IMG/VR virus record: IMGVR_UViG_3300049433_000067 | Coordinates: 1-56,247 of that record | Direction: 5' to 3' (one strand) | Source: a virus | Length of the DNA: 56,247 nt | In this document: piece by piece, positions 1 through 56,247 of the stretch | How the letters are laid out: each line of letters starts with the position of its first letter | Numbering within the stretch: the stretch's first letter is position 1 | Translations under genes and position numbers: made by a program | Notes under the pieces: generated by a model | Seen by the model: only the letters and a program-made list of their open reading frames with translations | The model's database searches: none | Told to the model about the DNA's origin: nothing

Positions 1-1393
1 CGGGGATCAGCAGCAGCGTCGGCACGCCGGGCGCGTTGAGGTTGAGGAGCTGCGTACCCCAGTCGGTGTACGGGGACCACACGCCGGGGTAGGTGTAGGT
101 GCGGACGAGGACGTGGAACAGGCCGGCCTGCGCGACGCCGTTGGCCTGCAACGCGACCGTGGCCGACGTCGTGGCGCCGGGGACCACGGTGTCGCTGTAG
201 ATCGTGGTGAGGTCAGGCGCTCCGGCGTTGTCGGCGCACAGGACCAGCTCATAGGCCGACTGCGCACCGGACGGCGTCCACTGGTAGGTGGTTGGGTCGG
301 CGATGGCAGCAGCGCCCGCGGCCGGCGCCACGATCCCGGGCGCGGCTGGCGGGGTGCGGGGGGTGAAGAACGACGACGCTGACCAGTTGGAGACGGCGCC
401 GGTCTGGTCGTAGGTGCGGACCTGCCACTCGTAGGTGGTGCCCGCGACCAGCGGGCCCGGGAGCGTGTAGGTGCCGGCCGAGGATGCGGCGCCGGTCACG
501 ACGGTGAAGCTGTCGCCGATCGCCCGGTACTGCACGTCCGCTGAGGACTGCGAATCGGACGGATCGGGGTCGGAGAACTGCCACGACAACGTAGGCGCGA
601 CAGTGGCGTCGACGGCGCCATTCGTGGGCGGCGCTGTCGGTGTCGGGGTGTTCGGGGGGACGTTGAACGTGAACGTGATGACACCGTTCACCGCGACCAG
701 CGAGCCAGTCCCTGCCGTGGTTACACCGGAGGTGACACCACCGATGTAGGAGGAGCCACCACCCCCGCCGCCGTAGTTCGCGCCAGTGGTCGTGGTGTAG
801 CCGCCACCGCCGCCACCGTAGTAGCCGCCGCCGCCGCCACCACCACCGAAAACGGGCGACAGGTTACGGCCAGCGCCCCCCACCCCCAGCGACCCGGCGG
901 TCGCTCCGGACCCGGCCGCGCCGCCTGCGGACGGGGTGCCGCCGCCACCACCGAACCCGCCAGCGGTTTGCCCGCCAGCGGTGCCGGTGGTGCCGCCGCC
1001 CTGACCGCCGGCGACAGCTGTGCCGCCGATCCCGCCGCCGGCACCGGCCGCGACGATCTTCCGGTTCGAGAGGGCCTGCCCGCCCTGGCGGACATCTGAC
1101 GCGCCGCCGCCGCCTGAACCGCCGCGGCTGTCGCCGTGGCCGCCGGTGCCGCCGCCGTTCCAGCCGCCCGGGCCGGAGTTCGGCCCTCCTGATGACTTGC
1201 CGCACCCGCCTACGTACACCCACAGCGTCTCCCCGGGGGTGACCGCGAGCACCCCGGCCGCGTAGCCGCCTTTCGATGCGGTGCCTGCCCCTCCACCGGC
1301 GCCTTTCGCGGTGGTGCTGATCGAGGTGACCCCGGCCGGGACGGTGAACGGCTGCGCCGCGCCGGTGTAGTTGAACGCGACTGTTTGCGTCAC
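1..1393 (-). CDS. Glycine-rich tail protein with fibronectin-III-like repeats, cut by the window edge
   Basis: At least 464 codons from a GTG start that overlaps the upstream stop (GTGA). The first 30 residues form a beta-type segment. Residues of about 35 to 215 are extremely glycine-rich, with runs such as GGGGGGGGG and GGGGG, resembling polyglycine adhesin regions of phage receptor-binding tips. Two FN3-type domains follow (motifs YEWQVRTYD and FHVLVRTYTYPG). The frame is open at base 1. It is the last tail gene before the window edge, downstream of the tail hub, so I infer a tip adhesin or tail fibre. The FN3-type end at 56046 to 56247 is probably the remainder of this protein. The glycine tract makes homology-based naming unreliable. 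Confidence 0.75.
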   Translation of the reverse strand, partial: MTQTVAFNYTGAAQPFTVPAGVTSISTTAKGAGGGAGTASKGGYAAGVLAVTPGETLWVYVGGCGKSSGGPNSGPGGWNGGGTGGHGDSRGGSGGGGASDVRQGGQALSNRKIVAAGAGGGIGGTAVAGGQGGGTTGTAGGQTAGGFGGGGGTPSAGGAAGSGATAGSLGVGGAGRNLSPVFGGGGGGGGYYGGGGGGYTTTTGANYGGGGGGSSYIGGVTSGVTTAGTGSLVAVNGVITFTFNVPPNTPTPTAPPTNGAVDATVAPTLSWQFSDPDPSDSQSSADVQYRAIGDSFTVVTGAASSAGTYTLPGPLVAGTTYEWQVRTYDQTGAVSNWSASSFFTPRTPPAAPGIVAPAAGAAAIADPTTYQWTPSGAQSAYELVLCADNAGAPDLTTIYSDTVVPGATTSATVALQANGVAQAGLFHVLVRTYTYPGVWSPYTDWGTQLLNLNAPGVPTLLLIP

Positions 1394-1596
1394 TGCGTCA
1401 CCTTGCACACGATCAGCAGTTGCGCGCCGACCTGCACCACGAACACCCGGTCACCGGCGACAGCGGTGTAGCCGTCGTTGCGGATCGCGGGCGCCGGGGT
1501 GTCGTCGCCGTCGAGGATCACCTGGACGGGGGGGCCGGCCGCGTAGACGGTCGCGAACCACGCTCCGGGGGCCCGGGCGCTGGTGGGGGCACTCAC
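1390..1596 (-). CDS. Small tail-tip-associated protein, 68 aa
   Basis: A 68-residue beta-rich protein from a GTG start that overlaps the stop of the tail hub gene; its own stop overlaps the next GTG. The segment GYTAVAGDRVFVVQVG resembles short OB-like or beta-sandwich proteins found just after the tail hub in actinophages. No catalytic motif is visible. I infer a structural or assembly role from position only. Confidence 0.6.
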   Translation of the reverse strand: MSAPTSARAPGAWFATVYAAGPPVQVILDGDDTPAPAIRNDGYTAVAGDRVFVVQVGAQLLIVCKVTQ

Positions 1597-2819
1597 GCGA
1601 CGGCCTCCCAATCCCAGATCATGTCCGTGCCGTCCAGCGGCAGGTTCCAGCCGGTGGCTTGCAGCTTGCGTTGCTTCAACTCGTCCGCGTCGGGGAGGTA
1701 CGGGTCGGTGTAGGTGGCGACGTCGTAATGCCCGGCGATCGGCAGCGGGAACGTCGGGAAGTGGATCGTCTCGGCGAGGGTGGTGTCCGAGGTGACGATC
1801 GCGTCGCCCTGGGTGACGAGGTCGGCCTGGGATGTGGCCTGCAGGTACTGCACGGACCGGATCAGGCGGCCCACCGTTTCCGCCGAGAGTTCCGCGACCG
1901 GCGACTTGTCCACCGTGTACTGCCCGCCGCCCTCGACCGGGGTGTAAGGCAGGTTGTCCTGGATGAACCTCCACCAGTTCGGCACCCCGTAGGTGTCCCT
2001 GGTCCGTCGGCGGTCGGCCGGCGAGACGATGACCTTCGACTGCCAGTCAGGATCGGTGGAGCGGGCGAGGAACGTGTCGCCGGCGACGAGCAGGAACTCC
2101 GGTGCCCGGTCGGCTGGTTTCACGTACCGGTCGGCGCGGTAGTTGCCGTTCTCATCGGCCCACAGCCCGCGATATCCGATCGACGCGAGCAGGTCGTTGA
2201 TGACGGTCAGGTAGTTGGTGATCGTCCCGGACGCCAGCGGCCAGACCATGTCGTTGACGGTGACCGCGTCGGCCTTGGTCTGGTCGGCGATCAGCACCCC
2301 GGCCCACGCGAACCCGGCGGCGGTGATGGCCTGCTGCACCGACGCGAGGACGTTCGCACCGACGGCCACAGTGTAGGTGGCGCCGATAGGGACTTGCAGG
2401 AACACCAGCGGGTCGTAGCCGGTGATCGAGTAGGTCGACCCGAAGGTGAGGGTCTGGTCGGGTGAGGTCGCGAGGTAGCAGCCCAGGTTGAACCGGGCCG
2501 TGCCCACTCTCGGGGCGGTGAGCAGCATGTACGGCCGGACCAGGTCCACCCCCCACGCCAGGGCCTGATCCAGCTGCAGCGTGCAGGTGCCGTGCACCGT
2601 GGCGGCGTTGTTGCGCTGCACGCTCGACCCGGGCCGGCGGAACACGTCGCTGAGGTCGTCGAGCACGACAGGCTGCCCGGTGGCGGCTTGCTGCGTCCCG
2701 CCGTCTGCGGCGAGCAGATCGAGCCCGGCGTCGACCTGCACCGACGGTTCCGTCGCGAGCAGCGCCATGATCTGCGCCGCGGTGAACCCGTCCCGGGGCG
2801 GCGCCGTCAACAGCTGCAT
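1593..2819 (-). CDS. Tail hub / tail-associated protein
   Basis: A 408-residue protein directly after the Dit-like gene, with a start that abuts or overlaps it. It is rich in beta-type segments, including a long middle region (YSITGYDPLVFLQVPIG) and LASIGYRGLWADENGNYR, the usual look of siphovirus baseplate hub proteins (gp27/Tal-like fold). No peptidase or glycosidase motif is visible, so it is probably the structural hub that closes the tail tube, not a tail lysin. The order tape measure, Dit-like, hub is standard for long-tailed actinophages. The exact family is not certain from sequence reading alone. Confidence 0.65.
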   Translation of the reverse strand: MQLLTAPPRDGFTAAQIMALLATEPSVQVDAGLDLLAADGGTQQAATGQPVVLDDLSDVFRRPGSSVQRNNAATVHGTCTLQLDQALAWGVDLVRPYMLLTAPRVGTARFNLGCYLATSPDQTLTFGSTYSITGYDPLVFLQVPIGATYTVAVGANVLASVQQAITAAGFAWAGVLIADQTKADAVTVNDMVWPLASGTITNYLTVINDLLASIGYRGLWADENGNYRADRYVKPADRAPEFLLVAGDTFLARSTDPDWQSKVIVSPADRRRTRDTYGVPNWWRFIQDNLPYTPVEGGGQYTVDKSPVAELSAETVGRLIRSVQYLQATSQADLVTQGDAIVTSDTTLAETIHFPTFPLPIAGHYDVATYTDPYLPDADELKQRKLQATGWNLPLDGTDMIWDWEAVA

Positions 2820-3229
2820 CAGACGGCCTCGAGAAAGGTGGTTTCCTGCCAGGCGAGGGTGACGTCAGCGAGCGGCGGGTCGGTGATGCCGGTCAACCAC
2901 GATTCGGTCATCGACAGGTACATCCCGAACTGGCGTTGCCCGGTCCCGTCCCGCAACAGCAGCACGGTTCCTTTCCATCCGCGGAGTTGCCGGACCTGCG
3001 CATCGGTGCACACCCCCAGCGGCACGGAGGATGTGCGGGCGACCGCGGGGCCGGTGACTCCCCGGAACCGGCCGGCGGCGTACGCGCGGACTTCGCCTTC
3101 CATCTGCTCGGACAGATTCAGGGGGGTGAACTGCCCGGTATACGTCCCCACCCCGGCCACCACCTGCACGGACGGATTCGCTGGGTCGATCAGCCAAGCC
3201 CAGTCGAACTGCACCGTGGCCGTGTACAT
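2819..3229 (-). CDS. Distal tail (Dit-like) protein
   Basis: A 136-residue protein whose ATG overlaps the tape measure stop (ATGA). The position immediately after the tape measure gene and the beta-rich composition (VQFDWAWLIDP; VRQLRGWKGTVLLLRDG) match the distal tail protein slot. Such proteins form a hexameric ring joining the tail tube to the tip. It is shorter than many Dit proteins, suggesting only the ring domain is present. Assignment rests mainly on synteny. Confidence 0.55.
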   Translation of the reverse strand: MYTATVQFDWAWLIDPANPSVQVVAGVGTYTGQFTPLNLSEQMEGEVRAYAAGRFRGVTGPAVARTSSVPLGVCTDAQVRQLRGWKGTVLLLRDGTGQRQFGMYLSMTESWLTGITDPPLADVTLAWQETTFLEAV

Positions 3230-6200
3230 CAGTGGGCTCGCCTTGCTGCGAGAGCAAGCGCGGCCTGCTTCTTCACAGCCTTGTCCAGGGCAACGTCCAG
3301 GGCATGCCCCACCCGGGTGGAGATCACGTCACCGAGGTGGTCGATCTGCTTGGTGAGCTGATGCGACTGCGCGGTCAGGGCGTTGACCTGCCTCGTCCAC
3401 GCTGTGATAGCCGGGCCGAACTCGGCCCCCGCGACGGTCTTCCCCGCCGCGCCTGCGAACGTACCGGTCTGCTTGAACAGGGCGTTGATCTGCGCGATCT
3501 GCGCCTTGCTCGCACCGGCGAGGACCGACGCGTTGACACCCCCACCGGACACCCCGGCTTCACCCAGTTGGGCGAGCAGTTTCGGGTCCAGCCCGACCGA
3601 CTTCAGCGCACCGAGGTTCCCGGCGAATTTCCCCGCAGCGTCCTTGTTCTGGGTCAGGTTCGCCAAGATGCCAGCGATCGACCCGTTCCCGGCGCTGGCG
3701 ACGTTGAACTCACCCAACACCCGGTCAGAGACGGTCGACTGTTCCTGCGCGGACTGCTGCTGCAGGCCCGACAACGTCCCCCGAGCGGACGTCAGCCGCG
3801 TATTCACGGCGTCGCGGCGATTCGCTAAACCAGCCAGCCTCGACTCGAGCCCACCCAACCCGGCCACGCCCGTGCCGGCGGATTTCAGATCCGCGTTGAA
3901 CGTCCGCGCGGCGGCGAGAATCCCCGCCGACCCACCCTTCATCGCCTTCTCGAACCGGGTCAGGTCCGTGCGGTCGAACCGGATCACCAGCGCCTTATCC
4001 GCCTTCGCGGTGCTGGTCGCAGCCCGCAACTGGGCGGCGATCGCGGACTGCTGCGCCCGGACCTGCGCATTGTGGTAGGCGACATCCGTCGTGTACTGGA
4101 TACCGCCGACGGTGCCGCCCGCGAAGCCCGGCATCTGCCCGAACTGCGCACCAGGCGCAATCTCCTTCGACTGCGCGTTGGAGAAGATCTGCACATCCGA
4201 GCCCTGCTTGTGGCCGAGCTCCCACGTGTTCGGGTTGCCTTCACCGACGGTGAACCAGCCGTCGTCGACCCCACCCGCGCCGCTGCCTTTGGCGTAGCGT
4301 CCACCGCCGGCAACCCCGATCTGCCCGGACGCGTTCACCGACACGCCCACACTCCTAGGGAGGCTGGCGAGCGCGTCCCGGATCCGATGGATCACCCCTG
4401 ACGCGTTGTCCTGGGCATTGATCCGAGCCAACCACGCCGGGTCGGCGATGCCATGCAGCCACGTTTCCATCCGCTTCAGGATGGTGATGACAGGGTCGGC
4501 GCCTTCCTGCTGGATCTTCGTCTTCACGTCCGCCGGAACACCGAGATATTCCCTCGCGAGTTTCTGCGCCGCGGTCGAGTTCAACCCCAACTTCGTCAAC
4601 TGGTCAACCAGTTGCGGGCCGGTGCGAGCCACATATTGGTTGTAGGCGTCAGCACCCGCTACGGTGCCGCCCTTGGTGGCGACCTCATGCTGGTAGGTGG
4701 CCTGCGCGGCAGCGATCTGCGCGTCCTGAATGGACTGCAAACCTGTGATGAGAGGGGCGGCAGCGGCGTTGTTGTAGTCGATCACCCCGGTTTTCAGGTT
4801 CACGATCGAGTTCAGGTACGCCTGGGTCGACTCGCCGCCCTTCCCAGCCTGGGATGCGGCGGTTTTGATGTTGTCGACGAACGTTTTCTGCGCAACCGCA
4901 GCGCTGCTGAGGGTGCCGGCGTAGCCGAGCGCGTCACCACTGGCAGCGCGGAGCGTGGCGCCTATCAACGCCGCCCGGTCCGCAGCAGTGCCAGCCGATT
5001 GGGAGAACGCCTGCAGCGCACCGAGGAACGCGTTCCCCGACTGGTCAGCGTTGTTGTAGGCGTTCGCGATGAGTTGCACAGCGTGGCTGTAACTCGCGGC
5101 AGAGACGGTGCCGGCCTGCACTTTCTCCTGCGTGACACCGAGGACGTCGGCGTAGGACTGCACCTGCGCCGCGGTGATCCCGTACCGCTTCGCGAGCCCG
5201 TCCTGGGTGCCCATCAGTTCGAAGTTGGTGGCGATCTCCAACTTCTTCAGATCGTCGGCGGCCTTGTCCTTATCCTTCGCCTTCGTCAGCGCGTCGCTGG
5301 CGTTCAGGTACTCATACGCAGTCAGATGCGCTGTCTTAGCTGCCTTCGCCTGCGCGTCGGACAACCCCAGCTGGGTTGCGGTGGCGCCCTTCGCGGCGGC
5401 CTGCTGCTTCGTGAACTCCTGCCGCAGCAACGTCATCGCGAGCAGCGTGTCCCCGGACGGCTTACCCGACTTCTTCCACGTGTCGATCAGGGCGTTGTAC
5501 TGCTCGTCGGTGCCGGTGATCGCGGTCGTCAACTGGTCCTGGGTGATACCAGCCTTCGCGGCCTTCCCGACCAGCTTGTCCTGCTCCAACTGGTAGGACA
5601 CCGTCGACTTCACACCGTCGTTGATCACACCGTTGGATCGGGTCAGGGCGTTGAAGAACGTCGACTGCGCGTTACTGGCGTTGTCGAGGGCCTTCGCCGC
5701 CGCGTTGTTGCGTTCGAGGTAGTTCGAGATCGCGGTGCCGACGGCGTAGATCGCGACGCCCGCAGCGGCAGCCGTACCAGCGAACCGGGCGACACCCGCC
5801 GCTGACGCAGCGAACCTCCCCAACCCGGTGGAGGCTGCGGCACCTTCTGCGCCGACCTTCCCGAGCGACACCGCGAACTTATCGAACGGCGCCGACACAA
5901 GCTTCGCCGCGTTGATAGCGACGATCGTTGTCGCGATCGCCTCCAACACCGGCACCGGGATCGCGTTTATCGCCTTCGCGAGCCCATCCACAATGTGCAG
6001 CACAGTGCCGCCGACCGGCGCGAACGCCGCCACGACATGACCGACCGCCGCAGCGATGTCCTCCAGCGCCGGCAACGCCTGATCCAGGGACCGGCCGAGC
6101 GCGTCAGCGAACTTCGCGCCACCCGGACCGGATGACCATTCCGCGAACTTCGACGACAGGACCGCGACGTCCTCACCGGCGTGCTTGATCAGCGGGGAGA

Positions 6201-7083
6201 AGGTGCGGAACCCGTTGACGAGCCCGGTGACGGTGTTCGCGCCGATCTGGCCGAGTTGGGAGCCGAGGACACCGACGTCTTTGCTCAACGCGGGGATCGC
6301 GGCATGCAGGGTGACCACTGCGGCCTGGAACCCCGGCAAGGTAGCTTTCGCCGCGACCGACGACAGGCCACCGAACTCGCTCTTCAGTTGGTTGATGCCA
6401 AGCTTGTACTGCAGGCCGGTGGCTGTGCCGGCTTTCATCTCCCGCTGGATGCCCTTGAACGCGAGCACACCTGTGCCGCCGAGCCCCACCACCCCAGCGC
6501 CTAGGCCGAGGACCGCGCCCGTGATCGGGATCAGCGCAGGGCCTAGCGCGAGGATCGAGGTCTGGAGCGGCTTGAACTCCTTTTGCGACTTCTTCACCTC
6601 GTCGGGGATCAACCCGAGCTCACCCTGCAGCGCAGCGATCTCCGCGAGAGCTGCCTTAGCGTCGACCTTCACCCGGATATCAGGAGATTCCCGCGCCAGG
6701 ACGTCGAGTTTCCCCTTCAGATGGTCGATCGCAGCCAACGCGGCCTTGTCGGTGACGTGGACACCGAACGTCTTACCGACCGTCTCCAGCTGCCGGCGGA
6801 TCTGATCGATGCTGCGCTGCGCCGACGTCGAATCGGCGGTGATCTTCGCTGCCGGGATGTTCCTCAACGCCGCCGACAGCCGTCCGGATACTTCCCGCCC
6901 GAACCGGTCCCCGGCGGCCCGCATCCCGGGCGACGTCCGAGTTTCGAAGTCCTTCGCGAACCCGTCATCCGGCCGGATCTTCACCTTCAGATCCCCGAGG
7001 GACTTCAACTGCGCGCGGAGCTTCTCAGGGAACCCGCGAGCGTCCGGAACAACCTCAACCGATACGGAGCCGACTGTCGCCAT
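3229..7083 (-). CDS. Tail tape measure protein
   Basis: At 1284 residues this is the longest frame in the window. It starts with MATVGSVSVEVVPDARGF, typical of actinophage tape measures, 5 bases after a GGAGG ribosome-binding site. It is rich in Ala, Lys and Gln helices and has hydrophobic segments near residues 175 to 215 (PITGAVLGLGAGVVGLGG) and 330 to 460. The C-terminal 300 residues are again coiled (SAQEQSTVSDRVLGEF). Tape measure proteins set tail length; using the general rule of about 0.15 nm per residue, the tail would be about 190 nm, which supports a flexible non-contractile tail. I see no peptidase motif. It follows the frameshifted chaperone pair as expected. Confidence 0.93.
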   Translation of the reverse strand: MATVGSVSVEVVPDARGFPEKLRAQLKSLGDLKVKIRPDDGFAKDFETRTSPGMRAAGDRFGREVSGRLSAALRNIPAAKITADSTSAQRSIDQIRRQLETVGKTFGVHVTDKAALAAIDHLKGKLDVLARESPDIRVKVDAKAALAEIAALQGELGLIPDEVKKSQKEFKPLQTSILALGPALIPITGAVLGLGAGVVGLGGTGVLAFKGIQREMKAGTATGLQYKLGINQLKSEFGGLSSVAAKATLPGFQAAVVTLHAAIPALSKDVGVLGSQLGQIGANTVTGLVNGFRTFSPLIKHAGEDVAVLSSKFAEWSSGPGGAKFADALGRSLDQALPALEDIAAAVGHVVAAFAPVGGTVLHIVDGLAKAINAIPVPVLEAIATTIVAINAAKLVSAPFDKFAVSLGKVGAEGAAASTGLGRFAASAAGVARFAGTAAAAGVAIYAVGTAISNYLERNNAAAKALDNASNAQSTFFNALTRSNGVINDGVKSTVSYQLEQDKLVGKAAKAGITQDQLTTAITGTDEQYNALIDTWKKSGKPSGDTLLAMTLLRQEFTKQQAAAKGATATQLGLSDAQAKAAKTAHLTAYEYLNASDALTKAKDKDKAADDLKKLEIATNFELMGTQDGLAKRYGITAAQVQSYADVLGVTQEKVQAGTVSAASYSHAVQLIANAYNNADQSGNAFLGALQAFSQSAGTAADRAALIGATLRAASGDALGYAGTLSSAAVAQKTFVDNIKTAASQAGKGGESTQAYLNSIVNLKTGVIDYNNAAAAPLITGLQSIQDAQIAAAQATYQHEVATKGGTVAGADAYNQYVARTGPQLVDQLTKLGLNSTAAQKLAREYLGVPADVKTKIQQEGADPVITILKRMETWLHGIADPAWLARINAQDNASGVIHRIRDALASLPRSVGVSVNASGQIGVAGGGRYAKGSGAGGVDDGWFTVGEGNPNTWELGHKQGSDVQIFSNAQSKEIAPGAQFGQMPGFAGGTVGGIQYTTDVAYHNAQVRAQQSAIAAQLRAATSTAKADKALVIRFDRTDLTRFEKAMKGGSAGILAAARTFNADLKSAGTGVAGLGGLESRLAGLANRRDAVNTRLTSARGTLSGLQQQSAQEQSTVSDRVLGEFNVASAGNGSIAGILANLTQNKDAAGKFAGNLGALKSVGLDPKLLAQLGEAGVSGGGVNASVLAGASKAQIAQINALFKQTGTFAGAAGKTVAGAEFGPAITAWTRQVNALTAQSHQLTKQIDHLGDVISTRVGHALDVALDKAVKKQAALALAARRAH

Positions 7084-7084
7084 G

Positions 7085-7477
7085 TCAGCCTCCGTCCTGG
7101 TGTCGTTGAAGTCGGGCTTTCATGGCGCGGGCGCGGGCACCCATCTTGTTGTCGAGTTCCTTACGGCGCCGGTCATCCCCCGGCCGGGGGTGGGCCGGTG
7201 GGCGGGGTGCGTCTTTATCGCCGGAGCGTTGCCAGTTCGCCGAGGCGAGGATGTCGGCGATGTCGGCGAGAATGTCCCGCTCACTTTCGTGGGGGCCGCC
7301 GACAGCGGCCCGCCACGTCGCGGACGTGGTGTCCTCACGGAGCCCATCCACCCGCACCGACAGCGCCCGCAACGTCATGTCGCCGCGCCAGAAGTCGAGG
7401 AGATCCCAGCCGCGGCACGCGAAGTCGAACTCCACCTGACGGTGATGTTCGGCGATCACCGCGACTAGGATGGGGAG
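7085..7477 (-). CDS. Tail assembly chaperone, T part made by -1 frameshift
   Basis: This frame is the extension of the upstream chaperone after a -1 shift at 7477 to 7483. It adds about 130 residues and gives a fusion of about 276. A GTG inside it (7459) could be mistaken for an independent start but has no clear ribosome-binding site. The motif VEFDFACRGWDLLDFWRGD resembles the DUF5361-type second chaperone of actinophages. The fusion product normally binds the tape measure and recruits tail tube subunits. It ends 2 bases before the tape measure start. Confidence 0.8.
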   Translation of the reverse strand, partial: LPILVAVIAEHHRQVEFDFACRGWDLLDFWRGDMTLRALSVRVDGLREDTTSATWRAAVGGPHESERDILADIADILASANWQRSGDKDAPRPPAHPRPGDDRRRKELDNKMGARARAMKARLQRHQDGG

Positions 7478-7914
7478 TTTGGGGCCCCCACCGCCTCCCC
7501 ATACGCGCTGAGGAACCCCATCAGCAGGTCGTCGAGGTCGTCCTCAGCGTGACGTTGGATGAACCACTTGAACTCCTCCGTGCCGAGGAGCCCTTGCACG
7601 ATGAGGCCGGCGTCGTTGACCTGCCACCCGGCCCTTACTGCGGCGCGGCGGATGTTGCTGCGGTCGATGTTGAACCGTTCCGTCTTGTACACGAACCGGA
7701 GGGTCTTGTCGTCGCTTTCGGTGGCCTCGTCGGCGGCCTGCGTGGCGTCGTTCTTCGGTTCGTCGACCGGCTCGTCTGTGGTCGCTTCGGCCACTACCGG
7801 TGGCTTCTCTTCGACGGCTTCGGCCACCTCGGGGATCGGCTCGTCCACCGGGGGGAGTTCGACGTCCACAACAGGCGGTTCAGCCTTCGGGACGGTTTTC
7901 TTCGGTGCGGGCAT
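7465..7914 (-). CDS. Tail assembly chaperone, G part
   Basis: A 149-residue protein with an AGGAAGAGG ribosome-binding site. The first 75 residues are Pro/Glu-rich and disordered; the rest is a helical domain (DRSNIRRAAVRAGW; LGTEEFKWFIQRHAEDD). It lies between the major tail protein and the tape measure, the standard place for the lambda gpG analogue. In-frame translation ends at a TAG at 7465 to 7467, ten bases after the slippery heptamer, so most ribosomes make this short form and a minority the G-T fusion. Confidence 0.85.
   Translation of the reverse strand: MPAPKKTVPKAEPPVVDVELPPVDEPIPEVAEAVEEKPPVVAEATTDEPVDEPKNDATQAADEATESDDKTLRFVYKTERFNIDRSNIRRAAVRAGWQVNDAGLIVQGLLGTEEFKWFIQRHAEDDLDDLLMGFLSAYGEAVGAPNSPS
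7477..7483 (-). other. Programmed -1 frameshift slippery site CCCAAAC
   Basis: Read on the minus strand, the heptamer C CCA AAC lies in the G frame exactly as X XXY YYZ, the canonical -1 slippery form. The G frame stops 10 bases downstream, while the -1 frame stays open through the next chaperone domain to 7085. The G frame has codon starts at coordinates divisible by 3, and the T frame is displaced by one base in the -1 direction, so the geometry fits. Confidence 0.85.
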
Positions 7915-7995
7915 GCGCAGCTACCTCTTCCTGGTGCGCAGAAGGGATGAGAGGTGGGGGCCGGGGGTCTGCGCGTCCGACCGGCCCCCACCCGT

Positions 7996-8874
7996 TTAGG
8001 TGAACAGCCCCGAACCGACCACTGGGTTGTTGGTGAGCTCGGTGAAGAAGTTCCCGGACGAGTCGACGAAGACGTTGAGGTTGAACTGGTAGACGGTGAG
8101 GGCGTCGGCCTTGTAGACGATGTCGCCGGCTGAGGTGACTTCCGCCGACTGGGCCAGGAACCGTCGCGAGACTGACCCGTCGACGAGGTCGATACCGAAC
8201 TGGCGCAGGTTCCTGGACACGAACGGCTTCACCGGCCACGACGTGGTGCCGTTCACGCCGGGGGTGGTGTTCACGACCGCCACCGTGGGGGTGGTGCCAC
8301 CGGTCAGCCCGGACGCAGCGCTCATGGCCGGGACGTTGCCGAGCGTCGACGGGAACGTGACCACGTAGGAGGTGCCGGCGGTGCCGGTGACGGTGACCGT
8401 GCCGCCGACGATGGCCGACAACGCCGCGGCCAGGGTGGCAGTAGGCACGTTGTAGGTGGCGGTGTAGGACGCGGCGCCGTAACCGATGTTGTTGAGCGTG
8501 AACGTGCCACCGGTCGGGGAGCCCGTGATGGTGATGGTCTGCACGTCGGCGGTCGCGCCGGTCGTCGTCTGCGTCGTCCCTGGCCGGAACAGCCCCAGCA
8601 CGGCGGCGGTCTCCTCCAGGCAGTTGAACTTGAACGAATGCTCAGCCTGGCTGCGCAGCACCCGCAGCAGCGAGGCGCCCTGCCAGCCGTACACCTTCGT
8701 CTCCTGGTAGGTCTGCGACTCGGTCACACCGCCGTCGTCGACCCACCCCAGCTCCGACCAGCCAGCCGGGTATACGGCGGTCGGGGTGGCGGGGCTCGCG
8801 GTGCCCAGCGGTGAGGTCCAGATGGCCTGGGTGATGTCGCCGTAGGCGTGGACGTTGTTGACGTTCTTGGTCAT
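7996..8874 (-). CDS. Major tail protein (tail tube)
   Basis: A 292-residue protein with a GGGAG ribosome-binding site. The N-terminal (DITQAIWTSPLGT, GWVDDGGVTESQ) and C-terminal (YKADALTVYQFNLNVFVD) parts match the usual tail tube subunit pattern. Between about residues 110 and 210 is a Thr/Gly/Val-rich beta segment (VTVTGTAGTSYVVTFPS) that looks like an inserted decoration domain of the phage Ig-like or Big type. It sits between the tail terminator and the chaperone pair. The inserted domain may project from the tail surface. Confidence 0.88.
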   Translation of the reverse strand: MTKNVNNVHAYGDITQAIWTSPLGTASPATPTAVYPAGWSELGWVDDGGVTESQTYQETKVYGWQGASLLRVLRSQAEHSFKFNCLEETAAVLGLFRPGTTQTTTGATADVQTITITGSPTGGTFTLNNIGYGAASYTATYNVPTATLAAALSAIVGGTVTVTGTAGTSYVVTFPSTLGNVPAMSAASGLTGGTTPTVAVVNTTPGVNGTTSWPVKPFVSRNLRQFGIDLVDGSVSRRFLAQSAEVTSAGDIVYKADALTVYQFNLNVFVDSSGNFFTELTNNPVVGSGLFT

Positions 8875-8965
8875 GTCTGCGCTCCCAAGGATGGGTTTGG
8901 GGTTGGGTGTTGACCCGTACGAGGTGGGCGCAGACCACCAGGACGGGCAGGGTGTTGTTGGGGTG

Positions 8966-9346
8966 TTAGAGGGGTTTCACATGCAAGGTGTAGGAAGCGT
9001 TGAAACGGCGCACGCTTGGGTTGTCGTAGGGCGTCCAGATCGGGCCGGTGGTGCATTCGACCTTGCTGATGTACAGGCCGCCTGTCCTCGCCCCGGACAG
9101 CTTGTACAGCCACGCATCCCGCACCTGTTCAGCCAGGATGCGGGAGTCGTCACGGGACAGTTGGAACGTGTCGACCGACATGCGGACCTGGTCGAGGATG
9201 AGCCGGTTCCCGCCGCCGACCCGCCACACCTTGATCAACGGCAGGTTCCCCGACACATCGAAATCAGCCGGGGTCTCCGTCACCACCCGCGCAGCGGGGA
9301 AGTAGTCGTCGGTCCACTGCCGGGTGACCTTCTCCACCGAGATCAT
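8966..9346 (-). CDS. Tail terminator protein
   Basis: A 126-residue protein between the head-tail connector proteins and the major tail protein, the position of the tail terminator (lambda gpU or SPP1 gp17 role), which caps the tail tube and joins it to the head. It has a mixed alpha/beta pattern (RVVTETPADFDV; DQVRMSVDTFQLSRDD; ILAEQVRDAWLY) seen in this family. The name rests on position and length together with this pattern. Confidence 0.7.
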   Translation of the reverse strand: MISVEKVTRQWTDDYFPAARVVTETPADFDVSGNLPLIKVWRVGGGNRLILDQVRMSVDTFQLSRDDSRILAEQVRDAWLYKLSGARTGGLYISKVECTTGPIWTPYDNPSVRRFNASYTLHVKPL

Positions 9347-9348
9347 GT

Positions 9349-9672
9349 CTAGCCGGCCGCGTCGAGTGCTCGCCGCAGCACGGCCTGCTCAGCCATTTCG
9401 CTGGTACCGAACTCGACCCACACCGCGACCCGGTTATCGTTCGTGACCCGGGCCCAGGCACGGTCGTGATGGATGCCGCCTTCGGTCCCGGATTCCACTT
9501 CGAAGTCGTCGATGTAATGGCCGTATGTGTCGTCTGTGGATACGTGCTCGGCAGCGATCCCGATCGCAGCCTCTTTGACGCGTTCCGCTCGAGCGTGCAT
9601 CTCGGCGACCATCCACGGCGCGTTGAGCATTTCCCGACCGCCGGCGTAGTTCCATCTGAACGTGTTGCTCAT
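9349..9672 (-). CDS. Tail completion / HK97 gp10-like head-tail protein
   Basis: A 107-residue protein; the ATG at 9672 overlaps the upstream stop (ATGA). A longer frame is open upstream but would overlap the previous gene by over 60 bases. MHARAERVKEAAIGIAAEHV and VEFGTSEMAEQAVLRRALD are typical of the HK97 gp10-like family of head-tail joining or tail completion proteins. It sits between the stopper-like protein and the tail terminator. Confidence 0.7.
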   Translation of the reverse strand: MSNTFRWNYAGGREMLNAPWMVAEMHARAERVKEAAIGIAAEHVSTDDTYGHYIDDFEVESGTEGGIHHDRAWARVTNDNRVAVWVEFGTSEMAEQAVLRRALDAAG

Positions 9673-10001
9673 CCTGTGACTCTCTTCAGGGGCACCACGA
9701 CGCCGGCCGTCCAGCCGGTGAAAGGCGAATTCCACACGTTCGCGACCCCGTCGACCTCATATCGCATCCCCCGGACCATCACGGCGTCGACGGACCCGAC
9801 GACAGTGCCGGCGGGGAGGAGCACCTGCGGCTGCGTCGAGACTTGATCCATGCCGCCGATGCGTTCGAACCCGATCGCCGGGTCGAACGCACCGGTTACG
9901 ACGGTCGGCACGTCGTGGTAGACGTCGTTGCCGTCCACGTCCGGCGTCGGGTCAAGCACACGGCGCAGCAGCGTGACCGGCTCCCCATACAGGAAGCTCA
10001 T
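9669..10001 (-). CDS. Head-tail stopper-like connector
   Basis: A 110-residue beta-barrel-like protein (YGEPVTLLRRVLDPTPDVDG; VMVRGMRYEVDGVANVW). Order and length match the SPP1 gp16 or HK97 stopper proteins that close the head exit channel before tail joining. The final MRYEVDG-type strand is common in this family. Its start overlaps the stop of the adaptor gene by 4 bases. Confidence 0.7.
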   Translation of the reverse strand: MSFLYGEPVTLLRRVLDPTPDVDGNDVYHDVPTVVTGAFDPAIGFERIGGMDQVSTQPQVLLPAGTVVGSVDAVMVRGMRYEVDGVANVWNSPFTGWTAGVVVPLKRVTG

Positions 10002-10543
10002 TCCGCGCCCGCATCAGGATCGACATCCGGGATGATGATCGGCGGGAACCCGATCGGGATCCGGCCGACAACCCGCCCACCCTGCGGGATGAGGATCTTC
10101 GGCCGCGGTATCCCCACCCGGAAACTGCTGGCTACCGTAGCCGGGACAGCCGGCCGCAACTGCTCAATGTCCGCCTCGGTGACCTGCAGCGAACCCCGCA
10201 CGTCGGTGCCGGTCTTGTCATACCGGTTGACGTAGGTGCCGGACCGGCTGAACGGGCCAGCGGCCTCCGATGCCGACGCGAACCCATCCGGGTTGACCAG
10301 GAACCGCTTCACCACCGTCGCGACCACATCAGCGACGATCAGCGGATCCAGCGCCGCCGGATCCGTCGAGTCGGCCTGGAACAACGCGATCCGCGCATCG
10401 AGGTCGAATGGGCACTTCTGGATGAGCCGCGCCGCGGCCTTATCGATCAGGTTCGAGACACGGACCCGCTCGTCCGTGGTGAGGGGCCGCCAAATGTCGG
10501 CGACGTCGTCCGGGTCAGCGAACGGATAGTCGCTGCTCGACAT
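9998..10543 (-). CDS. Head-to-tail adaptor
   Basis: A 181-residue protein with an AGGTAGGGGG ribosome-binding site. The first 100 residues are helical (DPDDVADIWRPLTTDERVRV; VADVVATVVKRFLVNP), typical of the gp6/gp15-like adaptor ring that binds the portal. The tail after residue 140 is Pro/Ile-rich (FPPIIIPDVDPDAG) and probably flexible. It is the first connector after the capsid and its SAP-like partner. Confidence 0.75.
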   Translation of the reverse strand: MSSSDYPFADPDDVADIWRPLTTDERVRVSNLIDKAAARLIQKCPFDLDARIALFQADSTDPAALDPLIVADVVATVVKRFLVNPDGFASASEAAGPFSRSGTYVNRYDKTGTDVRGSLQVTEADIEQLRPAVPATVASSFRVGIPRPKILIPQGGRVVGRIPIGFPPIIIPDVDPDAGAE

Positions 10544-10557
10544 GGCGGCCCCCTACC

Positions 10558-10878
10558 TCAGTCGCCGGGCGAGCCGGCGTCGCCCGTGCCGCCGTCGGGA
10601 GCGTCCGACCGCGCGGCTTCGAGCATCGCGACGATGTCAGCCTTCTTGGTGGCGTCGCCGAGGTCGACGCCGAACGCATCTGCGCGCGCCCGCAGCTGCT
10701 TCACGGTGAGCTCATCGAGCGGCTTGCTCATGTCGTCACCCGCGTACGGGTGCTCGCCGTCCTCGAAGCAGTGCGCACCCATCTTGCGGGCCGCCCACTC
10801 CGGGACCTCGTCGTCCGGCCCGAACGCGACCATCCCGTCCGGGCCTTCCACGTGCACGTAACTGACGAGGCGCCCCAT
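10558..10878 (-). CDS. Small head protein with Rho-N/SAP-like domain
   Basis: About 106 residues, starting at an ATG that overlaps the capsid stop by one base (TGATG); a GTG one codon upstream is an alternative. The N-terminal half has a beta-type MVAFGPDDEVPEWAARKMG segment. Residues 55 to 90 (DELTVKQLRARADAFGVD, then KKADIVAMLE) form a SAP or Rho-N-type helix-extended-helix motif, common in small proteins encoded just after actinophage capsid genes. A head accessory or DNA-contact role is inferred from position. Confidence 0.6.
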   Translation of the reverse strand: MGRLVSYVHVEGPDGMVAFGPDDEVPEWAARKMGAHCFEDGEHPYAGDDMSKPLDELTVKQLRARADAFGVDLGDATKKADIVAMLEAARSDAPDGGTGDAGSPGD

Positions 10879-11930
10879 CACGCCACCGTCGCAACGAGCA
10901 ACGCGCGGGGGTTGGTGAGCAGCGGCATCCCGACCGCGTCGACGAACGTGTACTGCCGGAACGGCGGGCCGTCCTTGACGACGACACCGACGATGCCCGG
11001 CGCGTTCTCGAACGACAGATCTGCCTCAGTCGAGCTGACCAGCTCGAGCCCGGTAGCGGTGAGCCCCCACGCGGTGAAACCGAGGTTGTTCACCGGGTCC
11101 GGCGGCGTGAAGAACACCTTGTTGTCCGGGGTGACCCGGGTCGCAGTGCCGTCCACGTCGACCTGCGCGTCGTACACCGGCTCGATCGCCGGCAGGCCGT
11201 AGTCGGTGAGGACGCTGTTCACAGCGGCCGGGGTCAGCCGCGACGGCGTACCCGCGAGCGTCGAATACAGCAGCCGAATCTTCACGTTCGACAGCAGGTA
11301 GTTCAGCACCCGCAGCGACGTCGTCATCGACGCCGGCCGGAACCCGTTGCCGAGAGTGGTGGTGTAGGACTGCACCCAGGCCGTGATGTCGCTGACGGGG
11401 TCGGCGTTGGTGGTGTCGGACCACAACGTCGCAGCGGTGACACTGTTCCCTGCGGGCAGCCCGAAGTCGGCCTCGAGCAATCCTTCCGAGGACAGCATCG
11501 TGAACTTGCCGTCGTTGAGGACGTCGCCCTTGGCGAGGACCATGCGCCGCCGAGTGTTCTGCGTCAGCGTCTCGGCGTCGTTGTAGATGGCGTTGATGAA
11601 CTGGTCGGTGTTCGTGCCGCCGGTGCGGGCGAACTCGATCTGCAACCGCTCCAACTCACCCATGGACAGTGAGTCGGACAGCGGCGGCAGTTTGACCTGG
11701 CTGACGGACACGGTGTCGCGCTGCGCGACGTGGATCGGCCCGTCGAACATGCGGAACCGGGCCACCCGGCCGGTCTTGGTGTAGTTCGCCATGTCGACAC
11801 GGTTCGTGTCGACGGTCTTGTCCGGCAGCAGCTGGGACAGCCCGTCGCCGAGCTCGGCGGGCAGGGGGACCTGCCGCACGAACTCGATCAGATCTCGGGG
11901 CAGGATCGGGCCGTCGAGGACGATAGCCAT
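10878..11930 (-). CDS. Major capsid protein, lambda gpE-like
   Basis: A 350-residue protein with a strong GAGGAAGGAAA ribosome-binding site. LPDKTVDTNRVDM near residue 40, VKLPPLSDSLSMGELERLQI at about 90 to 110, and the C-terminal FRQYTFVDAVGMPLLTNPRA match the Phage_cap_E family, which has the HK97 fold. The gene follows scaffold and decoration genes, as in lambda-like heads. The absence of a protease domain nearby and the presence of a separate scaffold protein fit this family. Confidence 0.9.
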   Translation of the reverse strand: MAIVLDGPILPRDLIEFVRQVPLPAELGDGLSQLLPDKTVDTNRVDMANYTKTGRVARFRMFDGPIHVAQRDTVSVSQVKLPPLSDSLSMGELERLQIEFARTGGTNTDQFINAIYNDAETLTQNTRRRMVLAKGDVLNDGKFTMLSSEGLLEADFGLPAGNSVTAATLWSDTTNADPVSDITAWVQSYTTTLGNGFRPASMTTSLRVLNYLLSNVKIRLLYSTLAGTPSRLTPAAVNSVLTDYGLPAIEPVYDAQVDVDGTATRVTPDNKVFFTPPDPVNNLGFTAWGLTATGLELVSSTEADLSFENAPGIVGVVVKDGPPFRQYTFVDAVGMPLLTNPRALLVATVA

Positions 11931-11951
11931 GATCGTTTCCTTCCTCGGCCC

Positions 11952-12374
11952 TTATGCCGCGAAGTAGATGAGCGGGAGGTCGGCCTGGCCGGGGGCGTCG
12001 AGATACCCACCGAGGGCCTGGTTGGTGGAGTTGAACGGCAGCTTCGCCACCGAAACCGGCCGGTACGCGACCCAGAGGGCCACACCCACCTTCGCCTTGA
12101 GAGTGCCGTTGTCGTTGACGACTTTCACCGAAGCCTTGAGGATGCCGGCGGCGGTCTGCCGCGTGCCCGACGCGTTCAGGTAGGGGCCGAGCAGCCCCGA
12201 CGCGAGCCCGAGGACCGCGCCTGACGGGATGAACCCGTTGGCGAAGTGCTGCGCCTGCGTGAACGCCGTCACGTCCAGGGTGCCGTTGATGGCGTATCCC
12301 TGATCTTCGGTGCCGAGGTCCCACGACAGGTTCTCAGGCAGCAGCGACTGCGTGTAAACAGCAATGTCAGTCAT
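11952..12374 (-). CDS. Head decoration protein, lambda gpD-like
   Basis: A 140-residue protein with a GAAAGG ribosome-binding site, between scaffold and capsid genes. VYTQSLLPENLSWDLGTE at the N terminus and VGVALWVAYRPVSVAKLPF in the second half fit small trimeric capsid-stabilising proteins. Position directly upstream of the gpE-like capsid gene supports the gpD-like role. Confidence 0.75.
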   Translation of the reverse strand: MTDIAVYTQSLLPENLSWDLGTEDQGYAINGTLDVTAFTQAQHFANGFIPSGAVLGLASGLLGPYLNASGTRQTAAGILKASVKVVNDNGTLKAKVGVALWVAYRPVSVAKLPFNSTNQALGGYLDAPGQADLPLIYFAA

Positions 12375-12429
12375 TGGAGATGCCTTTCATCGTTGGGTAT
12401 CTGGTGGTCCGAAGCGTCAGGACCGTGGC

Positions 12430-13107
12430 TCACGCAGTGCGTTTGCCGTACCGCTTCTCTGCTTCCGCCCGTCCGCGGGCGCCCGGGTCGTCCGCGGCGG
12501 GCTTGCGATTGCCCTGGCCGAGGTCGAGCGGGGTCTTCGACCCGCCGCCGTTGCCGGAGAACGCGCCGATCTTCTTCTCGATCTTGTCCTCGTCCGGGTC
12601 GCCCTTGTCGGTGACGTACTTGGACAGGTCCAGATCCTCCAGCAGGGCGTCGAGTTGATCCTTGGACAGGACGCCCTTCGCGGCGGCTTTGAACTCGGCG
12701 CGCACGACGCGGGGTGCCCATTCGCCGCGCACTTTGCCGCTCTCTTCGTCGCGGGCGGCCTTCACGGCTTTCTCGCCATCGGAGGCGAGTTCGGCCTCGA
12801 GAGCGTCGTGCTTCGCGGCCTTCGCCTTGACGTCGTCGTAGTCGGCGAATTTCGCCCTCTCGCGGGCGAGTCGGGACTCGATGATCCGGTCCAGGTCGGC
12901 CTGGCTGCCGGGCGGTGTGTAGGCGGCGTCGGCTGCGGCTTTGGCTGCAGCGTCAGATGCGGCCTTCGCCGCGGCTGCCTGAGCGGCTGCGTCCGCGCTT
13001 TCCTCACCCCCGAGGATCGGCCATACCGGGCGGCCTTTGACGATCCCGACAGCATGCAATCCGGTGCGGGGATGGGTGGGCAGGGTGCAGTGCAGTGCGT
13101 GATGCAT
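12430..13107 (-). CDS. Capsid scaffolding protein
   Basis: A 225-residue protein. After an N-terminal segment (VGIVKGRPVWPILGGEE) come an Ala-rich stretch (AAAKAASDAAAKAAADAA, about 40 to 60) and a long charged helix (residues 70 to 140, LDRIIESRLARERAKFADYD), then an acidic middle and a basic C terminus (GRAEAEKRYGKRTA). A coiled-coil core with a basic tail is the hallmark of phage scaffolds, which bind the capsid protein through the C terminus and are lost on maturation. Confidence 0.85.
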   Translation of the reverse strand: MHHALHCTLPTHPRTGLHAVGIVKGRPVWPILGGEESADAAAQAAAAKAASDAAAKAAADAAYTPPGSQADLDRIIESRLARERAKFADYDDVKAKAAKHDALEAELASDGEKAVKAARDEESGKVRGEWAPRVVRAEFKAAAKGVLSKDQLDALLEDLDLSKYVTDKGDPDEDKIEKKIGAFSGNGGGSKTPLDLGQGNRKPAADDPGARGRAEAEKRYGKRTA

Positions 13108-13180
13108 GTGGTGTCTCTCCCGTGAGCCCGTCGGCGTGAATCCGGCCTTGGACGCGGCCGTAGCGTTCCGTGCAACCCGC

Positions 13181-14287
13181 CTAGGCGGCGGTGGTCAGGT
13201 CGACAGCGAGCTGCTGTCGCAGGTCGGCGATCCGCGCGTCGAGGGAGTCGGCGTACCGGCTCCACTTCTTCGGGTCAGCCCCGGCGAGCGCGTGCGCCTT
13301 GTCTTGGGCGCTCAGTTCGCCAGCAAGGACCCGTTCGATGTCTTGCCGGGTCCGCTCCAGGCTCTTCGGTTCCGGCCGTCTGGTGGCCCGCTCAGCCTGT
13401 TTCGCGGTGCGGAACTTCCCATCGGTGAGCACGGGTCCGAGCTCACCATGCTCGTCGATCTTGTATCGGGTGCGTTTCAGGTCCACGGCGCCGGTTGAGC
13501 CGGCCCGGTTGTAGAGGGTCTTCAGGTCGAGGTTGTTCAGCCCTGACCCCGGGTCGAGGCTGCCGACGATCGGGAGGACGGTGCATTCGCAGCGGCCGTG
13601 GATCGCTTTCAGATCCTCGACGTGGTAGATCCGGTCTGATGCAGCGATGCACAGCCCGCACGTGCCGCCCTTGGACAGTTCGGGGTGGATCACCCGCCGG
13701 TACCCGCGGATGTCGCGGCGGTCCTGATGCTCGGTGAGCACCTGGTGGGTTTGGGCGCGGTCCGCGAGTTGCATGTCCATGTCGGCGACCGCGGTGACCC
13801 GGTTGACCGCCGCGTCACCGGGAACGATCAGGGCGTCGGGGTTCAGCGGCGCCCCGTCGACCAGGGCCGTGGCCCCGTCGACCAGCGCTGTGGCGAGGCT
13901 GCGGGCGAACGCGTCGAGTTGGGACTGCTGCCACCGGTACGTGTCCGCCGCCCGCCCGTAGGCGCCGGCATGGGTGATACCGGTGCGGAGGTCCGCGACG
14001 TTCACCCGCCCGATCGGGCGGACCCGGCCGCCGACCATCAGCGACAGCGCCCGGGCGAGGTACGCGTCGGTGGATTGGGCCTGGGCCCGCTGCAACGCCT
14101 GCAGCCGTTTCGCGAGGTCGGTGGCCCATTCGGTGATGCGGCCGTGGTCATACCAGGCGGTGAACGACCGTGCTGCCTGGCTGGCGAGCGCCTTGGCCTG
14201 CCCGGTGAGGGCCGCCCGAGCGGCGGCCTGCGCCGCGACCAGCGCAGCTACCTGCGCCGCGGCCTGCTCATCCGCCTGGGTTGGCAT
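13181..14287 (-). CDS. MuF-like minor capsid protein
   Basis: A 368-residue protein overlapping the portal gene by 20 bases. The N-terminal 60 residues are an Ala-rich helix. The centre (VIHPELSKGGTCGLCIAASD, then HGRCECTVLPI, about residues 205 to 245) carries the CxxC and HxxCxC cluster of the SPP1 gp7/MuF head morphogenesis domain. The C-terminal 100 residues are charged helices. Such proteins enter the head in a few copies and may travel with DNA. I see no fused toxin or ADP-ribosyltransferase domain. Confidence 0.8.
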   Translation of the reverse strand: MPTQADEQAAAQVAALVAAQAAARAALTGQAKALASQAARSFTAWYDHGRITEWATDLAKRLQALQRAQAQSTDAYLARALSLMVGGRVRPIGRVNVADLRTGITHAGAYGRAADTYRWQQSQLDAFARSLATALVDGATALVDGAPLNPDALIVPGDAAVNRVTAVADMDMQLADRAQTHQVLTEHQDRRDIRGYRRVIHPELSKGGTCGLCIAASDRIYHVEDLKAIHGRCECTVLPIVGSLDPGSGLNNLDLKTLYNRAGSTGAVDLKRTRYKIDEHGELGPVLTDGKFRTAKQAERATRRPEPKSLERTRQDIERVLAGELSAQDKAHALAGADPKKWSRYADSLDARIADLRQQLAVDLTTAA

Positions 14288-15713
14288 TCGCGGTCACGCT
14301 CGCTAGCCCGTACTGCTGGTCGAGGACGAAGTCGTCGGTCAGCTCCGACATGGCCCGGTCAGCCTGCGCCGGGTCCATACCCCAAATCTCGGTCAGCTGC
14401 TGATACCGGGGCACGACACCCTTCGTCTGGGCGATCGCCGATGCACGTTCGGTCATCGACCACCGTTCCGCCGGCGCCCAGATGACCTCGATCGTGCCCG
14501 GTTCGGCGCGCTGGTCATCGCCGAGCATCCGGAACATCAACTGCGCGGCGAGCTCATGGGAGGGCTCGAACCGGTCCTGCCGGTCCTCGACCTTGAACGT
14601 GGTCTGCTCCCGCTGCAGCGACGCGGACTCCGCCGACGCGTTCGCCGCGTCCGGCGACGCGAGGTAGGCCGGTGTGCCGGACGTGCCGTAGAGGTCTTTC
14701 ACATCGTCGCGGATCGCGGTGAGGATCCCGGACAGGTCGACCTGCCCCGACTCCCAGATCTCAGCCGACTCCGGGATGTTCCACACCGCGCCCGGGTCGG
14801 CAACGAAGATCGAGTCATAGTCGATCAGTTCACCGGTGTCGGGGTCAGTCTTCGGGAGACCCTTGAACGCCCGCTGCTTGAACGCCTGGATCGTCGCGAT
14901 CGTCATCCGCTGCAGGATCTGCTGGTTTATCCGGTCGATCTGCGACAGGAACGGCTCGAACTCGGCCATGCCGTCCTCGTTGACGAACGGCACGACACAC
15001 ACCAGACCCTCGATCGCGCCGTCCTCCTTGGTGGCATCGACCAGTTCGTCGATGTTGCCGGACGCGACCCCGCCAAGGCTGGCGAGGATCTGCTCATCCC
15101 AGAAGAACGCCTGCGGGTTGAACCGCGGGTCCATCGACCCCGGGCGCCGCTTCCGTGGATGCTTCGCGACCCGCACCCGGCCCGGCAGATACAGGACGGC
15201 GACGTCCTCATCAGTCGTGTCGTCGTGGTACAGCTTCAACGCCGCGAGAACCTTGTACGGGTCCGCCGGGTCGGTGATCGCGGTGACCAGCCGCGGGTCC
15301 TCAGCGGTGACCAGCAGCGACCCGTCGGGCTTCTTCCCGACGATCAGGTAGGACAGCGACATCGCGAGCGCCATCTTGTGCGCGTCGCGGGTCCACAACT
15401 TCCCGCGGGCTTTCCGCCACGTCGTGAACGCGTCAGCGTCGCCGCCCTCATCGGAGTCGACCGCGGTGCGGATGCCCCGGATCCGCAGACGCGACAGCAC
15501 CGCGTTGACGATGACCCGCTCGAAGTTCGTCCGCGACTTCTCCACGAACCACTTCACCGCGGACCGCTGGATGTCGGACACGAACGGCAGCGGCGAATTC
15601 CCCTCGTACCGCTCCTGCAGCGCCTGGCACCGCTTCTGCTGCACCCGCAGCTGGTCATAGAGCCGCTTCAGCCACCAGCCATCGGTGTAGGGCTCGCTGG
15701 TGTCGATCGCCAC
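14268..15713 (-). CDS. Portal protein, SPP1 gp6-like
   Basis: A 481-residue protein from a GTG start with a GAGGAG ribosome-binding site 5 bases upstream. WWLKRLYDQLRVQQKRCQAL at the N terminus, the stem/wing region, the long helix (INQQILQRMTIATIQAFKQR, about 275 to 295) and the C-terminal AQLMFRMLGDDQ region match the Gp6-type portal family. Twelve copies would form the DNA channel at the head vertex. It lies directly after the large terminase, as expected. Confidence 0.9.
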   Translation of the reverse strand: MAIDTSEPYTDGWWLKRLYDQLRVQQKRCQALQERYEGNSPLPFVSDIQRSAVKWFVEKSRTNFERVIVNAVLSRLRIRGIRTAVDSDEGGDADAFTTWRKARGKLWTRDAHKMALAMSLSYLIVGKKPDGSLLVTAEDPRLVTAITDPADPYKVLAALKLYHDDTTDEDVAVLYLPGRVRVAKHPRKRRPGSMDPRFNPQAFFWDEQILASLGGVASGNIDELVDATKEDGAIEGLVCVVPFVNEDGMAEFEPFLSQIDRINQQILQRMTIATIQAFKQRAFKGLPKTDPDTGELIDYDSIFVADPGAVWNIPESAEIWESGQVDLSGILTAIRDDVKDLYGTSGTPAYLASPDAANASAESASLQREQTTFKVEDRQDRFEPSHELAAQLMFRMLGDDQRAEPGTIEVIWAPAERWSMTERASAIAQTKGVVPRYQQLTEIWGMDPAQADRAMSELTDDFVLDQQYGLASVTANANPGG

Positions 15714-15722
15714 GCGCGCTCC

Positions 15723-17390
15723 TCACCTGATTCTGTACGGGACGAACTGGGCCTGCTTGCGGGGCTTCGCGTTCGTGCGGATCGCCTCGAGCCGCGCCTG
15801 CCAAGACAGGCAGCCGGCCATCGCATTGTCGAACTTGCGGTCCTGGTGGATCTTCTGCAGGACGAACAGCCGCCTGCCTTTGTCTTTGTCGGCGTCGTCG
15901 TAGATCTCGACGTTCTTCCGTCCCGCCGCGGCGATGTGCCGGTCGAACGCCGCGTCGAGATCCAGAACCTCACCACGCTCGTCTGCGCGGACGACGTGGG
16001 TGACGCTGCGGGTATCCATCGCCTCGTGATACTCGCGGACCGCGATCGCCATGGCCCGGAGCCGGTTCGTCCACCACTCCTCGAACTGATCCGGCCACCG
16101 CGCAGACCACGAGCCGTAGGTTTCCGTCCAGTGCGGCGGATCACCGAAGCACACCCACATGTCGAACGTTTGGGTGATCTGCTCGAACGCCGCCGTGACC
16201 TCAGCCTCGTCGATCTCCCACACCTCGACGTCGACGGGCCGCTCCCACGTCGCCCACAGCTGCTGCTTCCCAGTCGGGATGTCGGTGAGCACGATCCCGG
16301 TGGAGTCACGGAACCGCGCGCCGTCGAATCCGGCGGTGACGAACGACCCCGGGGCGATCGGCTCGGCCACCGCCAGCTCGGCCCACCGTTTCACGTCGAA
16401 CGCCTGCGCACCGGACCGCAGCCACCGATTCAGCCACACCCGCTCGAGGTAGTTCTTATCGGCCTTCGGGCGGTCCCACTGCTTCGCGATCGAATAGAAC
16501 TGGCCAGGGCCGTACTCGCCGGCCGCCCCGGTCGCTTCCTTCACCGCCGCGACCCGGCCCTCGATGCTCACCAGGTCGTGCCCCGGGGAGGCGTCACGGT
16601 GAAGGTAGAACAGCTGCGGATCGTCGATCTCGCCGCGGTGGATCAGCTCCGCCTCGTGATGCAAACCCTCCGCGACGCTGTCCTGCCCCGGCTCCCCCGC
16701 GGTGCCGACATACATGCCCCACGGGTCTTCCAGGACCCGCTTCTCAAGGTTCGCGACCATCGTCTCGTGCGCGCTGACCTGCCTCGGCAGATACAGGCGG
16801 TGCGGCTCGTCGAACCCCTGGAACGTGGTCCGGGCGCCGTCCCGCGCGCCGGGCGAGTTCGACAGCGGCACACACTTCCCGTCCGCCGCCCCCGTCGGGC
16901 CGAGCCGCACGATCCGATCCAACGTCGCATCGAACAGGTCAGCGTCCGGGCCCTCCGTGCAGAACACGTACAGCGCGCCGTAGGCCAACTCCTCGACCTG
17001 CTCCACCGTGACCGCGAGCAACGGAATGTACGGGTCCCGCACCGGCCGGCCGACCGGGTTACCCGACGCGTCGAACCCGTCGCACCGCACCGGGGCGTCC
17101 GGATGCAGCTCAGCGAACGCGACCTGCCCCAGCTTCTCCGTCTTCGCCAGGCCCTTCCGGACCGAAATCCCGACCCGCTTGAACCGCCTGCGGCCGGCCC
17201 ACTGATGCCCCCGCGGGTACACCTCATACGCCCGGTACAGCGACGCCCGGAACTCCGAATCAACCTTGTACGGCTGACCCTTCAACGACCCCGGCCCGAA
17301 GATCGACCGCTCCTCCAACAGATCCACGACCTGCGGCCCGAGCGTCGGCCACGGCTCCTCATCCAAAGTCGGGACAACCAGCACCGACAT
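15723..17390 (-). CDS. Terminase large subunit
   Basis: A 555-residue packaging motor. The N-terminal ATPase domain has the actinophage-type Walker A variant GISVRKGLAKTE (residues 74 to 85). The C-terminal nuclease domain shows AGFDGARFRDSTG (about 340), an RNase H-fold metal-binding strand, and VCFGDPPHW further on, then DDADKDKGRR and AMAGCLSWQARLEA near the end. It pumps DNA into the prohead and cuts concatemers. The gene follows the small subunit by 12 bases. Confidence 0.92.
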   Translation of the reverse strand: MSVLVVPTLDEEPWPTLGPQVVDLLEERSIFGPGSLKGQPYKVDSEFRASLYRAYEVYPRGHQWAGRRRFKRVGISVRKGLAKTEKLGQVAFAELHPDAPVRCDGFDASGNPVGRPVRDPYIPLLAVTVEQVEELAYGALYVFCTEGPDADLFDATLDRIVRLGPTGAADGKCVPLSNSPGARDGARTTFQGFDEPHRLYLPRQVSAHETMVANLEKRVLEDPWGMYVGTAGEPGQDSVAEGLHHEAELIHRGEIDDPQLFYLHRDASPGHDLVSIEGRVAAVKEATGAAGEYGPGQFYSIAKQWDRPKADKNYLERVWLNRWLRSGAQAFDVKRWAELAVAEPIAPGSFVTAGFDGARFRDSTGIVLTDIPTGKQQLWATWERPVDVEVWEIDEAEVTAAFEQITQTFDMWVCFGDPPHWTETYGSWSARWPDQFEEWWTNRLRAMAIAVREYHEAMDTRSVTHVVRADERGEVLDLDAAFDRHIAAAGRKNVEIYDDADKDKGRRLFVLQKIHQDRKFDNAMAGCLSWQARLEAIRTNAKPRKQAQFVPYRIR

Positions 17391-17402
17391 CGGCGCCGGC
17401 CC

Positions 17403-17861
17403 CTAACTCACGGCACGGAAGATACTGCGAGGATCAGCGTCCGCCGCCGGCTGCTCAACACCCTGCCGCGCGCGCCGCGACGCCCCGCGGTCCTTCGAAT
17501 CCTCCGCCAACTCAATCGTCCACTCAAGCTTGCGCCGGTCGTAGGGCGTCATCCCGAACGCAGTCCGATGCTGCCGGATCTCCGCCGAGATCGTCGTCCG
17601 CATCGTCCGCGACTCCGCCGTGAAAAAGTCATCCATCAGCATCGCCAACACCACGATCTGATGCCGATCCGAATCGTGGTACTCCGACGACATCGGCGAC
17701 CGCCACAGATCCGTCCACCACGCCAACGTCAACGGCGACCACTCCCGGATATCCGGGAGTTTCTTGATCGCGCCTGACCGGCGGGCCGATGACAGAGTCG
17801 CCGCGCTCGACGCAGTATTCGCGCGGGCCCTCGTAGAGGGATGCTTCTTGTATGCAGGCAT
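17403..17861 (-). CDS. Terminase small subunit
   Basis: A 152-residue protein. The ATG at 17861 has an AGGGGAG ribosome-binding site; the frame is open further upstream but that sequence looks non-coding. The N terminus is basic and Ser/Ala-rich, followed by LTLAWWTDLWRSPMSSEY and RHQIVVLAMLMDDFF, typical of small terminase subunits next to this large subunit type. It should recognise the packaging site. The C-terminal tail (RRARQGVEQPAADADPRSIF) is likely disordered and contacts the motor. Confidence 0.8.
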   Translation of the reverse strand: MPAYKKHPSTRARANTASSAATLSSARRSGAIKKLPDIREWSPLTLAWWTDLWRSPMSSEYHDSDRHQIVVLAMLMDDFFTAESRTMRTTISAEIRQHRTAFGMTPYDRRKLEWTIELAEDSKDRGASRRARQGVEQPAADADPRSIFRAVS

Positions 17862-17958
17862 GATCGAACTCCCCTGGCGGGTGGCCGCCCAAAGCCCGGG
17901 CGTAGGGCGTCGAACCCACCCCCCGGACACCCTCCGGGAACCGTAGAGGTGGAAATGA

Positions 17959-18363
17959 TCAGAACGCAGTGGTGTCCGGGGTGAGGGGGTGGGGGGGTTG
18001 TACCCCTGGGTCCGTTTTTCCCGGCTTGATTCCGCGCGCTTGGAGGGCCTCGCCCCGTGACTTCTCGGCGTGGCAGTTGTGGCATGCGCCTTGCCGATTG
18101 GCCAGGTCGTGGAGGTCGCCGCCTTGGGACAGCGGGGTGATGTGGTCGTCTTCGGTGCTGATGCGGGTGCAGTTGGGTCCGTTGATGCGGCAGTGCGGGT
18201 CGCGTGCGAGCACGATCTCGCGTTCGGTTCGTGACTGGCGTGTGCTGCCGCGTCCCCACGTGCCCGCTGCACGCTGCTCTGCTGTGTGCTCGGGGCAGTA
18301 GGTCTGGGCTACCACGCGGGTCTGACAGTGGAGGCGTCCGCACTTCTTCGGGGCGCGTGGCAT
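17959..18363 (-). CDS. HNH endonuclease beside terminase
   Basis: A 134-residue protein. An N-terminal CGRLHCQTRVVAQTYCPEH zinc-type motif is followed by the HNH core: CRINGPNC, then DDHITPLSQGGD, then NRQGACHNCHAEKSRGE. HNH proteins beside the terminase assist specific cleavage of the packaging site in many long-tailed phages, so a role in cos cutting is likely. It is the first late gene in this cluster. Confidence 0.88.
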   Translation of the reverse strand: MPRAPKKCGRLHCQTRVVAQTYCPEHTAEQRAAGTWGRGSTRQSRTEREIVLARDPHCRINGPNCTRISTEDDHITPLSQGGDLHDLANRQGACHNCHAEKSRGEALQARGIKPGKTDPGVQPPHPLTPDTTAF

Positions 18364-18474
18364 GACGTTATGTCAGCCTGCCCGGGCGAGGTCGGGCTTC
18401 CACCATGCGGGCAGTGGGTGACGCAGCAGCGTGTCGTGCCACCCGTCGAGGCAGAGCTCGGTGACAAACAGTCA

Positions 18475-18699
18475 TCAGGCAGCCGCCGGCAGCGGCACGC
18501 CGCCGTCAGGCCCGCCGTGGTACGTCCACCAGTGGCGCTCCATGTACGGCCGGTCCAACGTGATAACAGCGCCCAGTTCGGTCAGGGCAGCGGCGGTGCC
18601 GGCCATGCCCTGTATCGGGGCTGGTGCGGTCACGGTGTAGGGGATGCGCAGCGGCCGCGCGCACAACGGGCAGTCGACGGGGAACGTGAGCTCGCTCAT
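18475..18699 (-). CDS. Small zinc-ribbon-like protein, 74 aa
   Basis: A 74-residue protein with an N-terminal CPLC motif (VDCPLCARPLRIPYTV). Only one CxxC pair is visible, so metal binding would need dimerisation or His ligands (RHWWTYH). Its start overlaps the stop of the next upstream gene by 4 bases. Function unknown. Confidence 0.55.
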   Translation of the reverse strand: MSELTFPVDCPLCARPLRIPYTVTAPAPIQGMAGTAAALTELGAVITLDRPYMERHWWTYHGGPDGGVPLPAAA

Positions 18700-18965
18700 C
18701 CTGGGCCGACCTTCTTCCCTCTGATCTTGCCGCCATGCTCGAGGCGGTAGACGTCAGAGCCGGTGTGCTGGTGGAACACCTCGTAGTGCCACTTGGAGAC
18801 GGTGGCGTCAAGCAGCTCCGGGTTGCTGATGAAGCGGGCCAACTCGCGGTGCAGCGCTTCCCATGGATGCGGCGAGCCGGCCCAGCGCGCCAAGCCTGGT
18901 CCGGTCACCCAGTACGCGTGGAGCTTGGCTGCGCCCTTCGCGCCCTCAGGAGACTTGACGACCAT
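18696..18965 (-). CDS. Hypothetical protein, 89 aa
   Basis: A basic 89-residue protein with Trp-rich helices (LARWAGSPHPWEALHRELAR; VSKWHYEVFHQHTG). It lies between the serine recombinase gene and the 74-residue protein and probably shares their transcript. No known motif is recognised. Confidence 0.55.
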   Translation of the reverse strand: MVVKSPEGAKGAAKLHAYWVTGPGLARWAGSPHPWEALHRELARFISNPELLDATVSKWHYEVFHQHTGSDVYRLEHGGKIRGKKVGPG

Positions 18966-18984
18966 CGGCGCTCACCTCCGGGTG

Positions 18985-19548
18985 TCAGCCTGCGCGTTGC
19001 ATCGCGCGGTAGACGGTGGCGCGGGCCACGCCGAACATCTCGGCTAGCTCGCTCGTGGTGTGTCGGCCCTCGCGGTGCAGGTCGACCAGATGCTTCTCCT
19101 GGACCGGGCGCAGCTTCGGCTGCTTGCCGCGGAGCCGGCCCTTCGCCTTCGCCAGCTGCATGCCCTCTCGGGTGCGCATCCGGATCAGGTCGGCCTCGAA
19201 CTCGGCGACCATGGCGAGCGCGTTGAACAGCAGCCGCCCGATCGGGTCGTGGGGGTCGTGGAGGGAGCCGCCGATGTTGAGTGTGACGCCGGCTGCGGTG
19301 AGTTCCTCGACGATGTTGCGGGCGTCCGGGACGGAGCGGGCGAGCCGGTCGAGTTTGGTGACGGCGAGGGTGTCGCCTTCGCGGCAGGCGGCGAGCGCTT
19401 CGCGTAGGCCTGGGCGGGCGCGGTTGGTGCCGGTGAGGCCGTGGTCGACATAGATGCGGTCTGGGTCCACCCCGAGCCGGGTGAGGGCCTCACGTTGGAT
19501 GGTGAGGTCTTGCTCGTCGGTGGAGACGCGTGCGTAGCCGATCATCAT
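18985..19548 (-). CDS. Serine recombinase, resolvase/invertase type
   Basis: A 187-residue protein of the usual small serine recombinase length. The catalytic strand GYARVSTDEQDL carries the nucleophile Ser9 and Arg7; the second catalytic region LAVTKLDRLARS (about residues 80 to 91) has the DRLARS box. The long E helix (GRLLFNALAMVAEFEADLIR) and a C-terminal helix-turn-helix (TSELAEMFGVARATVYRAMQ) are present. Such enzymes resolve plasmid dimers or invert DNA segments. The 220 bases upstream hold repeated GCCCGTTA-type motifs that could be its site. No invertible tail-fibre cassette is evident, so a resolvase role seems likelier. Confidence 0.9.
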   Translation of the reverse strand: MMIGYARVSTDEQDLTIQREALTRLGVDPDRIYVDHGLTGTNRARPGLREALAACREGDTLAVTKLDRLARSVPDARNIVEELTAAGVTLNIGGSLHDPHDPIGRLLFNALAMVAEFEADLIRMRTREGMQLAKAKGRLRGKQPKLRPVQEKHLVDLHREGRHTTSELAEMFGVARATVYRAMQRAG

Positions 19549-19569
19549 GCCTCTGAGTGTACGTTTAGC

Positions 19570-19682
19570 GGCCCGTCACCGGGCAGTTTCGCGGGCAGTG
19601 TTAACGGGCGCGTGTCGCAGCTGTGGAGGCGCCCCTTAGGAGCATCGCCAACAGTGCCCGTTAGACGAACCCCTTACGGGCG
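19570..19682. promoter_or_regulatory. Candidate recombination (res-like) site upstream of the serine recombinase
   Basis: Within 113 bases lie four copies of one motif in both orientations: GCCCGTCA at 19571, TAACGGGC at 19602 to 19609, GCCCGTTA at 19656 to 19663 and TTACGGGC at 19674 to 19681. The middle two form a perfect 8-bp inverted repeat. Multi-subsite organisation next to the recombinase gene is typical of res sites. Alternatively these are operators. Not tested. Confidence 0.4.
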
Positions 19683-19735
19683 CCCCGACGGCCGGCCAAG
19701 ATTGGTGTAGCAAGCGCCGCTAACCTTGATCATCG

Positions 19736-19765
19736 CCCCGGGCTCGTGTCGCGCCGGGCCCGGGG
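19736..19765. terminator. GC-rich hairpin between MerR-like gene and serine recombinase
   Basis: A perfect 8-bp inverted repeat, CCCCGGGC and GCCCGGGG, with a 14-base loop. It lies just downstream of the leftward MerR-like gene and would end that transcript before the recombinase and late genes. There is no U tract, which is common in actinomycete terminators. Confidence 0.5.
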
Positions 19766-19769
19766 TCCA

Positions 19770-19994
19770 TCATGCGAGGCGGTTCTTACCGATCGCGCGC
19801 TGCCGGGTGTCGCGGGCCGCGCGGAGCACGTCGATCATCTTGTACAGCCGGTGGCCGGACGGGTCGATGTCGGACGGTTCCAACAGGCCGCGGTGGGCCC
19901 AGCCGTGCACGGTGCTGACGGCGACACCGCAGAGGCTGGCGGCCTCACGGACCGACAGCAGGTTGTCCAACGTTTCGGGGACCAGTTCCGGCAT
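19770..19994 (-). CDS. MerR-like helix-turn-helix protein
   Basis: A 74-residue protein; the ATG at 19994 has a GGAGGAG ribosome-binding site 8 bases away, better than an upstream in-frame GTG. LSVREAASLCGVAVSTVHGW followed by GLLEPSDIDPSGHRLYK is a MerR or excisionase-type winged helix with the wing GHRLYK. It could be a late regulator or an architectural DNA-binding protein. It stands alone between two hairpins at the early/late boundary, with a TTTGAC palindrome upstream that may be its operator. Confidence 0.75.
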   Translation of the reverse strand: MPELVPETLDNLLSVREAASLCGVAVSTVHGWAHRGLLEPSDIDPSGHRLYKMIDVLRAARDTRQRAIGKNRLA

Positions 19995-20026
19995 TGTCGA
20001 CGCTCCTCCGGGGGCCTGGCATGAAC

Positions 20027-20059
20027 GAGCCCGGGCCACGTAGAAGGTGGTCCGGGCTC
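20027..20059. terminator. Strong hairpin at the end of the early operon
   Basis: Arms GAGCCCGGGCCAC and GTGGTCCGGGCTC pair at 12 of 13 positions around a 7-base loop. It lies downstream of the last early gene (ending at 20095) and in the leader of the MerR-like gene. It may terminate the early transcript, or act as an attenuator for the MerR-like gene. Confidence 0.55.
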
Positions 20060-20080
20060 GGGGCGTACCTCTGGCACTGA

Positions 20081-20099
20081 TTTGACTATAAAGGTCAAA
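20081..20099 (-). promoter_or_regulatory. Palindrome TTTGAC-N7-GTCAAA over a candidate promoter
   Basis: A perfect 6-bp inverted repeat with a 7-base spacer, AT-rich in a GC-rich genome. On the minus strand TATAGT lies inside it, with TTGCCG 16 bases upstream, giving a plausible -10/-35 pair for the MerR-like gene. Overlap of a palindrome with the -10 suggests repression. Confidence 0.4.
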
Positions 20100-20772
20100 C
20101 TCCGACCGGCAACTCTAGGGTGATCTTCCGCGTGTCGTAGGCGGTGATCAGTTCATCGATGACTAGCCGGGTGAGGAACGGGTAGTGCTCTTCCCTGATC
20201 ACCGTTGCGCAGTTGGCGCATTCGATGCGCCCTGTTGTCCGCAGGAGGCCGGCGACGTCGCAGTTGGGGCAGGGGGTTGGGAGGCGTTGCGTGAACCGGG
20301 TCAAGCCGAGCGTGCGGCGCACCTGGGCGTGGAGGTCGACCAACTCGATCGCGGTGTCGCGGGCCGCGCTGTACGTGCACAAGGCGTTCATGCGGACGGT
20401 CAGGTAGTGGTAGGCGGCGGCGACGCGGTGGGCTTCGACCGCTCGGGGGTGCAGTGGGGGTTCGTCGCCGAGTTCGTCGCGTAGCCCGTCTTCGACCCAG
20501 CCGAGGATGTCGGCGATCCATGAAGCTGTGTCGGATGCCCATTCTGCGGGGTGGCCGAAGGATCGTGCTCGGGTGGTGGCCAGTTTGCTGTTGCTGCTGG
20601 TCCGGGTGGGTGCAGGTAGGGCGGTTTTGACGGTGGCGTAGTCCTCGACGATCCAGTCCAACAGGCGGCGGTATCGGCGGCGGCACGCGCTGCAGACACA
20701 GTCCGAGGTGAGTTCCGGCTGGTCGTGGCCGTCGTCGCATCCCGGATACAGGCACGGGCTGACCAGGCTCAC
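20095..20772 (-). CDS. Protein with two zinc-ribbon motifs, 225 aa
   Basis: The N terminus has CLYPGC and CVCSAC (residues 7 to 30); the C terminus has CPNC and CANC (about 175 to 195) in a typical zinc ribbon (TGRIECANCATVI). The middle is helical (VEAHRVAAAYHYLTVRMNAL). Two terminal metal sites around a helical core occur in actinophage proteins of unknown role near the end of early operons. It may be a transcription or replication accessory factor; that is a guess. Confidence 0.65.
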   Translation of the reverse strand: MSLVSPCLYPGCDDGHDQPELTSDCVCSACRRRYRRLLDWIVEDYATVKTALPAPTRTSSNSKLATTRARSFGHPAEWASDTASWIADILGWVEDGLRDELGDEPPLHPRAVEAHRVAAAYHYLTVRMNALCTYSAARDTAIELVDLHAQVRRTLGLTRFTQRLPTPCPNCDVAGLLRTTGRIECANCATVIREEHYPFLTRLVIDELITAYDTRKITLELPVGV

Positions 20773-21134
20773 GGTGTCTCCCCACGGGCAACCCGGGCGG
20801 CGACGGGCGCCAATACGGCGGTGTGAGCGTCGCGGATGCCCTCAACCCACGCAGCCGCGATCGGGTTCACGCTGCCGTCGTAGCGCAGTTCGCAGTTGGG
20901 CGATACGAGCCCTGCGATTTCGTCGGCAGCCTGCTGGCGGGTGGCTTGCTGTAGCACCGGCAACGCAGCGACGAGGGAACGGGCACAGCTGTCACGCCAT
21001 GCCTGCTTCACCGACTCCCCGGCGTCCTCCCAGTACGCCTCGATCTCCCAGTGCTTGAACTCGAACGCGTCCTTCGCTGCTGCTTCTACGGCTTGCTGCC
21101 ACAGCCCCGGGTCAACACCGGCAGGGACAGTCAC
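20769..21134 (-). CDS. Hypothetical protein, 121 aa
   Basis: A soluble helical protein (LWQQAVEAAAKDAFEFKHWE; QQATRQQAADEIAGL) that starts with an ATGA overlap after the RHH-like gene. Its design resembles other early proteins here (22054 to 22428 and 22893 to 23360), which share Ala-rich helices and a residue pattern around VEAAAKxxFE. These could be diverged copies of one small-protein family. Function unknown. Confidence 0.6.
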   Translation of the reverse strand: MTVPAGVDPGLWQQAVEAAAKDAFEFKHWEIEAYWEDAGESVKQAWRDSCARSLVAALPVLQQATRQQAADEIAGLVSPNCELRYDGSVNPIAAAWVEGIRDAHTAVLAPVAARVARGETP

Positions 21135-21427
21135 GAGACCGCCCCGAGACTCGTCAGGTACGCCTGGTAGCAGCGTTCATGCGCATAAACCCAGCGGTCA
21201 GTGTGGAATGGTGAATGCCAGTGCTGCTCCTGGATGTGGCGGACCCGGTACTCGGTGCCGACGATCGGCTCGGAGCACATCTCGCACGGCCCGATGGAGG
21301 TTCGCGCATCCTCCAGCGCCCGCTGCCGGATGAACCGGCTGATCGGCTCCCCGGCCGCCAGCCGTTGCAGTTCGTCGACCTCTTCGGCTGTGAATCGGAC
21401 GCTGACGACGTGTTCGAGTTTGCTCAC
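21131..21427 (-). CDS. Ribbon-helix-helix-like protein with zinc-type tail, 98 aa
   Basis: Residues 7 to 42 (VVSVRFTAEEVDELQRLAAG, then ISRFIRQRALEDA) read as a ribbon-helix-helix DNA-binding domain of the kind found in plasmid and mobilisation regulators. The second half has CEMC and a His/Cys-rich stretch (HIQEQHWHSPFHTD, HERCYQAY) likely to bind zinc. The fusion is unusual; a regulator of the early operon is possible. Confidence 0.6.
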   Translation of the reverse strand: MSKLEHVVSVRFTAEEVDELQRLAAGEPISRFIRQRALEDARTSIGPCEMCSEPIVGTEYRVRHIQEQHWHSPFHTDRWVYAHERCYQAYLTSLGAVS

Positions 21428-21753
21428 GGGGTCTCCTCTGGTCCAACCACAGGGTCAGATGGCTTGCCGATCCGGACGTTGAACGTGTCGTCGCGGCCGT
21501 CCATGTACACGTCCAGCGACAGGCCGTAAGCGTCGGCCTGATCGCGGTCGGTCAACGCGACGGCGCCGCCAGCCTTCTGTACGAGTGCGGCGATGAGCCA
21601 GCGGCGGCGGTCCAGCTCCTGCTGCTGATCACCCAATAACCGCGTCAGCCGGTCGTTGTCGCGCTTCGTCGCGTTGTAGCGGCGTTCGAAGTCGCATGGC
21701 CAGTGGCCGAACCGCGATAGCCCGATCGTTCGGTCGTAGTTGATCTCAGCCAT
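21424..21753 (-). CDS. Hypothetical protein, 109 aa
   Basis: The ATG at 21753 has a GAGGAG ribosome-binding site. The first 70 residues are basic and coiled (RYNATKRDNDRLTRLLGDQ); the remainder is a short beta region (YGLSLDVYMDGRDDTFNVR). It overlaps the upstream gene by 8 bases and ends with PEETP, echoed in its neighbours. No known family. Confidence 0.55.
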   Translation of the reverse strand: MAEINYDRTIGLSRFGHWPCDFERRYNATKRDNDRLTRLLGDQQQELDRRRWLIAALVQKAGGAVALTDRDQADAYGLSLDVYMDGRDDTFNVRIGKPSDPVVGPEETP

Positions 21754-22057
21754 GCTGCTGTGTCTCCTCTGGTTGGACCGGGGCAGCGATCTCGACGAGA
21801 GCAGCAGACGCAGCGGCCAGCAGGTCATGGTCGACAGCGTGTGCAGCGCGAGCGATCCGGAGTAGTCGCCGCGCAGTCGTCGCCTCGTGGACGGCTACAG
21901 CCAAGTCACCCTCCAACCGCTCGATCTCCGTGAGCATCGCGTCGTCGTCGAGGGCCAAGCAGCGCCCGCACACGTACCGCTGCTCGATGGGTGTGTCGAC
22001 GTTGCCTGCGTACTGATGCTCGCTGAACTCGCCGTTGTACGAGATGCATGCGCTCAC
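21746..22057 (-). CDS. Hypothetical protein, 103 aa
   Basis: It starts at a GTG overlapping the upstream stop (GTGA). CISYNGEF and YVCGRCLALDDDAML give three cysteines near the N terminus, possibly a partial metal site; the rest is a long helix (MLTEIERLEGDLAVAVHEAT) ending Ala-rich. An upstream extension in frame looks non-coding. Unknown role. Confidence 0.55.
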   Translation of the reverse strand: MSACISYNGEFSEHQYAGNVDTPIEQRYVCGRCLALDDDAMLTEIERLEGDLAVAVHEATTARRLLRIARAAHAVDHDLLAAASAALVEIAAPVQPEETQQHG

Positions 22058-22428
22058 GTCTGTCCCCCTTGCTGCTCTCCAACCCCAGCAGCCCCCAAAG
22101 CGACGAGGAATTCGCGCGCTTCCACACGCCACATCTGCCGGTCGCCCCCATGGGAGGCGTGGTCCCAGTCCCAACTTCGCACCGAGGACGACAACTGCCG
22201 GGCCGCGACTTCGAGCACGGCCGGGTCGTTGGTGTCGACGCGTACTACGCCTGCCACCCGATCGAACTCATCGGCAGCAGCGATGGCTCTACGGGCGTCG
22301 GTCAGGTACAGATCGCGGTCGGCGCGCGCCATCTCGTCATACGTCGCGCTCCAGTTCGTGTCAGCGCGGTCATGCTCGAAGCACGCTTTCGCTGCTGCTT
22401 CTACCCGGTCTCTACTGTGATCAGCCAC
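22054..22428 (-). CDS. Hypothetical protein, 124 aa
   Basis: It starts at a GTG 6 bases after GGAGG, inside a 24-bp repeat shared with the start of the next upstream gene. The helical core VEAAAKACFEHDRADTNW and the final VEAREFLVALGAAGVG recur in form in neighbouring early genes. No catalytic motif seen. Confidence 0.55.
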   Translation of the reverse strand: MADHSRDRVEAAAKACFEHDRADTNWSATYDEMARADRDLYLTDARRAIAAADEFDRVAGVVRVDTNDPAVLEVAARQLSSSVRSWDWDHASHGGDRQMWRVEAREFLVALGAAGVGEQQGGQT

Positions 22429-22439
22429 GGCCGACCTCC
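22416..22439. repeat. 24-bp start-associated repeat, copy A
   Basis: A perfect 24-base direct repeat with 22633 to 22656. On the minus strand it contains the GGAGG ribosome-binding site, the GTG start and the first codons of the gene ending at 22054. It may be a translation-initiation cassette spread by recombination. Confidence 0.85.
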
Positions 22440-22645
22440 TGAGCTACGTGAGCGGCGTGTTCGTGGTCGTACGGCCTGCGGCAGCGGGTGTGGTTACGCG
22501 CATCGTCCGGCGGGTCACACAGGTAGAAACCGACCTCGTTCAGCGACGGCGGGACGAAGTGCGGCCGGTCGCCGTAGGTGCAGTTCGGGTGGTCCCGCTT
22601 GTGCTGCTCGCGGATGACCTTGATGGCACTCATGTGATCAGCCAC
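22421..22645 (-). CDS. Hypothetical protein, 74 aa
   Basis: Starts at a GTG in the 24-bp repeat, giving the same first residues (ADH) as the downstream gene; an internal ATG at 22633 is an alternative. It contains CTYGDRPHF, LCDPPDDARNHTRC and HEHAAHV, a His/Cys set that may bind a metal and resembles small zinc proteins common in actinophage early regions. Function unknown. Confidence 0.6.
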   Translation of the reverse strand: MADHMSAIKVIREQHKRDHPNCTYGDRPHFVPPSLNEVGFYLCDPPDDARNHTRCRRPYDHEHAAHVAQEVGRG

Positions 22646-22656
22646 GGCCGACCTCC
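22633..22656. repeat. 24-bp start-associated repeat, copy B
   Basis: Identical to 22416 to 22439 and again positioned over the ribosome-binding site and GTG start of a leftward gene, 217 bases away. Confidence 0.85.
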
Positions 22657-22681
22657 CCGGCGTTGAGCTTGACGTCAGGCG

Positions 22682-22900
22682 TCACCGGAACCTCCGTTGG
22701 GCTCGACACATCCGGAGCGTGAGCAGCGTCCAAGACCGGCCTTCGAGCACTACGCACAGGACGTCCTCGTCGTACAACTCGGCCCGACGCTTCCCGTTGG
22801 GCAGTCGGCGGACTTCCCAGTCCAGACCGCCTTGCCAGCCGAGCGGCTGAGCGGGACTCCACGACCCGTCGGGGTTCTGCTGCTGCAGTCCATCAGGCAT
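22682..22900 (-). CDS. Hypothetical protein, 72 aa
   Basis: The ATG overlaps the upstream stop by 8 bases. PDGSWSPAQPLGWQGGLDWE and LYDEDVLCVVLEGRSW are a plausible small beta protein. A competing frame at 22638 to 22862 is Arg-rich and looks like a shadow. Unknown role. Confidence 0.5.
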   Translation of the reverse strand: MPDGLQQQNPDGSWSPAQPLGWQGGLDWEVRRLPNGKRRAELYDEDVLCVVLEGRSWTLLTLRMCRAQRRFR

Positions 22901-23360
22901 CGGTACCTCCCCGCTTCACGAAGTCGGCTGCCCCGAGCACTGCGCTCTCCTCGGCGCCGTACCACGGGTGCCGGCCGTTGCGTGCGTACTCGACCAGCTC
23001 GTCTGCGATCTGTGCCCGCAGGAGAGGCAGCGCAGCAGCGAGAGTGTTGTCGATGATCTCCCTAGCGGTGAGGCTCGCGCCGTACTGGGTCAACTCGTTG
23101 TGGACGGCGAACGCTGCCCGTCTGGCTTCGGCGATGGCGGTCGCTGCCCGGTAGTCGTCGGGTGTCGGCTGCTCAGCGCGCCGCATCGAGCCGTGTCGAG
23201 TCGCAGCCCACGCGGCCACACAGTCCGGGTCGGTGCACTCGGAGAACCAGCCGTCATGCTCACGGCCATGACGGACCCCCGCAGCGCCACGCCACGCAGC
23301 TAGCTCAGCGTCGGAGTAGGTGATCAGGTGGCCCTTGGGTGTCGGCTGCTCAGTGGTCAC
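22893..23360 (-). CDS. Hypothetical protein, 155 aa
   Basis: Starts with EQPTPKGHLITYSDAELAAW; the same EQPTP motif recurs at about residue 62, suggesting a partial internal duplication. The second half (AREIIDNTLAAALPLLRAQI, then GRHPWYGAEESAVLGAADFV) resembles small actinophage proteins of unknown function. Cys42 and Cys47 (SECTDPDCVA) may form a metal site. Confidence 0.6.
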   Translation of the reverse strand: MTTEQPTPKGHLITYSDAELAAWRGAAGVRHGREHDGWFSECTDPDCVAAWAATRHGSMRRAEQPTPDDYRAATAIAEARRAAFAVHNELTQYGASLTAREIIDNTLAAALPLLRAQIADELVEYARNGRHPWYGAEESAVLGAADFVKRGGTDA

Positions 23361-23836
23361 GACGAAGCCCCCAACGCGACCAGGACAGCGTCAGCCCGGA
23401 GCCAGTAGCAGCCGTCGTCCTTCCAGTCGCCGCCGTTGACGCACAGGTCGAGCACGGCCTGCCGCTGAGCCCGCAGCACGACAAGCTCAGCGGCCATGAG
23501 CGCCCGCCCCGTCAACTGCTCCGTGACGTCCGAGACGACCGCCTCAGCCTCGGCCAGCTCGCCCCGCAGCCGCTGCACCTCGGCGAGCAGGGCAGGCACG
23601 TCGGTACGGGCAGCAGCGATGAACTCGGCGTCAGGAATCGACCGCAACCCGACCAGCCCCTCATCACTCAAAGCTGGCGTTGTGGCGATAGTCCACACCG
23701 CGCTCCCGCGACGGCGAAGCACCCGCCGGGCGTCGTGGTCCCACGGCCCGGGTGTCGCGTTCTCCAGCCGCGCCCGGAGCATGTCGAGGTCCAGTCCGCC
23801 TGCCTCAGTGGTCACCGGGGGAAGTTGATCAGCCAT
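23357..23836 (-). CDS. Hypothetical coiled-coil protein, 159 aa
   Basis: LRARLENATPGPWDHDARR followed by DAEFIAAARTDVPALLAEVQ is a recurring actinophage and actinomycete N-terminal module (a TPGPW box with a conserved DAxFIAAAR segment). A heptad-like helix (AEVQRLRGELAEAEAVVSDV) follows. The biochemical role of this module is not known to me. The ATG at 23836 overlaps the upstream gene by 8 bases. Confidence 0.65.
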   Translation of the reverse strand: MADQLPPVTTEAGGLDLDMLRARLENATPGPWDHDARRVLRRRGSAVWTIATTPALSDEGLVGLRSIPDAEFIAAARTDVPALLAEVQRLRGELAEAEAVVSDVTEQLTGRALMAAELVVLRAQRQAVLDLCVNGGDWKDDGCYWLRADAVLVALGASS

Positions 23837-24026
23837 GATCAGACTCGATTCGCTCGACGAACTCCAACAACTCAGCGACACGGCCAGTCCGGATCATCTC
23901 GGCCGGGGTGCCGCGCAACCCGTTGATGTGGGCGTTCAGGTAGATCAGGACGCCTTCGTCGGTGTAGGTCTCGCGCAGCACCCGCACCACATCGACGATC
24001 GTCGGTCCTTCGGGCTCAGTGGTCAC
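23829..24026 (-). CDS. Hypothetical protein, 65 aa
   Basis: A small acidic helical protein (IVDVVRVLRETYTDEGVLIY; RVAELLEFVERIESD) starting at a GTG that overlaps the MazG-like gene stop. No family is recognised. Confidence 0.55.
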   Translation of the reverse strand: MTTEPEGPTIVDVVRVLRETYTDEGVLIYLNAHINGLRGTPAEMIRTGRVAELLEFVERIESDHG

Positions 24027-24382
24027 CGGTCCCCCCGAGGAGACGCAGCGAGGCCAGCACGCTCGAACACCTCGGCCACCTTGTGCGCGAACGCGTCCAT
24101 CGACACGCCTTTGTTGCGGCTCAAATGCTCGACGGCGCACAACGCGGTCAGCGCCACATCGAGCAACTCGTCCTCGACGTCGACCATGCAATGCGTGACG
24201 CCCTTGCGTGGGTTCTGCCCGGTCGCGCCGACCAAAGCCGCGATGACTTCGCCGCACTCCTCGCTGACCTTCGCGACACGCCCCCACAGCGCGGCCTCGC
24301 GGTCTCGGCCCGCGTTGGCCGGGGCGGTGTCGACCCATTCCGATAGCGCGGCGAGCTTTGCCGCTGTCTCGTCGGTGATCAT
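24023..24382 (-). CDS. MazG-like nucleotide pyrophosphohydrolase
   Basis: A 119-residue all-helical protein. VAKVSEECGEVIAALVG (about residues 37 to 53) and MVDVEDELLDVALTALCAV (about 65 to 83) give the EExxE and ExxD metal-binding pairs of the MazG-like superfamily. These enzymes hydrolyse NTPs or dNTPs to monophosphates, and in phages may alter nucleotide or ppGpp pools. Single-domain length matches phage members. The ATG at 24382 overlaps the upstream stop. Confidence 0.8.
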   Translation of the reverse strand: MITDETAAKLAALSEWVDTAPANAGRDREAALWGRVAKVSEECGEVIAALVGATGQNPRKGVTHCMVDVEDELLDVALTALCAVEHLSRNKGVSMDAFAHKVAEVFERAGLAASPRGDR

Positions 24383-24636
24383 TTTTGGTTCTCCTCGTGA
24401 GGGGCAGAAACAGCAGCGACAGGGGCGACTGCAAGCGCGGCGGTGACGGCACGCGGGGCGAACTGCCAGAACGAATCCCGCGCCTTCACCGCTGCGTCGT
24501 AGGCCGCAAGCGACGCGAGCAGGTAGTCGGCCAGCACCCAGTCCGGGGTGTCGCTGCCGTTCTCCCGGCTGTGGTAGTTCAGCAGCGACTTCAGCTCTGT
24601 GCGGAACTCGTTGTCGGCGGGCATTGGCTCGGTCAT
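24379..24636 (-). CDS. Hypothetical protein, 85 aa
   Basis: ADNEFRTELKSLLNYHSREN and DTPDWVLADYLLASLAAYDA match a small protein type seen in many actinophage genomes beside nucleotide-metabolism genes; no enzyme motif is visible. The C terminus is Ala/Val-rich. The start has the upstream sequence GGAGGAAAACCAA as ribosome-binding site. Confidence 0.6.
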   Translation of the reverse strand: MTEPMPADNEFRTELKSLLNYHSRENGSDTPDWVLADYLLASLAAYDAAVKARDSFWQFAPRAVTAALAVAPVAAVSAPHEENQK

Positions 24637-24704
24637 TTGGTTTTCCTCCGGTGGTGGGTTGAAGACAGGTGCTACAGGGGTCGGAACGACGACGGGTGAC
24701 GGGG

Positions 24705-25244
24705 TCACTGGTCGTGCTCCGCTCTCGATCTCCAGTCGGCGGCCCACTCGAAGTCGAAGCTGGCGCTCGCCGCGCACTGCTCGTCCTCGGGCCGGTCACC
24801 CACGAACAGCCCCATATAGGGCGGGTAGTACTCGTCAGGGTGGAGTTCTTTCAGCCCGTGGATCGCCTCCACCACGGCGCCAGCGGAGGGCTTGCGGCAC
24901 CAGCAGCGCGCCATCTCCGGCGTCGATGCGGACGGGTGGTGCACGCAGAAACAGATCTTGTCGAACAGCCCGCCGGTCTGTCGGTGGGTCTCCAGCATCG
25001 CCGCAGCGACGTCGACGTAGGAGACGATGCCCAGCGCGATGCCGCCCTGATTGGAGACGCCGACGATGCGGCCGCCACCGTCACGCCAGCGGCGCATCAT
25101 CACGACCGCCTCGGGGAACACGCGAACGTCGCCGGGGCCGTTGACGAACCGGCCGATCGGGTCGTCTTTCCCTTCGCGGACGGTGCCGTCCAGGTCGAGG
25201 CAGAGCACCGGCGTCGCGCGTTCGCTGACGATGTCCGTGGTCAC
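24705..25244 (-). CDS. HAD-superfamily phosphatase, polynucleotide 3'-phosphatase-like
   Basis: A 179-residue single-domain protein. VLCLDLDGTVREGKDD (about 13 to 28) is the DxDGT nucleophile motif; VGVSNQGGIALG is motif II with Ser/Asn; RKPSAGAVVEAI carries the motif III Lys; FVGDRPEDEQCAASA is motif IV with GD and DE. A four-Cys/His set (CFCVHHPS, CWCRKP) matches HisB-type and polynucleotide kinase-phosphatase HAD members that bind zinc. It may repair 3'-phosphate ends or act on a sugar phosphate. GTG start overlaps the upstream gene. Confidence 0.8.
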   Translation of the reverse strand: MTTDIVSERATPVLCLDLDGTVREGKDDPIGRFVNGPGDVRVFPEAVVMMRRWRDGGGRIVGVSNQGGIALGIVSYVDVAAAMLETHRQTGGLFDKICFCVHHPSASTPEMARCWCRKPSAGAVVEAIHGLKELHPDEYYPPYMGLFVGDRPEDEQCAASASFDFEWAADWRSRAEHDQ

Positions 25245-25441
25245 GAGGCCACCGCCGTGCGGGTCTCGACAACGACACGCACCTGCTCGACGCACTCCGG
25301 GCACAGCACCACGTTGTGCACCGGCCGCCCCGAGATCGTGACCGTCGACCAGCCCTCGGGCATCTGCCGGGCAGCACCCCGGAACGCGGTCACCCACTCG
25401 GCGAACGCCGGGCAGCGGGTGCAGCTGACAAGGTCGGTCAT
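25241..25441 (-). CDS. Small zinc-ribbon protein, 66 aa
   Basis: Two CxxC pairs (SCTRCPAF and LCPECVEQV) 38 residues apart form a likely zinc ribbon. It sits between helicase and phosphatase genes with 4-base overlaps on both sides, suggesting coupled translation. Role unknown; perhaps a replication accessory. Confidence 0.65.
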   Translation of the reverse strand: MTDLVSCTRCPAFAEWVTAFRGAARQMPEGWSTVTISGRPVHNVVLCPECVEQVRVVVETRTAVAS

Positions 25442-26691
25442 GCTTCCTCCCAGGGAAGTCGGCGCCCAGCAGACAGGCGCTTAGGCCATTCGCGTTGCGC
25501 CCGCGGCCCACGCCACGGGGTGAACAGGGACTCACGCATCACCTGCTGAATGTGGCGTTCCTCCGCTGTCGGCTTCCCGTCGAACGGGACGGGGTGCAGG
25601 CAGTAGCCGAACTCGGGCCACCGCTTCCACAGGGACGCACCGAAGGGACGTAGCAGGTTGCCGTGCGGGCCGTCGGAGTGGGGCGTGTGCGCCTCCGTGA
25701 CCAGGGCGGCACCGGAGATGGCACGCATCCGGTCCAACACCCCCGCCAACTTCCTAGCCGGGCCCTCGTCGTTGGGGTTGTCCTCATGCAGCTGGTAGAT
25801 GGGGCCGATCAGGATCAGGTCCGGCTTCACCCGTTCGATCTGCGCGTACCTCGCTGCTGCCTCGCGGGGGTCGAGCAGGTTCGTCGGCCCGAGTTGCTCG
25901 AGGATCAGCATCCCCGGCTTCGGTAGGTGCCCGATCTGGTCGAGGGTGTCGAGCAGCTTCGTGTACTCGTCCTGGTTGATCTCTTCCGGGTTCTCCGCGT
26001 CGAGCACCAGCACCCGGACGGAGGGGATGCCTTCGGGGCGGAACGGGTGCAGCCCGCCGGCGGCGCAGCACGCGATCTGCCGCAGCAGCGTCGACTTCCC
26101 GTACCCCTCCGGGGCGGTCAGGATGATCCGGTTCTTCCTCGCGAGCAGACCGGGGATGACGTACTCGGTGTCGTGCCTCTTGCGGCGCACGAAGTCCAGG
26201 ACGTCGACCTCGGTGACGTCGCTCGACTGCATCCGCTGAACGACACGCAGCTTCGCGATGATGCCCTCAGCGTGGGCCACCGGTTCGGGGGTGGTGGGCT
26301 GGTCATGCTCGGCGATGGCCCGGACCAGCGTCTGCCGCAACGCCCGCGCTGTGGCCGCTTCGATGATCAGACCGCAGTGGTAGGACACCGACTCGGCGTC
26401 GTGGGAGTACGGGCCCGTCGCGAGTGCCATCACCGCATCGGAGTGGTCCCGGCCCAGCTTCACCGCACGCGACCCGACCGCTGCGGGTTCGATCTTCGCC
26501 CGCGCCTCGTCCAAGCTGCGCATGATCGTCCACAGGTCCGCGTGGATTCCCCAGTACCAGTCGCCGTCGGACAGCACCCGGGCCGCCGCCCGGTAGGCGT
26601 CCTCGTTCCACATCGCAGCGGCGAGCACAGCCCGTTCCGACGTGACCGCCTGCGCCGGACGTACCTCGTCGACATCGTCGGGCATCGTCAC
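25438..26691 (-). CDS. DnaB-type replicative helicase with RepA-like ATPase core
   Basis: A 417-residue protein. Residues 14 to 125 resemble the DnaB N-terminal helical domain (SERAVLAAAMWNEDAYRAAA). Residues 180 to 370 form a RecA-fold ATPase: Walker A APEGYGKST (193 to 201), Walker B VLVLDAEN (226 to 233), then LTEAHTPHSD-like sensor residues (VTEAHTPHS). The core looks more like AAA_25/RepA than classical DnaB. It would load at or unwind the phage origin. It follows the helix-turn-helix initiator-like gene by a 4-base overlap, a common helicase/loader pairing. Confidence 0.82.
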   Translation of the reverse strand: MTMPDDVDEVRPAQAVTSERAVLAAAMWNEDAYRAAARVLSDGDWYWGIHADLWTIMRSLDEARAKIEPAAVGSRAVKLGRDHSDAVMALATGPYSHDAESVSYHCGLIIEAATARALRQTLVRAIAEHDQPTTPEPVAHAEGIIAKLRVVQRMQSSDVTEVDVLDFVRRKRHDTEYVIPGLLARKNRIILTAPEGYGKSTLLRQIACCAAGGLHPFRPEGIPSVRVLVLDAENPEEINQDEYTKLLDTLDQIGHLPKPGMLILEQLGPTNLLDPREAAARYAQIERVKPDLILIGPIYQLHEDNPNDEGPARKLAGVLDRMRAISGAALVTEAHTPHSDGPHGNLLRPFGASLWKRWPEFGYCLHPVPFDGKPTAEERHIQQVMRESLFTPWRGPRAQREWPKRLSAGRRLPWEEA

Positions 26692-27473
26692 GACGCATCA
26701 CCCGGCATCGAATGCATCCACGACGTGTTGTCGGCGGCGGCGCGCGGCCCAGCTACCTCATCGTCCCAGCGGCCCTGATGCAGCCACGTCGATGGATGCA
26801 CGGTGAACTTTGGGTCACCGTCTCGGACGCTCGACGCGTACCGGCGCATGCCTTCGAGCAGCACTGACGACGGGACGGCAGCCCGGATCGCGGCTTGGTA
26901 CTTCCGGAACGCGTCAGCCTTGGCGATCTTCTTCGGGCACATCATCCAGAACTCAGCGAAGCGGGAGTCGGCCGTGGACGTCGGCGCCTTCTCGGGCTTC
27001 GGCTTCGGACGGTCATCCGGAGCTTGCGACGTCTTTGAATGACTCTCTTTAAATGACTCTCCTTCTGCTCGGTCACCCTGACCTAGGGTGTCGGTCTCAC
27101 TGACCGGGGGGGTAGGTCCCTCAGACCCTGGCCCGGGTTCTGTAGGACCCCGGGGTCTCACAGACCCATGCTTGTTTCCTCGGCCGGAGTTGCTTCCAGC
27201 CAGCAGGACATATTCGTTGGTGATCCGCGCGTCGTTGTCGCCGATCCGCGACTCCCACGAGATGAAGCCGTGGTCCCGAAGCCACCGAAGTTGCCGCTTC
27301 ACGGTGCTCAACGACATGCCGAGAAGGTCCGCCAGACGCTTGTGCGACGGCCACGCCGACCGGTTCCCACCGACGTGGGAGGACAGCACCAGGTAGACGA
27401 GCTTGGCGTCGCGAGGGACTTCCGGGTCGTGAAGCATCGACCGCGGAATGGTGGCGAACCCCTGCTCGCTCAC
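26688..27473 (-). CDS. Replication initiator-like winged-helix protein
   Basis: A 261-residue protein from GTG at 27473 with an AAGGGAG ribosome-binding site. Residues 1 to 95 are a helix-turn-helix_36-type winged helix (FATIPRSMLHDPEVPRDAKL; LADLLGMSLSTVKRQLRWLR). A Pro/Gly/Ser-rich linker is followed by a C-terminal domain (FAEFWMMCPKKIAKADAFRK, then PSTWLHQGRWDDE), common in phage DnaT/DnaD-like proteins. It probably binds the origin and loads the helicase encoded next. The linker DNA may hold origin-like repeats; I could not define them. Confidence 0.8.
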   Translation of the reverse strand: MSEQGFATIPRSMLHDPEVPRDAKLVYLVLSSHVGGNRSAWPSHKRLADLLGMSLSTVKRQLRWLRDHGFISWESRIGDNDARITNEYVLLAGSNSGRGNKHGSVRPRGPTEPGPGSEGPTPPVSETDTLGQGDRAEGESFKESHSKTSQAPDDRPKPKPEKAPTSTADSRFAEFWMMCPKKIAKADAFRKYQAAIRAAVPSSVLLEGMRRYASSVRDGDPKFTVHPSTWLHQGRWDDEVAGPRAAADNTSWMHSMPGDAS

Positions 27474-27505
27474 AGCAGTTTGGCTCCCTTCTGGACCTGG
27501 CTCAT
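27470..27505 (-). CDS. Possible 11-residue bridging peptide
   Basis: An ATG at 27505 overlaps the upstream stop (ATGA), and an 11-codon frame ends in a TGA that overlaps the initiator GTG (GTGA). The peptide itself (MSQVQKGAKLL) has no recognisable function. It may couple translation across the short gap between the two genes. Confidence 0.3.
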   Translation of the reverse strand: MSQVQKGAKLL

Positions 27506-27687
27506 TCCGGTATCCCTTCTCGCAGCTCGTCGATGGTTGCTCCGAGCAGGGCCATCCGGGTGTCGTCGGCGTCGCTGCGGCAGTCTGGGCACCAGTGCCG
27601 ATGCCCCAGGATTGACAGGGCGAGCACGATCCGGGCGTTCGCCTGCCGGAACTCGTGGCGGGCTTCGACCTCGGCACCGGAGGTCAT
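27502..27687 (-). CDS. Hypothetical protein, 61 aa
   Basis: A helical protein with one CxxC (WCPDCRSDADD) and the sequence EVEARHEFRQANARIVLALS. It overlaps both neighbours by 4 bases. The single CxxC with His27 and His29 upstream could bind zinc. Unknown role. Confidence 0.55.
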   Translation of the reverse strand: MTSGAEVEARHEFRQANARIVLALSILGHRHWCPDCRSDADDTRMALLGATIDELREGIPE

Positions 27688-28253
27688 GACGGCACCTGCG
27701 GGGTTGAGACGCGGCGGCGTTTGGCTTCACCGGTCGGGACGGCGCCGAGCAGCTGCCCTTCGGTGCTGACGGCGAGGGTCCAGTCGTACGCCCACACTGC
27801 CCACCATTCGTGCGCGGCCGCGCCGTAGTGGGTTTGGCCGCCGGGGTGGGGTGTCCAGCCGCTGCAGTCGCAGCCGGGGTCGGGGCATTTCTTGCCGCGT
27901 TTCCCGTGGGTGATTTCGGGGCGTTCGGCGTAGGTGGCGAGCCGGCCGGCGACCATCGGGCAGGCCTGCTCGGCGTAGGTGGCGCACCACGGATGCAGCG
28001 GTGGTTCGGTGAAGTAGGTGTCCAGCTGGGTGGGTCCGCCGAGGAACACGACCGGGCGGAGCTTCAGCGGCTCGCCGCAGGTTTGGCAGATGCCTTGGGT
28101 CCAGGCCTGCATCCATTTGGTGTGGTGGGTGGTGCGGAAGTCGACGCCGCCGTCGGCGAGGGGGACGTTAACCCACGGTGCGACGAGGCCGCCGATGGTG
28201 GGGCGGTGGGCGAGCGTGACCGGGATCGGTGGCCGGACCTCGGGCTGGCTCAT
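27684..28253 (-). CDS. Zinc-site-rich protein, 189 aa
   Basis: Contains CQTCGEPLKLRPVVFLGG (about residue 56), CATYAEQACPMVAGRL and CPDPGCDCSGW, a repeated Cys pattern typical of a widespread but uncharacterised actinophage and actinobacterial protein. The HPWC and TTHHTKWMQ segments add possible His ligands. A two-zinc structural protein is likely. I do not know its role. Confidence 0.65.
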   Translation of the reverse strand: MSQPEVRPPIPVTLAHRPTIGGLVAPWVNVPLADGGVDFRTTHHTKWMQAWTQGICQTCGEPLKLRPVVFLGGPTQLDTYFTEPPLHPWCATYAEQACPMVAGRLATYAERPEITHGKRGKKCPDPGCDCSGWTPHPGGQTHYGAAAHEWWAVWAYDWTLAVSTEGQLLGAVPTGEAKRRRVSTPQVPS

Positions 28254-28609
28254 GTCGTCGCCCCTATGTGCTTCACGACGGGGTAGGAGATCTCTGCCCA
28301 GGTCTTCTCGCCGGGCTCTCCGAACCAGCGGCCGTCGACGGTCCGGACGTACAGGTCACCGGTCACGTGCTCCTCGACGACAGCGCCGATAAAAGTCGGC
28401 TCGCGGCGGGTCGGCACGAGCGACGGCCCCTCGATCAGGAGGCGTATCGGTGACGGGTCGTCGCACGGATACCATCCGGCTTCCTTCTGCCAACCGTGCT
28501 CAGCGGTCCACCGGTGAAGGCCGGCGGCGCTGCGGTAGATCACGCCTTCGACTGGGCGGGTGACGATCTGGTCCTGAATGGGCATCTCAGCCTCGCGCGA
28601 TTCGGTCAT
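28250..28609 (-). CDS. Hypothetical protein, 119 aa
   Basis: A beta-rich acidic protein (VEGVIYRSAAGLHRWTAEHG; DLYVRTVDGRWFGEPGEKTW). The repeated xxYRSxxGxxRW pattern suggests SH3-like or WW-like strands. No enzyme motif visible. Confidence 0.55.
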   Translation of the reverse strand: MTESREAEMPIQDQIVTRPVEGVIYRSAAGLHRWTAEHGWQKEAGWYPCDDPSPIRLLIEGPSLVPTRREPTFIGAVVEEHVTGDLYVRTVDGRWFGEPGEKTWAEISYPVVKHIGATT

Positions 28610-28818
28610 GCCGGCTCCTCGAATAGGTCAGGCTGCTGGTCGTCGATCTCCACCCGCTCCGCGAACCGGGCGAGCGCGTCCTCATCCCGTGCCGACCCGG
28701 CCGGATGCAGATCCGCGCAGGGGCATTCGCTGCGGCAGGTGCAGTAGTCGCCGGGCTGCCCGCACTGGGCGCAGTGGCCTGTGCGGTTGAACCAGGCGGT
28801 CGGGTCGACGGTCGTCAC
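28606..28818 (-). CDS. Small Cys-rich protein, 70 aa
   Basis: The N-terminal half has seven cysteines (CAQCGQPGDYCTCRSECPC), enough for one or two zinc sites; the C-terminal half is acidic and helical (DALARFAERVEIDDQQPDLF). GTG start overlapping the upstream stop. Probably a small zinc-binding regulator or accessory. Confidence 0.6.
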   Translation of the reverse strand: MTTVDPTAWFNRTGHCAQCGQPGDYCTCRSECPCADLHPAGSARDEDALARFAERVEIDDQQPDLFEEPA

Positions 28819-29093
28819 GATGTCCCCTCCGCTCGTCCGTGGCTGTCCCAGTCCTTCGGTCGCTGCGCCGTCCAGCACTTCAACGGACTGCCCATCTCGC
28901 GCGGCGGTACGCCTGCGTCCCAGCAGCGCCCACGATGGCCGACAGCGCGGAAGCAGGCGTGGCCGAACATGCAGGCACAGGACGGCGGCCCCCAACCCCA
29001 CAGGCAGCGCGGGTCGTCGGCTAGCCGGTAGTCGTTGACGGCGGGGTCGTACCTGCTCGCTGCTGCGTCTTGATCGTTCTTGCCGGCCGTCAT
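28815..29093 (-). CDS. Hypothetical Cys-rich protein, 92 aa
   Basis: The ATG at 29093 overlaps the methyltransferase stop. CLWGWGPPSCACMFGHACFR and GRCWDAGVPP give a Cys cluster in the middle; the remainder is polar. Unknown function. Confidence 0.5.
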   Translation of the reverse strand: MTAGKNDQDAAASRYDPAVNDYRLADDPRCLWGWGPPSCACMFGHACFRAVGHRGRCWDAGVPPREMGSPLKCWTAQRPKDWDSHGRAEGTS

Positions 29094-29686
29094 GAAACAG
29101 CCCCCCAAATCAACAGGCAGCAGCCGAACGGAGGCCGCTCTTTGGGGCCGATCTCCGTTTGGCCCTTGCGTAGGAACCGCATCCGGCCGGGTAGGAACTC
29201 GACGCCGAACTCAGGCCACCGGCCGCGGCATGCCGGCTCGACTAGGTCTTGCCACCACGCCTGCTCGGTGCGGTTCGCGGGCAGTAGCATCACGATCAGC
29301 TCGGCGCGCTCGTTGTTCCACGCGTACCACGCCTTCTCGAGCCATGGCCGGATGTTGCTGTAGGGCGGGTTGCACCAGACGCGTTCGCCGGCCCACGGCT
29401 GCGCTAGCCCGTCGTCCTCGATCGAGTAGAACCGCTCGCACTTCGCGTTGTGCGCAGCAGCAGCCACGTCCACCGTGAAGCCGAACCGCTCGTGCAGCGG
29501 GCCGAACTCCTCCGGTACGGTCGCCCGGTCGTCGATCTCGTCCGTCGCTGCCGCCCTGAATCGGGTCGTCTGCTTGGGGTGACCCACGCCAACTTGCAAT
29601 AGCAGGATCCCGGTCGCCTCCCGGGGTGGCAGCGCTGCCTCGTTGATCACGAGTCGCGCCTTCCCTGCTGGGGTTGGGTCACCCAT
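29090..29686 (-). CDS. Phage-type DNA N6-adenine methyltransferase (Dam-like)
   Basis: A 198-residue protein. ERFGFTVDVAAAAHNAKCER followed by WAGERVWCNPPYSNI is the signature of the phage_N6A_Met family: motif IV NPPY at about residues 106 to 109. It transfers methyl from SAM to adenine N6, probably protecting phage DNA from host restriction. The first 11 codons lie in a 40-bp repeat shared with the next gene, so this N terminus may have been acquired secondarily; the catalytic domain starts near residue 60. Confidence 0.88.
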   Translation of the reverse strand: MGDPTPAGKARLVINEAALPPREATGILLLQVGVGHPKQTTRFRAAATDEIDDRATVPEEFGPLHERFGFTVDVAAAAHNAKCERFYSIEDDGLAQPWAGERVWCNPPYSNIRPWLEKAWYAWNNERAELIVMLLPANRTEQAWWQDLVEPACRGRWPEFGVEFLPGRMRFLRKGQTEIGPKERPPFGCCLLIWGAVS

Positions 29687-29698
29687 CACGACACCGCC
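29659..29698. repeat. 40-bp direct repeat, left copy
   Basis: A perfect 40-base match to 30522 to 30561. It covers the last codons of one gene and the TGATG start and first codons of the Dam-like gene. The two copies bracket the D12 methyltransferase gene, as if that gene had been inserted or duplicated by recombination at gene junctions. Confidence 0.95.
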
Positions 29699-30549
29699 CC
29701 GAGATCAGCAGCGGAGAAGAGGTGCTCATCCCCGAGTGTCCGGTTAGACCAGAGGACTTCGGTTCGGTTGGCCCACGTGCCGCCCTGCCCGGTCGATGCG
29801 GCGAAGGTGTGCCTGTGCCAGTCCGCGTACAAGTCGGCGTCGTATAGGTCGGACGGGTACCCGGACAAGACGACCGCAGCCCGGGCCGCATGCAACGCGT
29901 CGGCGAGCTCGCGGTGCTCGGTCTCGGTGCGCATCTCGTGGACGTAGCCGTCCCAGCTGCGTGAGCGGGTGCCGCCGAGATAGGGCGGGTCGACGTACAG
30001 CAGCACATCCGGCTTGGCGCCGTAGGTACCGATCAGGTCCAACGCGGGCGCCGATTCCAGCGACACCGCCGATAGCCGCTCAGCGGCCGGGAGCATCCGC
30101 TCGAGATAGCCCAGGAGATAGTCCGGCATCGACGTGCCGCCGGCGGGCTGGACGTAATGCCGCCACCCAGTGCGGCGGCGTGTGCCCGCCCGGCCTTGCG
30201 TCAGTTGCACCCAGACGCGGCGCGCTACCTCGAGCTCAGCGCAGTCGTCGAGGTCGTAGGCGCCGTGGTGCTCGGCCCGGGAGTGCGGGGTCAGAGCGCA
30301 CACGCGGGCGAGCTCGGCGGGCTGCTCGCGCAGCACCCGCCAGAACGTCATCAGGTGCCCGTCGAGGTCGTTGACGGTCTCCATCGCGCTCGCCGGCTTG
30401 GCCAGCAGCACCGCGAGCGAACCGCAGTACGGCTCGACGTAGTGGGCATGCTTCGGGAGTAGCGCTGCGATCATCGGCGCCGCTGTCGTCTTCCCACCGA
30501 AATACGAGATCGGCGGCTTCACCTTCCCTGCTGGGGTTGGGTCACCCAT
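29686..30549 (-). CDS. D12-class DNA adenine-N6 methyltransferase
   Basis: A 287-residue protein. FGGK (17 to 20) is motif X, VEPYCGSLAVLL (about 38 to 49) motif I for SAM, NDLDGHLMTFWRVLR the following helix, and VDPPY (186 to 190) catalytic motif IV. The order matches the MethyltransfD12/Dam family of alpha-type enzymes. The expected length is 250 to 300, so it appears complete. Target sequence cannot be read from the protein. It starts one base inside the upstream stop and lies between two 40-bp repeats. Confidence 0.92.
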   Translation of the reverse strand: MGDPTPAGKVKPPISYFGGKTTAAPMIAALLPKHAHYVEPYCGSLAVLLAKPASAMETVNDLDGHLMTFWRVLREQPAELARVCALTPHSRAEHHGAYDLDDCAELEVARRVWVQLTQGRAGTRRRTGWRHYVQPAGGTSMPDYLLGYLERMLPAAERLSAVSLESAPALDLIGTYGAKPDVLLYVDPPYLGGTRSRSWDGYVHEMRTETEHRELADALHAARAAVVLSGYPSDLYDADLYADWHRHTFAASTGQGGTWANRTEVLWSNRTLGDEHLFSAADLGAVS

Positions 30550-30561
30550 CACGACACCGCC
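30522..30561. repeat. 40-bp direct repeat, right copy
   Basis: Identical to 29659 to 29698. It covers the end of the C5 methyltransferase gene and the start of the D12 gene. Confidence 0.95.
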
Positions 30562-31226
30562 AGCGCTAGATGATCAAGCAACTGCGCACCGACGAAGCGC
30601 GAATAGGCAGGCGGGATAGCTTCCGCGATCTCGTCGTTGGTGGCCCAGTCGATGCCCATCGCCGCAGGCCATTCATGCTTGCCGCCGGCGTTGCCGTACA
30701 CCTGCACCACCGTGGACAGTCGGTGCTCACCGTTCGGCCGCCAGCCCGTCCAGTACTTCGGCTCAGTGAACCGGCCGTGGGCACAGGCGACGCCCTCGAG
30801 GGGGACGCTGGACTCGAACAGTCGGTGCCTGCGGAGCGGCAGACCGAACGCCGTCCCGCACAGCCGTACCGGATCGATCAGAGCCAGGCGCGCGTCGGGC
30901 ACGTTCTCGATGACCCACGGCCGGTGCAGCAACCTGAGCGCATCGCGGACGCGGCCGATCAGCAGTGCGTGATCCACGCGCCGGCCCATCGCTCGGTTTT
31001 GCTTGGAGAGGTTCAGATACCCCTGGCATGGAGGGGATGCGTGGATCACGTCGGCCTCGCTGGCGAGGTCAAAGAGCGCGTCCCACCAGTCGCCCTGATG
31101 GAACTCGAACGGGTAGTTGGGTTGCGGCGCGATGTCCACCCCGACCACGTCGAACCCGGCCCGGTTGTAGCCAACTGCCGCCCCGCCGGCGCCGGCGAAC
31201 AGGTCAAGGAGTCTCGGCCGCGTCAT
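30549..31226 (-). CDS. DNA cytosine-C5 methyltransferase
   Basis: A 225-residue protein. DLFAGAGG (8 to 15) is motif I, SPPCQGY (64 to 70) contains the catalytic Cys67, ENVPDARL (107 to 114) is motif VI, and EAIPPAYSRFVG near the C terminus is motif X-like. It is short compared with bacterial enzymes (300 or more) because the target-recognition region is reduced, as in several actinophage methylases. It would methylate cytosine in a short site, giving protection from restriction. Confidence 0.9.
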   Translation of the reverse strand: MTRPRLLDLFAGAGGAAVGYNRAGFDVVGVDIAPQPNYPFEFHQGDWWDALFDLASEADVIHASPPCQGYLNLSKQNRAMGRRVDHALLIGRVRDALRLLHRPWVIENVPDARLALIDPVRLCGTAFGLPLRRHRLFESSVPLEGVACAHGRFTEPKYWTGWRPNGEHRLSTVVQVYGNAGGKHEWPAAMGIDWATNDEIAEAIPPAYSRFVGAQLLDHLALAVS

Positions 31227-31585
31227 GACTCCCCCACCGGGCCGGAGCGGGCAGCGTCAGGTGACAGACTCGGCTCGCCCCATTCGTGTTTACGGCAACC
31301 CGGCCACCACGCCCGCACGTCCGACGCCGCCGAATGAGACACGTGTGCGCCGTCGTCAATGACGCACTTCGGGTAGGAACGGTCGTGGTGACGCCACAAC
31401 TCCCGGAACCGGCAGTTACCGCAGCGGGCGTCCGGATGGTCGGCGAGCGGCGGACCCATGAGCGGATGCCGGCCGGCGTCGATAGCTGCGCGTTGCCGCA
31501 GCGTCCGCCGTCGGTCCGCTGACAGCCCCGGGTCACGCTCGGGATGGTCGATGCGGGGCACGTCGAAGTCGGGGAACAGACTCAT
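31223..31585 (-). CDS. Zinc-finger protein, 120 aa
   Basis: Residues 44 to 105 hold ARCGNCRFRELWRHHDRSYP, then KCVIDD, then WWPGCRKHEW: a CxxC pair plus Cys and His further on. This Cys pattern is typical of a small actinophage protein of unknown role. ATG at 31585 overlaps the upstream stop. Confidence 0.62.
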   Translation of the reverse strand: MSLFPDFDVPRIDHPERDPGLSADRRRTLRQRAAIDAGRHPLMGPPLADHPDARCGNCRFRELWRHHDRSYPKCVIDDGAHVSHSAASDVRAWWPGCRKHEWGEPSLSPDAARSGPVGES

Positions 31586-32040
31586 CCGGCCCTCCGCAGA
31601 GGTATCTCGTCGTCCTGACGGCTCAACTCGTCGAGCCGGTCCCGGACATCGCGGTACTGCTCGTAGGAGATGTCGAGTTCGGTCATGGTCCGCAGCACCG
31701 GCCACCGACGTGCGATGGCCTGTTCGACGCGGCGGCGTAACTCAGCTTCTGGTTGGGCGGTTCTGAATTGGGCGGTCATGGCTGGTCCTTCCCGATGCGA
31801 CGGCTGCCGTGTACCGGTACGCGGCAGGGCGTGCAGGTCGGTGGTGACGTCGCTGGCGGTGCCGGCGCTGGAGCCGCCGCGATGGTCGACGATGGTGTGG
31901 TCCTGGGTGGCGACGAGGTCGCCCCCGGGCCGGTCGCCGCGGCCGAAGCGGGTGATGGTGGGGCGGCACCAGCAATGCTCGAACTGTTCGTGCGCGGGCT
32001 GGCCGGGCAGGGCACGAGCGAAGATGTGGGTGGTGATCAC
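31582..32040 (-). CDS. Hypothetical protein, 152 aa (possible internal start at 31779)
   Basis: From a GTG overlapping the upstream stop the frame runs 152 codons. Residues 1 to 55 (HEQFEHCWCRPTITRFGRGD, TIVDHRGG) look like a genuine small domain. The C-terminal 65 residues form a helical unit (ELRRRVEQAIARRWPVL, YEQYRDVRDRLDELS) preceded by a strong GGAAGGA site and ATG at 31779. So either one protein or a full-length and a short form is made. Function unknown. Confidence 0.5.
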   Translation of the reverse strand: MITTHIFARALPGQPAHEQFEHCWCRPTITRFGRGDRPGGDLVATQDHTIVDHRGGSSAGTASDVTTDLHALPRTGTRQPSHREGPAMTAQFRTAQPEAELRRRVEQAIARRWPVLRTMTELDISYEQYRDVRDRLDELSRQDDEIPLRRAG

Positions 32041-32291
32041 GACACGCTCCGCTGCTGCGCTGTCCGGGCGTGCTCCGTGTGCGCGGCGAGCACATCCTCG
32101 ATCGGCGTCCCCGTCTCGATCTCACCGAGCGGCGCCCGCAGTGGGCAGCTGCGACGCGACCGGGACGTCGGCTGGCAGGTGCAGGACCAGTTCAGGTGCC
32201 GGCCGGGGCCGTACTGGATTCGGATCTGATGCGGCGCGGTCTCGTCGGCCAGCATGTGGCCCAGCCAGACGATAGGCTGCAAGTCGGTCAT
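32037..32291 (-). CDS. Hypothetical protein, 84 aa
   Basis: PIVWLGHMLADETAPHQIRI, then GRHLNWSCTCQP, and a basic SRSRRSC segment. The SCTC and downstream C could bind metal. IEDVLAAHTEHARTAQQR is a C-terminal helix. ATG overlaps the nuclease stop. Confidence 0.55.
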   Translation of the reverse strand: MTDLQPIVWLGHMLADETAPHQIRIQYGPGRHLNWSCTCQPTSRSRRSCPLRAPLGEIETGTPIEDVLAAHTEHARTAQQRSVS

Positions 32292-32677
32292 GCTGGCCTC
32301 CTGGCTGCTTGCCCGGCGGTGAGCACCGGGATGATCAGCGGCTCCCAGTCGTCCGGGCGCCACACGTCGAACAGTGCCGTGGCGCGCTCGCTGAGCCGGG
32401 CGGTGAAGCGCTGTTCGGACCAGTGCGGTTCGCCGCTGATCTGCCGCGCCCAGTCCGCCTGCTCAGGCGCCAGCCGGCCCTTCGGCCCTTTCAACTCGCG
32501 GAGAAGCACCACGCCGGCGCGCGCGAGCACGATGTCGGGGAATCCGATGTGGCCTTGGATGGCGGTGCGCCAGCCTGAGCGTGTCTTGGCCGGCCGGAAG
32601 TGGCAGACGGCCCACCGGTTCAGCTGGGCGAGCTTTATCGTCTGGTCGAGCAGCTCGGCCTCGTCGCGGGGGCTCAC
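32288..32677 (-). CDS. VRR-NUC domain nuclease
   Basis: A 129-residue protein of the PD-(D/E)XK superfamily. GWRTAIQGHIGFPDIVLARA followed by VVLLRELKGPKGRLAPEQAD shows the GxPDh strand with the catalytic Asp and the E-x-K motif, then the Gln helix. Stand-alone VRR-NUC proteins occur widely in phages and can act as structure-specific (Holliday junction) endonucleases. It lies in the recombination part of the early operon. Confidence 0.85.
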   Translation of the reverse strand: MSPRDEAELLDQTIKLAQLNRWAVCHFRPAKTRSGWRTAIQGHIGFPDIVLARAGVVLLRELKGPKGRLAPEQADWARQISGEPHWSEQRFTARLSERATALFDVWRPDDWEPLIIPVLTAGQAARRPA

Positions 32678-32946
32678 GCTGCCACCTGTTCGCGGCAGCA
32701 GATCCCGAACGTCGCCTCATGATCAGGCGAGTAGGCGGCGAGTTGGCCACGGTCGAGACGCCGGTTGCAGCCCTCGCAGTCGAGGCGCTCATCCAGCGGT
32801 AGCCACTTCAGCCGGGGCGCCGTCTCCTCGGTGGCCAGCTGCGGTTCGAACTCGGCCAGCAGCGGGCTGGGTGGGTTGTACGGCAGGCCCTTGCAGATGC
32901 TGCACTGGCCGGTGAGCATCTCGTGCTGGCAGCGGGTGGTGGTCAT
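32674..32946 (-). CDS. Two-zinc-motif small protein, 90 aa
   Basis: CQHEMLTGQCSICKG near the N terminus and CEGCNRRLDRGQ plus FGICCREQ near the C terminus give two Cys clusters. HEATFGICC suggests one ligand set is His/Cys. Starts overlapping the next gene (ATGA). Unknown function. Confidence 0.58.
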   Translation of the reverse strand: MTTTRCQHEMLTGQCSICKGLPYNPPSPLLAEFEPQLATEETAPRLKWLPLDERLDCEGCNRRLDRGQLAAYSPDHEATFGICCREQVAA

Positions 32947-33104
32947 GACTGGCCTCGGATCGCAGCGGTGATCACTTGCGCGGTCAGGTACAGCGCCTGC
33001 TGCTCGCTGAACCCAGCGGCGATGTACGCAAGGAAGACCTCGTGAGCCTGTGCCGCACCCTCGGCGAGCACGGTTATCGGGTCCTGCGGTGATGGCCCGG
33101 TCAT
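32943..33104 (-). CDS. Hypothetical protein, 53 aa
   Basis: A small helical protein (EGAAQAHEVFLAYIAAGFSE; QALYLTAQVITAAIRG) resembling tiny actinophage proteins of unknown role. ATG at 33104 with 4-base overlap to the HNH gene. A longer in-frame start upstream would run through the HNH gene. Confidence 0.55.
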   Translation of the reverse strand: MTGPSPQDPITVLAEGAAQAHEVFLAYIAAGFSEQQALYLTAQVITAAIRGQS

Positions 33105-33424
33105 GACACATCGCCTAGGGCGTAAGCGATCCACGGCCGGACGGGGATCTCGGCGGGGTCGTTCCATCTGTCGACGATCAGCCCCAGCGCGCGGGACCGG
33201 GCGATGTGCGCGTGGACCGCGTCATGGCACCGGCCGTCCAGCCACACCAGGTTGGGGAGTTCATCGCGGCCACCGACTGAGCGCTGCTTGCGGTGGTGGA
33301 CGTGGCCGTCGGCGCAGGGCAGTTCGCAGGCCTGGCAGCGGCCGTACGCTGCCGCGCAGACCGCGGCGCGCAGCTTCGGGTCTATCCGATGCGGCCGGCT
33401 GCGTTTCATCGGTGAGCGCTTCAC
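33101..33424 (-). CDS. HNH endonuclease, early operon
   Basis: A 107-residue HNH protein: CQACELPCADGHVHHRKQRS, then LPNLVWLDGRCHDAVHAH. The HHRKQRSVGG box and the Cx2C...C pattern are complete, and the N terminus is very basic (MKRSPMKRSRPHR). It may act as a free-standing nuclease in recombination or host DNA attack, or as a homing-like element. It differs from the terminase-side HNH. Confidence 0.85.
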   Translation of the reverse strand: MKRSPMKRSRPHRIDPKLRAAVCAAAYGRCQACELPCADGHVHHRKQRSVGGRDELPNLVWLDGRCHDAVHAHIARSRALGLIVDRWNDPAEIPVRPWIAYALGDVS

Positions 33425-33780
33425 GGGTGCTCCTCGTATCCGATGGTGCGAAGCTCGGCCCGCACCGTGGCGCCGTACGTGCGGCCGACGTCGATGCGGG
33501 TTTCGATGGCGCGGATCTCCTGCCGCAGCACCCGGACGAGCGCTTCAGCGACGAGCGCGGCGCCTTCCTTGTCGTCGGCTGCGACCCGCGCCGTGTGTTT
33601 CCGGATGTCCATCGGGCCGTCGGCGGAGAGGAACGCCCGCGACTCCGCCATATCTGCGACGTGGCGCTTCACGGCGGCGTCCTGCTCGGCGACGCGCAAC
33701 GCGGTCGTGTTGTTCCGCAGCTCCTCCGTCAGCCGGGACAGGTTCCGCACTACCTCGACGGGAGTGGACGGGGCGGTCAC
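33421..33780 (-). CDS. Coiled-coil protein next to recombination genes, 119 aa
   Basis: A fully helical acidic/basic protein (VEVVRNLSRLTEELRNNTTA; LVRVLRQEIRAIETRIDVGR). Small coiled-coil proteins in this slot accompany Rad52-like annealing proteins in actinophages and may be loaders or exonuclease partners; that is inference from position. Confidence 0.6.
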   Translation of the reverse strand: MTAPSTPVEVVRNLSRLTEELRNNTTALRVAEQDAAVKRHVADMAESRAFLSADGPMDIRKHTARVAADDKEGAALVAEALVRVLRQEIRAIETRIDVGRTYGATVRAELRTIGYEEHP

Positions 33781-34466
33781 TGTCGGCCTTCGATCGCGAG
33801 GCCGAGGCGGGACTCGATCGCGGTCTCGTCACGCATCTCCGCGACGAACTGAGCGGCCAGCGTCGGGTCTTTCGTGGCGGTGATGTACGCCTTGCCGGGC
33901 GCGGAAGTGACCTCGATGCCGGCGGGGATCAGACCGTCGGGGGTGACCGGCTCGCCGGCTTCCTTGGAGAAGTTCAGGACGAGCGTCTCGTAGGCGGGCA
34001 TCACCACTGTCCGCTCGGGCTGCTCCTCAGCCCGGGTCAGCGTCCAGCCCGCATCGCGGAGGGCACGCCACATCGCGCCGGGATAGTCCGGCGCGAACCG
34101 CCCCGCCTGCGCCTCCGTCGCCTTCAACGCGGCGCTGAGCGCGTCCGCCTCGTCGAGGCTGGGGCTGTCGTTGACGGTGTAACCGGCGGGCTGGACGACG
34201 ACGTTGTGCGGGGAGTTCTCCCGCGCCCACGTCTCCCACAGCGCCCGGTCCCGGACCACGGCGACGGTGGCGCCCTTGTCGAGGCGGACCTCGCCGACCT
34301 TCAACGGCCGGTTCGGGTGGTCAGGGTTGGGAAGATTGATCACCTGCTTCGACCCGACCGACCACTGCTCGACCTCGGCGCGGCGGGCCTCGGTCTCTGC
34401 GGTGACGCGGTCCTTGAACAGCCGCAACAACAGCAGCTCCCGGGCCGTCTGCTCCGGTTCGGTCAC
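33777..34466 (-). CDS. Recombination-associated hypothetical protein, 229 aa
   Basis: GTG start overlapping the Rad52-like stop. An N-terminal helix (EQTARELLLLRLFKDRVTAE) is followed by mixed alpha/beta segments (PLKVGEVRLDKGATVAVVRD; ITATKDPTLAAQFVAEMRDE). No nuclease motif is visible. Its constant location beside an annealing protein suggests a partner role. A replication or recombination mediator is the best guess. Confidence 0.6.
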   Translation of the reverse strand: MTEPEQTARELLLLRLFKDRVTAETEARRAEVEQWSVGSKQVINLPNPDHPNRPLKVGEVRLDKGATVAVVRDRALWETWARENSPHNVVVQPAGYTVNDSPSLDEADALSAALKATEAQAGRFAPDYPGAMWRALRDAGWTLTRAEEQPERTVVMPAYETLVLNFSKEAGEPVTPDGLIPAGIEVTSAPGKAYITATKDPTLAAQFVAEMRDETAIESRLGLAIEGRQ

Positions 34467-35179
34467 GGGGTCGCCTCCTTCACGGTGGACTGCGGCATCT
34501 GGTGGAAGTACCCGGTCAATTCGGCTGCGGTCGTGTCGGCGCCGTCGATGGTCTTGTCGCCCTGCGCCCACGCAGCGAAGTCGTCACGCATCTGCTGCTC
34601 CGACATGCCCGCCGCGAGGCCGCGCTTGTTGATGTCGTTCCACAGCGCCTGCCGTGGGTCCGGACCGGTTTCCGCAGTGGGTTTACCGGGGCGTTCGATG
34701 TAGTCGTCGCGTTCCTTCGACCACAGATCCAGAGCCAGGCCGAACCGCATCGCCGCGTTGCGGATCGCGTCGCCGATCGCTTCCTTCACCGCGTTAGGCC
34801 CGCGCTTGCCCTGCGCATCGCCGTAGCCGAGGCGAGTCACCCCGCCGACGGTCAGGCGGATCCACAGCCCGCCGTTGTCGTCCACCGCAGGTAGTCCCTG
34901 CCCGTTCAGAGCTTGCGGCTCCCAGTTCCATTTCGGGTCGACGTCGAGCAGACGCCTCGTGGCTTGGGCGTGCCCGACGTAGTCCAAGTGCAGGTGGGCG
35001 GTGGTGATGTAGTTGCCGCAGTCCCGGCACTTCTTCATGGAGTGCTGGCCGCACGCCCCCTGGTGGTTCTTCGCCTGCTCGGAGCACGCCTTGCACGTGA
35101 TCCGGGGCAGCTTCCCCACCAGCTCAGGCGGGAACGGCTCACGGAGCTTCGCGAGGATGCCGTTCAGTTCGGGGGTCAT
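34463..35179 (-). CDS. Rad52-like single-strand annealing protein
   Basis: A 238-residue protein. A four-Cys ribbon (CKACSEQAKNHQGACG, CRDCG) precedes the annealing core: HLHLDYVGHAQATRRLLDVD, then LWIRLTVGGVTRLGYGDAQG, then AIGDAIRNAAMRFGLALDLW. The GDAIRNAAMRFG-type motif is characteristic of the Rad52/DdrA-like annealing superfamily used in phage homologous recombination. ATG at 35179 overlaps the upstream stop. The zinc ribbon addition is typical of actinophage versions. Confidence 0.85.
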   Translation of the reverse strand: MTPELNGILAKLREPFPPELVGKLPRITCKACSEQAKNHQGACGQHSMKKCRDCGNYITTAHLHLDYVGHAQATRRLLDVDPKWNWEPQALNGQGLPAVDDNGGLWIRLTVGGVTRLGYGDAQGKRGPNAVKEAIGDAIRNAAMRFGLALDLWSKERDDYIERPGKPTAETGPDPRQALWNDINKRGLAAGMSEQQMRDDFAAWAQGDKTIDGADTTAAELTGYFHQMPQSTVKEATP

Positions 35180-35511
35180 CGGGCCAACACCACCGCGGTG
35201 AGCAGGAGGGCTGCGAGTGCAGCCGGGAACACCAGCGGACTGACCCACTCGCGCACACCGAGGACGCGTCGATCAGCCCACTCCGAGCGGAGCGTGTGCG
35301 CGAACCGCCGCACGATCAGTTCGAGGTCTCCGTTGCCGGCGTTCTGCAGCGGGATCGCCTCCGCGACGTACTCCCGTAGCAGGTGGGTGGGCATCCACTC
35401 GAACTCGTCGTGCAGGACGTCCACAGCTGGGGCTGGGCCGGCCAATGCGGTGAGGGCGGTCTGGGCGAGCGCTGCTTCGTCGAGCTCGCGGGTTGGGCGC
35501 AGGGTCATCAT
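35176..35511 (-). CDS. C-terminally anchored membrane protein, 111 aa
   Basis: Residues 1 to 85 are soluble and helical (DELDEAALAQ-like start, LELIVRRFAHTLRSEW); residues 90 to 110 (WVSPLVFPAALAALLLTAVV) form one membrane segment at the end. It forms a trio with two further tiny membrane proteins. Function unknown. Confidence 0.6.
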   Translation of the reverse strand: MMTLRPTRELDEAALAQTALTALAGPAPAVDVLHDEFEWMPTHLLREYVAEAIPLQNAGNGDLELIVRRFAHTLRSEWADRRVLGVREWVSPLVFPAALAALLLTAVVLAR

Positions 35512-35705
35512 GAGGCGTCGTCTCCGGGCGGGTTGTCGTTCCCCAGCCGCTCACGCGCGGCGAGCATGGTTTTGACGAGTTCGTCTCGCTGGCGTTTCTG
35601 GTCGGCCGCTACGGCTTCGAGGTCGCGTCGGATGCCGCGGGCGAGCACGACCAGAGCGGCGATGCCGACGAGCATCAGGACGCCGAAGACGATCAGCAAG
35701 GTCAT
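35508..35705 (-). CDS. Small N-terminally anchored membrane protein, 65 aa
   Basis: MTLLIVFGVLMLVGIAALVV is a single N-terminal membrane helix, followed by a basic coil (IRRDLEAVAADQKRQRDELV). An Rz-like or anchor topology is possible, but the location is early, not lysis. Confidence 0.6.
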   Translation of the reverse strand: MTLLIVFGVLMLVGIAALVVLARGIRRDLEAVAADQKRQRDELVKTMLAARERLGNDNPPGDDAS

Positions 35706-35815
35706 GAGTCCTTCGCCTTCGCCTTGGCCTTGGCGACGTTCCACGCCAGCACGATCGCGACGTCTGCGCCGACCCAGGCAATCGCCAGCCACGCCCACCA
35801 CGGCAAGGCGCTCAT
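35702..35815 (-). CDS. Tiny membrane peptide, 37 aa
   Basis: An ATG at 35815 overlaps the upstream stop, and the TGA overlaps the next ATG, so it fits the operon exactly. LPWWAWLAIAWVGADVAIVL is one membrane helix; the C terminus alternates Ala and Lys (KAKAKAKDS). Too small for most gene finders but well supported by coupling. Confidence 0.6.
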   Translation of the reverse strand: MSALPWWAWLAIAWVGADVAIVLAWNVAKAKAKAKDS

Positions 35816-36501
35816 GACGCACCGCCCTGCAGCACGTCGGCGTCCTTGTCCGACTGGTACAGCACCCCGCCGGACATCACCATCGACCCGAGGCTGTAGC
35901 CGCTGCGGACAAGCGCCTCAGCGGAGGCGCGGCGCATCGGCTCCTGATCCCAGTCCTGCCCAACGGTGGACCGGTGCTCAATCAGTTCCTCCGCGGTGGC
36001 GAACACCGGCGTGACCGGGCTGCCCTCGCTGACCGTCTGGTAGAGGCACCAGCCCAACTCGTCCTCAGGAACGTCGAAGACGGGCATGTAGTCGGCCGGG
36101 TCGGGCTTCTCGCTCCGCTTCTGAGCGACCGCTAGCTCTTGCAGGTGATCTTCGTCCCGGACTGGCGTTGACGTCTCGGTCATGCCGTCCTCGGTCCAGC
36201 CGTACCACGGGTGTACGACCGGCGCGTCGTCCTCGCGGCCCTGGTATCCGGTCAGGTGGTATTCCACAGCGAACGTCCACCCGTGACCCGTGCGGCTCTC
36301 CAACTCGCGTAGTTCTTCCTCCCACCGTGCGATCGCTTCCGGGTAGTCGCCGCAGAGCCCGACGAACCGCTCGGTGGGACCGTGCAGGCGTGACGGGACG
36401 TGCGGCTTCCCGAGGAACGGGCGGGACTGCGCAACCCAGTGCGGGTTGTGCTCGGTCGGGTGCTGCCAGTCCAACGGCACACGCCGCACTTCCCGGCTCA
36501 T
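35812..36501 (-). CDS. Hypothetical protein, 229 aa
   Basis: The ATG at 36501 lies in an 18-bp repeat. The first 120 residues look globular (RFVGLCGDYPEAIARWEEEL; YHLTGYQGREDDAPVVHPWY); the rest is acidic with a segment LGWCLYQTVSEGSPVTPVFA and ends SMVMSGGVLYQSDKDADVLQ. No known motif. Resembles a two-domain product of small-gene fusion. Confidence 0.58.
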   Translation of the reverse strand: MSREVRRVPLDWQHPTEHNPHWVAQSRPFLGKPHVPSRLHGPTERFVGLCGDYPEAIARWEEELRELESRTGHGWTFAVEYHLTGYQGREDDAPVVHPWYGWTEDGMTETSTPVRDEDHLQELAVAQKRSEKPDPADYMPVFDVPEDELGWCLYQTVSEGSPVTPVFATAEELIEHRSTVGQDWDQEPMRRASAEALVRSGYSLGSMVMSGGVLYQSDKDADVLQGGAS

Positions 36502-36513
36502 CGGTCGACCTGC
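36496..36513. repeat. 18-bp junction repeat, copy A
   Basis: Identical to 36789 to 36806. It covers the last codons (QVDR stop) of one gene and the ATG of the next. Confidence 0.8.
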
Positions 36514-36794
36514 GTGATCGTTTCCGGCGTCTTGGGCTCGTCTGCTGCTCTCGTCTTGTCGAGGTTGTCGGCGAGGTCGCTGGCCAGCTCTGCGAGACGC
36601 CGCAGCGTGTCCGAGTCGTCGACCATCAGGACGAGGTCGGCGCCGATCCGCAGCTGAGTGGACCAGTCGCCCGAGTTGCCGATCACAACGGATCCCATCT
36701 GCAGGTCGAGCGGCAGAGTGGTCTGGTAGTTGTGCCCCGAGGCCCTGTAGACGCTGCCCGATTCGGCGCGGTGCAGGTGCGTGTACTTGCTCAT
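36498..36794 (-). CDS. Hypothetical protein, 98 aa
   Basis: A beta-rich N terminus (YQTTLPLDLQMGSVVIGNSG) and a C-terminal helix (DSDTLRRLAELASDLADNLD). Ends TQVDR, the same as its upstream neighbour. Unknown role. Confidence 0.55.
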   Translation of the reverse strand: MSKYTHLHRAESGSVYRASGHNYQTTLPLDLQMGSVVIGNSGDWSTQLRIGADLVLMVDDSDTLRRLAELASDLADNLDKTRAADEPKTPETITQVDR

Positions 36795-36806
36795 CGGTCG
36801 ACCTGC
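36789..36806. repeat. 18-bp junction repeat, copy B
   Basis: Identical to 36496 to 36513, again at a stop/start junction of leftward genes, 293 bases away. Confidence 0.8.
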
Positions 36807-37015
36807 ACAATCGCGTCAGCACCAAGGTGCTGGACGAAGTCGGGGAACTCGTCGGTGACGAACGCGACCCCGCCCCCGGTCTCGACGTCGACCCGCTTGA
36901 CGTGTTCATCCCAGTTGGGGCGGTGCATCAGGTCGTGGGCGTGGAGTTCACCGGCCGGGATCGTGATCCGCGCGGCGATGTTCGCGTGCTGGGCTTTGAT
37001 CTGCTGTACTTGCAT
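36791..37015 (-). CDS. Hypothetical protein, 74 aa
   Basis: Small beta/alpha protein (QIKAQHANIAARITIPAGEL; GGGVAFVTDEFPDFVQHLGA). First gene after a hairpin in the early operon. It ends VQVDR. No family recognised. Confidence 0.55.
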   Translation of the reverse strand: MQVQQIKAQHANIAARITIPAGELHAHDLMHRPNWDEHVKRVDVETGGGVAFVTDEFPDFVQHLGADAIVQVDR

Positions 37016-37047
37016 CTGACTGGCCTTCCTCGATGGGTCTGGTCGTG

Positions 37048-37077
37048 GCCGTCCGGGTTCTGGTCCACCCGGGCGGC
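37048..37077. terminator. Hairpin within the early leader region
   Basis: Arms GCCGTCCGGGT and ACCCGGGCGGC pair at 10 of 11 positions around an 8-base loop. It separates the first three early genes (37784 to 37082) from the long early operon. It may terminate or attenuate early transcription, giving a place for antitermination control. Confidence 0.5.
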
Positions 37078-37081
37078 CCTT

Positions 37082-37297
37082 CTATTTCGGGGTTGCTCCG
37101 GTGGCGGCGGGCTCGGGGGGAGAACCCACCGCCACCGGACCTTTCGGGGGCGCCGCGTGCGCGATGAGGTGTTCCGCGCAGTAGCGGGTCATTGGGATGA
37201 CGGGTTGGTCGCAGCGCACCGAGACGCGTTGGCCGTGGTCGATCCAGGGAAGTCGGCCGACGCACTGGTCGAAGTGGCCGAGGGGCATCGCGCTCAT
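37082..37297 (-). CDS. Hypothetical protein, 71 aa
   Basis: DQCVGRLPWIDHGQRVSVRC and MTRYCAEH give Cys/His spacing of a small zinc-binding protein (RCD...YCxxH); the C terminus is Pro/Gly-rich and disordered. ATG overlaps the upstream stop. Confidence 0.55.
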   Translation of the reverse strand: MSAMPLGHFDQCVGRLPWIDHGQRVSVRCDQPVIPMTRYCAEHLIAHAAPPKGPVAVGSPPEPAATGATPK

Positions 37298-37539
37298 GAC
37301 GCTCGCCGCCTGACGCCGGCCGGGCGCAGGTCGCCGGGGTTGGCTGGTGTGTGCGTGTGCATCTGGACGATCTGTTCGAGCTGCGCATCACTGAAATGGA
37401 TCTTGTTGGCGATGCGGGTATACGGGATACGCGACTTCTGCACGTTGTCCTGAAGCCACCTCGCGGTGAGCTGCAGACCGTGCTCGGTCAGCAGTGCCGC
37501 GGCCTCGTGGAGGCTGTGGAAGATCGGCAGGTTCGTCAT
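37294..37539 (-). CDS. Excisionase/MerR-type DNA-binding protein
   Basis: An 81-residue protein. LHEAAALLTEHGLQLTARWL followed by SRIPYTRIANKIHFSDAQLE is a helix-turn-helix with wing typical of excisionase-like regulators. It is the second gene of the leftward early transcript, right after the Cro-like regulator, so it could be the recombination directionality factor or an early regulator. ATG overlaps the upstream stop. Confidence 0.7.
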   Translation of the reverse strand: MTNLPIFHSLHEAAALLTEHGLQLTARWLQDNVQKSRIPYTRIANKIHFSDAQLEQIVQMHTHTPANPGDLRPAGVRRRAS

Positions 37540-37784
37540 GCGACCGGCTCGCAGGTCTTCGCCGCCGGATAGGTGCACAGAGCCGCGACGGTCGTGTCGA
37601 GCGCCGCCGCGATCCGTTCCAAGTCGGTTAGCGAGAAGGGAACCTCGCCGCTGAGTCGCTTCGACAGCGCCGATTCGTGCTTGAACCCGGCACTGCGCAC
37701 GAGGTCGCGCTGCGCCCACCCGCGAGTCTTCAGCTCGTCGCGGATGATGCTGACGACGTGCTGCGTGATCGGGACTTCCTGCAT
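37536..37784 (-). CDS. XRE-family regulator, Cro-like position
   Basis: An 82-residue helix-turn-helix protein (WAQRDLVRSAGFKHESALSK, then RLSGEVPFSLTDLERIAAAL). ATG at 37784 has an AGGAAG ribosome-binding site. Its recognition helix (KHESALSKRLSGEV) closely matches that of the divergent regulator (WHENAVSKRLSGEV), so both likely bind the same TTCC-N7-GGAA operators. First gene of the leftward lytic transcript, hence Cro-like. Confidence 0.82.
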   Translation of the reverse strand: MQEVPITQHVVSIIRDELKTRGWAQRDLVRSAGFKHESALSKRLSGEVPFSLTDLERIAAALDTTVAALCTYPAAKTCEPVA

Positions 37785-37794
37785 GACGTGAAGA

Positions 37795-37811
37795 CTTCCT
37801 GTTTTAGGAAA
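37795..37811. promoter_or_regulatory. Operator site 1 (TTCC-N7-GGAA)
   Basis: CTTCC TGTTTTA GGAAA, centred at 37803, 11 bases before the Cro-like start and downstream of a TTGACT/TTGACA -35-like sequence at 37815 to 37825 on the minus strand. Binding here would block the leftward gene. Confidence 0.75.
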
Positions 37812-37832
37812 GTCTGTCAAGTCAAAGAGAAC

Positions 37833-37851
37833 ACTTCCTTTCACGGGAAGT
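37833..37851. promoter_or_regulatory. Operator site 2 (ACTTCC-N7-GGAAGT)
   Basis: A perfect 6-bp inverted repeat, centred at 37842, in the middle of the divergent region. It lies 39 bp from the centres of both neighbouring sites. Confidence 0.8.
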
Positions 37852-37866
37852 ACTCTTAACGCCGAG

Positions 37867-37896
37867 TTGCCAGTTCCCGTGAGGGGAACCTAGGCT
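37867..37896 (+). promoter_or_regulatory. Candidate promoter of the rightward repressor (leaderless)
   Basis: TTGCCA at 37867 and TAGGCT at 37891 with an 18-base spacer. The start point would fall at or beside the ATG at 37905, giving a leaderless message, common in actinomycetes. Operator 3 fills the spacer, so autorepression is likely. Confidence 0.45.
37873..37889. promoter_or_regulatory. Operator site 3 (GTTCC-N7-GGAAC)
   Basis: A perfect 5-bp inverted repeat with the same TTCC-N7-GGAA core, centred at 37881, between the -35 and -10 of the rightward candidate promoter. Confidence 0.78.
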
Positions 37897-37904
37897 GGCC
37901 AGTA

Positions 37905-38198
37905 ATGGGCACCGAGCAGGCGCCGGCCTTGCCGGACAGCGCGGAGTTCCGGGCGGCATTGGCCGACGAACTCCGCGTCCTACTCGTCCGAAAAAAGATG
38001 ACGCAGCGCGTCGTCGCGCAACGGTTCGGCTGGCATGAGAACGCGGTGTCGAAGCGCCTGAGCGGCGAGGTGCGGTGGGACGTCTACGACCTGCTGGCCC
38101 TGTGTTACATGCTGGGTACGGACATCGGCACGGTGACCGAGGCCGCGCGGCGAGCTGCCGCCGCAGGATCCAGCGAGGACGACGCTGCCGCGCTCTAA
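37905..38198 (+). CDS. XRE-family repressor, CI-like position
   Basis: A 97-residue helix-turn-helix protein (KKMTQRVVAQRFGWHENAVS, KRLSGEVRWDVYDLLALCYM). Divergent from the Cro-like gene with three shared operators between them. No protease or dimerisation domain of the lambda CI type is present, so induction would not use RecA-driven self-cleavage. The Ala-rich C terminus is short. Prophage maintenance repressor is the likely role. Confidence 0.8.
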   Translation: MGTEQAPALPDSAEFRAALADELRVLLVRKKMTQRVVAQRFGWHENAVSKRLSGEVRWDVYDLLALCYMLGTDIGTVTEAARRAAAAGSSEDDAAAL

Positions 38199-38285
38199 AG
38201 TGCGCGTTAAAAACCTGATTAGCGATCTTCGTCAGTGTCGTGTTAGGTCTGTAAGTTCACCTCAGCCGATCATGACGAAGGGGCG

Positions 38286-38585
38286 ATGCGTATGCGGCCG
38301 GTGAATCCATGGATAGAGCGGACGGGGACAGCAATAGCCTCGGTCGCCGGAGGGATCGGGCTACTCGTGGCCAGTTTCGCCGTCGACAACCAACCCAGCC
38401 ACGCGCTAAGCACCGCCGGCTGGGTCCTCTACATCGGCGGCGGCGGACTGTTCCTGTTTCAGGCCCTGCTGCACCACGACCGCAACTACTCACGCGGTCA
38501 CCGCGACGGCTGGCGGCTCCGCCATAAAGCCGACTCGCACCTGTCCATCGTTCCTGACGAGGACAGGCAGCGCGCCCAGCATTAG
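38286..38585 (+). CDS. Two-pass membrane protein in lysogeny operon, 99 aa
   Basis: Membrane helices at about 14 to 33 (GTAIASVAGGIGLLVASFAV) and 44 to 62 (AGWVLYIGGGGLFLFQALLH), then a basic C terminus (HDRNYSRGHRDGWRLRHK). ATG at 38286 or 38292. Located between repressor and lysogenic genes, it may be a superinfection-exclusion protein; this is inference. Confidence 0.6.
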   Translation: MRMRPVNPWIERTGTAIASVAGGIGLLVASFAVDNQPSHALSTAGWVLYIGGGGLFLFQALLHHDRNYSRGHRDGWRLRHKADSHLSIVPDEDRQRAQH

Positions 38586-38601
38586 TCTCGGCGTGCGAGG
38601 A

Positions 38602-38624
38602 GCCGGGCGTTCGCCCCGCCCGGC
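38602..38624 (+). terminator. Terminator hairpin after the membrane protein gene
   Basis: GCCGGGC and GCCCGGC arms around a 9-base loop, followed by CCCCCTCTC. It lies 17 bases after the stop codon and ends the rightward repressor operon. Confidence 0.5.
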
Positions 38625-38761
38625 CCCCTCTCGCAGATCAACGAACACACACCGTAAATGTGACGGTCGATCTTGCCGACGTTTTCCGATCGGATCAGCA
38701 CGAAGCGGCATTTAGCGTGTCCCCTACGCCTTCATGATCACCAACCGGGCAGTCTGCGGCC

Positions 38762-39100
38762 GTGGAGGACTGGTCGCGCGTCGGCGGGCAGATCCGCGCC
38801 GCACGCCGCCGCCTCGGCTACACCGTCAAAACCCTCGCCGAAGCGACCCACCTGTCGACCCGGACCATCAACAACCTCGAACACGGCCACCAGCACAACT
38901 ACGACGACGACACCCTCGCCTTCGTGGAGGCTGCGCTCGGCTGGGACGACGGCGAGATCCGAGCCCGCGCGACCGGCCAGCGCCCCCGCCGCACCCACCC
39001 CGAGGATCTACGCCTCGTGATCAGCGCCTGGCCGAGGCTGTCCGAAGCCGATCGGCGGCTGATCGTGGCGATGGTCAGGGAGCGCCGCGGCCGCGGATGA
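38762..39100 (+). CDS. Second XRE-family regulator, 112 aa
   Basis: GTG start. WSRVGGQIRAARRRLGYTVK and LAEATHLSTRTINNLEHGHQ form an XRE helix-turn-helix, followed by a helical tail (DLRLVISAWPRLSEADRRLI). This type, with the ARRxLGxTV and NNLE patterns, is common in actinomycete prophages and may be the long-term immunity repressor or a regulator of the lipoprotein and integrase. Rightward, opposite to the integrase. Confidence 0.72.
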   Translation: MEDWSRVGGQIRAARRRLGYTVKTLAEATHLSTRTINNLEHGHQHNYDDDTLAFVEAALGWDDGEIRARATGQRPRRTHPEDLRLVISAWPRLSEADRRLIVAMVRERRGRG

Positions 39101-39157
39101 CTGGACGCCCACCCGGGGGCGGTGGACACTGGCGCGCCAGACCATCTGGGGGGAACC

Positions 39158-39634
39158 ATGCTGGCCAAACTCGCCATGACCGTCGTCGTGCTCGCCATGG
39201 CCGCCGCGTGCAGCTCCGGGAAGCACACCGCCGCGAGCACACCGACACCCAGCCCGAGCAGCGCCTCGTCGACGCCCATCACGGACACGCCGACAGCTGA
39301 GCCCTCGCCGGCCATCGACGAGACCGGCCGCACCACCTGCGGCATGTTGAAGGCGAACCGCACACTGCAGTCAACGGTGGGGTTCATCATCGTCGCCGGG
39401 GTCGTGAACGAAGGCGACGTCCTGCCCACCGTCGACGAGTTGCAGCTCGAAGCGTCCGAGGCACCGGCCGAGTTCCAGCACGGCTTGACCAGCCTCGCTG
39501 CCGTGTTGCAGGAGATCGACGACTCGCTCGCGGCCGGCGGCGGGGACAGCATCGACACGTCATCCGTGCAGCCCAACGTGAACCTGCTGGTCGGGATGTG
39601 CCGCGCGCGGGGCGTGCCGATCCCTATGGAGTAG
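39158..39634 (+). CDS. Predicted secreted lipoprotein, 158 aa
   Basis: ATG at 39158 with GGGGGG upstream. A signal peptide (MLAKLAMTVVVLAMAAAC) ends in a lipobox (LAMAAAC), so the mature protein starts at Cys18 and is lipid-anchored outside the membrane. A Ser/Thr/Pro linker is followed by a folded domain (RTTCGMLKANRTLQSTVGFI; ELQLEASEAPAEFQHGLTSL) with two Cys that may pair. Prophage lipoproteins often block superinfection or change host surface. It overlaps the convergent integrase by 11 bases. Confidence 0.75.
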   Translation: MLAKLAMTVVVLAMAAACSSGKHTAASTPTPSPSSASSTPITDTPTAEPSPAIDETGRTTCGMLKANRTLQSTVGFIIVAGVVNEGDVLPTVDELQLEASEAPAEFQHGLTSLAAVLQEIDDSLAAGGGDSIDTSSVQPNVNLLVGMCRARGVPIPME

Positions 39635-40949
39635 CCACCCGCCGGAACGCCACCACCACATCGCTGTCGGTGTCGTCGAGCCACTCCAGGGACCGCTCGA
39701 CCGCATCGTTCACCGCGTCGTCCATCTCGGGCATCTCGTGCCCGTACCGGTCGACGGTGACCTGGATGGAGGCGTGCCCGAGCCGCTTCGAGATCACCGG
39801 CAGCGACAGGCCCTCGGCGATGAGCAGCGACGCGTAGGAGTGCCGCAGGTCATGCACCCGCGGCTCCTTCGTCAGCACGCCTTCGCACTGGCACGGGCGC
39901 GCGGCCGGCGGGCGGATCCGTTTACCGGTCTCGGCCTGCCGGGCGAGTCGCTTCGCCTTCTCCCCGACGGTCTCACCGCCTGCCTCGACGTGCTCGTCGC
40001 AGACGGAGGCCCGGGCGACGGCCGGGATCCACGCGTTGTCGTGGAACGTCGAGTTCAGCAGCTGCCCACCGAACCGGGCCGGGAACACCAGATCGTCCGC
40101 CCGGCGGCCACCGGCCAGGGGGCGTAGCGCGGCAACCAGCCGCGGGGAGAGGGTGAGCTTGCGCCGCGCACGGCGGGTCTTCGGCTCACCGACCGAGTAG
40201 GTGCCGTCGTCCTGCCGCTTCCACGCCCGCACCACCCGCGCCGCCGGCCGTTTCCCGTCGAGGACCAGGTCACCGACCCGCAGCGCGGTCGCCTCGCTGT
40301 ACCGCAGCCCCGTCGCCCACAGCAGCAGCGTCAGCGGCCGGTAGAACTCCGGGACGTGCCGGTAGATGAGCGCGAACTCGGCCGGGGTGAGGAACACCAT
40401 CTCCTCGGCCTTCACGTCGGGCAGCTCCCGCAGCTTCGACGCGAACGGGTTGTGGTCACACACCGGCGGCCGGTGCGTCATCCCGTCGGACATGATCGAT
40501 GACACCAGTCCGTGGACGTTCTGGATGGTTTTCGCGGCGAGCTCGGCGGCGATCAGCTGGTCGAGCCAGGTCGCGACGTGGGTCGCGGTGATGCCGTCGA
40601 CGGGGAGATGCCCGAGGTGCGGGTGGACGTGCCGCTTGAGGTCGCGCCGGTAGTCGGCCTTGGTGCGGTCGTTGGCCTTGGTGCGCAGGCTGATGGCTTG
40701 CTCGGCCCATTCGCGGAACGTGATGCCGGCGCCGGTCTTGGCTTCGCCGGTGTAGCCGTGGCCCTTGATCCAGCCGTGCGGCCACCGGTTGCCGGACCCT
40801 TCGACGAGTCCCCTGAACCGGTCGGCCTCCTGTGCGGTGACGAACAGTTCGGTCTGCCGGTCGGCGCGGTCGGCTTGGCGCCAGTACACCCGCCACGTCG
40901 GGCCGGTGGTCTTGTTTTCCCGCTTCTGGATTCCCGCCATACCGGGCAT
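39624..40949 (-). CDS. Tyrosine integrase
   Basis: 441 residues from the ATG at 40949 (or 438 from 40940); an open frame reaches further upstream but crosses attP and is not coding-like. Residues 70 to 160 are the core-binding domain (REWAEQAISLRTKANDRTKA). Catalytic residues are R216 (GLRYSEATALR), H366 and R369 (HDLRHSYASLL), H392 (LGHASIQVTVD) and Y402 (DRYGH). A Cys-containing insert (CDEH at about 317, CQCEG at 353 to 357) precedes the C-terminal box, typical of actinomycete element integrases. The gene is adjacent to attP. Confidence 0.93.
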   Translation of the reverse strand: MPGMAGIQKRENKTTGPTWRVYWRQADRADRQTELFVTAQEADRFRGLVEGSGNRWPHGWIKGHGYTGEAKTGAGITFREWAEQAISLRTKANDRTKADYRRDLKRHVHPHLGHLPVDGITATHVATWLDQLIAAELAAKTIQNVHGLVSSIMSDGMTHRPPVCDHNPFASKLRELPDVKAEEMVFLTPAEFALIYRHVPEFYRPLTLLLWATGLRYSEATALRVGDLVLDGKRPAARVVRAWKRQDDGTYSVGEPKTRRARRKLTLSPRLVAALRPLAGGRRADDLVFPARFGGQLLNSTFHDNAWIPAVARASVCDEHVEAGGETVGEKAKRLARQAETGKRIRPPAARPCQCEGVLTKEPRVHDLRHSYASLLIAEGLSLPVISKRLGHASIQVTVDRYGHEMPEMDDAVNDAVERSLEWLDDTDSDVVVAFRRVATP

Positions 40950-40997
40950 GCTAGCGCGAGGCCGGTTCCGTGGTGGTTCCGCGACTCCCCTGAGACG

Positions 40998-41028
40998 CTT
41001 ACAGCCCCCGGAAATCGGGGGCTGTAAG
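40998..41028. terminator. Perfect 13-bp hairpin beside the attP core
   Basis: CTTACAGCCCCCG and CGGGGGCTGTAAG around a 5-base loop (GAAAT). It lies 3 bases beyond the tRNA/tmRNA 3' end, so on integration it would follow the restored RNA gene and could terminate it. It could equally be an integrase or excisionase binding element. Confidence 0.6.
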
Positions 41029-41130
41029 AGTGGAGGTGGCGGGAATCGAACCCGCCTGAACGGCCCGCGAACGCTCGCCTCCGTCATATCAGCCCAGCAA
41101 ATACGGGCAGTGCAGCACGGCGCCCGACAG

Positions 41131-41150
41131 CCACAGACACCCACAGACAC
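41131..41150. repeat. Tandem 10-bp repeat CCACAGACAC x2
   Basis: Two perfect, directly adjacent copies between attP core and the end of the TraB-like gene. Candidates are integrase arm sites or a clt-type locus recognised by TraB. Confidence 0.8.
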
Positions 41151-41209
41151 GCGTTTGGTGCCGCATGGAACCAGGATTCTCGCGGTCGCGCGCGCAATTC
41201 GCGCGTAGT

Positions 41210-43123
41210 TCAGCCGGCGAGCTCGGCCGGGTCCTCTGTAGCCGACCACACACCGTGCCGGACCTGCACCGCGAGGCCGTCCTGTTCGAGGCGGCGCAGC
41301 GTGGACGACACGGTCGGCAGCGGCGCCCCGACCCGCTCGGCCAGCGCCCCGGTGCGGATCTGGGCGTGCTCACGGAGCTGGGCGAGGATCGCGTCGCGGG
41401 TCGACCGTGCGACGTCGTCAATGGGGGCGAGCTCGATGACGGCGGCCGGTTCCCGTTCGTCGTCGTCGCGGCGGGCGCGCCACGACGTGTAGTCCTCCCC
41501 GGCGTCCTCGGCTGCCGCCTGGTCGAGCGTCACCGACGGCGCCGGGCAGGTCGCCCAGTAGTACGGGTCCTCGACGTACTGCCCGCGCATCGGCGACACC
41601 CGGCCACCGGCCGACGCGACATACCCGAGCCCAGCCGTCGACGTGCCGTCGGGCCACTGCTCAGGCAGGTTCACCGGGTCGACCGGCAGATCCTTCGGCA
41701 TTCCCATCTTCCCCGACAGCCGGTCCGACGTGCGGAACATGACGATGTTCATCGACGACACCATCGACCGGATCGTGACGTTCCCGCCGAGCTCCCCCAC
41801 CGACGGGACCTGCGCGACGACGTCGACGGACACCCCCAGCTTGCGGCCCTTCTTCGCGATCAGGGCGATGATCCCCACACAGTCAGGGTCGTTCATGACG
41901 TCCGGGGATTCGTCGATCACGATCGTCAGCTGCGGCTCGCCCGGGGTCGGGTCGAACGCGGCGAGGCCACGCCGCTGCCGGCCCTGCTCATCGGTCCACA
42001 CGCGGCGGGCGCGGCGCTTCTTCCGCCCGTTCATGACCCGCTCGGCGGCCTGCAGCATGCGGCGGATCTCCGGCACCGACGGCGCGAACCAGTCGGCGGC
42101 GTCCTGCCAGTCGGGGACGGAGACGCCTTCCTCCGGGTCGGCGAGCCACAGCACGACGACACCGGAGTGGCGGATCTCGGTGCACAGCAGGTTGATGAAC
42201 GTCGACTTCCCGGAGCCGGTGGTGCCGGCGATCAGCCCGTGGCAGGCGCCCGAGCCGGGGGTGAACAGCCGCCAATAGGCGGTGGTGCCGTCGGCGTACA
42301 CGCCGATCGGGAACTGCCCAGTAGCGAGGTCGAGTTGCGGGCCGGTGAACATCTGCGTCGTCTGCAGAGGGTTACGGGTCAGCACGAGCAGCCGCGCCCG
42401 GTGTGCTTCCCCGGTGGCTGGTGCTTCGATGACGACCGATGTGCTGGGCACGCCGTAGGCGGAGGCGATGCGGCCGGCGGCGCTGATGGCCTCGATCGTG
42501 GTCTGCTTCCCGCCGACCAGCGCGATCGACGCGGACCAGCCGGTCGCGACCGCCGCGACGTCGTACAGCCGCGAACCGGGCAGCGCCCCGCCCGGGCCAG
42601 CGACCCGCTGCGCCCACACCTCGAACCGGTCGTCATCGTCGGGGATCTGCGTCCGGATCCGGTGATGCCACCACCACGGCACCGCGGCGGCGATGAACAG
42701 GGCGGCGAGCCAGCCCGGCATCGGCGGCCCGAACCCGATGACCGCGGTGGCCTGCAACCAGCCGAAACCGCCGAGGAACACGCCGGCGGCGTAGACCCGC
42801 TCGGCCGTCCGCCAGCCACGCCGGTGGGCACGCCACCAGGTGAGCAGCCCGAGCGGCAGCGTGAACAGTACGACGGTGTTCGGGCCGTGCGGGCTGACCG
42901 CGAACACCACACCCGCGACATACAGCAGCCCGGTAGCGACGAACGGGGCTAGCGGCCGGCGGCGGGCGAAGGAATGCCGGGCGAGCGCGCGGCTGGCCCG
43001 CCACGTCACCCGGGCTACCCCCCGCTTCCGGCCCGGCGTGCGGGTCAGGGCACGGTTCTGGGCGTGCAGCGCTCGGCGCACTGCAGCGTCGATAGCCGGG
43101 TCGGGGGCTGGCTGGCTGTGCAT
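41210..43123 (-). CDS. TraB-type FtsK/SpoIIIE-like conjugative DNA translocase
   Basis: 637 residues, with a GGAGGA ribosome-binding site. Membrane helices lie in residues 56 to 150 (FVATGLLYVAGVVFAV; AAGVFLGGFGWLQATAVIGF; GWLAALFIAAAVPWWW). The ATPase has Walker A GTTGSGKST (300 to 308) and Walker B LTIVIDE (399 to 405). A C-terminal winged helix (residues 575 to 627, LREHAQIRTGALAERVGAPL) matches the DNA-reading domain of actinomycete TraB proteins. TraB alone moves double-stranded plasmid DNA between hyphae. It differs from chromosomal FtsK in length and architecture. Its neighbours are Spd-like membrane proteins. Confidence 0.88.
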   Translation of the reverse strand: MHSQPAPDPAIDAAVRRALHAQNRALTRTPGRKRGVARVTWRASRALARHSFARRRPLAPFVATGLLYVAGVVFAVSPHGPNTVVLFTLPLGLLTWWRAHRRGWRTAERVYAAGVFLGGFGWLQATAVIGFGPPMPGWLAALFIAAAVPWWWHHRIRTQIPDDDDRFEVWAQRVAGPGGALPGSRLYDVAAVATGWSASIALVGGKQTTIEAISAAGRIASAYGVPSTSVVIEAPATGEAHRARLLVLTRNPLQTTQMFTGPQLDLATGQFPIGVYADGTTAYWRLFTPGSGACHGLIAGTTGSGKSTFINLLCTEIRHSGVVVLWLADPEEGVSVPDWQDAADWFAPSVPEIRRMLQAAERVMNGRKKRRARRVWTDEQGRQRRGLAAFDPTPGEPQLTIVIDESPDVMNDPDCVGIIALIAKKGRKLGVSVDVVAQVPSVGELGGNVTIRSMVSSMNIVMFRTSDRLSGKMGMPKDLPVDPVNLPEQWPDGTSTAGLGYVASAGGRVSPMRGQYVEDPYYWATCPAPSVTLDQAAAEDAGEDYTSWRARRDDDEREPAAVIELAPIDDVARSTRDAILAQLREHAQIRTGALAERVGAPLPTVSSTLRRLEQDGLAVQVRHGVWSATEDPAELAG

Positions 43124-43165
43124 GGTTCCTCCGGCTCGTTCCAGCGATGGGGCTGTCGACTAGGC

Positions 43166-43205
43166 CACCGGCGGGGACCGCGGGGGGTCGGTGGCCCCGC
43201 CGGTG
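43166..43205 (-). terminator. Hairpin between the Spd-like and TraB genes
   Basis: Perfect 11-bp arms CACCGGCGGGG and CCCCGCCGGTG with an 18-base loop, just after the leftward membrane coil gene (ends 43223) and before the TraB start. It may limit read-through into the TraB gene. Confidence 0.5.
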
Positions 43206-43222
43206 ACGTACTCGGCAGCCGC

Positions 43223-44074
43223 TCAGGCCTGGTAGAACGACTTGTCGGCTGCGTGCGGGGTAGCGGCGTGCGCCTCCTGCATCAGGGAATGCCGGGACTG
43301 CACACCCTTCAACGCGGTCTCGGCCTGCGCGAGCTGCGCGTCGGCCGCGGACGCCCGCAGGTCGGCGGCCTTGGCGCGCTGCCCAGCGGTCTCGGACAGG
43401 GCACCCACGTCGGCGATCGTCGCCTGGTCGAGGTCGAGCGCCTCCAGCGAGGAGACCATGTTGTCGAAGCGGGTGACGTTCTCGGCGGCGCGTTTCATGT
43501 CGGCCTGCGCGTCCTCGAGCTCGGAGGCGGCGTCGGTGGCGATGTCGTTGAGTTCGCGGAGCAGCTGGTCCATGGTGAGTACTTCTCCGCCGGTGCTGCT
43601 GGTGATGGTGGCCATCGGTTCGGTTCCTTCCGTAGTGGTGTCGATCGGGTCGGTGTACGGGGTGCTGTCCCGGTCCGGTCCGGGGTCGGTGAAGGCCTCG
43701 GTCCCGGCTGGGCGGGACACATCCGGGACCGAGACGTCTGAGGCCGGCTCGCGCCGGATGTACGGGAGCGGGCCTGTCTTCTGCTCCGCGAACTGGGCGG
43801 CGTCGCGGTGCCGCTGGCGAGCCTCGGCCCACTCCGGCCACTTGCCAGCCAGCCACCGGCCGCCCGCGACGCCGGCAGTGACGCCAAGGCTGACGCCGCC
43901 GATCACGCCAGCTACGACACCACCGACCAGCCCCGCGGCAACACCGGCCACGACTCCCGCGGCGAGGCCGGCGGCGGCGCGGAACGGTGCGATCGCGTCC
44001 GGTTGCCGCTTCATCCAGCGGGAGATCGCGTACGCGGCCGCGGCCACGATCAAAATGCCAATGACTGCTTCCAT
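43223..44074 (-). CDS. Membrane protein with Gly/Ala helices and C-terminal coiled coil, 283 aa
   Basis: ATG at 44074 with an AAGGAG site. An N-terminal helix (MEAVIGILIVAAAAYAISRW), then Gly/Val-rich membrane segments (AAGLAAGVVAGVAAGLVGGV, SLGVTAGVAGG), a soluble acidic linker, and a C-terminal coil from about residue 154 (LLRELNDIATDAASELEDAQ). An internal ATG at 43615 has its own GGAAGGAAC site and would give a soluble 130-residue coil form. Adjacent to TraB and Spd-like genes, a role in intramycelial spread is inferred. Confidence 0.65.
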   Translation of the reverse strand: MEAVIGILIVAAAAYAISRWMKRQPDAIAPFRAAAGLAAGVVAGVAAGLVGGVVAGVIGGVSLGVTAGVAGGRWLAGKWPEWAEARQRHRDAAQFAEQKTGPLPYIRREPASDVSVPDVSRPAGTEAFTDPGPDRDSTPYTDPIDTTTEGTEPMATITSSTGGEVLTMDQLLRELNDIATDAASELEDAQADMKRAAENVTRFDNMVSSLEALDLDQATIADVGALSETAGQRAKAADLRASAADAQLAQAETALKGVQSRHSLMQEAHAATPHAADKSFYQA

Positions 44075-44088
44075 CGGGATCAAGCTCC

Positions 44089-44568
44089 TTATGCGAGGCC
44101 GAAGGCCTGGCTGATGCCCCACGCAACTACCGCGACGAGGGCTGTGACTGCGGTGTAGGCGGCGTGGCCGAGCGGGCCGGGAATGGTGCTGACGCTGACC
44201 GGGACGAGCACAGCGAGCAGCAGCGTCCAGTTGTCGACCTTGCTGTCCTTCAGCCGCACAATCAGCACGAACGTCGCGATGCCACCGAGCAGCCCGGTTA
44301 CGGCTGTGCCGGTCCATCTGGTCGTCACGTTCGCGGCGGCCTGGTTGGCCCAGTCGACGACCGAGCGGAGCCAGGCGCCGACCGGCGTGCCGAGCATTCC
44401 GGCCGCACCAGTCATGAGCAGCAGCACGGTCAGCCGTGGGGCGTGGTGGCCTGTGAACCACAGGCTGCCTGCGACGGCCAGGGCGACCAGGCCGATCAAG
44501 GCGGACACGGTGCCGTTCAGGTGCAGGCTGTTCAGGTCGGGTGCCGTGGCAGCGGCCAATTGGATCAT
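44089..44568 (-). CDS. Spd-like polytopic membrane protein, 159 aa
   Basis: Four membrane helices (VSALIGLVALAVAGSLWFTG; RLTVLLLMTGAAGMLGTPVG; TAVTGLLGGIATFVLIVRL; WTLLLAVLVPVSVSTIPG) plus a final one (TAVTALVAVVAWGISQAFGL). An AAGGAG ribosome-binding site precedes the ATG. Small polytopic proteins of this type are encoded beside traB in actinomycete conjugative elements, where spd genes are needed for spread through septate hyphae. Name by composition and context, not motif. Confidence 0.65.
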   Translation of the reverse strand: MIQLAAATAPDLNSLHLNGTVSALIGLVALAVAGSLWFTGHHAPRLTVLLLMTGAAGMLGTPVGAWLRSVVDWANQAAANVTTRWTGTAVTGLLGGIATFVLIVRLKDSKVDNWTLLLAVLVPVSVSTIPGPLGHAAYTAVTALVAVVAWGISQAFGLA

Positions 44569-44912
44569 GATCGTGCTCCTTCGGGGTGGGCCGCCTCGCG
44601 TACGCGTGCGCGCGGGTCACGTCCGCGCGCGCCGCCTGTGTGCGTTGGGGCCTCGAAATTGGCAGACGGTCGTGCGAAATTTGCATGCGAATATGGGTCG
44701 GGGACCAGCCCGTCTAGTAGCCCCGTGAGCAGGCGCCACGCTGCGACCTGCTCGCTGGCGGGCAGCTTCCGGATGCGTGTCCGGACGCCTTGATAGGCGA
44801 GGTGCGACTGCGCGGACGGCGTCGTCGCCGCGGCCCTACGCTCAGCCCAGAATTCGGCTTGCCGCTGGTCGCGGCGCTGAGCCCGCTCCTCGCCTCGGGT
44901 CGGCTTGGTCAT
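44565..44912 (-). CDS. Basic hypothetical protein of the transfer operon, 115 aa
   Basis: Very basic N terminus (KPTRGEERAQRRDQRQAEFW), a helical core (VRTRIRKLPASEQVAAWRLL), Arg-rich C terminus. It lies between the DUF2637 and Spd-like genes with 4-base overlaps. DNA binding is possible from charge alone. Confidence 0.58.
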   Translation of the reverse strand: MTKPTRGEERAQRRDQRQAEFWAERRAAATTPSAQSHLAYQGVRTRIRKLPASEQVAAWRLLTGLLDGLVPDPYSHANFARPSANFEAPTHTGGARGRDPRARVREAAHPEGARS

Positions 44913-45649
44913 CGCCCCGCCTCCACTGCGGCCGACTGCTCGGCCGCGTTCCACCGGCGGATCAGCTTGCGGCCGTAGCCGTCCTTCGTGCCCCCGACCC
45001 GGTCAAGGTCGGCACCGGTGGGTGTCCGGCCAGCGGTACGTTCCCGGTCGTAGTGCTCCCGCATGGCCCGCTCCGCCCCGCCGCGTCCGGCCGGGACCAG
45101 CTCGAGCCGACGGGCGGGACTGGCTGGCACCGCATGGCGGGCTTCGGGGCGGGCCTGCGGCCGGGACTGCGTGCGGGCCTCAGCCCGGGCCGTCGTCCGG
45201 GACCGGTCCGCGCTGACCAGTACCGCCGTGTGCACGACCGCGCCGAGCATCAACGGCGGGACAGCCGCGACCGCGACGACTACCCAAGCCCGGGCCGAGG
45301 ACGGGTCGACGTGGTAGACGGCGTTGCCGGCCATCGACGCGGCGATCGCGGCCAGCGCGTTCGCCCGCGCCCAGTCTCGGGTGCCTTTGCTGGTCCCGGA
45401 CCGCAGCCACACCCGGGTCGCGGTCGCCGCGTAGGCGTCCACCGCGATCGGGAACAGCCACGCCAGCCGCAGCGGGCCGACTTCGCCGCGCACACCGGCG
45501 AGGGCCGCGAGGCCGGCGAGGGCCGCGAACGACATGACTGCGGCCGCCGCGCCGACCACGAGCAGGCCGGTCGCCGTGGCCCGGTCACCGTGCCGGGACT
45601 GACCAGTTCCCTCACTCGGGGATACCCTTGCGGGCACAGAGGTTGTCAT
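44909..45649 (-). CDS. DUF2637-type membrane protein (SpdB2-like)
   Basis: 246 residues. Four membrane helices in residues 25 to 150 (TGLLVVGAAAAVMSFAALAG; RLAWLFPIAVDAYAATATRV; WARANALAAIAASMAGNAVY; WVVVAVAAVPPLMLGAVVHT) with the HVDPS turn, the pattern of DUF2637 proteins. These occur next to traB in Streptomyces plasmids and integrative elements. The C-terminal soluble part (AMREHYDRERTAGRTPTGAD, GYGRKLIRRWNA) is a winged-helix-like unit. First gene of the leftward transfer operon. Confidence 0.82.
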   Translation of the reverse strand: MTTSVPARVSPSEGTGQSRHGDRATATGLLVVGAAAAVMSFAALAGLAALAGVRGEVGPLRLAWLFPIAVDAYAATATRVWLRSGTSKGTRDWARANALAAIAASMAGNAVYHVDPSSARAWVVVAVAAVPPLMLGAVVHTAVLVSADRSRTTARAEARTQSRPQARPEARHAVPASPARRLELVPAGRGGAERAMREHYDRERTAGRTPTGADLDRVGGTKDGYGRKLIRRWNAAEQSAAVEAGR

Positions 45650-45664
45650 ACCGGCGACGGTATG
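45647..45664. promoter_or_regulatory. Palindrome over the DUF2637 start codon
   Basis: CATACCG GCGA CGGTATG, perfect 7-bp arms, covers the ATG of the leftward transfer operon and lies 60 bases before the divergent XRE gene. A likely operator through which the XRE protein controls transfer genes. Confidence 0.55.
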
Positions 45665-45725
45665 TAGCCGCTGGCGCGGGCGGGACTGACCAGAAGTGCC
45701 GCTCTAGTCGAGGAGACGTGACGCG

Positions 45726-46781
45726 GTGGCCACATCCGGGCGTAAACCACTCACCGGGGGTGAGGCCCTGTCCGGACGGATCGCCGGAACGGTACTTCAG
45801 GCGGTCCGGCAGGCCGCCGGGCTGACCCAGGCGGACCTCGCCGAGCACGCCGCGACGGGCCTCACCACGGTGCAGGGATGGGAGTCGGGACGCCGCCCGC
45901 TGATCAACGTCCGGCACGCGGAACTGGGCCGGCTCCGGAGGCTGCTGCAGACGAGCGGCGCCGACCCGAAGTTGCTGCGGCTCCTCGACCCGGCGCTGAC
46001 CGCCGACACGATCCTCGCCGAGATCAGCACCCCCGACCCGGAGCTGCATCCGCTCGCGCTGCTCGTCCCCGACCGCACGCTGACCGAGCTGCTGGCGTGG
46101 CCAATCACCGGCACCCCACCACGGCAGCTCCGCGACACCCGCGCACACCTACCAGTCGGCGCCGGCGTACGTGAGCATCTCGTCGCCCAACTGCGGGAGC
46201 TCGCCGAACGCGCCCCCGCCTCCACGACGGCCGGGGCGATGCTGCGCCGGCAGGCCCAGTTCCTCATCGCCAGCCACCCCGGGTTCCGGGAATGGGCCAC
46301 CGACGCGATCCGGGCAGACCTACGCCGAGCCAGCCTCGGCGACTGGTCCGTGCAGTGGCCAGTCGCCCGCTCCCATGCCGTCTCATCGGCGATCGCCGGC
46401 GACCTTGAGCCGCTGCACCGGTTCGCCGACGAAGGCCTAGCCACCGAGCAGGGCACCGCAGCGAACCTCACCTACTGGGCGTACTGGGTCGGTGAGATCA
46501 GCGGTCAGTGGGCCAACGACTCGGAGATGCTCCGCGACCAGGCCTGGTCTGGTGAGACGCTGCTGGAATCGCTCACCGAGGGCATCGTCAACGCGCCGTA
46601 CCGGGAGCTGTGCGCGCACACGTTGTGGGCTTTGATCCGGGTCAAGCGTGGACTGGTAGCTAGCCCGGGCGCGGCCGCGAAGATCGGAACAGCGATCGAC
46701 GCTGCCCTAGCTGACGGTATGGTCCCCGAAGCGGCCCGCCGGAAGCTGGAGCAGGTCGACTACCTCGTGAGGAGCCGCTGA
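45726..46781 (+). CDS. XRE regulator with helical C-terminal domain, 351 aa
   Basis: GTG start 10 bases after GAGGAG. Residues 15 to 65 are an XRE helix-turn-helix (GRIAGTVLQAVRQAAGLTQA; LTTVQGWESGRRPLINVRH). The rest is helical and TPR-like (LREL AERAPASTTAGAMLRR style; LHRFADEGLATEQGTAANLT; YWAYWVGEISGQWANDSEML), a form common in actinomycete mobile elements. It is divergent from the transfer operon and translationally coupled to the HD gene by TGATG. Likely a transfer or lysogeny switch sensing a ligand or partner protein. Confidence 0.8.
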   Translation: MATSGRKPLTGGEALSGRIAGTVLQAVRQAAGLTQADLAEHAATGLTTVQGWESGRRPLINVRHAELGRLRRLLQTSGADPKLLRLLDPALTADTILAEISTPDPELHPLALLVPDRTLTELLAWPITGTPPRQLRDTRAHLPVGAGVREHLVAQLRELAERAPASTTAGAMLRRQAQFLIASHPGFREWATDAIRADLRRASLGDWSVQWPVARSHAVSSAIAGDLEPLHRFADEGLATEQGTAANLTYWAYWVGEISGQWANDSEMLRDQAWSGETLLESLTEGIVNAPYRELCAHTLWALIRVKRGLVASPGAAAKIGTAIDAALADGMVPEAARRKLEQVDYLVRSR

Positions 46782-47380
46782 TGGACGACGCCGCGATCAT
46801 CGGGTTCGCCTACGAGGCCGGCTACCTGAAGCGGCTCCCCCGCGCTGGGTGGCTGCTCGGCGGTGTCCGTACGCCGGAGTCCGTCGCCGAGCATTCGTTC
46901 CGGGTCGGGGTGATCGCGTACGCGCTGGCCGTCCAGGAGGGCGGCAACCCGGACCGTGCCGCGGCTCTCGGCCTGTTCCATGACCTGCCCGAGACCCGGA
47001 TCGGTGACGTGCCCTCCGTCGGGCGCGGCTACGTCACCACCACCCGGCCGCACTCGATCATCCTCGACCAGGTCGCAGGCCTCCCCGACGAGCTGGCCTC
47101 GCATATCGTGGCGCTCGTCGACGAGCATGAGTCGGCGAAGACGGCGCAGGCGACCCTCGAAGCACGCTGCTCACGCGACGCGGACAAGCTCGACTGCCTG
47201 CTGCAGGCACGGGAGTACGAAGCCGAGGGGTACCGGCAGTTGGGGCCGTGGGTGTCGACGATGGTGAGCGCGGTGACGACCGAGACCGGTAAGCGGCTCG
47301 CTGTCGCGGCGCAGGAGATCCCGTCGAGCGTCTGGTGGGACCGGTTCGCCGCCTCCTACGGCATGACCCGGGAGGGCTGA
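46781..47380 (+). CDS. HD-domain phosphohydrolase, YfbR-like
   Basis: 199 residues. H38 (ESVAEHSFRVGVIAYALA), H67-D68 (GLFHDLPETRIGD) and Asp133/135 (CSRDADKLDCLLQA) form the metal-binding HD signature. The EHSFRV and HDLPE/RIGDVP motifs are typical of 5'-deoxynucleotidase-like HD_3 proteins. It may hydrolyse nucleoside monophosphates or a signal nucleotide. Coupled to the XRE regulator, it could act as its partner. HD-XRE pairs are found in actinomycete integrative elements. Confidence 0.83.
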   Translation: MDDAAIIGFAYEAGYLKRLPRAGWLLGGVRTPESVAEHSFRVGVIAYALAVQEGGNPDRAAALGLFHDLPETRIGDVPSVGRGYVTTTRPHSIILDQVAGLPDELASHIVALVDEHESAKTAQATLEARCSRDADKLDCLLQAREYEAEGYRQLGPWVSTMVSAVTTETGKRLAVAAQEIPSSVWWDRFAASYGMTREG

Positions 47381-47383
47381 GCA

Positions 47384-47632
47384 GTGGCTGCGAAACGCGT
47401 GACGCTGCGCCTGTACTGGCGGAAAACCAAGCAGGCCGAGGTCGACACGAACATCGACCTGGGCGACGAGAAGTACCTGCGGGAGAAGCTCGAGGAGATG
47501 GTGCTGGCGAAGCGCGGCACCCTGAAGCTGGACCTGTCGGAGTATTCGATGGTGGTGCATAAGCCGGGTGGCGGTGCGATCCAGCGGCGTGTGCTGGTGT
47601 TGCCGTCCGGCGCTACGCAGATCAAGCGCTGA
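47384..47632 (+). CDS. Hypothetical protein, 82 aa
   Basis: GTG start 3 bases after the HD gene stop. Basic/beta N terminus (RVTLRLYWRKTKQAEVDTNI), a central helix (DEKYLREKLEEMVLAKRGTL), and a final beta pair (GGAIQRRVLVLPSGATQIKR). Third gene of the XRE-HD unit; small accessory of unknown role. Followed by a bidirectional terminator. Confidence 0.62.
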   Translation: MAAKRVTLRLYWRKTKQAEVDTNIDLGDEKYLREKLEEMVLAKRGTLKLDLSEYSMVVHKPGGGAIQRRVLVLPSGATQIKR

Positions 47633-47653
47633 CCTTAGGCCGGACACACTGAT

Positions 47654-47697
47654 AGCGCCCCACCCAGATCCTCGCGAGAGGACCCGAGTGGGGCGCT
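47654..47697. terminator. Bidirectional terminator between convergent units
   Basis: Perfect 10-bp arms AGCGCCCCAC and GTGGGGCGCT with a small inner hairpin (CCTC GCGA GAGG). It lies between the rightward XRE-HD unit and the leftward tail fibre gene, followed by TTAAGTG on the plus side. Confidence 0.75.
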
Positions 47698-47728
47698 TAA
47701 GTGTGTGTGGTGGGTCAGAAGTAGCTGA

Positions 47729-49471
47729 TCACGAGAGGGCCGCCCAATGGCAGAACGTATTGTCTAACGCCAGGGTGCCGAGAGTGCCCGGCATCGTCGT
47801 CGTCCGGCCGGTGTTGACCGAATCGCGCGTGAACCTAGCTGATGCGGCAGCGGCCTTGCCATTGGCGCTGGCGCCCGACAGGGACCGCAGGAACGCCGGG
47901 CCCGTCGTCCCGTTGTAGAACACGGCAACCCACAGATCGCCGCCGCCCCATGAGATCGCGCCGCCGCTGATCGCCATCGTCTTGGAGCCCGCCACCACCC
48001 ACGCGGCTGCCTGATCAGCGGTTGTGCCGAGCAACGCTCCCGTGGCCACGCTGTACAGGGCCGCGAAGTTCTGTCCTGCTGTGAGCGTCGCGCCGATGGT
48101 GACGACGCACATCTCGATGTTGGTGATCGTGCCCGCCGGCACTCGTATCAGCCTGGTCAGCTGTACACGGCCGGCGGTGGTGAGCGCGGAGTTGTCCCGG
48201 CACGAGTTCGGGTCCTGCGTCCACGCCGAGTAGCCGAGATCTGCGGGAAGGTACGTCGAGGCGATGGGGACTTTCGCCGCGAGGTCGGCGACGAGGTTCG
48301 TGATCTGGGCTTCGGTCAGTGTCTTCGCCGAGTCCGCGGTGTTGTCGACGTTCCCGAGCCCGACGTCGCCCTTCGTGAGGACGAGATCCGTCTTCACCTG
48401 CGCCGGGGTGCGGACAGACCACGCGGACGCCTTGGCCTGCATGATGCCGTCAGTGGTGGCCGTGAGGCTCGCGATGGTGGTCAGGTCCGAATCGAGGGGT
48501 TGCTTGGCGGCCAGGTCGCTGACCAAGCCAGTGATCTGCGATTCGGTGAACGTCTTCGATGCGTCGGCCGTGTTGTCCACGTTGCCGAGGCCAACGTCGG
48601 CTTTCACGAGGCCGAGCGCGGTCTTGAACTGGGCGTAGGTTTTCTTGATCCACCCGGCCCCGTCAGACGCGATCGACCCCGCCGTGGACGCATCCAGGGC
48701 GGCGATCGCGGTCAGGTCAGAATCGAGCGGCTGCCGCGCCGCAAGATCGGCCGTGAGGCCGGTTACCTGCGACTCAACGAGCGTGACCGGGTCGCCCCCG
48801 GCCACCGCGTGCGTGGATGCGTGCGCGGTCGGCGTGCGGGCATCTGAGAGACGCGCGTCGTTACCGGCCGCAGATGTGGTGCCGGTCGAGCCGTAGGCCA
48901 CCGTGAGAGTCCGGTCCGCGGCCAGCGTGCCGCCGCCCGTGAGGCCCGTGCCGGCGATGACCTGCCGCGTCGTCGGGACCTTGGCCGCCAGGTCGGCGAC
49001 GAGGCTCGTGACGTCGCTCTCGGCATGCGTGTGGACCATGGTTGCCTTACCTGCGAGATCCGCAACCAGGCTCGTCACGTCAGACTCGGCGTGCGCGTGG
49101 ACCGTCGACGCCTTGCCGGCTAGATCGGTCGTCAGGTTCGTAACCTGCGACTCGGCCAGCGTCACCGGATCAGACCCCGCCGCCGCGTGGGTGGCCGCAT
49201 GGCTGGTCGGCGTACGCGCATCGGACAGCCGCGAGTCGCCGGTACCTACCTTCCCGGCCAGATCACTCGTGAGTCCGGTGATCTGCGACTCCGACAAGGT
49301 GACCGGGTCGGAGCCGGCGGCAGCGTGCGTGGCCGCGTGCGGGCCCCCACCGGACGGACCGGCCGGACCCGTCGCGCCGGGCGGGCCATTCATCGTGACG
49401 ACCACCGTCTCGGTGGTGTCCGACCCGACGCCGAGATCGGCAGCGGAGAGGGTGACCGTTACCGTGTCCAT
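47729..49471 (-). CDS. Tail fibre with repeat modules, 580 aa
   Basis: Collagen-like GPPGATGPAGPSGGGP near residue 30 is followed by repeated phage fibre units: HAATHAAAGSDPVTLSESQI (three related copies), DARTPT (twice), ESQITGLxSDLAAK-type helices (about eight), and KADVGLGNVDNTAD and KGDVGLGNVDNTAD (two copies of a common fibre motif). The C-terminal 150 residues (YSVATGALLGTTADQAAAWV; ISWGGGDLWVAVFYNGTTGP) form a non-repeated beta domain, likely the receptor-binding head. Last gene of the late operon. The repeats predict recombination-prone variation. Confidence 0.85.
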   Translation of the reverse strand: MDTVTVTLSAADLGVGSDTTETVVVTMNGPPGATGPAGPSGGGPHAATHAAAGSDPVTLSESQITGLTSDLAGKVGTGDSRLSDARTPTSHAATHAAAGSDPVTLAESQVTNLTTDLAGKASTVHAHAESDVTSLVADLAGKATMVHTHAESDVTSLVADLAAKVPTTRQVIAGTGLTGGGTLAADRTLTVAYGSTGTTSAAGNDARLSDARTPTAHASTHAVAGGDPVTLVESQVTGLTADLAARQPLDSDLTAIAALDASTAGSIASDGAGWIKKTYAQFKTALGLVKADVGLGNVDNTADASKTFTESQITGLVSDLAAKQPLDSDLTTIASLTATTDGIMQAKASAWSVRTPAQVKTDLVLTKGDVGLGNVDNTADSAKTLTEAQITNLVADLAAKVPIASTYLPADLGYSAWTQDPNSCRDNSALTTAGRVQLTRLIRVPAGTITNIEMCVVTIGATLTAGQNFAALYSVATGALLGTTADQAAAWVVAGSKTMAISGGAISWGGGDLWVAVFYNGTTGPAFLRSLSGASANGKAAAASARFTRDSVNTGRTTTMPGTLGTLALDNTFCHWAALS

Positions 49472-49797
49472 TCGCCGCTCACCGCAATCTGGCCCCTCAG
49501 CAACGTCGTCGCCGTATCGGTCGCCTGAACGTCGAACCCCAACCCGCCTGGCATCGCCGCCGTGACGACGTCGGTCAGGGACAACACGAGGCGCCCTGTC
49601 ACCGCGTCACTGGCGTCCACCGCGAACTCGAACGCGGTCTCCGACTTCCGGGTCGTGCGAGCCTCCGCTTTCCAGGTCGAGCCGTACACGGTCAGGTCGA
49701 CCGCTGTCAGGTCGGGCTTGTTGAACTGCACCGCAACGCTGTATCTGTCGCCGCGGTACACCTGTAGCGGCGTCGGCAGCACGACGGGCAGGCTCAT
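49459..49797 (-). CDS. Baseplate/fibre-associated beta-sandwich protein, 112 aa
   Basis: LPTPLQVYRGDRYSVAVQFN and LTVYGSTWKAEARTTRKSE match the start of BppU-type upper baseplate or Ig-like modules found before fibre genes. ATG overlaps the protease stop; the end overlaps the fibre start by 13 bases. Likely connects or folds the fibre. Confidence 0.62.
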   Translation of the reverse strand: MSLPVVLPTPLQVYRGDRYSVAVQFNKPDLTAVDLTVYGSTWKAEARTTRKSETAFEFAVDASDAVTGRLVLSLTDVVTAAMPGGLGFDVQATDTATTLLRGQIAVSGEWTR

Positions 49798-50672
49798 CGG
49801 TAGCCGTTCGCGGTCTTCCACGCGTCAAACGCGCCCCGCAGTCGCCCGGCCTTCGTCAGGTGAGAGAAGATCGTCTTCTCCCATGCGTCACCCGCAGCGA
49901 CGAGCGCCGCGTCAACCGCGCTCCCGGGTATCGGGACGGGCGCCGGTGCGGGGGACGTGATCGGCACGAACTGGGTGGCGTCGCCTTCTTCGCTGAGGAG
50001 CCGGTCGTAGTCGCCGTACTCAAACGTGAAGTACCCGGCATCCCCGTAGGTGTCGCCCCACGAGTTGACGGCGCGGAACGTCTTGTCGGCGACGTCGACA
50101 CCGACGAGCTCGAACTCGTGGCCACCGCGGACGGTCGCGTCCTTCGTGATCGACACGTATCCGGACGCGTCCGGGGAGTCGAACGAGTCGTACCAATTCA
50201 CGCCAGTGATCACAGGCCCGCTCTGTAGGGCGGTGATGACAGCGTCGAGGGACATCGCGTGCTGGTACCCGGAGATCAGGCCGGCGTTCTTCGCGGCCTT
50301 CGCGACGGACAATCCGTCCGAGCCCGAGTCGGTCGGGGGATATGTGCCGGAGTAAGAATCGAGCTTCGTGGCCGCGCTGTACAGCAGCACGGCCTCGGCC
50401 TCGTCCAGCGTCATCCCGACCTGCACATCCGCCTGCAGCGACGTCCAGAACGGGTCAGTGCCGAGCACCCCGCACGCCGCGTTGCCCGTGCACGAGCCGA
50501 GGTTCCCCTGGTCGAGCACGGGTGTCTTGCGGTCCCACACGACCGACTGAGCGAGCGCCGCGCGCGGCTTCACCTGATACGCGCGCGAACGCGGGTCGTG
50601 GTGGACGTGGCGGCCGAGGCGTTTCCCGTCGACCTGGAACTCGACGATGACCCGCCGGTGCAGATCGATCAC
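49794..50672 (-). CDS. Papain-like (C1A) cysteine protease
   Basis: 292 residues. The papain motifs are in order: DQGNLGSCTGNAACGVL with oxyanion Gln55 and nucleophile Cys61, GGHEFELVGVD with His185, and VNSWGDTYGDAGYF with Asn203. No secretion signal is present. The domain ends near 225; the C-terminal 70 residues include a Pro-rich linker (PITSPAPAPVPIPG) and a helical tail. It is encoded between holin and fibre genes, so it may be a virion protein that digests host surface or its own fibre, or may act in lysis. Unusual for a phage. Confidence 0.85.
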   Translation of the reverse strand: MIDLHRRVIVEFQVDGKRLGRHVHHDPRSRAYQVKPRAALAQSVVWDRKTPVLDQGNLGSCTGNAACGVLGTDPFWTSLQADVQVGMTLDEAEAVLLYSAATKLDSYSGTYPPTDSGSDGLSVAKAAKNAGLISGYQHAMSLDAVITALQSGPVITGVNWYDSFDSPDASGYVSITKDATVRGGHEFELVGVDVADKTFRAVNSWGDTYGDAGYFTFEYGDYDRLLSEEGDATQFVPITSPAPAPVPIPGSAVDAALVAAGDAWEKTIFSHLTKAGRLRGAFDAWKTANGYR

Positions 50673-50673
50673 G

Positions 50674-51120
50674 TCAGGCAGCCAGTGCGTGATCGGCGCG
50701 GGTGGGGAGCAGAGACGCGCCTTCCGACCACGGCGCCGCGAGCGACGCGAGGGACTTCAACAGGGCAGCGATCATCGTCGGCAACGCCACCGCGAGCGCA
50801 GCTTTCCAGTCGGCGTGCACCACGGAGTGGGTCATCGTGTCGGCGGCGAGCACCGCGAAGAACGACTGCAACCCCGTCTTGATCGTCCGCCACGCCACAT
50901 CAGCTGCGACGGGAAGTTTCGGGACGGCGAAGGTGAGGATCGAGGTGATCAGCGACAGGATCGCGGCGAACCCCGCCACATCGGCGGCGAGCCCCCACTG
51001 CTGGTAGGACACGAGCCCAGCGGAGCCGGTGGCGAGGAGCAGCACCACGAACTGCTGCACGAACGTCGACCCTGCCCGCTCGAGCGGGTCGAGCACGTAG
51101 CTCTGCACGAACGGTGACAT
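50674..51120 (-). CDS. Holin-like membrane protein
   Basis: 148 residues, next to the endolysin. Helices at about 20 to 40 (FVQQFVVLLLATGSAGLVSY), 45 to 70 (AADVAGFAAILSLITSILTF) and 105 to 125 (WKAALAVALPTMIAALLKSL) suggest three membrane spans. The charged C terminus (SEGASLLPTRADHALAA) fits. It should form the membrane lesion that releases the amidase. Confidence 0.78.
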   Translation of the reverse strand: MSPFVQSYVLDPLERAGSTFVQQFVVLLLATGSAGLVSYQQWGLAADVAGFAAILSLITSILTFAVPKLPVAADVAWRTIKTGLQSFFAVLAADTMTHSVVHADWKAALAVALPTMIAALLKSLASLAAPWSEGASLLPTRADHALAA

Positions 51121-51129
51121 GCCGGTCTC

Positions 51130-51966
51130 CTAGGGGGTGTTGTCGACGGAGCCGAGCACCGTGCGGAGCGCGGCCTCGAGCTCGGCTTGCGGGATATTCA
51201 GGTTCGGCAGAGCGGCGACGAGCAGCGGCGTCAACGCGGCGGCGAACCCGGCCGGGGTGAGCGCGCCGACCCGCTGCGCGACCGTCGCGGTTTGGGTGGC
51301 GGCGGCGACGACCCGGCCCCGGGTGTCGTTCAGGATCTCGGCGAGGGTGCCGTTGTACGGGCTGACACCGCGGGTGATCACAGCTGTCGCCACGTCCTTG
51401 GCGAGGGCGTCCTGGTCGGCCTTCGGCCAATCGGTGTAGGGCATGTCGTCGTCTCCTCCGTTAGGTGGGGTTCCGTGGGCGGCGGCGAGCATCGCCGACC
51501 GCTGGTCGCGGCGGACACCTGGGCACGCCGAGTGGCCCCAGTCGAAGCCATGCGCCGCGCCCATGCCGTGCCAACCAAAGCCGCGCTGGCCGGGGACCTC
51601 GGCCAGCTGTAGCGGGATGTCGTGGGTGGCTTTCGCCCATGCGAGGATCCCGCCGATAGCGGCTATCTGCGCGGGAGTGGCTAGCTCCGATGCGAGGCCC
51701 TGCGACTCGATCGACAGGTAGGTGTCGTTGCCGTCTTTCTGGCACCACGACGAATACTGGGTGTCGATGTACTGCCAGACGGTGCCGTCCTTCGCGACCT
51801 GGAAGTGGCAGGACATTCCGTTGTCGCCGGTGATCCACCCGTACAGGTCGCGGGACTGAGCGTCGTTGACGTGCAGTACGACACCGAGGTGGGCTTGCAT
51901 CACGCCGTTGCTGAAGTTCCCGGGCGCGCCGACGTCACGCCAGATGGCTTTCGGGTATCTGGCCAT
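51130..51966 (-). CDS. Endolysin, N-acetylmuramoyl-L-alanine amidase
   Basis: 278 residues; ATG overlaps the upstream stop by one base. The N-terminal amidase_2/PGRP domain has zinc ligands His32 (VVLHVNDAQ), His145 and Cys148 (GHSACPG), with Glu87 nearby in the catalytic pocket (SIESQG). The C-terminal 90 residues (YTDWPKADQDALAKDVATAV; ALTPAGFAAALTPLLVAALP) are a helical region that may bind the wall. No signal peptide, so release depends on the holin. Confidence 0.9.
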   Translation of the reverse strand: MARYPKAIWRDVGAPGNFSNGVMQAHLGVVLHVNDAQSRDLYGWITGDNGMSCHFQVAKDGTVWQYIDTQYSSWCQKDGNDTYLSIESQGLASELATPAQIAAIGGILAWAKATHDIPLQLAEVPGQRGFGWHGMGAAHGFDWGHSACPGVRRDQRSAMLAAAHGTPPNGGDDDMPYTDWPKADQDALAKDVATAVITRGVSPYNGTLAEILNDTRGRVVAAATQTATVAQRVGALTPAGFAAALTPLLVAALPNLNIPQAELEAALRTVLGSVDNTP

Positions 51967-52688
51967 CAGGGGCTTGCCGGTGGTGAGGTGCAGATGATCA
52001 CGGAGCCTCCGTCGAGTTGCGGCTGAGCGGTGGGGGTGTAGCCGGGCCCGCATTCGGGGCCTGCGGGTCCGGACGGCCCGCTCGGTCCGGGGTCGCCCTG
52101 CGGCCCTGTCGCGCCGTCGGTTCCGTTGGTGCCGTCTTTCCCATCAGCGCCGGCCGGCCCGGTCGGGCCTTGGGCGCCTTCAGGGCCGGTGACGGACGAG
52201 CCCGACGGGCCGGCTGGCCCGGTGACCGATGTGCCGTCGGCGCCACGCACGCCGGGCAACCCCTGCGGACCGATGTGGCCGGTGTCGCCCTTCGGGCCTT
52301 GCGGACCCTGCGGCCCGACGAGCGGCACCGTCACGGTCTGCGTGACGGTCGGCACCGGCACCTGCGAACTGGGCGTCGGCACTGGTGGGAGGTTGTTCGC
52401 CTTCAGCCGGCCGTTGGCTTGGTTCGCGACGCCCTGCGCCTGCGCGGCGGCGACGCATCCGGCGCGTTTGTCGTCCACCTTGCACGGTTCGTTCACGGCA
52501 CGGTCGGTCGCCTTCGACGCTGACTGCAGATATACGACGATCCCGGCGAGCACCACGGCGAGGATGATCAGCGCAATCCACACGGCCCGGTCCCGCCAGA
52601 ACGGCTCGGCCGGCCCGGTGTGCTTGCCGCCGATACGGTCCAGATCCTCGGGCGGCAGTGATTCCGGGATCGGGGGGAACTCAGTCAT
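51966..52688 (-). CDS. Membrane-anchored collagen-like protein, 240 aa
   Basis: One membrane helix (WIALIILAVVLAGIVVYLQS, about 37 to 56), a short stalk with two Cys (CKVDDKRAGC), a Thr/Pro/Val linker, then about 25 collagen-type Gly-X-Y triplets (GPQGPQGPKGDTG, GPTGPAGADGKDG). It ends with a Cys-containing cap (PECGPGYTPT). Collagen triplets form trimeric rods. Adjacent to the endolysin, it may be a spanin-like or surface protein; the role is unclear. Confidence 0.7.
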   Translation of the reverse strand: MTEFPPIPESLPPEDLDRIGGKHTGPAEPFWRDRAVWIALIILAVVLAGIVVYLQSASKATDRAVNEPCKVDDKRAGCVAAAQAQGVANQANGRLKANNLPPVPTPSSQVPVPTVTQTVTVPLVGPQGPQGPKGDTGHIGPQGLPGVRGADGTSVTGPAGPSGSSVTGPEGAQGPTGPAGADGKDGTNGTDGATGPQGDPGPSGPSGPAGPECGPGYTPTAQPQLDGGSVIICTSPPASP

Positions 52689-53007
52689 GGGGGGCCTTCG
52701 GCAGTTGCGGCAGCCGCTGCTGCTCGCATTCGTCCCACCGTTTGCGGAACATCTCGGCCCGGTTCTCTGCGCGGGTCACCCGCGACTGGAGCCGCTCCAT
52801 CTCCGGGACGACGAACTTCTCGCGGTACTCCTGGATGGCTTCCTCGGACGTGGCCCGGTTGTGTTTGCGCTGCGTCGCCTTCGACGGCTTCGCGCGCCGT
52901 GTCGTGATCAACGCGACCAGCACCCCGCCGAGCGCGGTGAACAGTGCACCTATCGCGATCCACAAGCTTCCCGAGTTCGCGTCGAGAGCAGCGTCGGCTA
53001 GCCACAC
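52681..53007 (-). CDS. Membrane-coil protein near the lysis cassette, 108 aa
   Basis: GTG start. One N-terminal membrane helix (LWIAIGALFTALGGVLVALI) followed by a basic hinge (TTRRAKPSKATQRKHNRAT) and a long coil (EKFVVPEMERLQSRVTRAEN). This topology fits a spanin/Rz-like or second holin component. Actinophages with such pairs have two or three small membrane genes beside the endolysin, as here. Confidence 0.62.
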   Translation of the reverse strand: MWLADAALDANSGSLWIAIGALFTALGGVLVALITTRRAKPSKATQRKHNRATSEEAIQEYREKFVVPEMERLQSRVTRAENRAEMFRKRWDECEQQRLPQLPKAPHD

Positions 53008-53041
53008 TGGTCACCCCTGCCCGCTCTGTGCTGGTCGGTGC

Positions 53042-53347
53042 TCAATGGACGAGGACCAGGGCGACGGCGAGGCAGGCGGCGACGAGCCAGCCGACGAGGC
53101 CCACGAGGCGGACGATGTGAGACCACTTCGTCTCGACCTGGTCGCGGCGTTCCTGGTCGGCTTCCTTCACGCCGGCAGCTGTAGCGTCTCGTGATGTCAC
53201 CGCGCGAGTCAGCTCGTGCATCTCCGTGGCGAGGTCCGCCAGGTGACCGTTGATCTTGTTGAAGTGCTCGTCGTGGCCCTTGAGCCGTTCGAGGATGCCG
53301 CCGGCTTCGACGCCGCGCCCGTACTCGTCCTGCGGGGACTCAGCCAT
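53042..53347 (-). CDS. C-terminally anchored coil protein, 101 aa
   Basis: Residues 15 to 70 form a coil (LERLKGHDEHFNKINGHLAD; HELTRAVTSRDATAAGVKEA); residues 82 to 100 (VRLVGLVGWLVAACLAVALV) form a membrane helix at the end. XhlA-like hemolysin or lysis-regulator proteins have this form. Confidence 0.62.
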   Translation of the reverse strand: MAESPQDEYGRGVEAGGILERLKGHDEHFNKINGHLADLATEMHELTRAVTSRDATAAGVKEADQERRDQVETKWSHIVRLVGLVGWLVAACLAVALVLVH

Positions 53348-53351
53348 CGGC

Positions 53352-53681
53352 CTAGTCCGTGGTGGTCAGGGCGTAGTGGATCACCGGGGCTTCGGGGTTG
53401 TCGGTGACGCGAGCGTAGACGGTGTTGTCGCCGGTCACGAGCGGCAGCGACAGCCCGGTCGGCCAGTTGGGGCCGGCCTGCACCCGGAACCAGTACAGCC
53501 CGGCTGTGTGCCGTGCCGCTGCGCTCGGGGGCAGCGCGCCCGGCGCGACGTAGGTGCCGGGTACGCCACCGCCGGTGGCGAGGGTGTTTCCGTCGAGCGC
53601 GAACTTCACGACGTCAGCGGAAATGTCGAAGTCCGCCGCGACGGCGAAATACCAGTAGACCTGGCTGATGGACAGCGCCAC
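53352..53681 (-). CDS. Minor tail / attachment protein, 109 aa
   Basis: Beta-rich protein (ISQVYWYFAVAADFDISADV; AGLYWFRVQAGPNWPTGLSL; NTVYARVTDNPEAPVIHYAL). It resembles small single-domain beta-sandwich proteins common near tail tips. Placed between the GDPD tail protein and lysis genes. Function by position. Confidence 0.55.
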   Translation of the reverse strand: MALSISQVYWYFAVAADFDISADVVKFALDGNTLATGGGVPGTYVAPGALPPSAAARHTAGLYWFRVQAGPNWPTGLSLPLVTGDNTVYARVTDNPEAPVIHYALTTTD

Positions 53682-53696
53682 GGCCGGCCGCCTTCC

Positions 53697-55373
53697 CTAG
53701 GTGGTGGCCGGGCCGGCCGCGTATCGGGTCAGCGCGGGGCCTGGCGTGATCGTGATGTCGCGGACGAGGGTCGTTCCGCCGGTCCCAGCCACGACGACGA
53801 CCGTCCGAACGCTGACCGGAACGGACGCTGTTGCTGTGCGGCTGGGAGTGACGCCGACGGTGACGCCGACAACTACGGGGATCATCGCGCCGGCACCGAC
53901 CTGCGGCACGGCTTCCAGCACCCCGGACACCATGAGCCCGTTGGCGCCCTTGCCGAGCGCGGTCGTCTTCCCTGCAGCGTCGGGGATGATGTGCCCGAGC
54001 ACCGGCTTGCCGTAGGACAGCACCGACGCCCAGGCCGCGCCGGATGCGGTGTAGTCCATGCCGAGCAGATCCCACGACGCCTGCGTGGAGGGGAGGCTGG
54101 GCACGTCGGCCTCGTAGTAGTAGCCCCACGTGGTGTACCCGCGGGCGTGCGCCGCCGCGCCGATCGACGTCCCCGACTGGAACGACTTGATCACGAAGCG
54201 GGTGTTGCCGCCGTAGGAGTCGAGCAGCACGTAGAGAGCCGTGGGGTTCTGGTTGCCTTTGTTGTCGATGAACAGAACCCGGTTGCCGCTCGCGTAGGCG
54301 GCGAGGACCGCGTCGAGCCGCGCGATGGGCTGGTTCCCGACGGTGGTTCGCAGCGTGGACAGCGTCGACCACGGGGTGGTCGGGATGTCGTAGCTGGTGC
54401 CGAACACGCGGGCGGTGGTCTGGTCGTGGGAGCACACCCACACGCCGTCGGAGCTTTGCCAGACGGAAATCTCCAGCGCGAGCCTCGGTGACCATGCTGC
54501 GGCTTGGCCGTAGGCGTAGAGCGTCTCTTCGGGCCAGTCGGCTGACCCGCCTCGGTGCGCGGCCATCGGCACGGTGTCGCGCAGCCACGCCTGCACGGGG
54601 GTAGCGGGGGTGACGGCGGCCGTGACCGCGACGGCCACGGGGATGGTGGCTGTCTTCGCGCCGGGGATGACCAGCGACACGTCGACGCTGATCGCGACCG
54701 GGACGGAGGCTGTTCGCACGGGCAGCGCGGCGATCGCGACGAGCCACGCGTGCCCGTTGACGGGCGTGTAGGAGCGGGTGACGGTGGCGGTGCCGGACGC
54801 GCCGGCGGTGGTCGCCACGATCGCGGACACGTCGATTGCCGACGTGGACCCGGACGGGGTTTGGCCCTGGTAGATGTCGGTGTAGCCGGACGGTTGCGTG
54901 AACGTCCCGGTCTGCGCGGTCGAGTCGTTGATGAACGTGCCGCACAGCACCAGCGAGCCGTCGCGGGTGGTGGTGATCGACGCGGCGGTCGCGGACGCGC
55001 TGCTGTAGGTCGCCTGGGTTGACGACACGACGTCGACGGGGTTGGTGAGGTCGGCGCCGGTGACGCGGAACAGGACGTTCACGTTGCGGGCGCTGACGGA
55101 GAAGGTGAACGTGTAGCTGGTCGCTGTCTCGGCCGCTGCGGACGGGATCGGCTTGTAGTACCAGCCGCATGTGCGGGGTGAGGAGAAGTCCGCCGACAGC
55201 AGCGCCCACCCGGCCGGCGGGGTGACGGTTCCACCGGAGGTCTGGTTGTAGATGAACGCGACGAGCAGGTCGCCGTCGGCGACGTTGGCCGGCTTGTTCA
55301 AGACGGCCGACGCAGACCCAGTGCTGATCGAGGTGGTGAAGTCACCAGCCGCGGAATGCGCTGCGATGCTCAC
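53697..55373 (-). CDS. Tail protein with glycerophosphodiester phosphodiesterase domain
   Basis: 558 residues. Residues 1 to 220 are a beta-rich tail domain (ISTGSASAVLNKPANVADGD; GYTDIYQG). From about 262 a GDPD domain begins: H273-R274-G275 (MAAHRGG), PEET (281 to 284), E301 (LALEISVWQSSDG) and H316-D317 (VCSHDQTT), then ARLDAVLAAY and LFIDNKGNQNPTALYVLLDS. The usual E-x-D metal pair reads E301-x-S303, so activity may be altered. GDPD tail proteins are thought to cut wall teichoic acid or lipid glycerol phosphate during adsorption. A Val/Thr-rich C-terminal domain follows. Confidence 0.85.
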   Translation of the reverse strand: MSIAAHSAAGDFTTSISTGSASAVLNKPANVADGDLLVAFIYNQTSGGTVTPPAGWALLSADFSSPRTCGWYYKPIPSAAAETATSYTFTFSVSARNVNVLFRVTGADLTNPVDVVSSTQATYSSASATAASITTTRDGSLVLCGTFINDSTAQTGTFTQPSGYTDIYQGQTPSGSTSAIDVSAIVATTAGASGTATVTRSYTPVNGHAWLVAIAALPVRTASVPVAISVDVSLVIPGAKTATIPVAVAVTAAVTPATPVQAWLRDTVPMAAHRGGSADWPEETLYAYGQAAAWSPRLALEISVWQSSDGVWVCSHDQTTARVFGTSYDIPTTPWSTLSTLRTTVGNQPIARLDAVLAAYASGNRVLFIDNKGNQNPTALYVLLDSYGGNTRFVIKSFQSGTSIGAAAHARGYTTWGYYYEADVPSLPSTQASWDLLGMDYTASGAAWASVLSYGKPVLGHIIPDAAGKTTALGKGANGLMVSGVLEAVPQVGAGAMIPVVVGVTVGVTPSRTATASVPVSVRTVVVVAGTGGTTLVRDITITPGPALTRYAAGPATT

Positions 55374-55410
55374 GCCTGCCCCCTTCTCGGTGCCCCTTGC
55401 GAGTAGGTGG

Positions 55411-55833
55411 TCAGGTGCTCGTTGCGCTGAGTTGGTTGATCGGGATGCTGAGGATGTCGCCGGACACGAACGTCTTGCCGAGGTCGGTGGTCGGCGCGAA
55501 GATCACGCGTTTCGGGGTGCCGGTGGCGTCCCAGATCTCGATGCCGTTCCAGGTGCCCGACGCGGTTGTGGTGATGGAGATGACGCTGTCGTTGGTTTTC
55601 GTCGGCACGTTCGCGACCGATGCGGACGCGGTGGCGACCTTGCCGTTGAGGCCGGTGGTGGCGGTGCCGGTGATGTTGGTGCCGTTGGTGCCCGCCACGC
55701 CACGCGTGGATTGGAACCGGACCTGGAACGGCAGCGTCAGTGTGACCGCGCCGATCGTGACGGTGCCGGATGCGGCGTTGGGGAACAGCGCGTCGTTCAG
55801 CGCATTGCCGATCACCTGGTCGAGTGCAGCCAT
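55411..55833 (-). CDS. Tail tip / attachment protein, 140 aa
   Basis: Thr-rich beta protein (GTVTIGAVTLTLPFQVRFQS; TGLNGKVATASASVANVPTK) ending FVSGDILSIPINQLSATS. Strikingly similar in style to small tail-associated fold proteins of actinophages (phage-tail putative Ig or fibre base). Two domains of about 60 residues seem present. Precise role unknown. Confidence 0.62.
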   Translation of the reverse strand: MAALDQVIGNALNDALFPNAASGTVTIGAVTLTLPFQVRFQSTRGVAGTNGTNITGTATTGLNGKVATASASVANVPTKTNDSVISITTTASGTWNGIEIWDATGTPKRVIFAPTTDLGKTFVSGDILSIPINQLSATST

Positions 55834-55836
55834 CGG

Positions 55837-56022
55837 TCAGATCTCCTTCGGTAGGGCGGCCTTGGCGGCGTCGATCTGGTCGCCGTGCTGCGCGCGGTGC
55901 GCGGCCTCCAGATCAGGCGGCATGCACGCGAGGTGATATGTGGTGTCCCAGTGGTGGATCACTGGGTGACGGACACCGTCGATTTCGGGCGGGCGGTGGC
56001 ACGTTGCGCACACGTCATCCAC
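55837..56022 (-). CDS. Small zinc-binding protein, 61 aa
   Basis: CATCHRPPEIDG and HHWDTTYHLACMPP give CxxC plus HxxH and Cys ligands for one zinc. Encoded between the FN3 end and attachment gene. Short proteins of this kind may help tail-tip assembly. Function unknown. Confidence 0.6.
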   Translation of the reverse strand: MDDVCATCHRPPEIDGVRHPVIHHWDTTYHLACMPPDLEAAHRAQHGDQIDAAKAALPKEI

Positions 56023-56045
56023 TGGATGGCCTTTCGGGTTGGCGG

Positions 56046-56247
56046 TCAGTTGCTGCTGGCGATGCCGCCGGCCGCCGAGTAGGCCAGCGCGCGGTAGCGG
56101 TACTCGTGCCCGGACGCGGGGGTCGCGTCGGTGACGCTCGACCCTGGGGCGAGCCCGGTCTGTATGCGCATCTCCGGGTCGCCGGTGGTGTTGTCGGTGC
56201 GGTACAGGTCCACCGAGCTCGTCGGGTTCGGTCCGGTCGGGTTGGTG
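56046..56247 (-). CDS. C-terminal end of an FN3-containing tail protein, cut by the window edge
   Basis: At least 66 codons open at base 56247, ending at a TGA at 56046 to 56048. The sequence TNPTGPNPTSSVDLYRTDNT and then SGHEYRYRALAYSAAGG is the end of an FN3 or FN3-like domain. Read across a circle, it would continue the protein at 1 to 1393, which stops at a similar FN3 unit. The frames are off by one base, so a gap or error sits at the join; they may also be two separate genes. Confidence 0.75.
   Translation of the reverse strand, partial: TNPTGPNPTSSVDLYRTDNTTGDPEMRIQTGLAPGSSVTDATPASGHEYRYRALAYSAAGGIASSN

Follow-up and report, generated by a model that had tools for sequence, protein, structure and literature searches.

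Conjugation in actinomycetes relies on TraB, a single FtsK-like motor by which double-stranded DNA passes from the donor into the recipient without the help of a relaxase (PMC9513070, PMC3218068), and Spd proteins spread the element within the recipient mycelium (PMC9513070). The AICEs pSAM2 and pMR2 combine a TraB-type motor and Spd-like genes with an integrase, integrate at a tRNA-like 3' end and are relaxase-free. The Streptomyces plasmid-phage pZL12 (phage ZL12, NC_013420) combines a phage with conjugal transfer (PMC3583192); a phage with a second, conjugal route therefore has a precedent. Cluster N mycobacteriophages and M. abscessus prophages carry cargo near the att site or in a central variable region, and this cargo consists of defence or toxin-immunity genes (PMC7542560, PMC9934374).

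The window analysed here spans an entire virus record (56,247 bp) and is circularly permuted. PHROG and Pfam scans of it identified terminase subunits, portal, protease, scaffold, HK97-type capsid, major tail protein, tape measure, tail fibre, holin and amidase, together with a DnaB-like helicase, an annealing protein, methyltransferases, an integrase and several XRE repressors. With terminase, portal, capsid, tape measure, lysis genes, integrase and repressor all present, as in a temperate tailed phage (siphovirus), the window is, judged by its gene content, an essentially complete temperate siphovirus, and its host group is soil actinobacteria. Its terminase is 52-58% identical to those of the M. 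abscessus and other mycobacterial relatives among the matches listed; whereas the cargo of cluster N phages and M. abscessus prophages is defence or toxin-immunity genes, that of the window is a transfer module, located between the tail genes and attP. Like the AICEs pSAM2 and pMR2, the window has an integrase, a TraB-type motor, Spd-like genes and integration at a tRNA-like 3' end, and is relaxase-free; unlike them, it has capsid, tail, lysis and terminase genes, RepSA, RepAM and Prim-Pol were not found in it, and its TraB groups with the plasmid set in our tree. Homologues of its capsid, annealing protein and methyltransferase occur in pZL12, but pZL12 is maintained as a plasmid and encodes ParA and ParB, whereas the window integrates and no ParA was found in it. 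The transfer gene of pZL12 was rejected as a direct relative, since its annotated FtsK/SpoIIIE-like gp71 was missed both by the TraB profile and by Pfam.

The features to which we refer are as follows.

17962..17971, no strand: probable cos site, 10 nt absent at the joined ends of the sister genome G001 (alignment)
39624..40940, minus strand: tyrosine integrase, adjoining attP (Pfam, PHROG 1)
41031..41075, no strand: probable attP core, matching the 3' end of tmRNA (ssrA), between integrase and traB
41210..43123, minus strand: TraB-like FtsK-fold double-stranded DNA translocase, 637 aa (Pfam, NCBIfam, plasmid matches, Foldseek)
43223..44074, minus strand: Spd-like protein, 283 aa, whose homologues precede traB in plasmids and phages
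44089..44568, minus strand: membrane protein, 159 aa, Spd/TraA-position gene (hydropathy, homologues)
44565..44912, minus strand: basic protein, 115 aa (alignment A7 with plasmid and phage counterparts)
44909..45649 (shorter start: 45559), minus strand: DUF2637 membrane protein, 246 aa (Pfam PF10935, PHROG 733)
45560..45725, no strand: putative divergent promoter/operator region, separating XRE-HD from the operon
45726..46781, plus strand: XRE-family regulator, 351 aa (Pfam HTH_31)
46781..47380, plus strand: HD-domain nucleotide phosphohydrolase, 199 aa, coupled to XRE (Pfam HD_3, 4.4e-25)
47384..47632, plus strand: 82-aa protein, 39% identical to its counterpart in phage G039

The ends of the genome were located by comparison with a sister phage, G001 (IMGVR_UViG_3300021976_000017, 57,168 bp), which aligns to the window in circular permutation. 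G001 starts at window position 17972 and ends at 17961, and the 10 nt between these points lie about 570 nt ahead of the window's terminase gene; as the genomes of cultured relatives start 545-588 nt before the terminase, positions 17962..17971 are very likely cos. G001 opens at this probable cos and contains the module (as known from the assembled genome, not from virion DNA), and so looks like a virion-type genome. The join of window positions 56247 and 1 lies inside a tail gene and carries a frame slip, so that a few bases are uncertain there. For attP, an exact search of 297 genomes with a 33-nt pattern returned nothing; BLAST then found the tmRNA 3' end, with 26/26 nt identical to the ssrA 3' end of Nonomuraea. 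The segment 41031-41075, which is conserved in G001, is most likely attP, and its position would place the module, in the prophage, at the extreme end beside the att site. M. abscessus prophages, whose terminases are related to that of the window, carry toxin-immunity systems at the extreme prophage end (PMC9934374). In G001 the gap between integrase and traB holds a gene for a Ro60-like protein (24808-26418; L086:4808-6418) with TROVE and vWA_Ro60 domains (Pfam, 1.8e-49 and 6.3e-63); the corresponding gap of the window is empty.

The module comprises a minus-strand operon in the order DUF2637-115-159-283-traB and a divergent XRE-HD pair followed by the 82-aa gene. Start-stop coupling joins the first three operon genes: the start of the 115-aa gene overlaps the DUF2637 stop (ATGA) and its stop overlaps the start of the 159-aa gene. 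All reading frames are intact, and GC3 is 0.85-0.91 in the module frames except the 115-aa frame (0.72). The preliminary description had named a TraB-type translocase with membrane helices and a winged helix, a Spd-like protein, a DUF2637 protein and an XRE-HD unit, all of which we recovered as intact, high-GC3 frames, with Pfam matches for the translocase, DUF2637, XRE and HD; the 115-aa operon gene at 44565-44912 (minus strand) had been missed, and the block is larger than that inventory. Its placement of the module between the last tail gene and attP of an otherwise complete siphovirus is likewise confirmed.

The TraB-like protein has N-terminal membrane helices, a Walker A motif (GTTGSGKS), a Walker B motif (TIVIDE) and a C-terminal winged helix (residues 578-620), so that its likeness to TraB extends over membrane N-terminus, FtsK motor and winged-helix C-terminus. 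It matches Pfam FtsK_SpoIIIE (1.3e-7), and its best NCBIfam model is plasmid_TraB (1.1e-24), at 87 bits, far under the 800-bit equivalog cut-off; by these scores it is a relative of the plasmid_TraB family and not an equivalog. Its AlphaFold model is of moderate quality (mean pLDDT 59), with TcpA of pCW3 and FtsK as the best Foldseek matches; for the motor domain the best match is TcpA of this Clostridium plasmid (6o1x, E 9e-10), which works inside a multi-protein conjugation apparatus, whereas the window has none. The 283-aa Spd-like protein has N-terminal membrane segments (hydropathy) and a C-terminal coiled coil, and the 159-aa protein has about five helices and is 29-41% identical to plasmid and phage counterparts at the equivalent position. 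The DUF2637 protein (Pfam, 2.4e-11) has a basic HTH-like tail, and DUF2637 is also found in a related phage, G024. Between the two transcription units, region 45560..45725 contains a short inverted repeat, CATACCG, around 45647-45664; no sigma-70-type promoter match was found in it, so the promoter is placed there from the gene layout. The XRE regulator is likely, from its position and homologues, to be a kor-type controller of the module. The 82-aa protein (AlphaFold mean pLDDT 78, predicted beta-alpha-beta fold) gave no reliable match in a PDB search with its model. Its gene adjoins the module in the window, G001 and G039 and was not found with the plasmid modules examined; identity of 12-16% (alignment A3) led us to reject it as the small gene that precedes TraB on plasmids, the actual counterpart of which is the 115-aa ORF (alignment A7).

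We found that the closest relatives of the module are on plasmids. The TraB-like protein matches 171 plasmid records over its full length (E down to 4e-67) and had no match among 50,697 phage records. An origin from chromosomal FtsK or type VII EccC, the former raised in the preliminary description as a result that would overturn its view, was rejected, as these match weakly (about 1e-5 to 1e-8) and through the motor alone. Homologues of the 115-, 159- and 283-aa genes precede TraB, in the order seen in the window, on plasmids of Kitasatospora, Streptomyces and Micromonospora. The regulator pair also has plasmid counterparts: XRE and HD are 45% and 67% identical, respectively, to a pair divergent from the TraB operon on Pseudonocardia plasmid pLS2-1, and XRE is 49% identical to a regulator on a Saccharothrix plasmid. 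In the operons of Kitasatospora NBC_01302, Streptomyces NBC_00841, Micromonospora zamorensis and Pseudonocardia pLS2-1, the order around the TraB-like motor is as in the window; those plasmids, however, carry partition or replication genes, whereas the carrier here is an integrating phage that has cos ends and a full set of morphogenesis genes. An actinomycete transfer gene set had been proposed and a TraB-type module is indeed present; these matches, however, trace its nearest sources to large plasmids of Streptomyces, Kitasatospora, Micromonospora and Pseudonocardia, not to AICEs.

The whole block is present in G001 at 93.8% DNA identity. Between the two genomes, dN/dS in module genes is 0.04-0.24 (TraB 0.12, DUF2637 0.044, XRE 0.056), and dS in most module genes is 0.19-0.29, similar to or slightly above that of the phage core (0.13-0.16). 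Together these values indicate that the block has travelled with this phage and has been under constraint; decay is rejected, and the earlier argument against it from intact frames and coupled starts is borne out. The 159- and 283-aa genes (window 43223-44568) have lower dS against G001, about 0.05-0.06, which suggests recent local recombination. The tail-side gene beside the block differs between G001 and the window, so the junction was assembled independently in each.

Related modules were also found outside this pair. A TraB search of 50 terminase-related records matched two, G001 and a distant phage, G039, in which homologues of the 82-, 115-, 159- and 283-aa genes and TraB lie between the integrase and lysis genes. 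A Pfam search identified DUF2637 and a shorter FtsK motor in G024, the best plasmid match of this motor being 48% identical. Viral contigs scanned with the TraB alignment yielded G057, G058 and G059, all with TraB homologues and a portal and all but G059 with a terminase; contig G056, which holds the module but lacks both terminase and portal, was rejected as a phage and treated as a plasmid or AICE-like contig. Counted together, at least four actinophage records besides this pair hold related modules. The block is no chance pattern on this evidence, as the gene set and its arrangement are seen again on plasmids and in other phages.

In the TraB tree, phage copies fall among plasmid copies: the window groups with G001, G039 with a Micromonospora plasmid (support 1.0), and G057 and G058 with contig G056, while G059 is found on the side of annotated TraB. 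This topology indicates at least three captures from plasmid-like sources, in addition to the different motor of G024; as the deep branches are moderately supported, this number is a floor for the present sample and not an estimate. Regulators of the GntR-UTRA type, which resemble plasmid transfer repressors, lie near the TraB modules of G057 (L133:12346-13119) and G059 (L146:8156-8917), whereas the regulator in the window is of the XRE type. Two adjacent Nudix-like genes are located near the TraB module of G058 (86306-87083; L140). Redundant transfer of the AICE pSAM2 is countered by its Nudix protein Pif, and by analogy the HD protein of the window might play a similar part.

We consider it somewhat more probable than not that a plasmid-type transfer module was captured by a temperate siphovirus and kept as lysogen cargo that pumps the excised prophage circle between hyphae. 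The basis of this reading is gene content, operon order, coupling, plasmid homology, purifying selection between two sister phages, and the probable attP and cos; the window has the transfer parts as well as excision and integration genes. Under such a mechanism, XRE would hold the divergent DUF2637-115-159-283-traB operon low, and the prophage would excise as a circle, the presumed substrate of transfer. A membrane TraB hexamer would bind this circle via its winged helix and pump intact double-stranded DNA into a touching hypha, Spd-like membrane proteins would help it across septa and through the recipient mycelium, and insertion at the recipient's tmRNA gene would be the task of the phage integrase. 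Cell-to-cell transfer by the window module is thus predicted from its sequence. Several points count against this reading: a dedicated Rep, a prerequisite of transfer in AICEs, is lacking; for transfer to pay, an integrated prophage of 56 kb must excise without a lytic cycle; the dN/dS values compare two close genomes only; TraB scores 87 against 800 bits; and no clt-like, informative repeated 8-mer cluster was found in the module, a search that divergent repeats could escape. No clt has been described for pSAM2 either (PMC9513070).

A competing reading, which we regard as unlikely though credible, is that the module acts within the lysogen's own mycelium, pushing excised circles across septa to neighbouring compartments with no transfer between strains. 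The operon consists mostly of Spd-like membrane proteins, and Spd proteins spread elements inside the mycelium (PMC9513070); TraB, however, is an intercellular pump in known systems, the plasmid relatives retain it for transfer, and intramycelial spread normally comes after transfer. It is improbable that the block is cargo left by imprecise excision of a plasmid or AICE at the same tmRNA site, serving the host or another element (by mobilising the chromosome or blocking other elements, for example) with no role in phage spread. Although it abuts attP, a classic place for cargo, no leftover Rep or ParA was found, the genes are intact and constrained, and the acquisition of similar modules by unrelated phages suggests a benefit. 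A role of the translocase in superinfection exclusion or inter-phage conflict, rather than transfer, appears very improbable: related phages use this slot for prophage defence genes (PMC7542560) and PADLOC gave weak matches (mad8, HerA), but these cover the generic motor alone and the five genes are arranged as in plasmid transfer operons and not as in a defence system. Misassembly, or the fusion of a plasmid contig with the phage, is excluded in practice, since the one suspect join is about 8.6 kb from the block and the separately assembled G001, with different tail genes beside it, carries the block, as do other phages; the false join that the preliminary description had named as a refuting outcome is thereby contradicted.

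Among the parts that define an AICE, the site-specific integrase and FtsK/TraB transfer protein were found and the replication protein was not: RepSA, RepAM and Prim-Pol were absent from Pfam scans of the window covering most early-region and larger proteins, in which the DnaB-like helicase is phage-type only. The same scans returned no plasmid partition or replication genes, and neither ParA nor a relaxase was found in the window, as the preliminary description had stated for replication protein and relaxase. The window is therefore neither an AICE nor a phage-plasmid; phage-plasmid identity is rejected for want of ParA, and the earlier suggestion of a nested AICE does not hold, Rep being a defining part. 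What appears to be new is an integrating cos-type siphovirus without a plasmid replicon that carries a syntenic plasmid module including the regulator pair, and the recurrence of such modules in several phage lineages. Our confidence is evenly balanced on the broader proposition that plasmid TraB modules have been captured again and again by actinophages from several lineages, which form a class of integrating phages with two horizontal routes, by virions and by single-motor, double-stranded DNA conjugation of the excised prophage via touching hyphae, with no plasmid replicon. If this is true, actinobacterial elements have crossed the border between phages and conjugative elements more than once. 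A lysogen could then pass its prophage on to neighbouring cells while staying intact, with no need of receptors or adsorption, and transfer machinery could reach new hosts inside virions. These small, laboratory-tractable modules would also offer a directly testable system for asking when an element chooses particles and when conjugation.

Other features of the two genomes were observed outside the module. A small serine recombinase (resolvase/invertase) is encoded near cos in the window (18985-19545), besides the tyrosine integrase, and G001 has a counterpart of 41% identity in inverted orientation. A direct repeat of about 40 bp (29659-29698 and 30522-30561) flanks a DNA methyltransferase gene (29686-30522), which suggests a cassette open to gain and loss. 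The early region of G001 (L085, about 9963-10400) contains a 12-bp tandem repeat array around AACCGCGCCGCC, with no counterpart in the 8-mer cluster list of the window. Finally, a papain-family cysteine protease gene (window 49794-50672) lies inside the lysis/tail region and has a homologue in pZL12.
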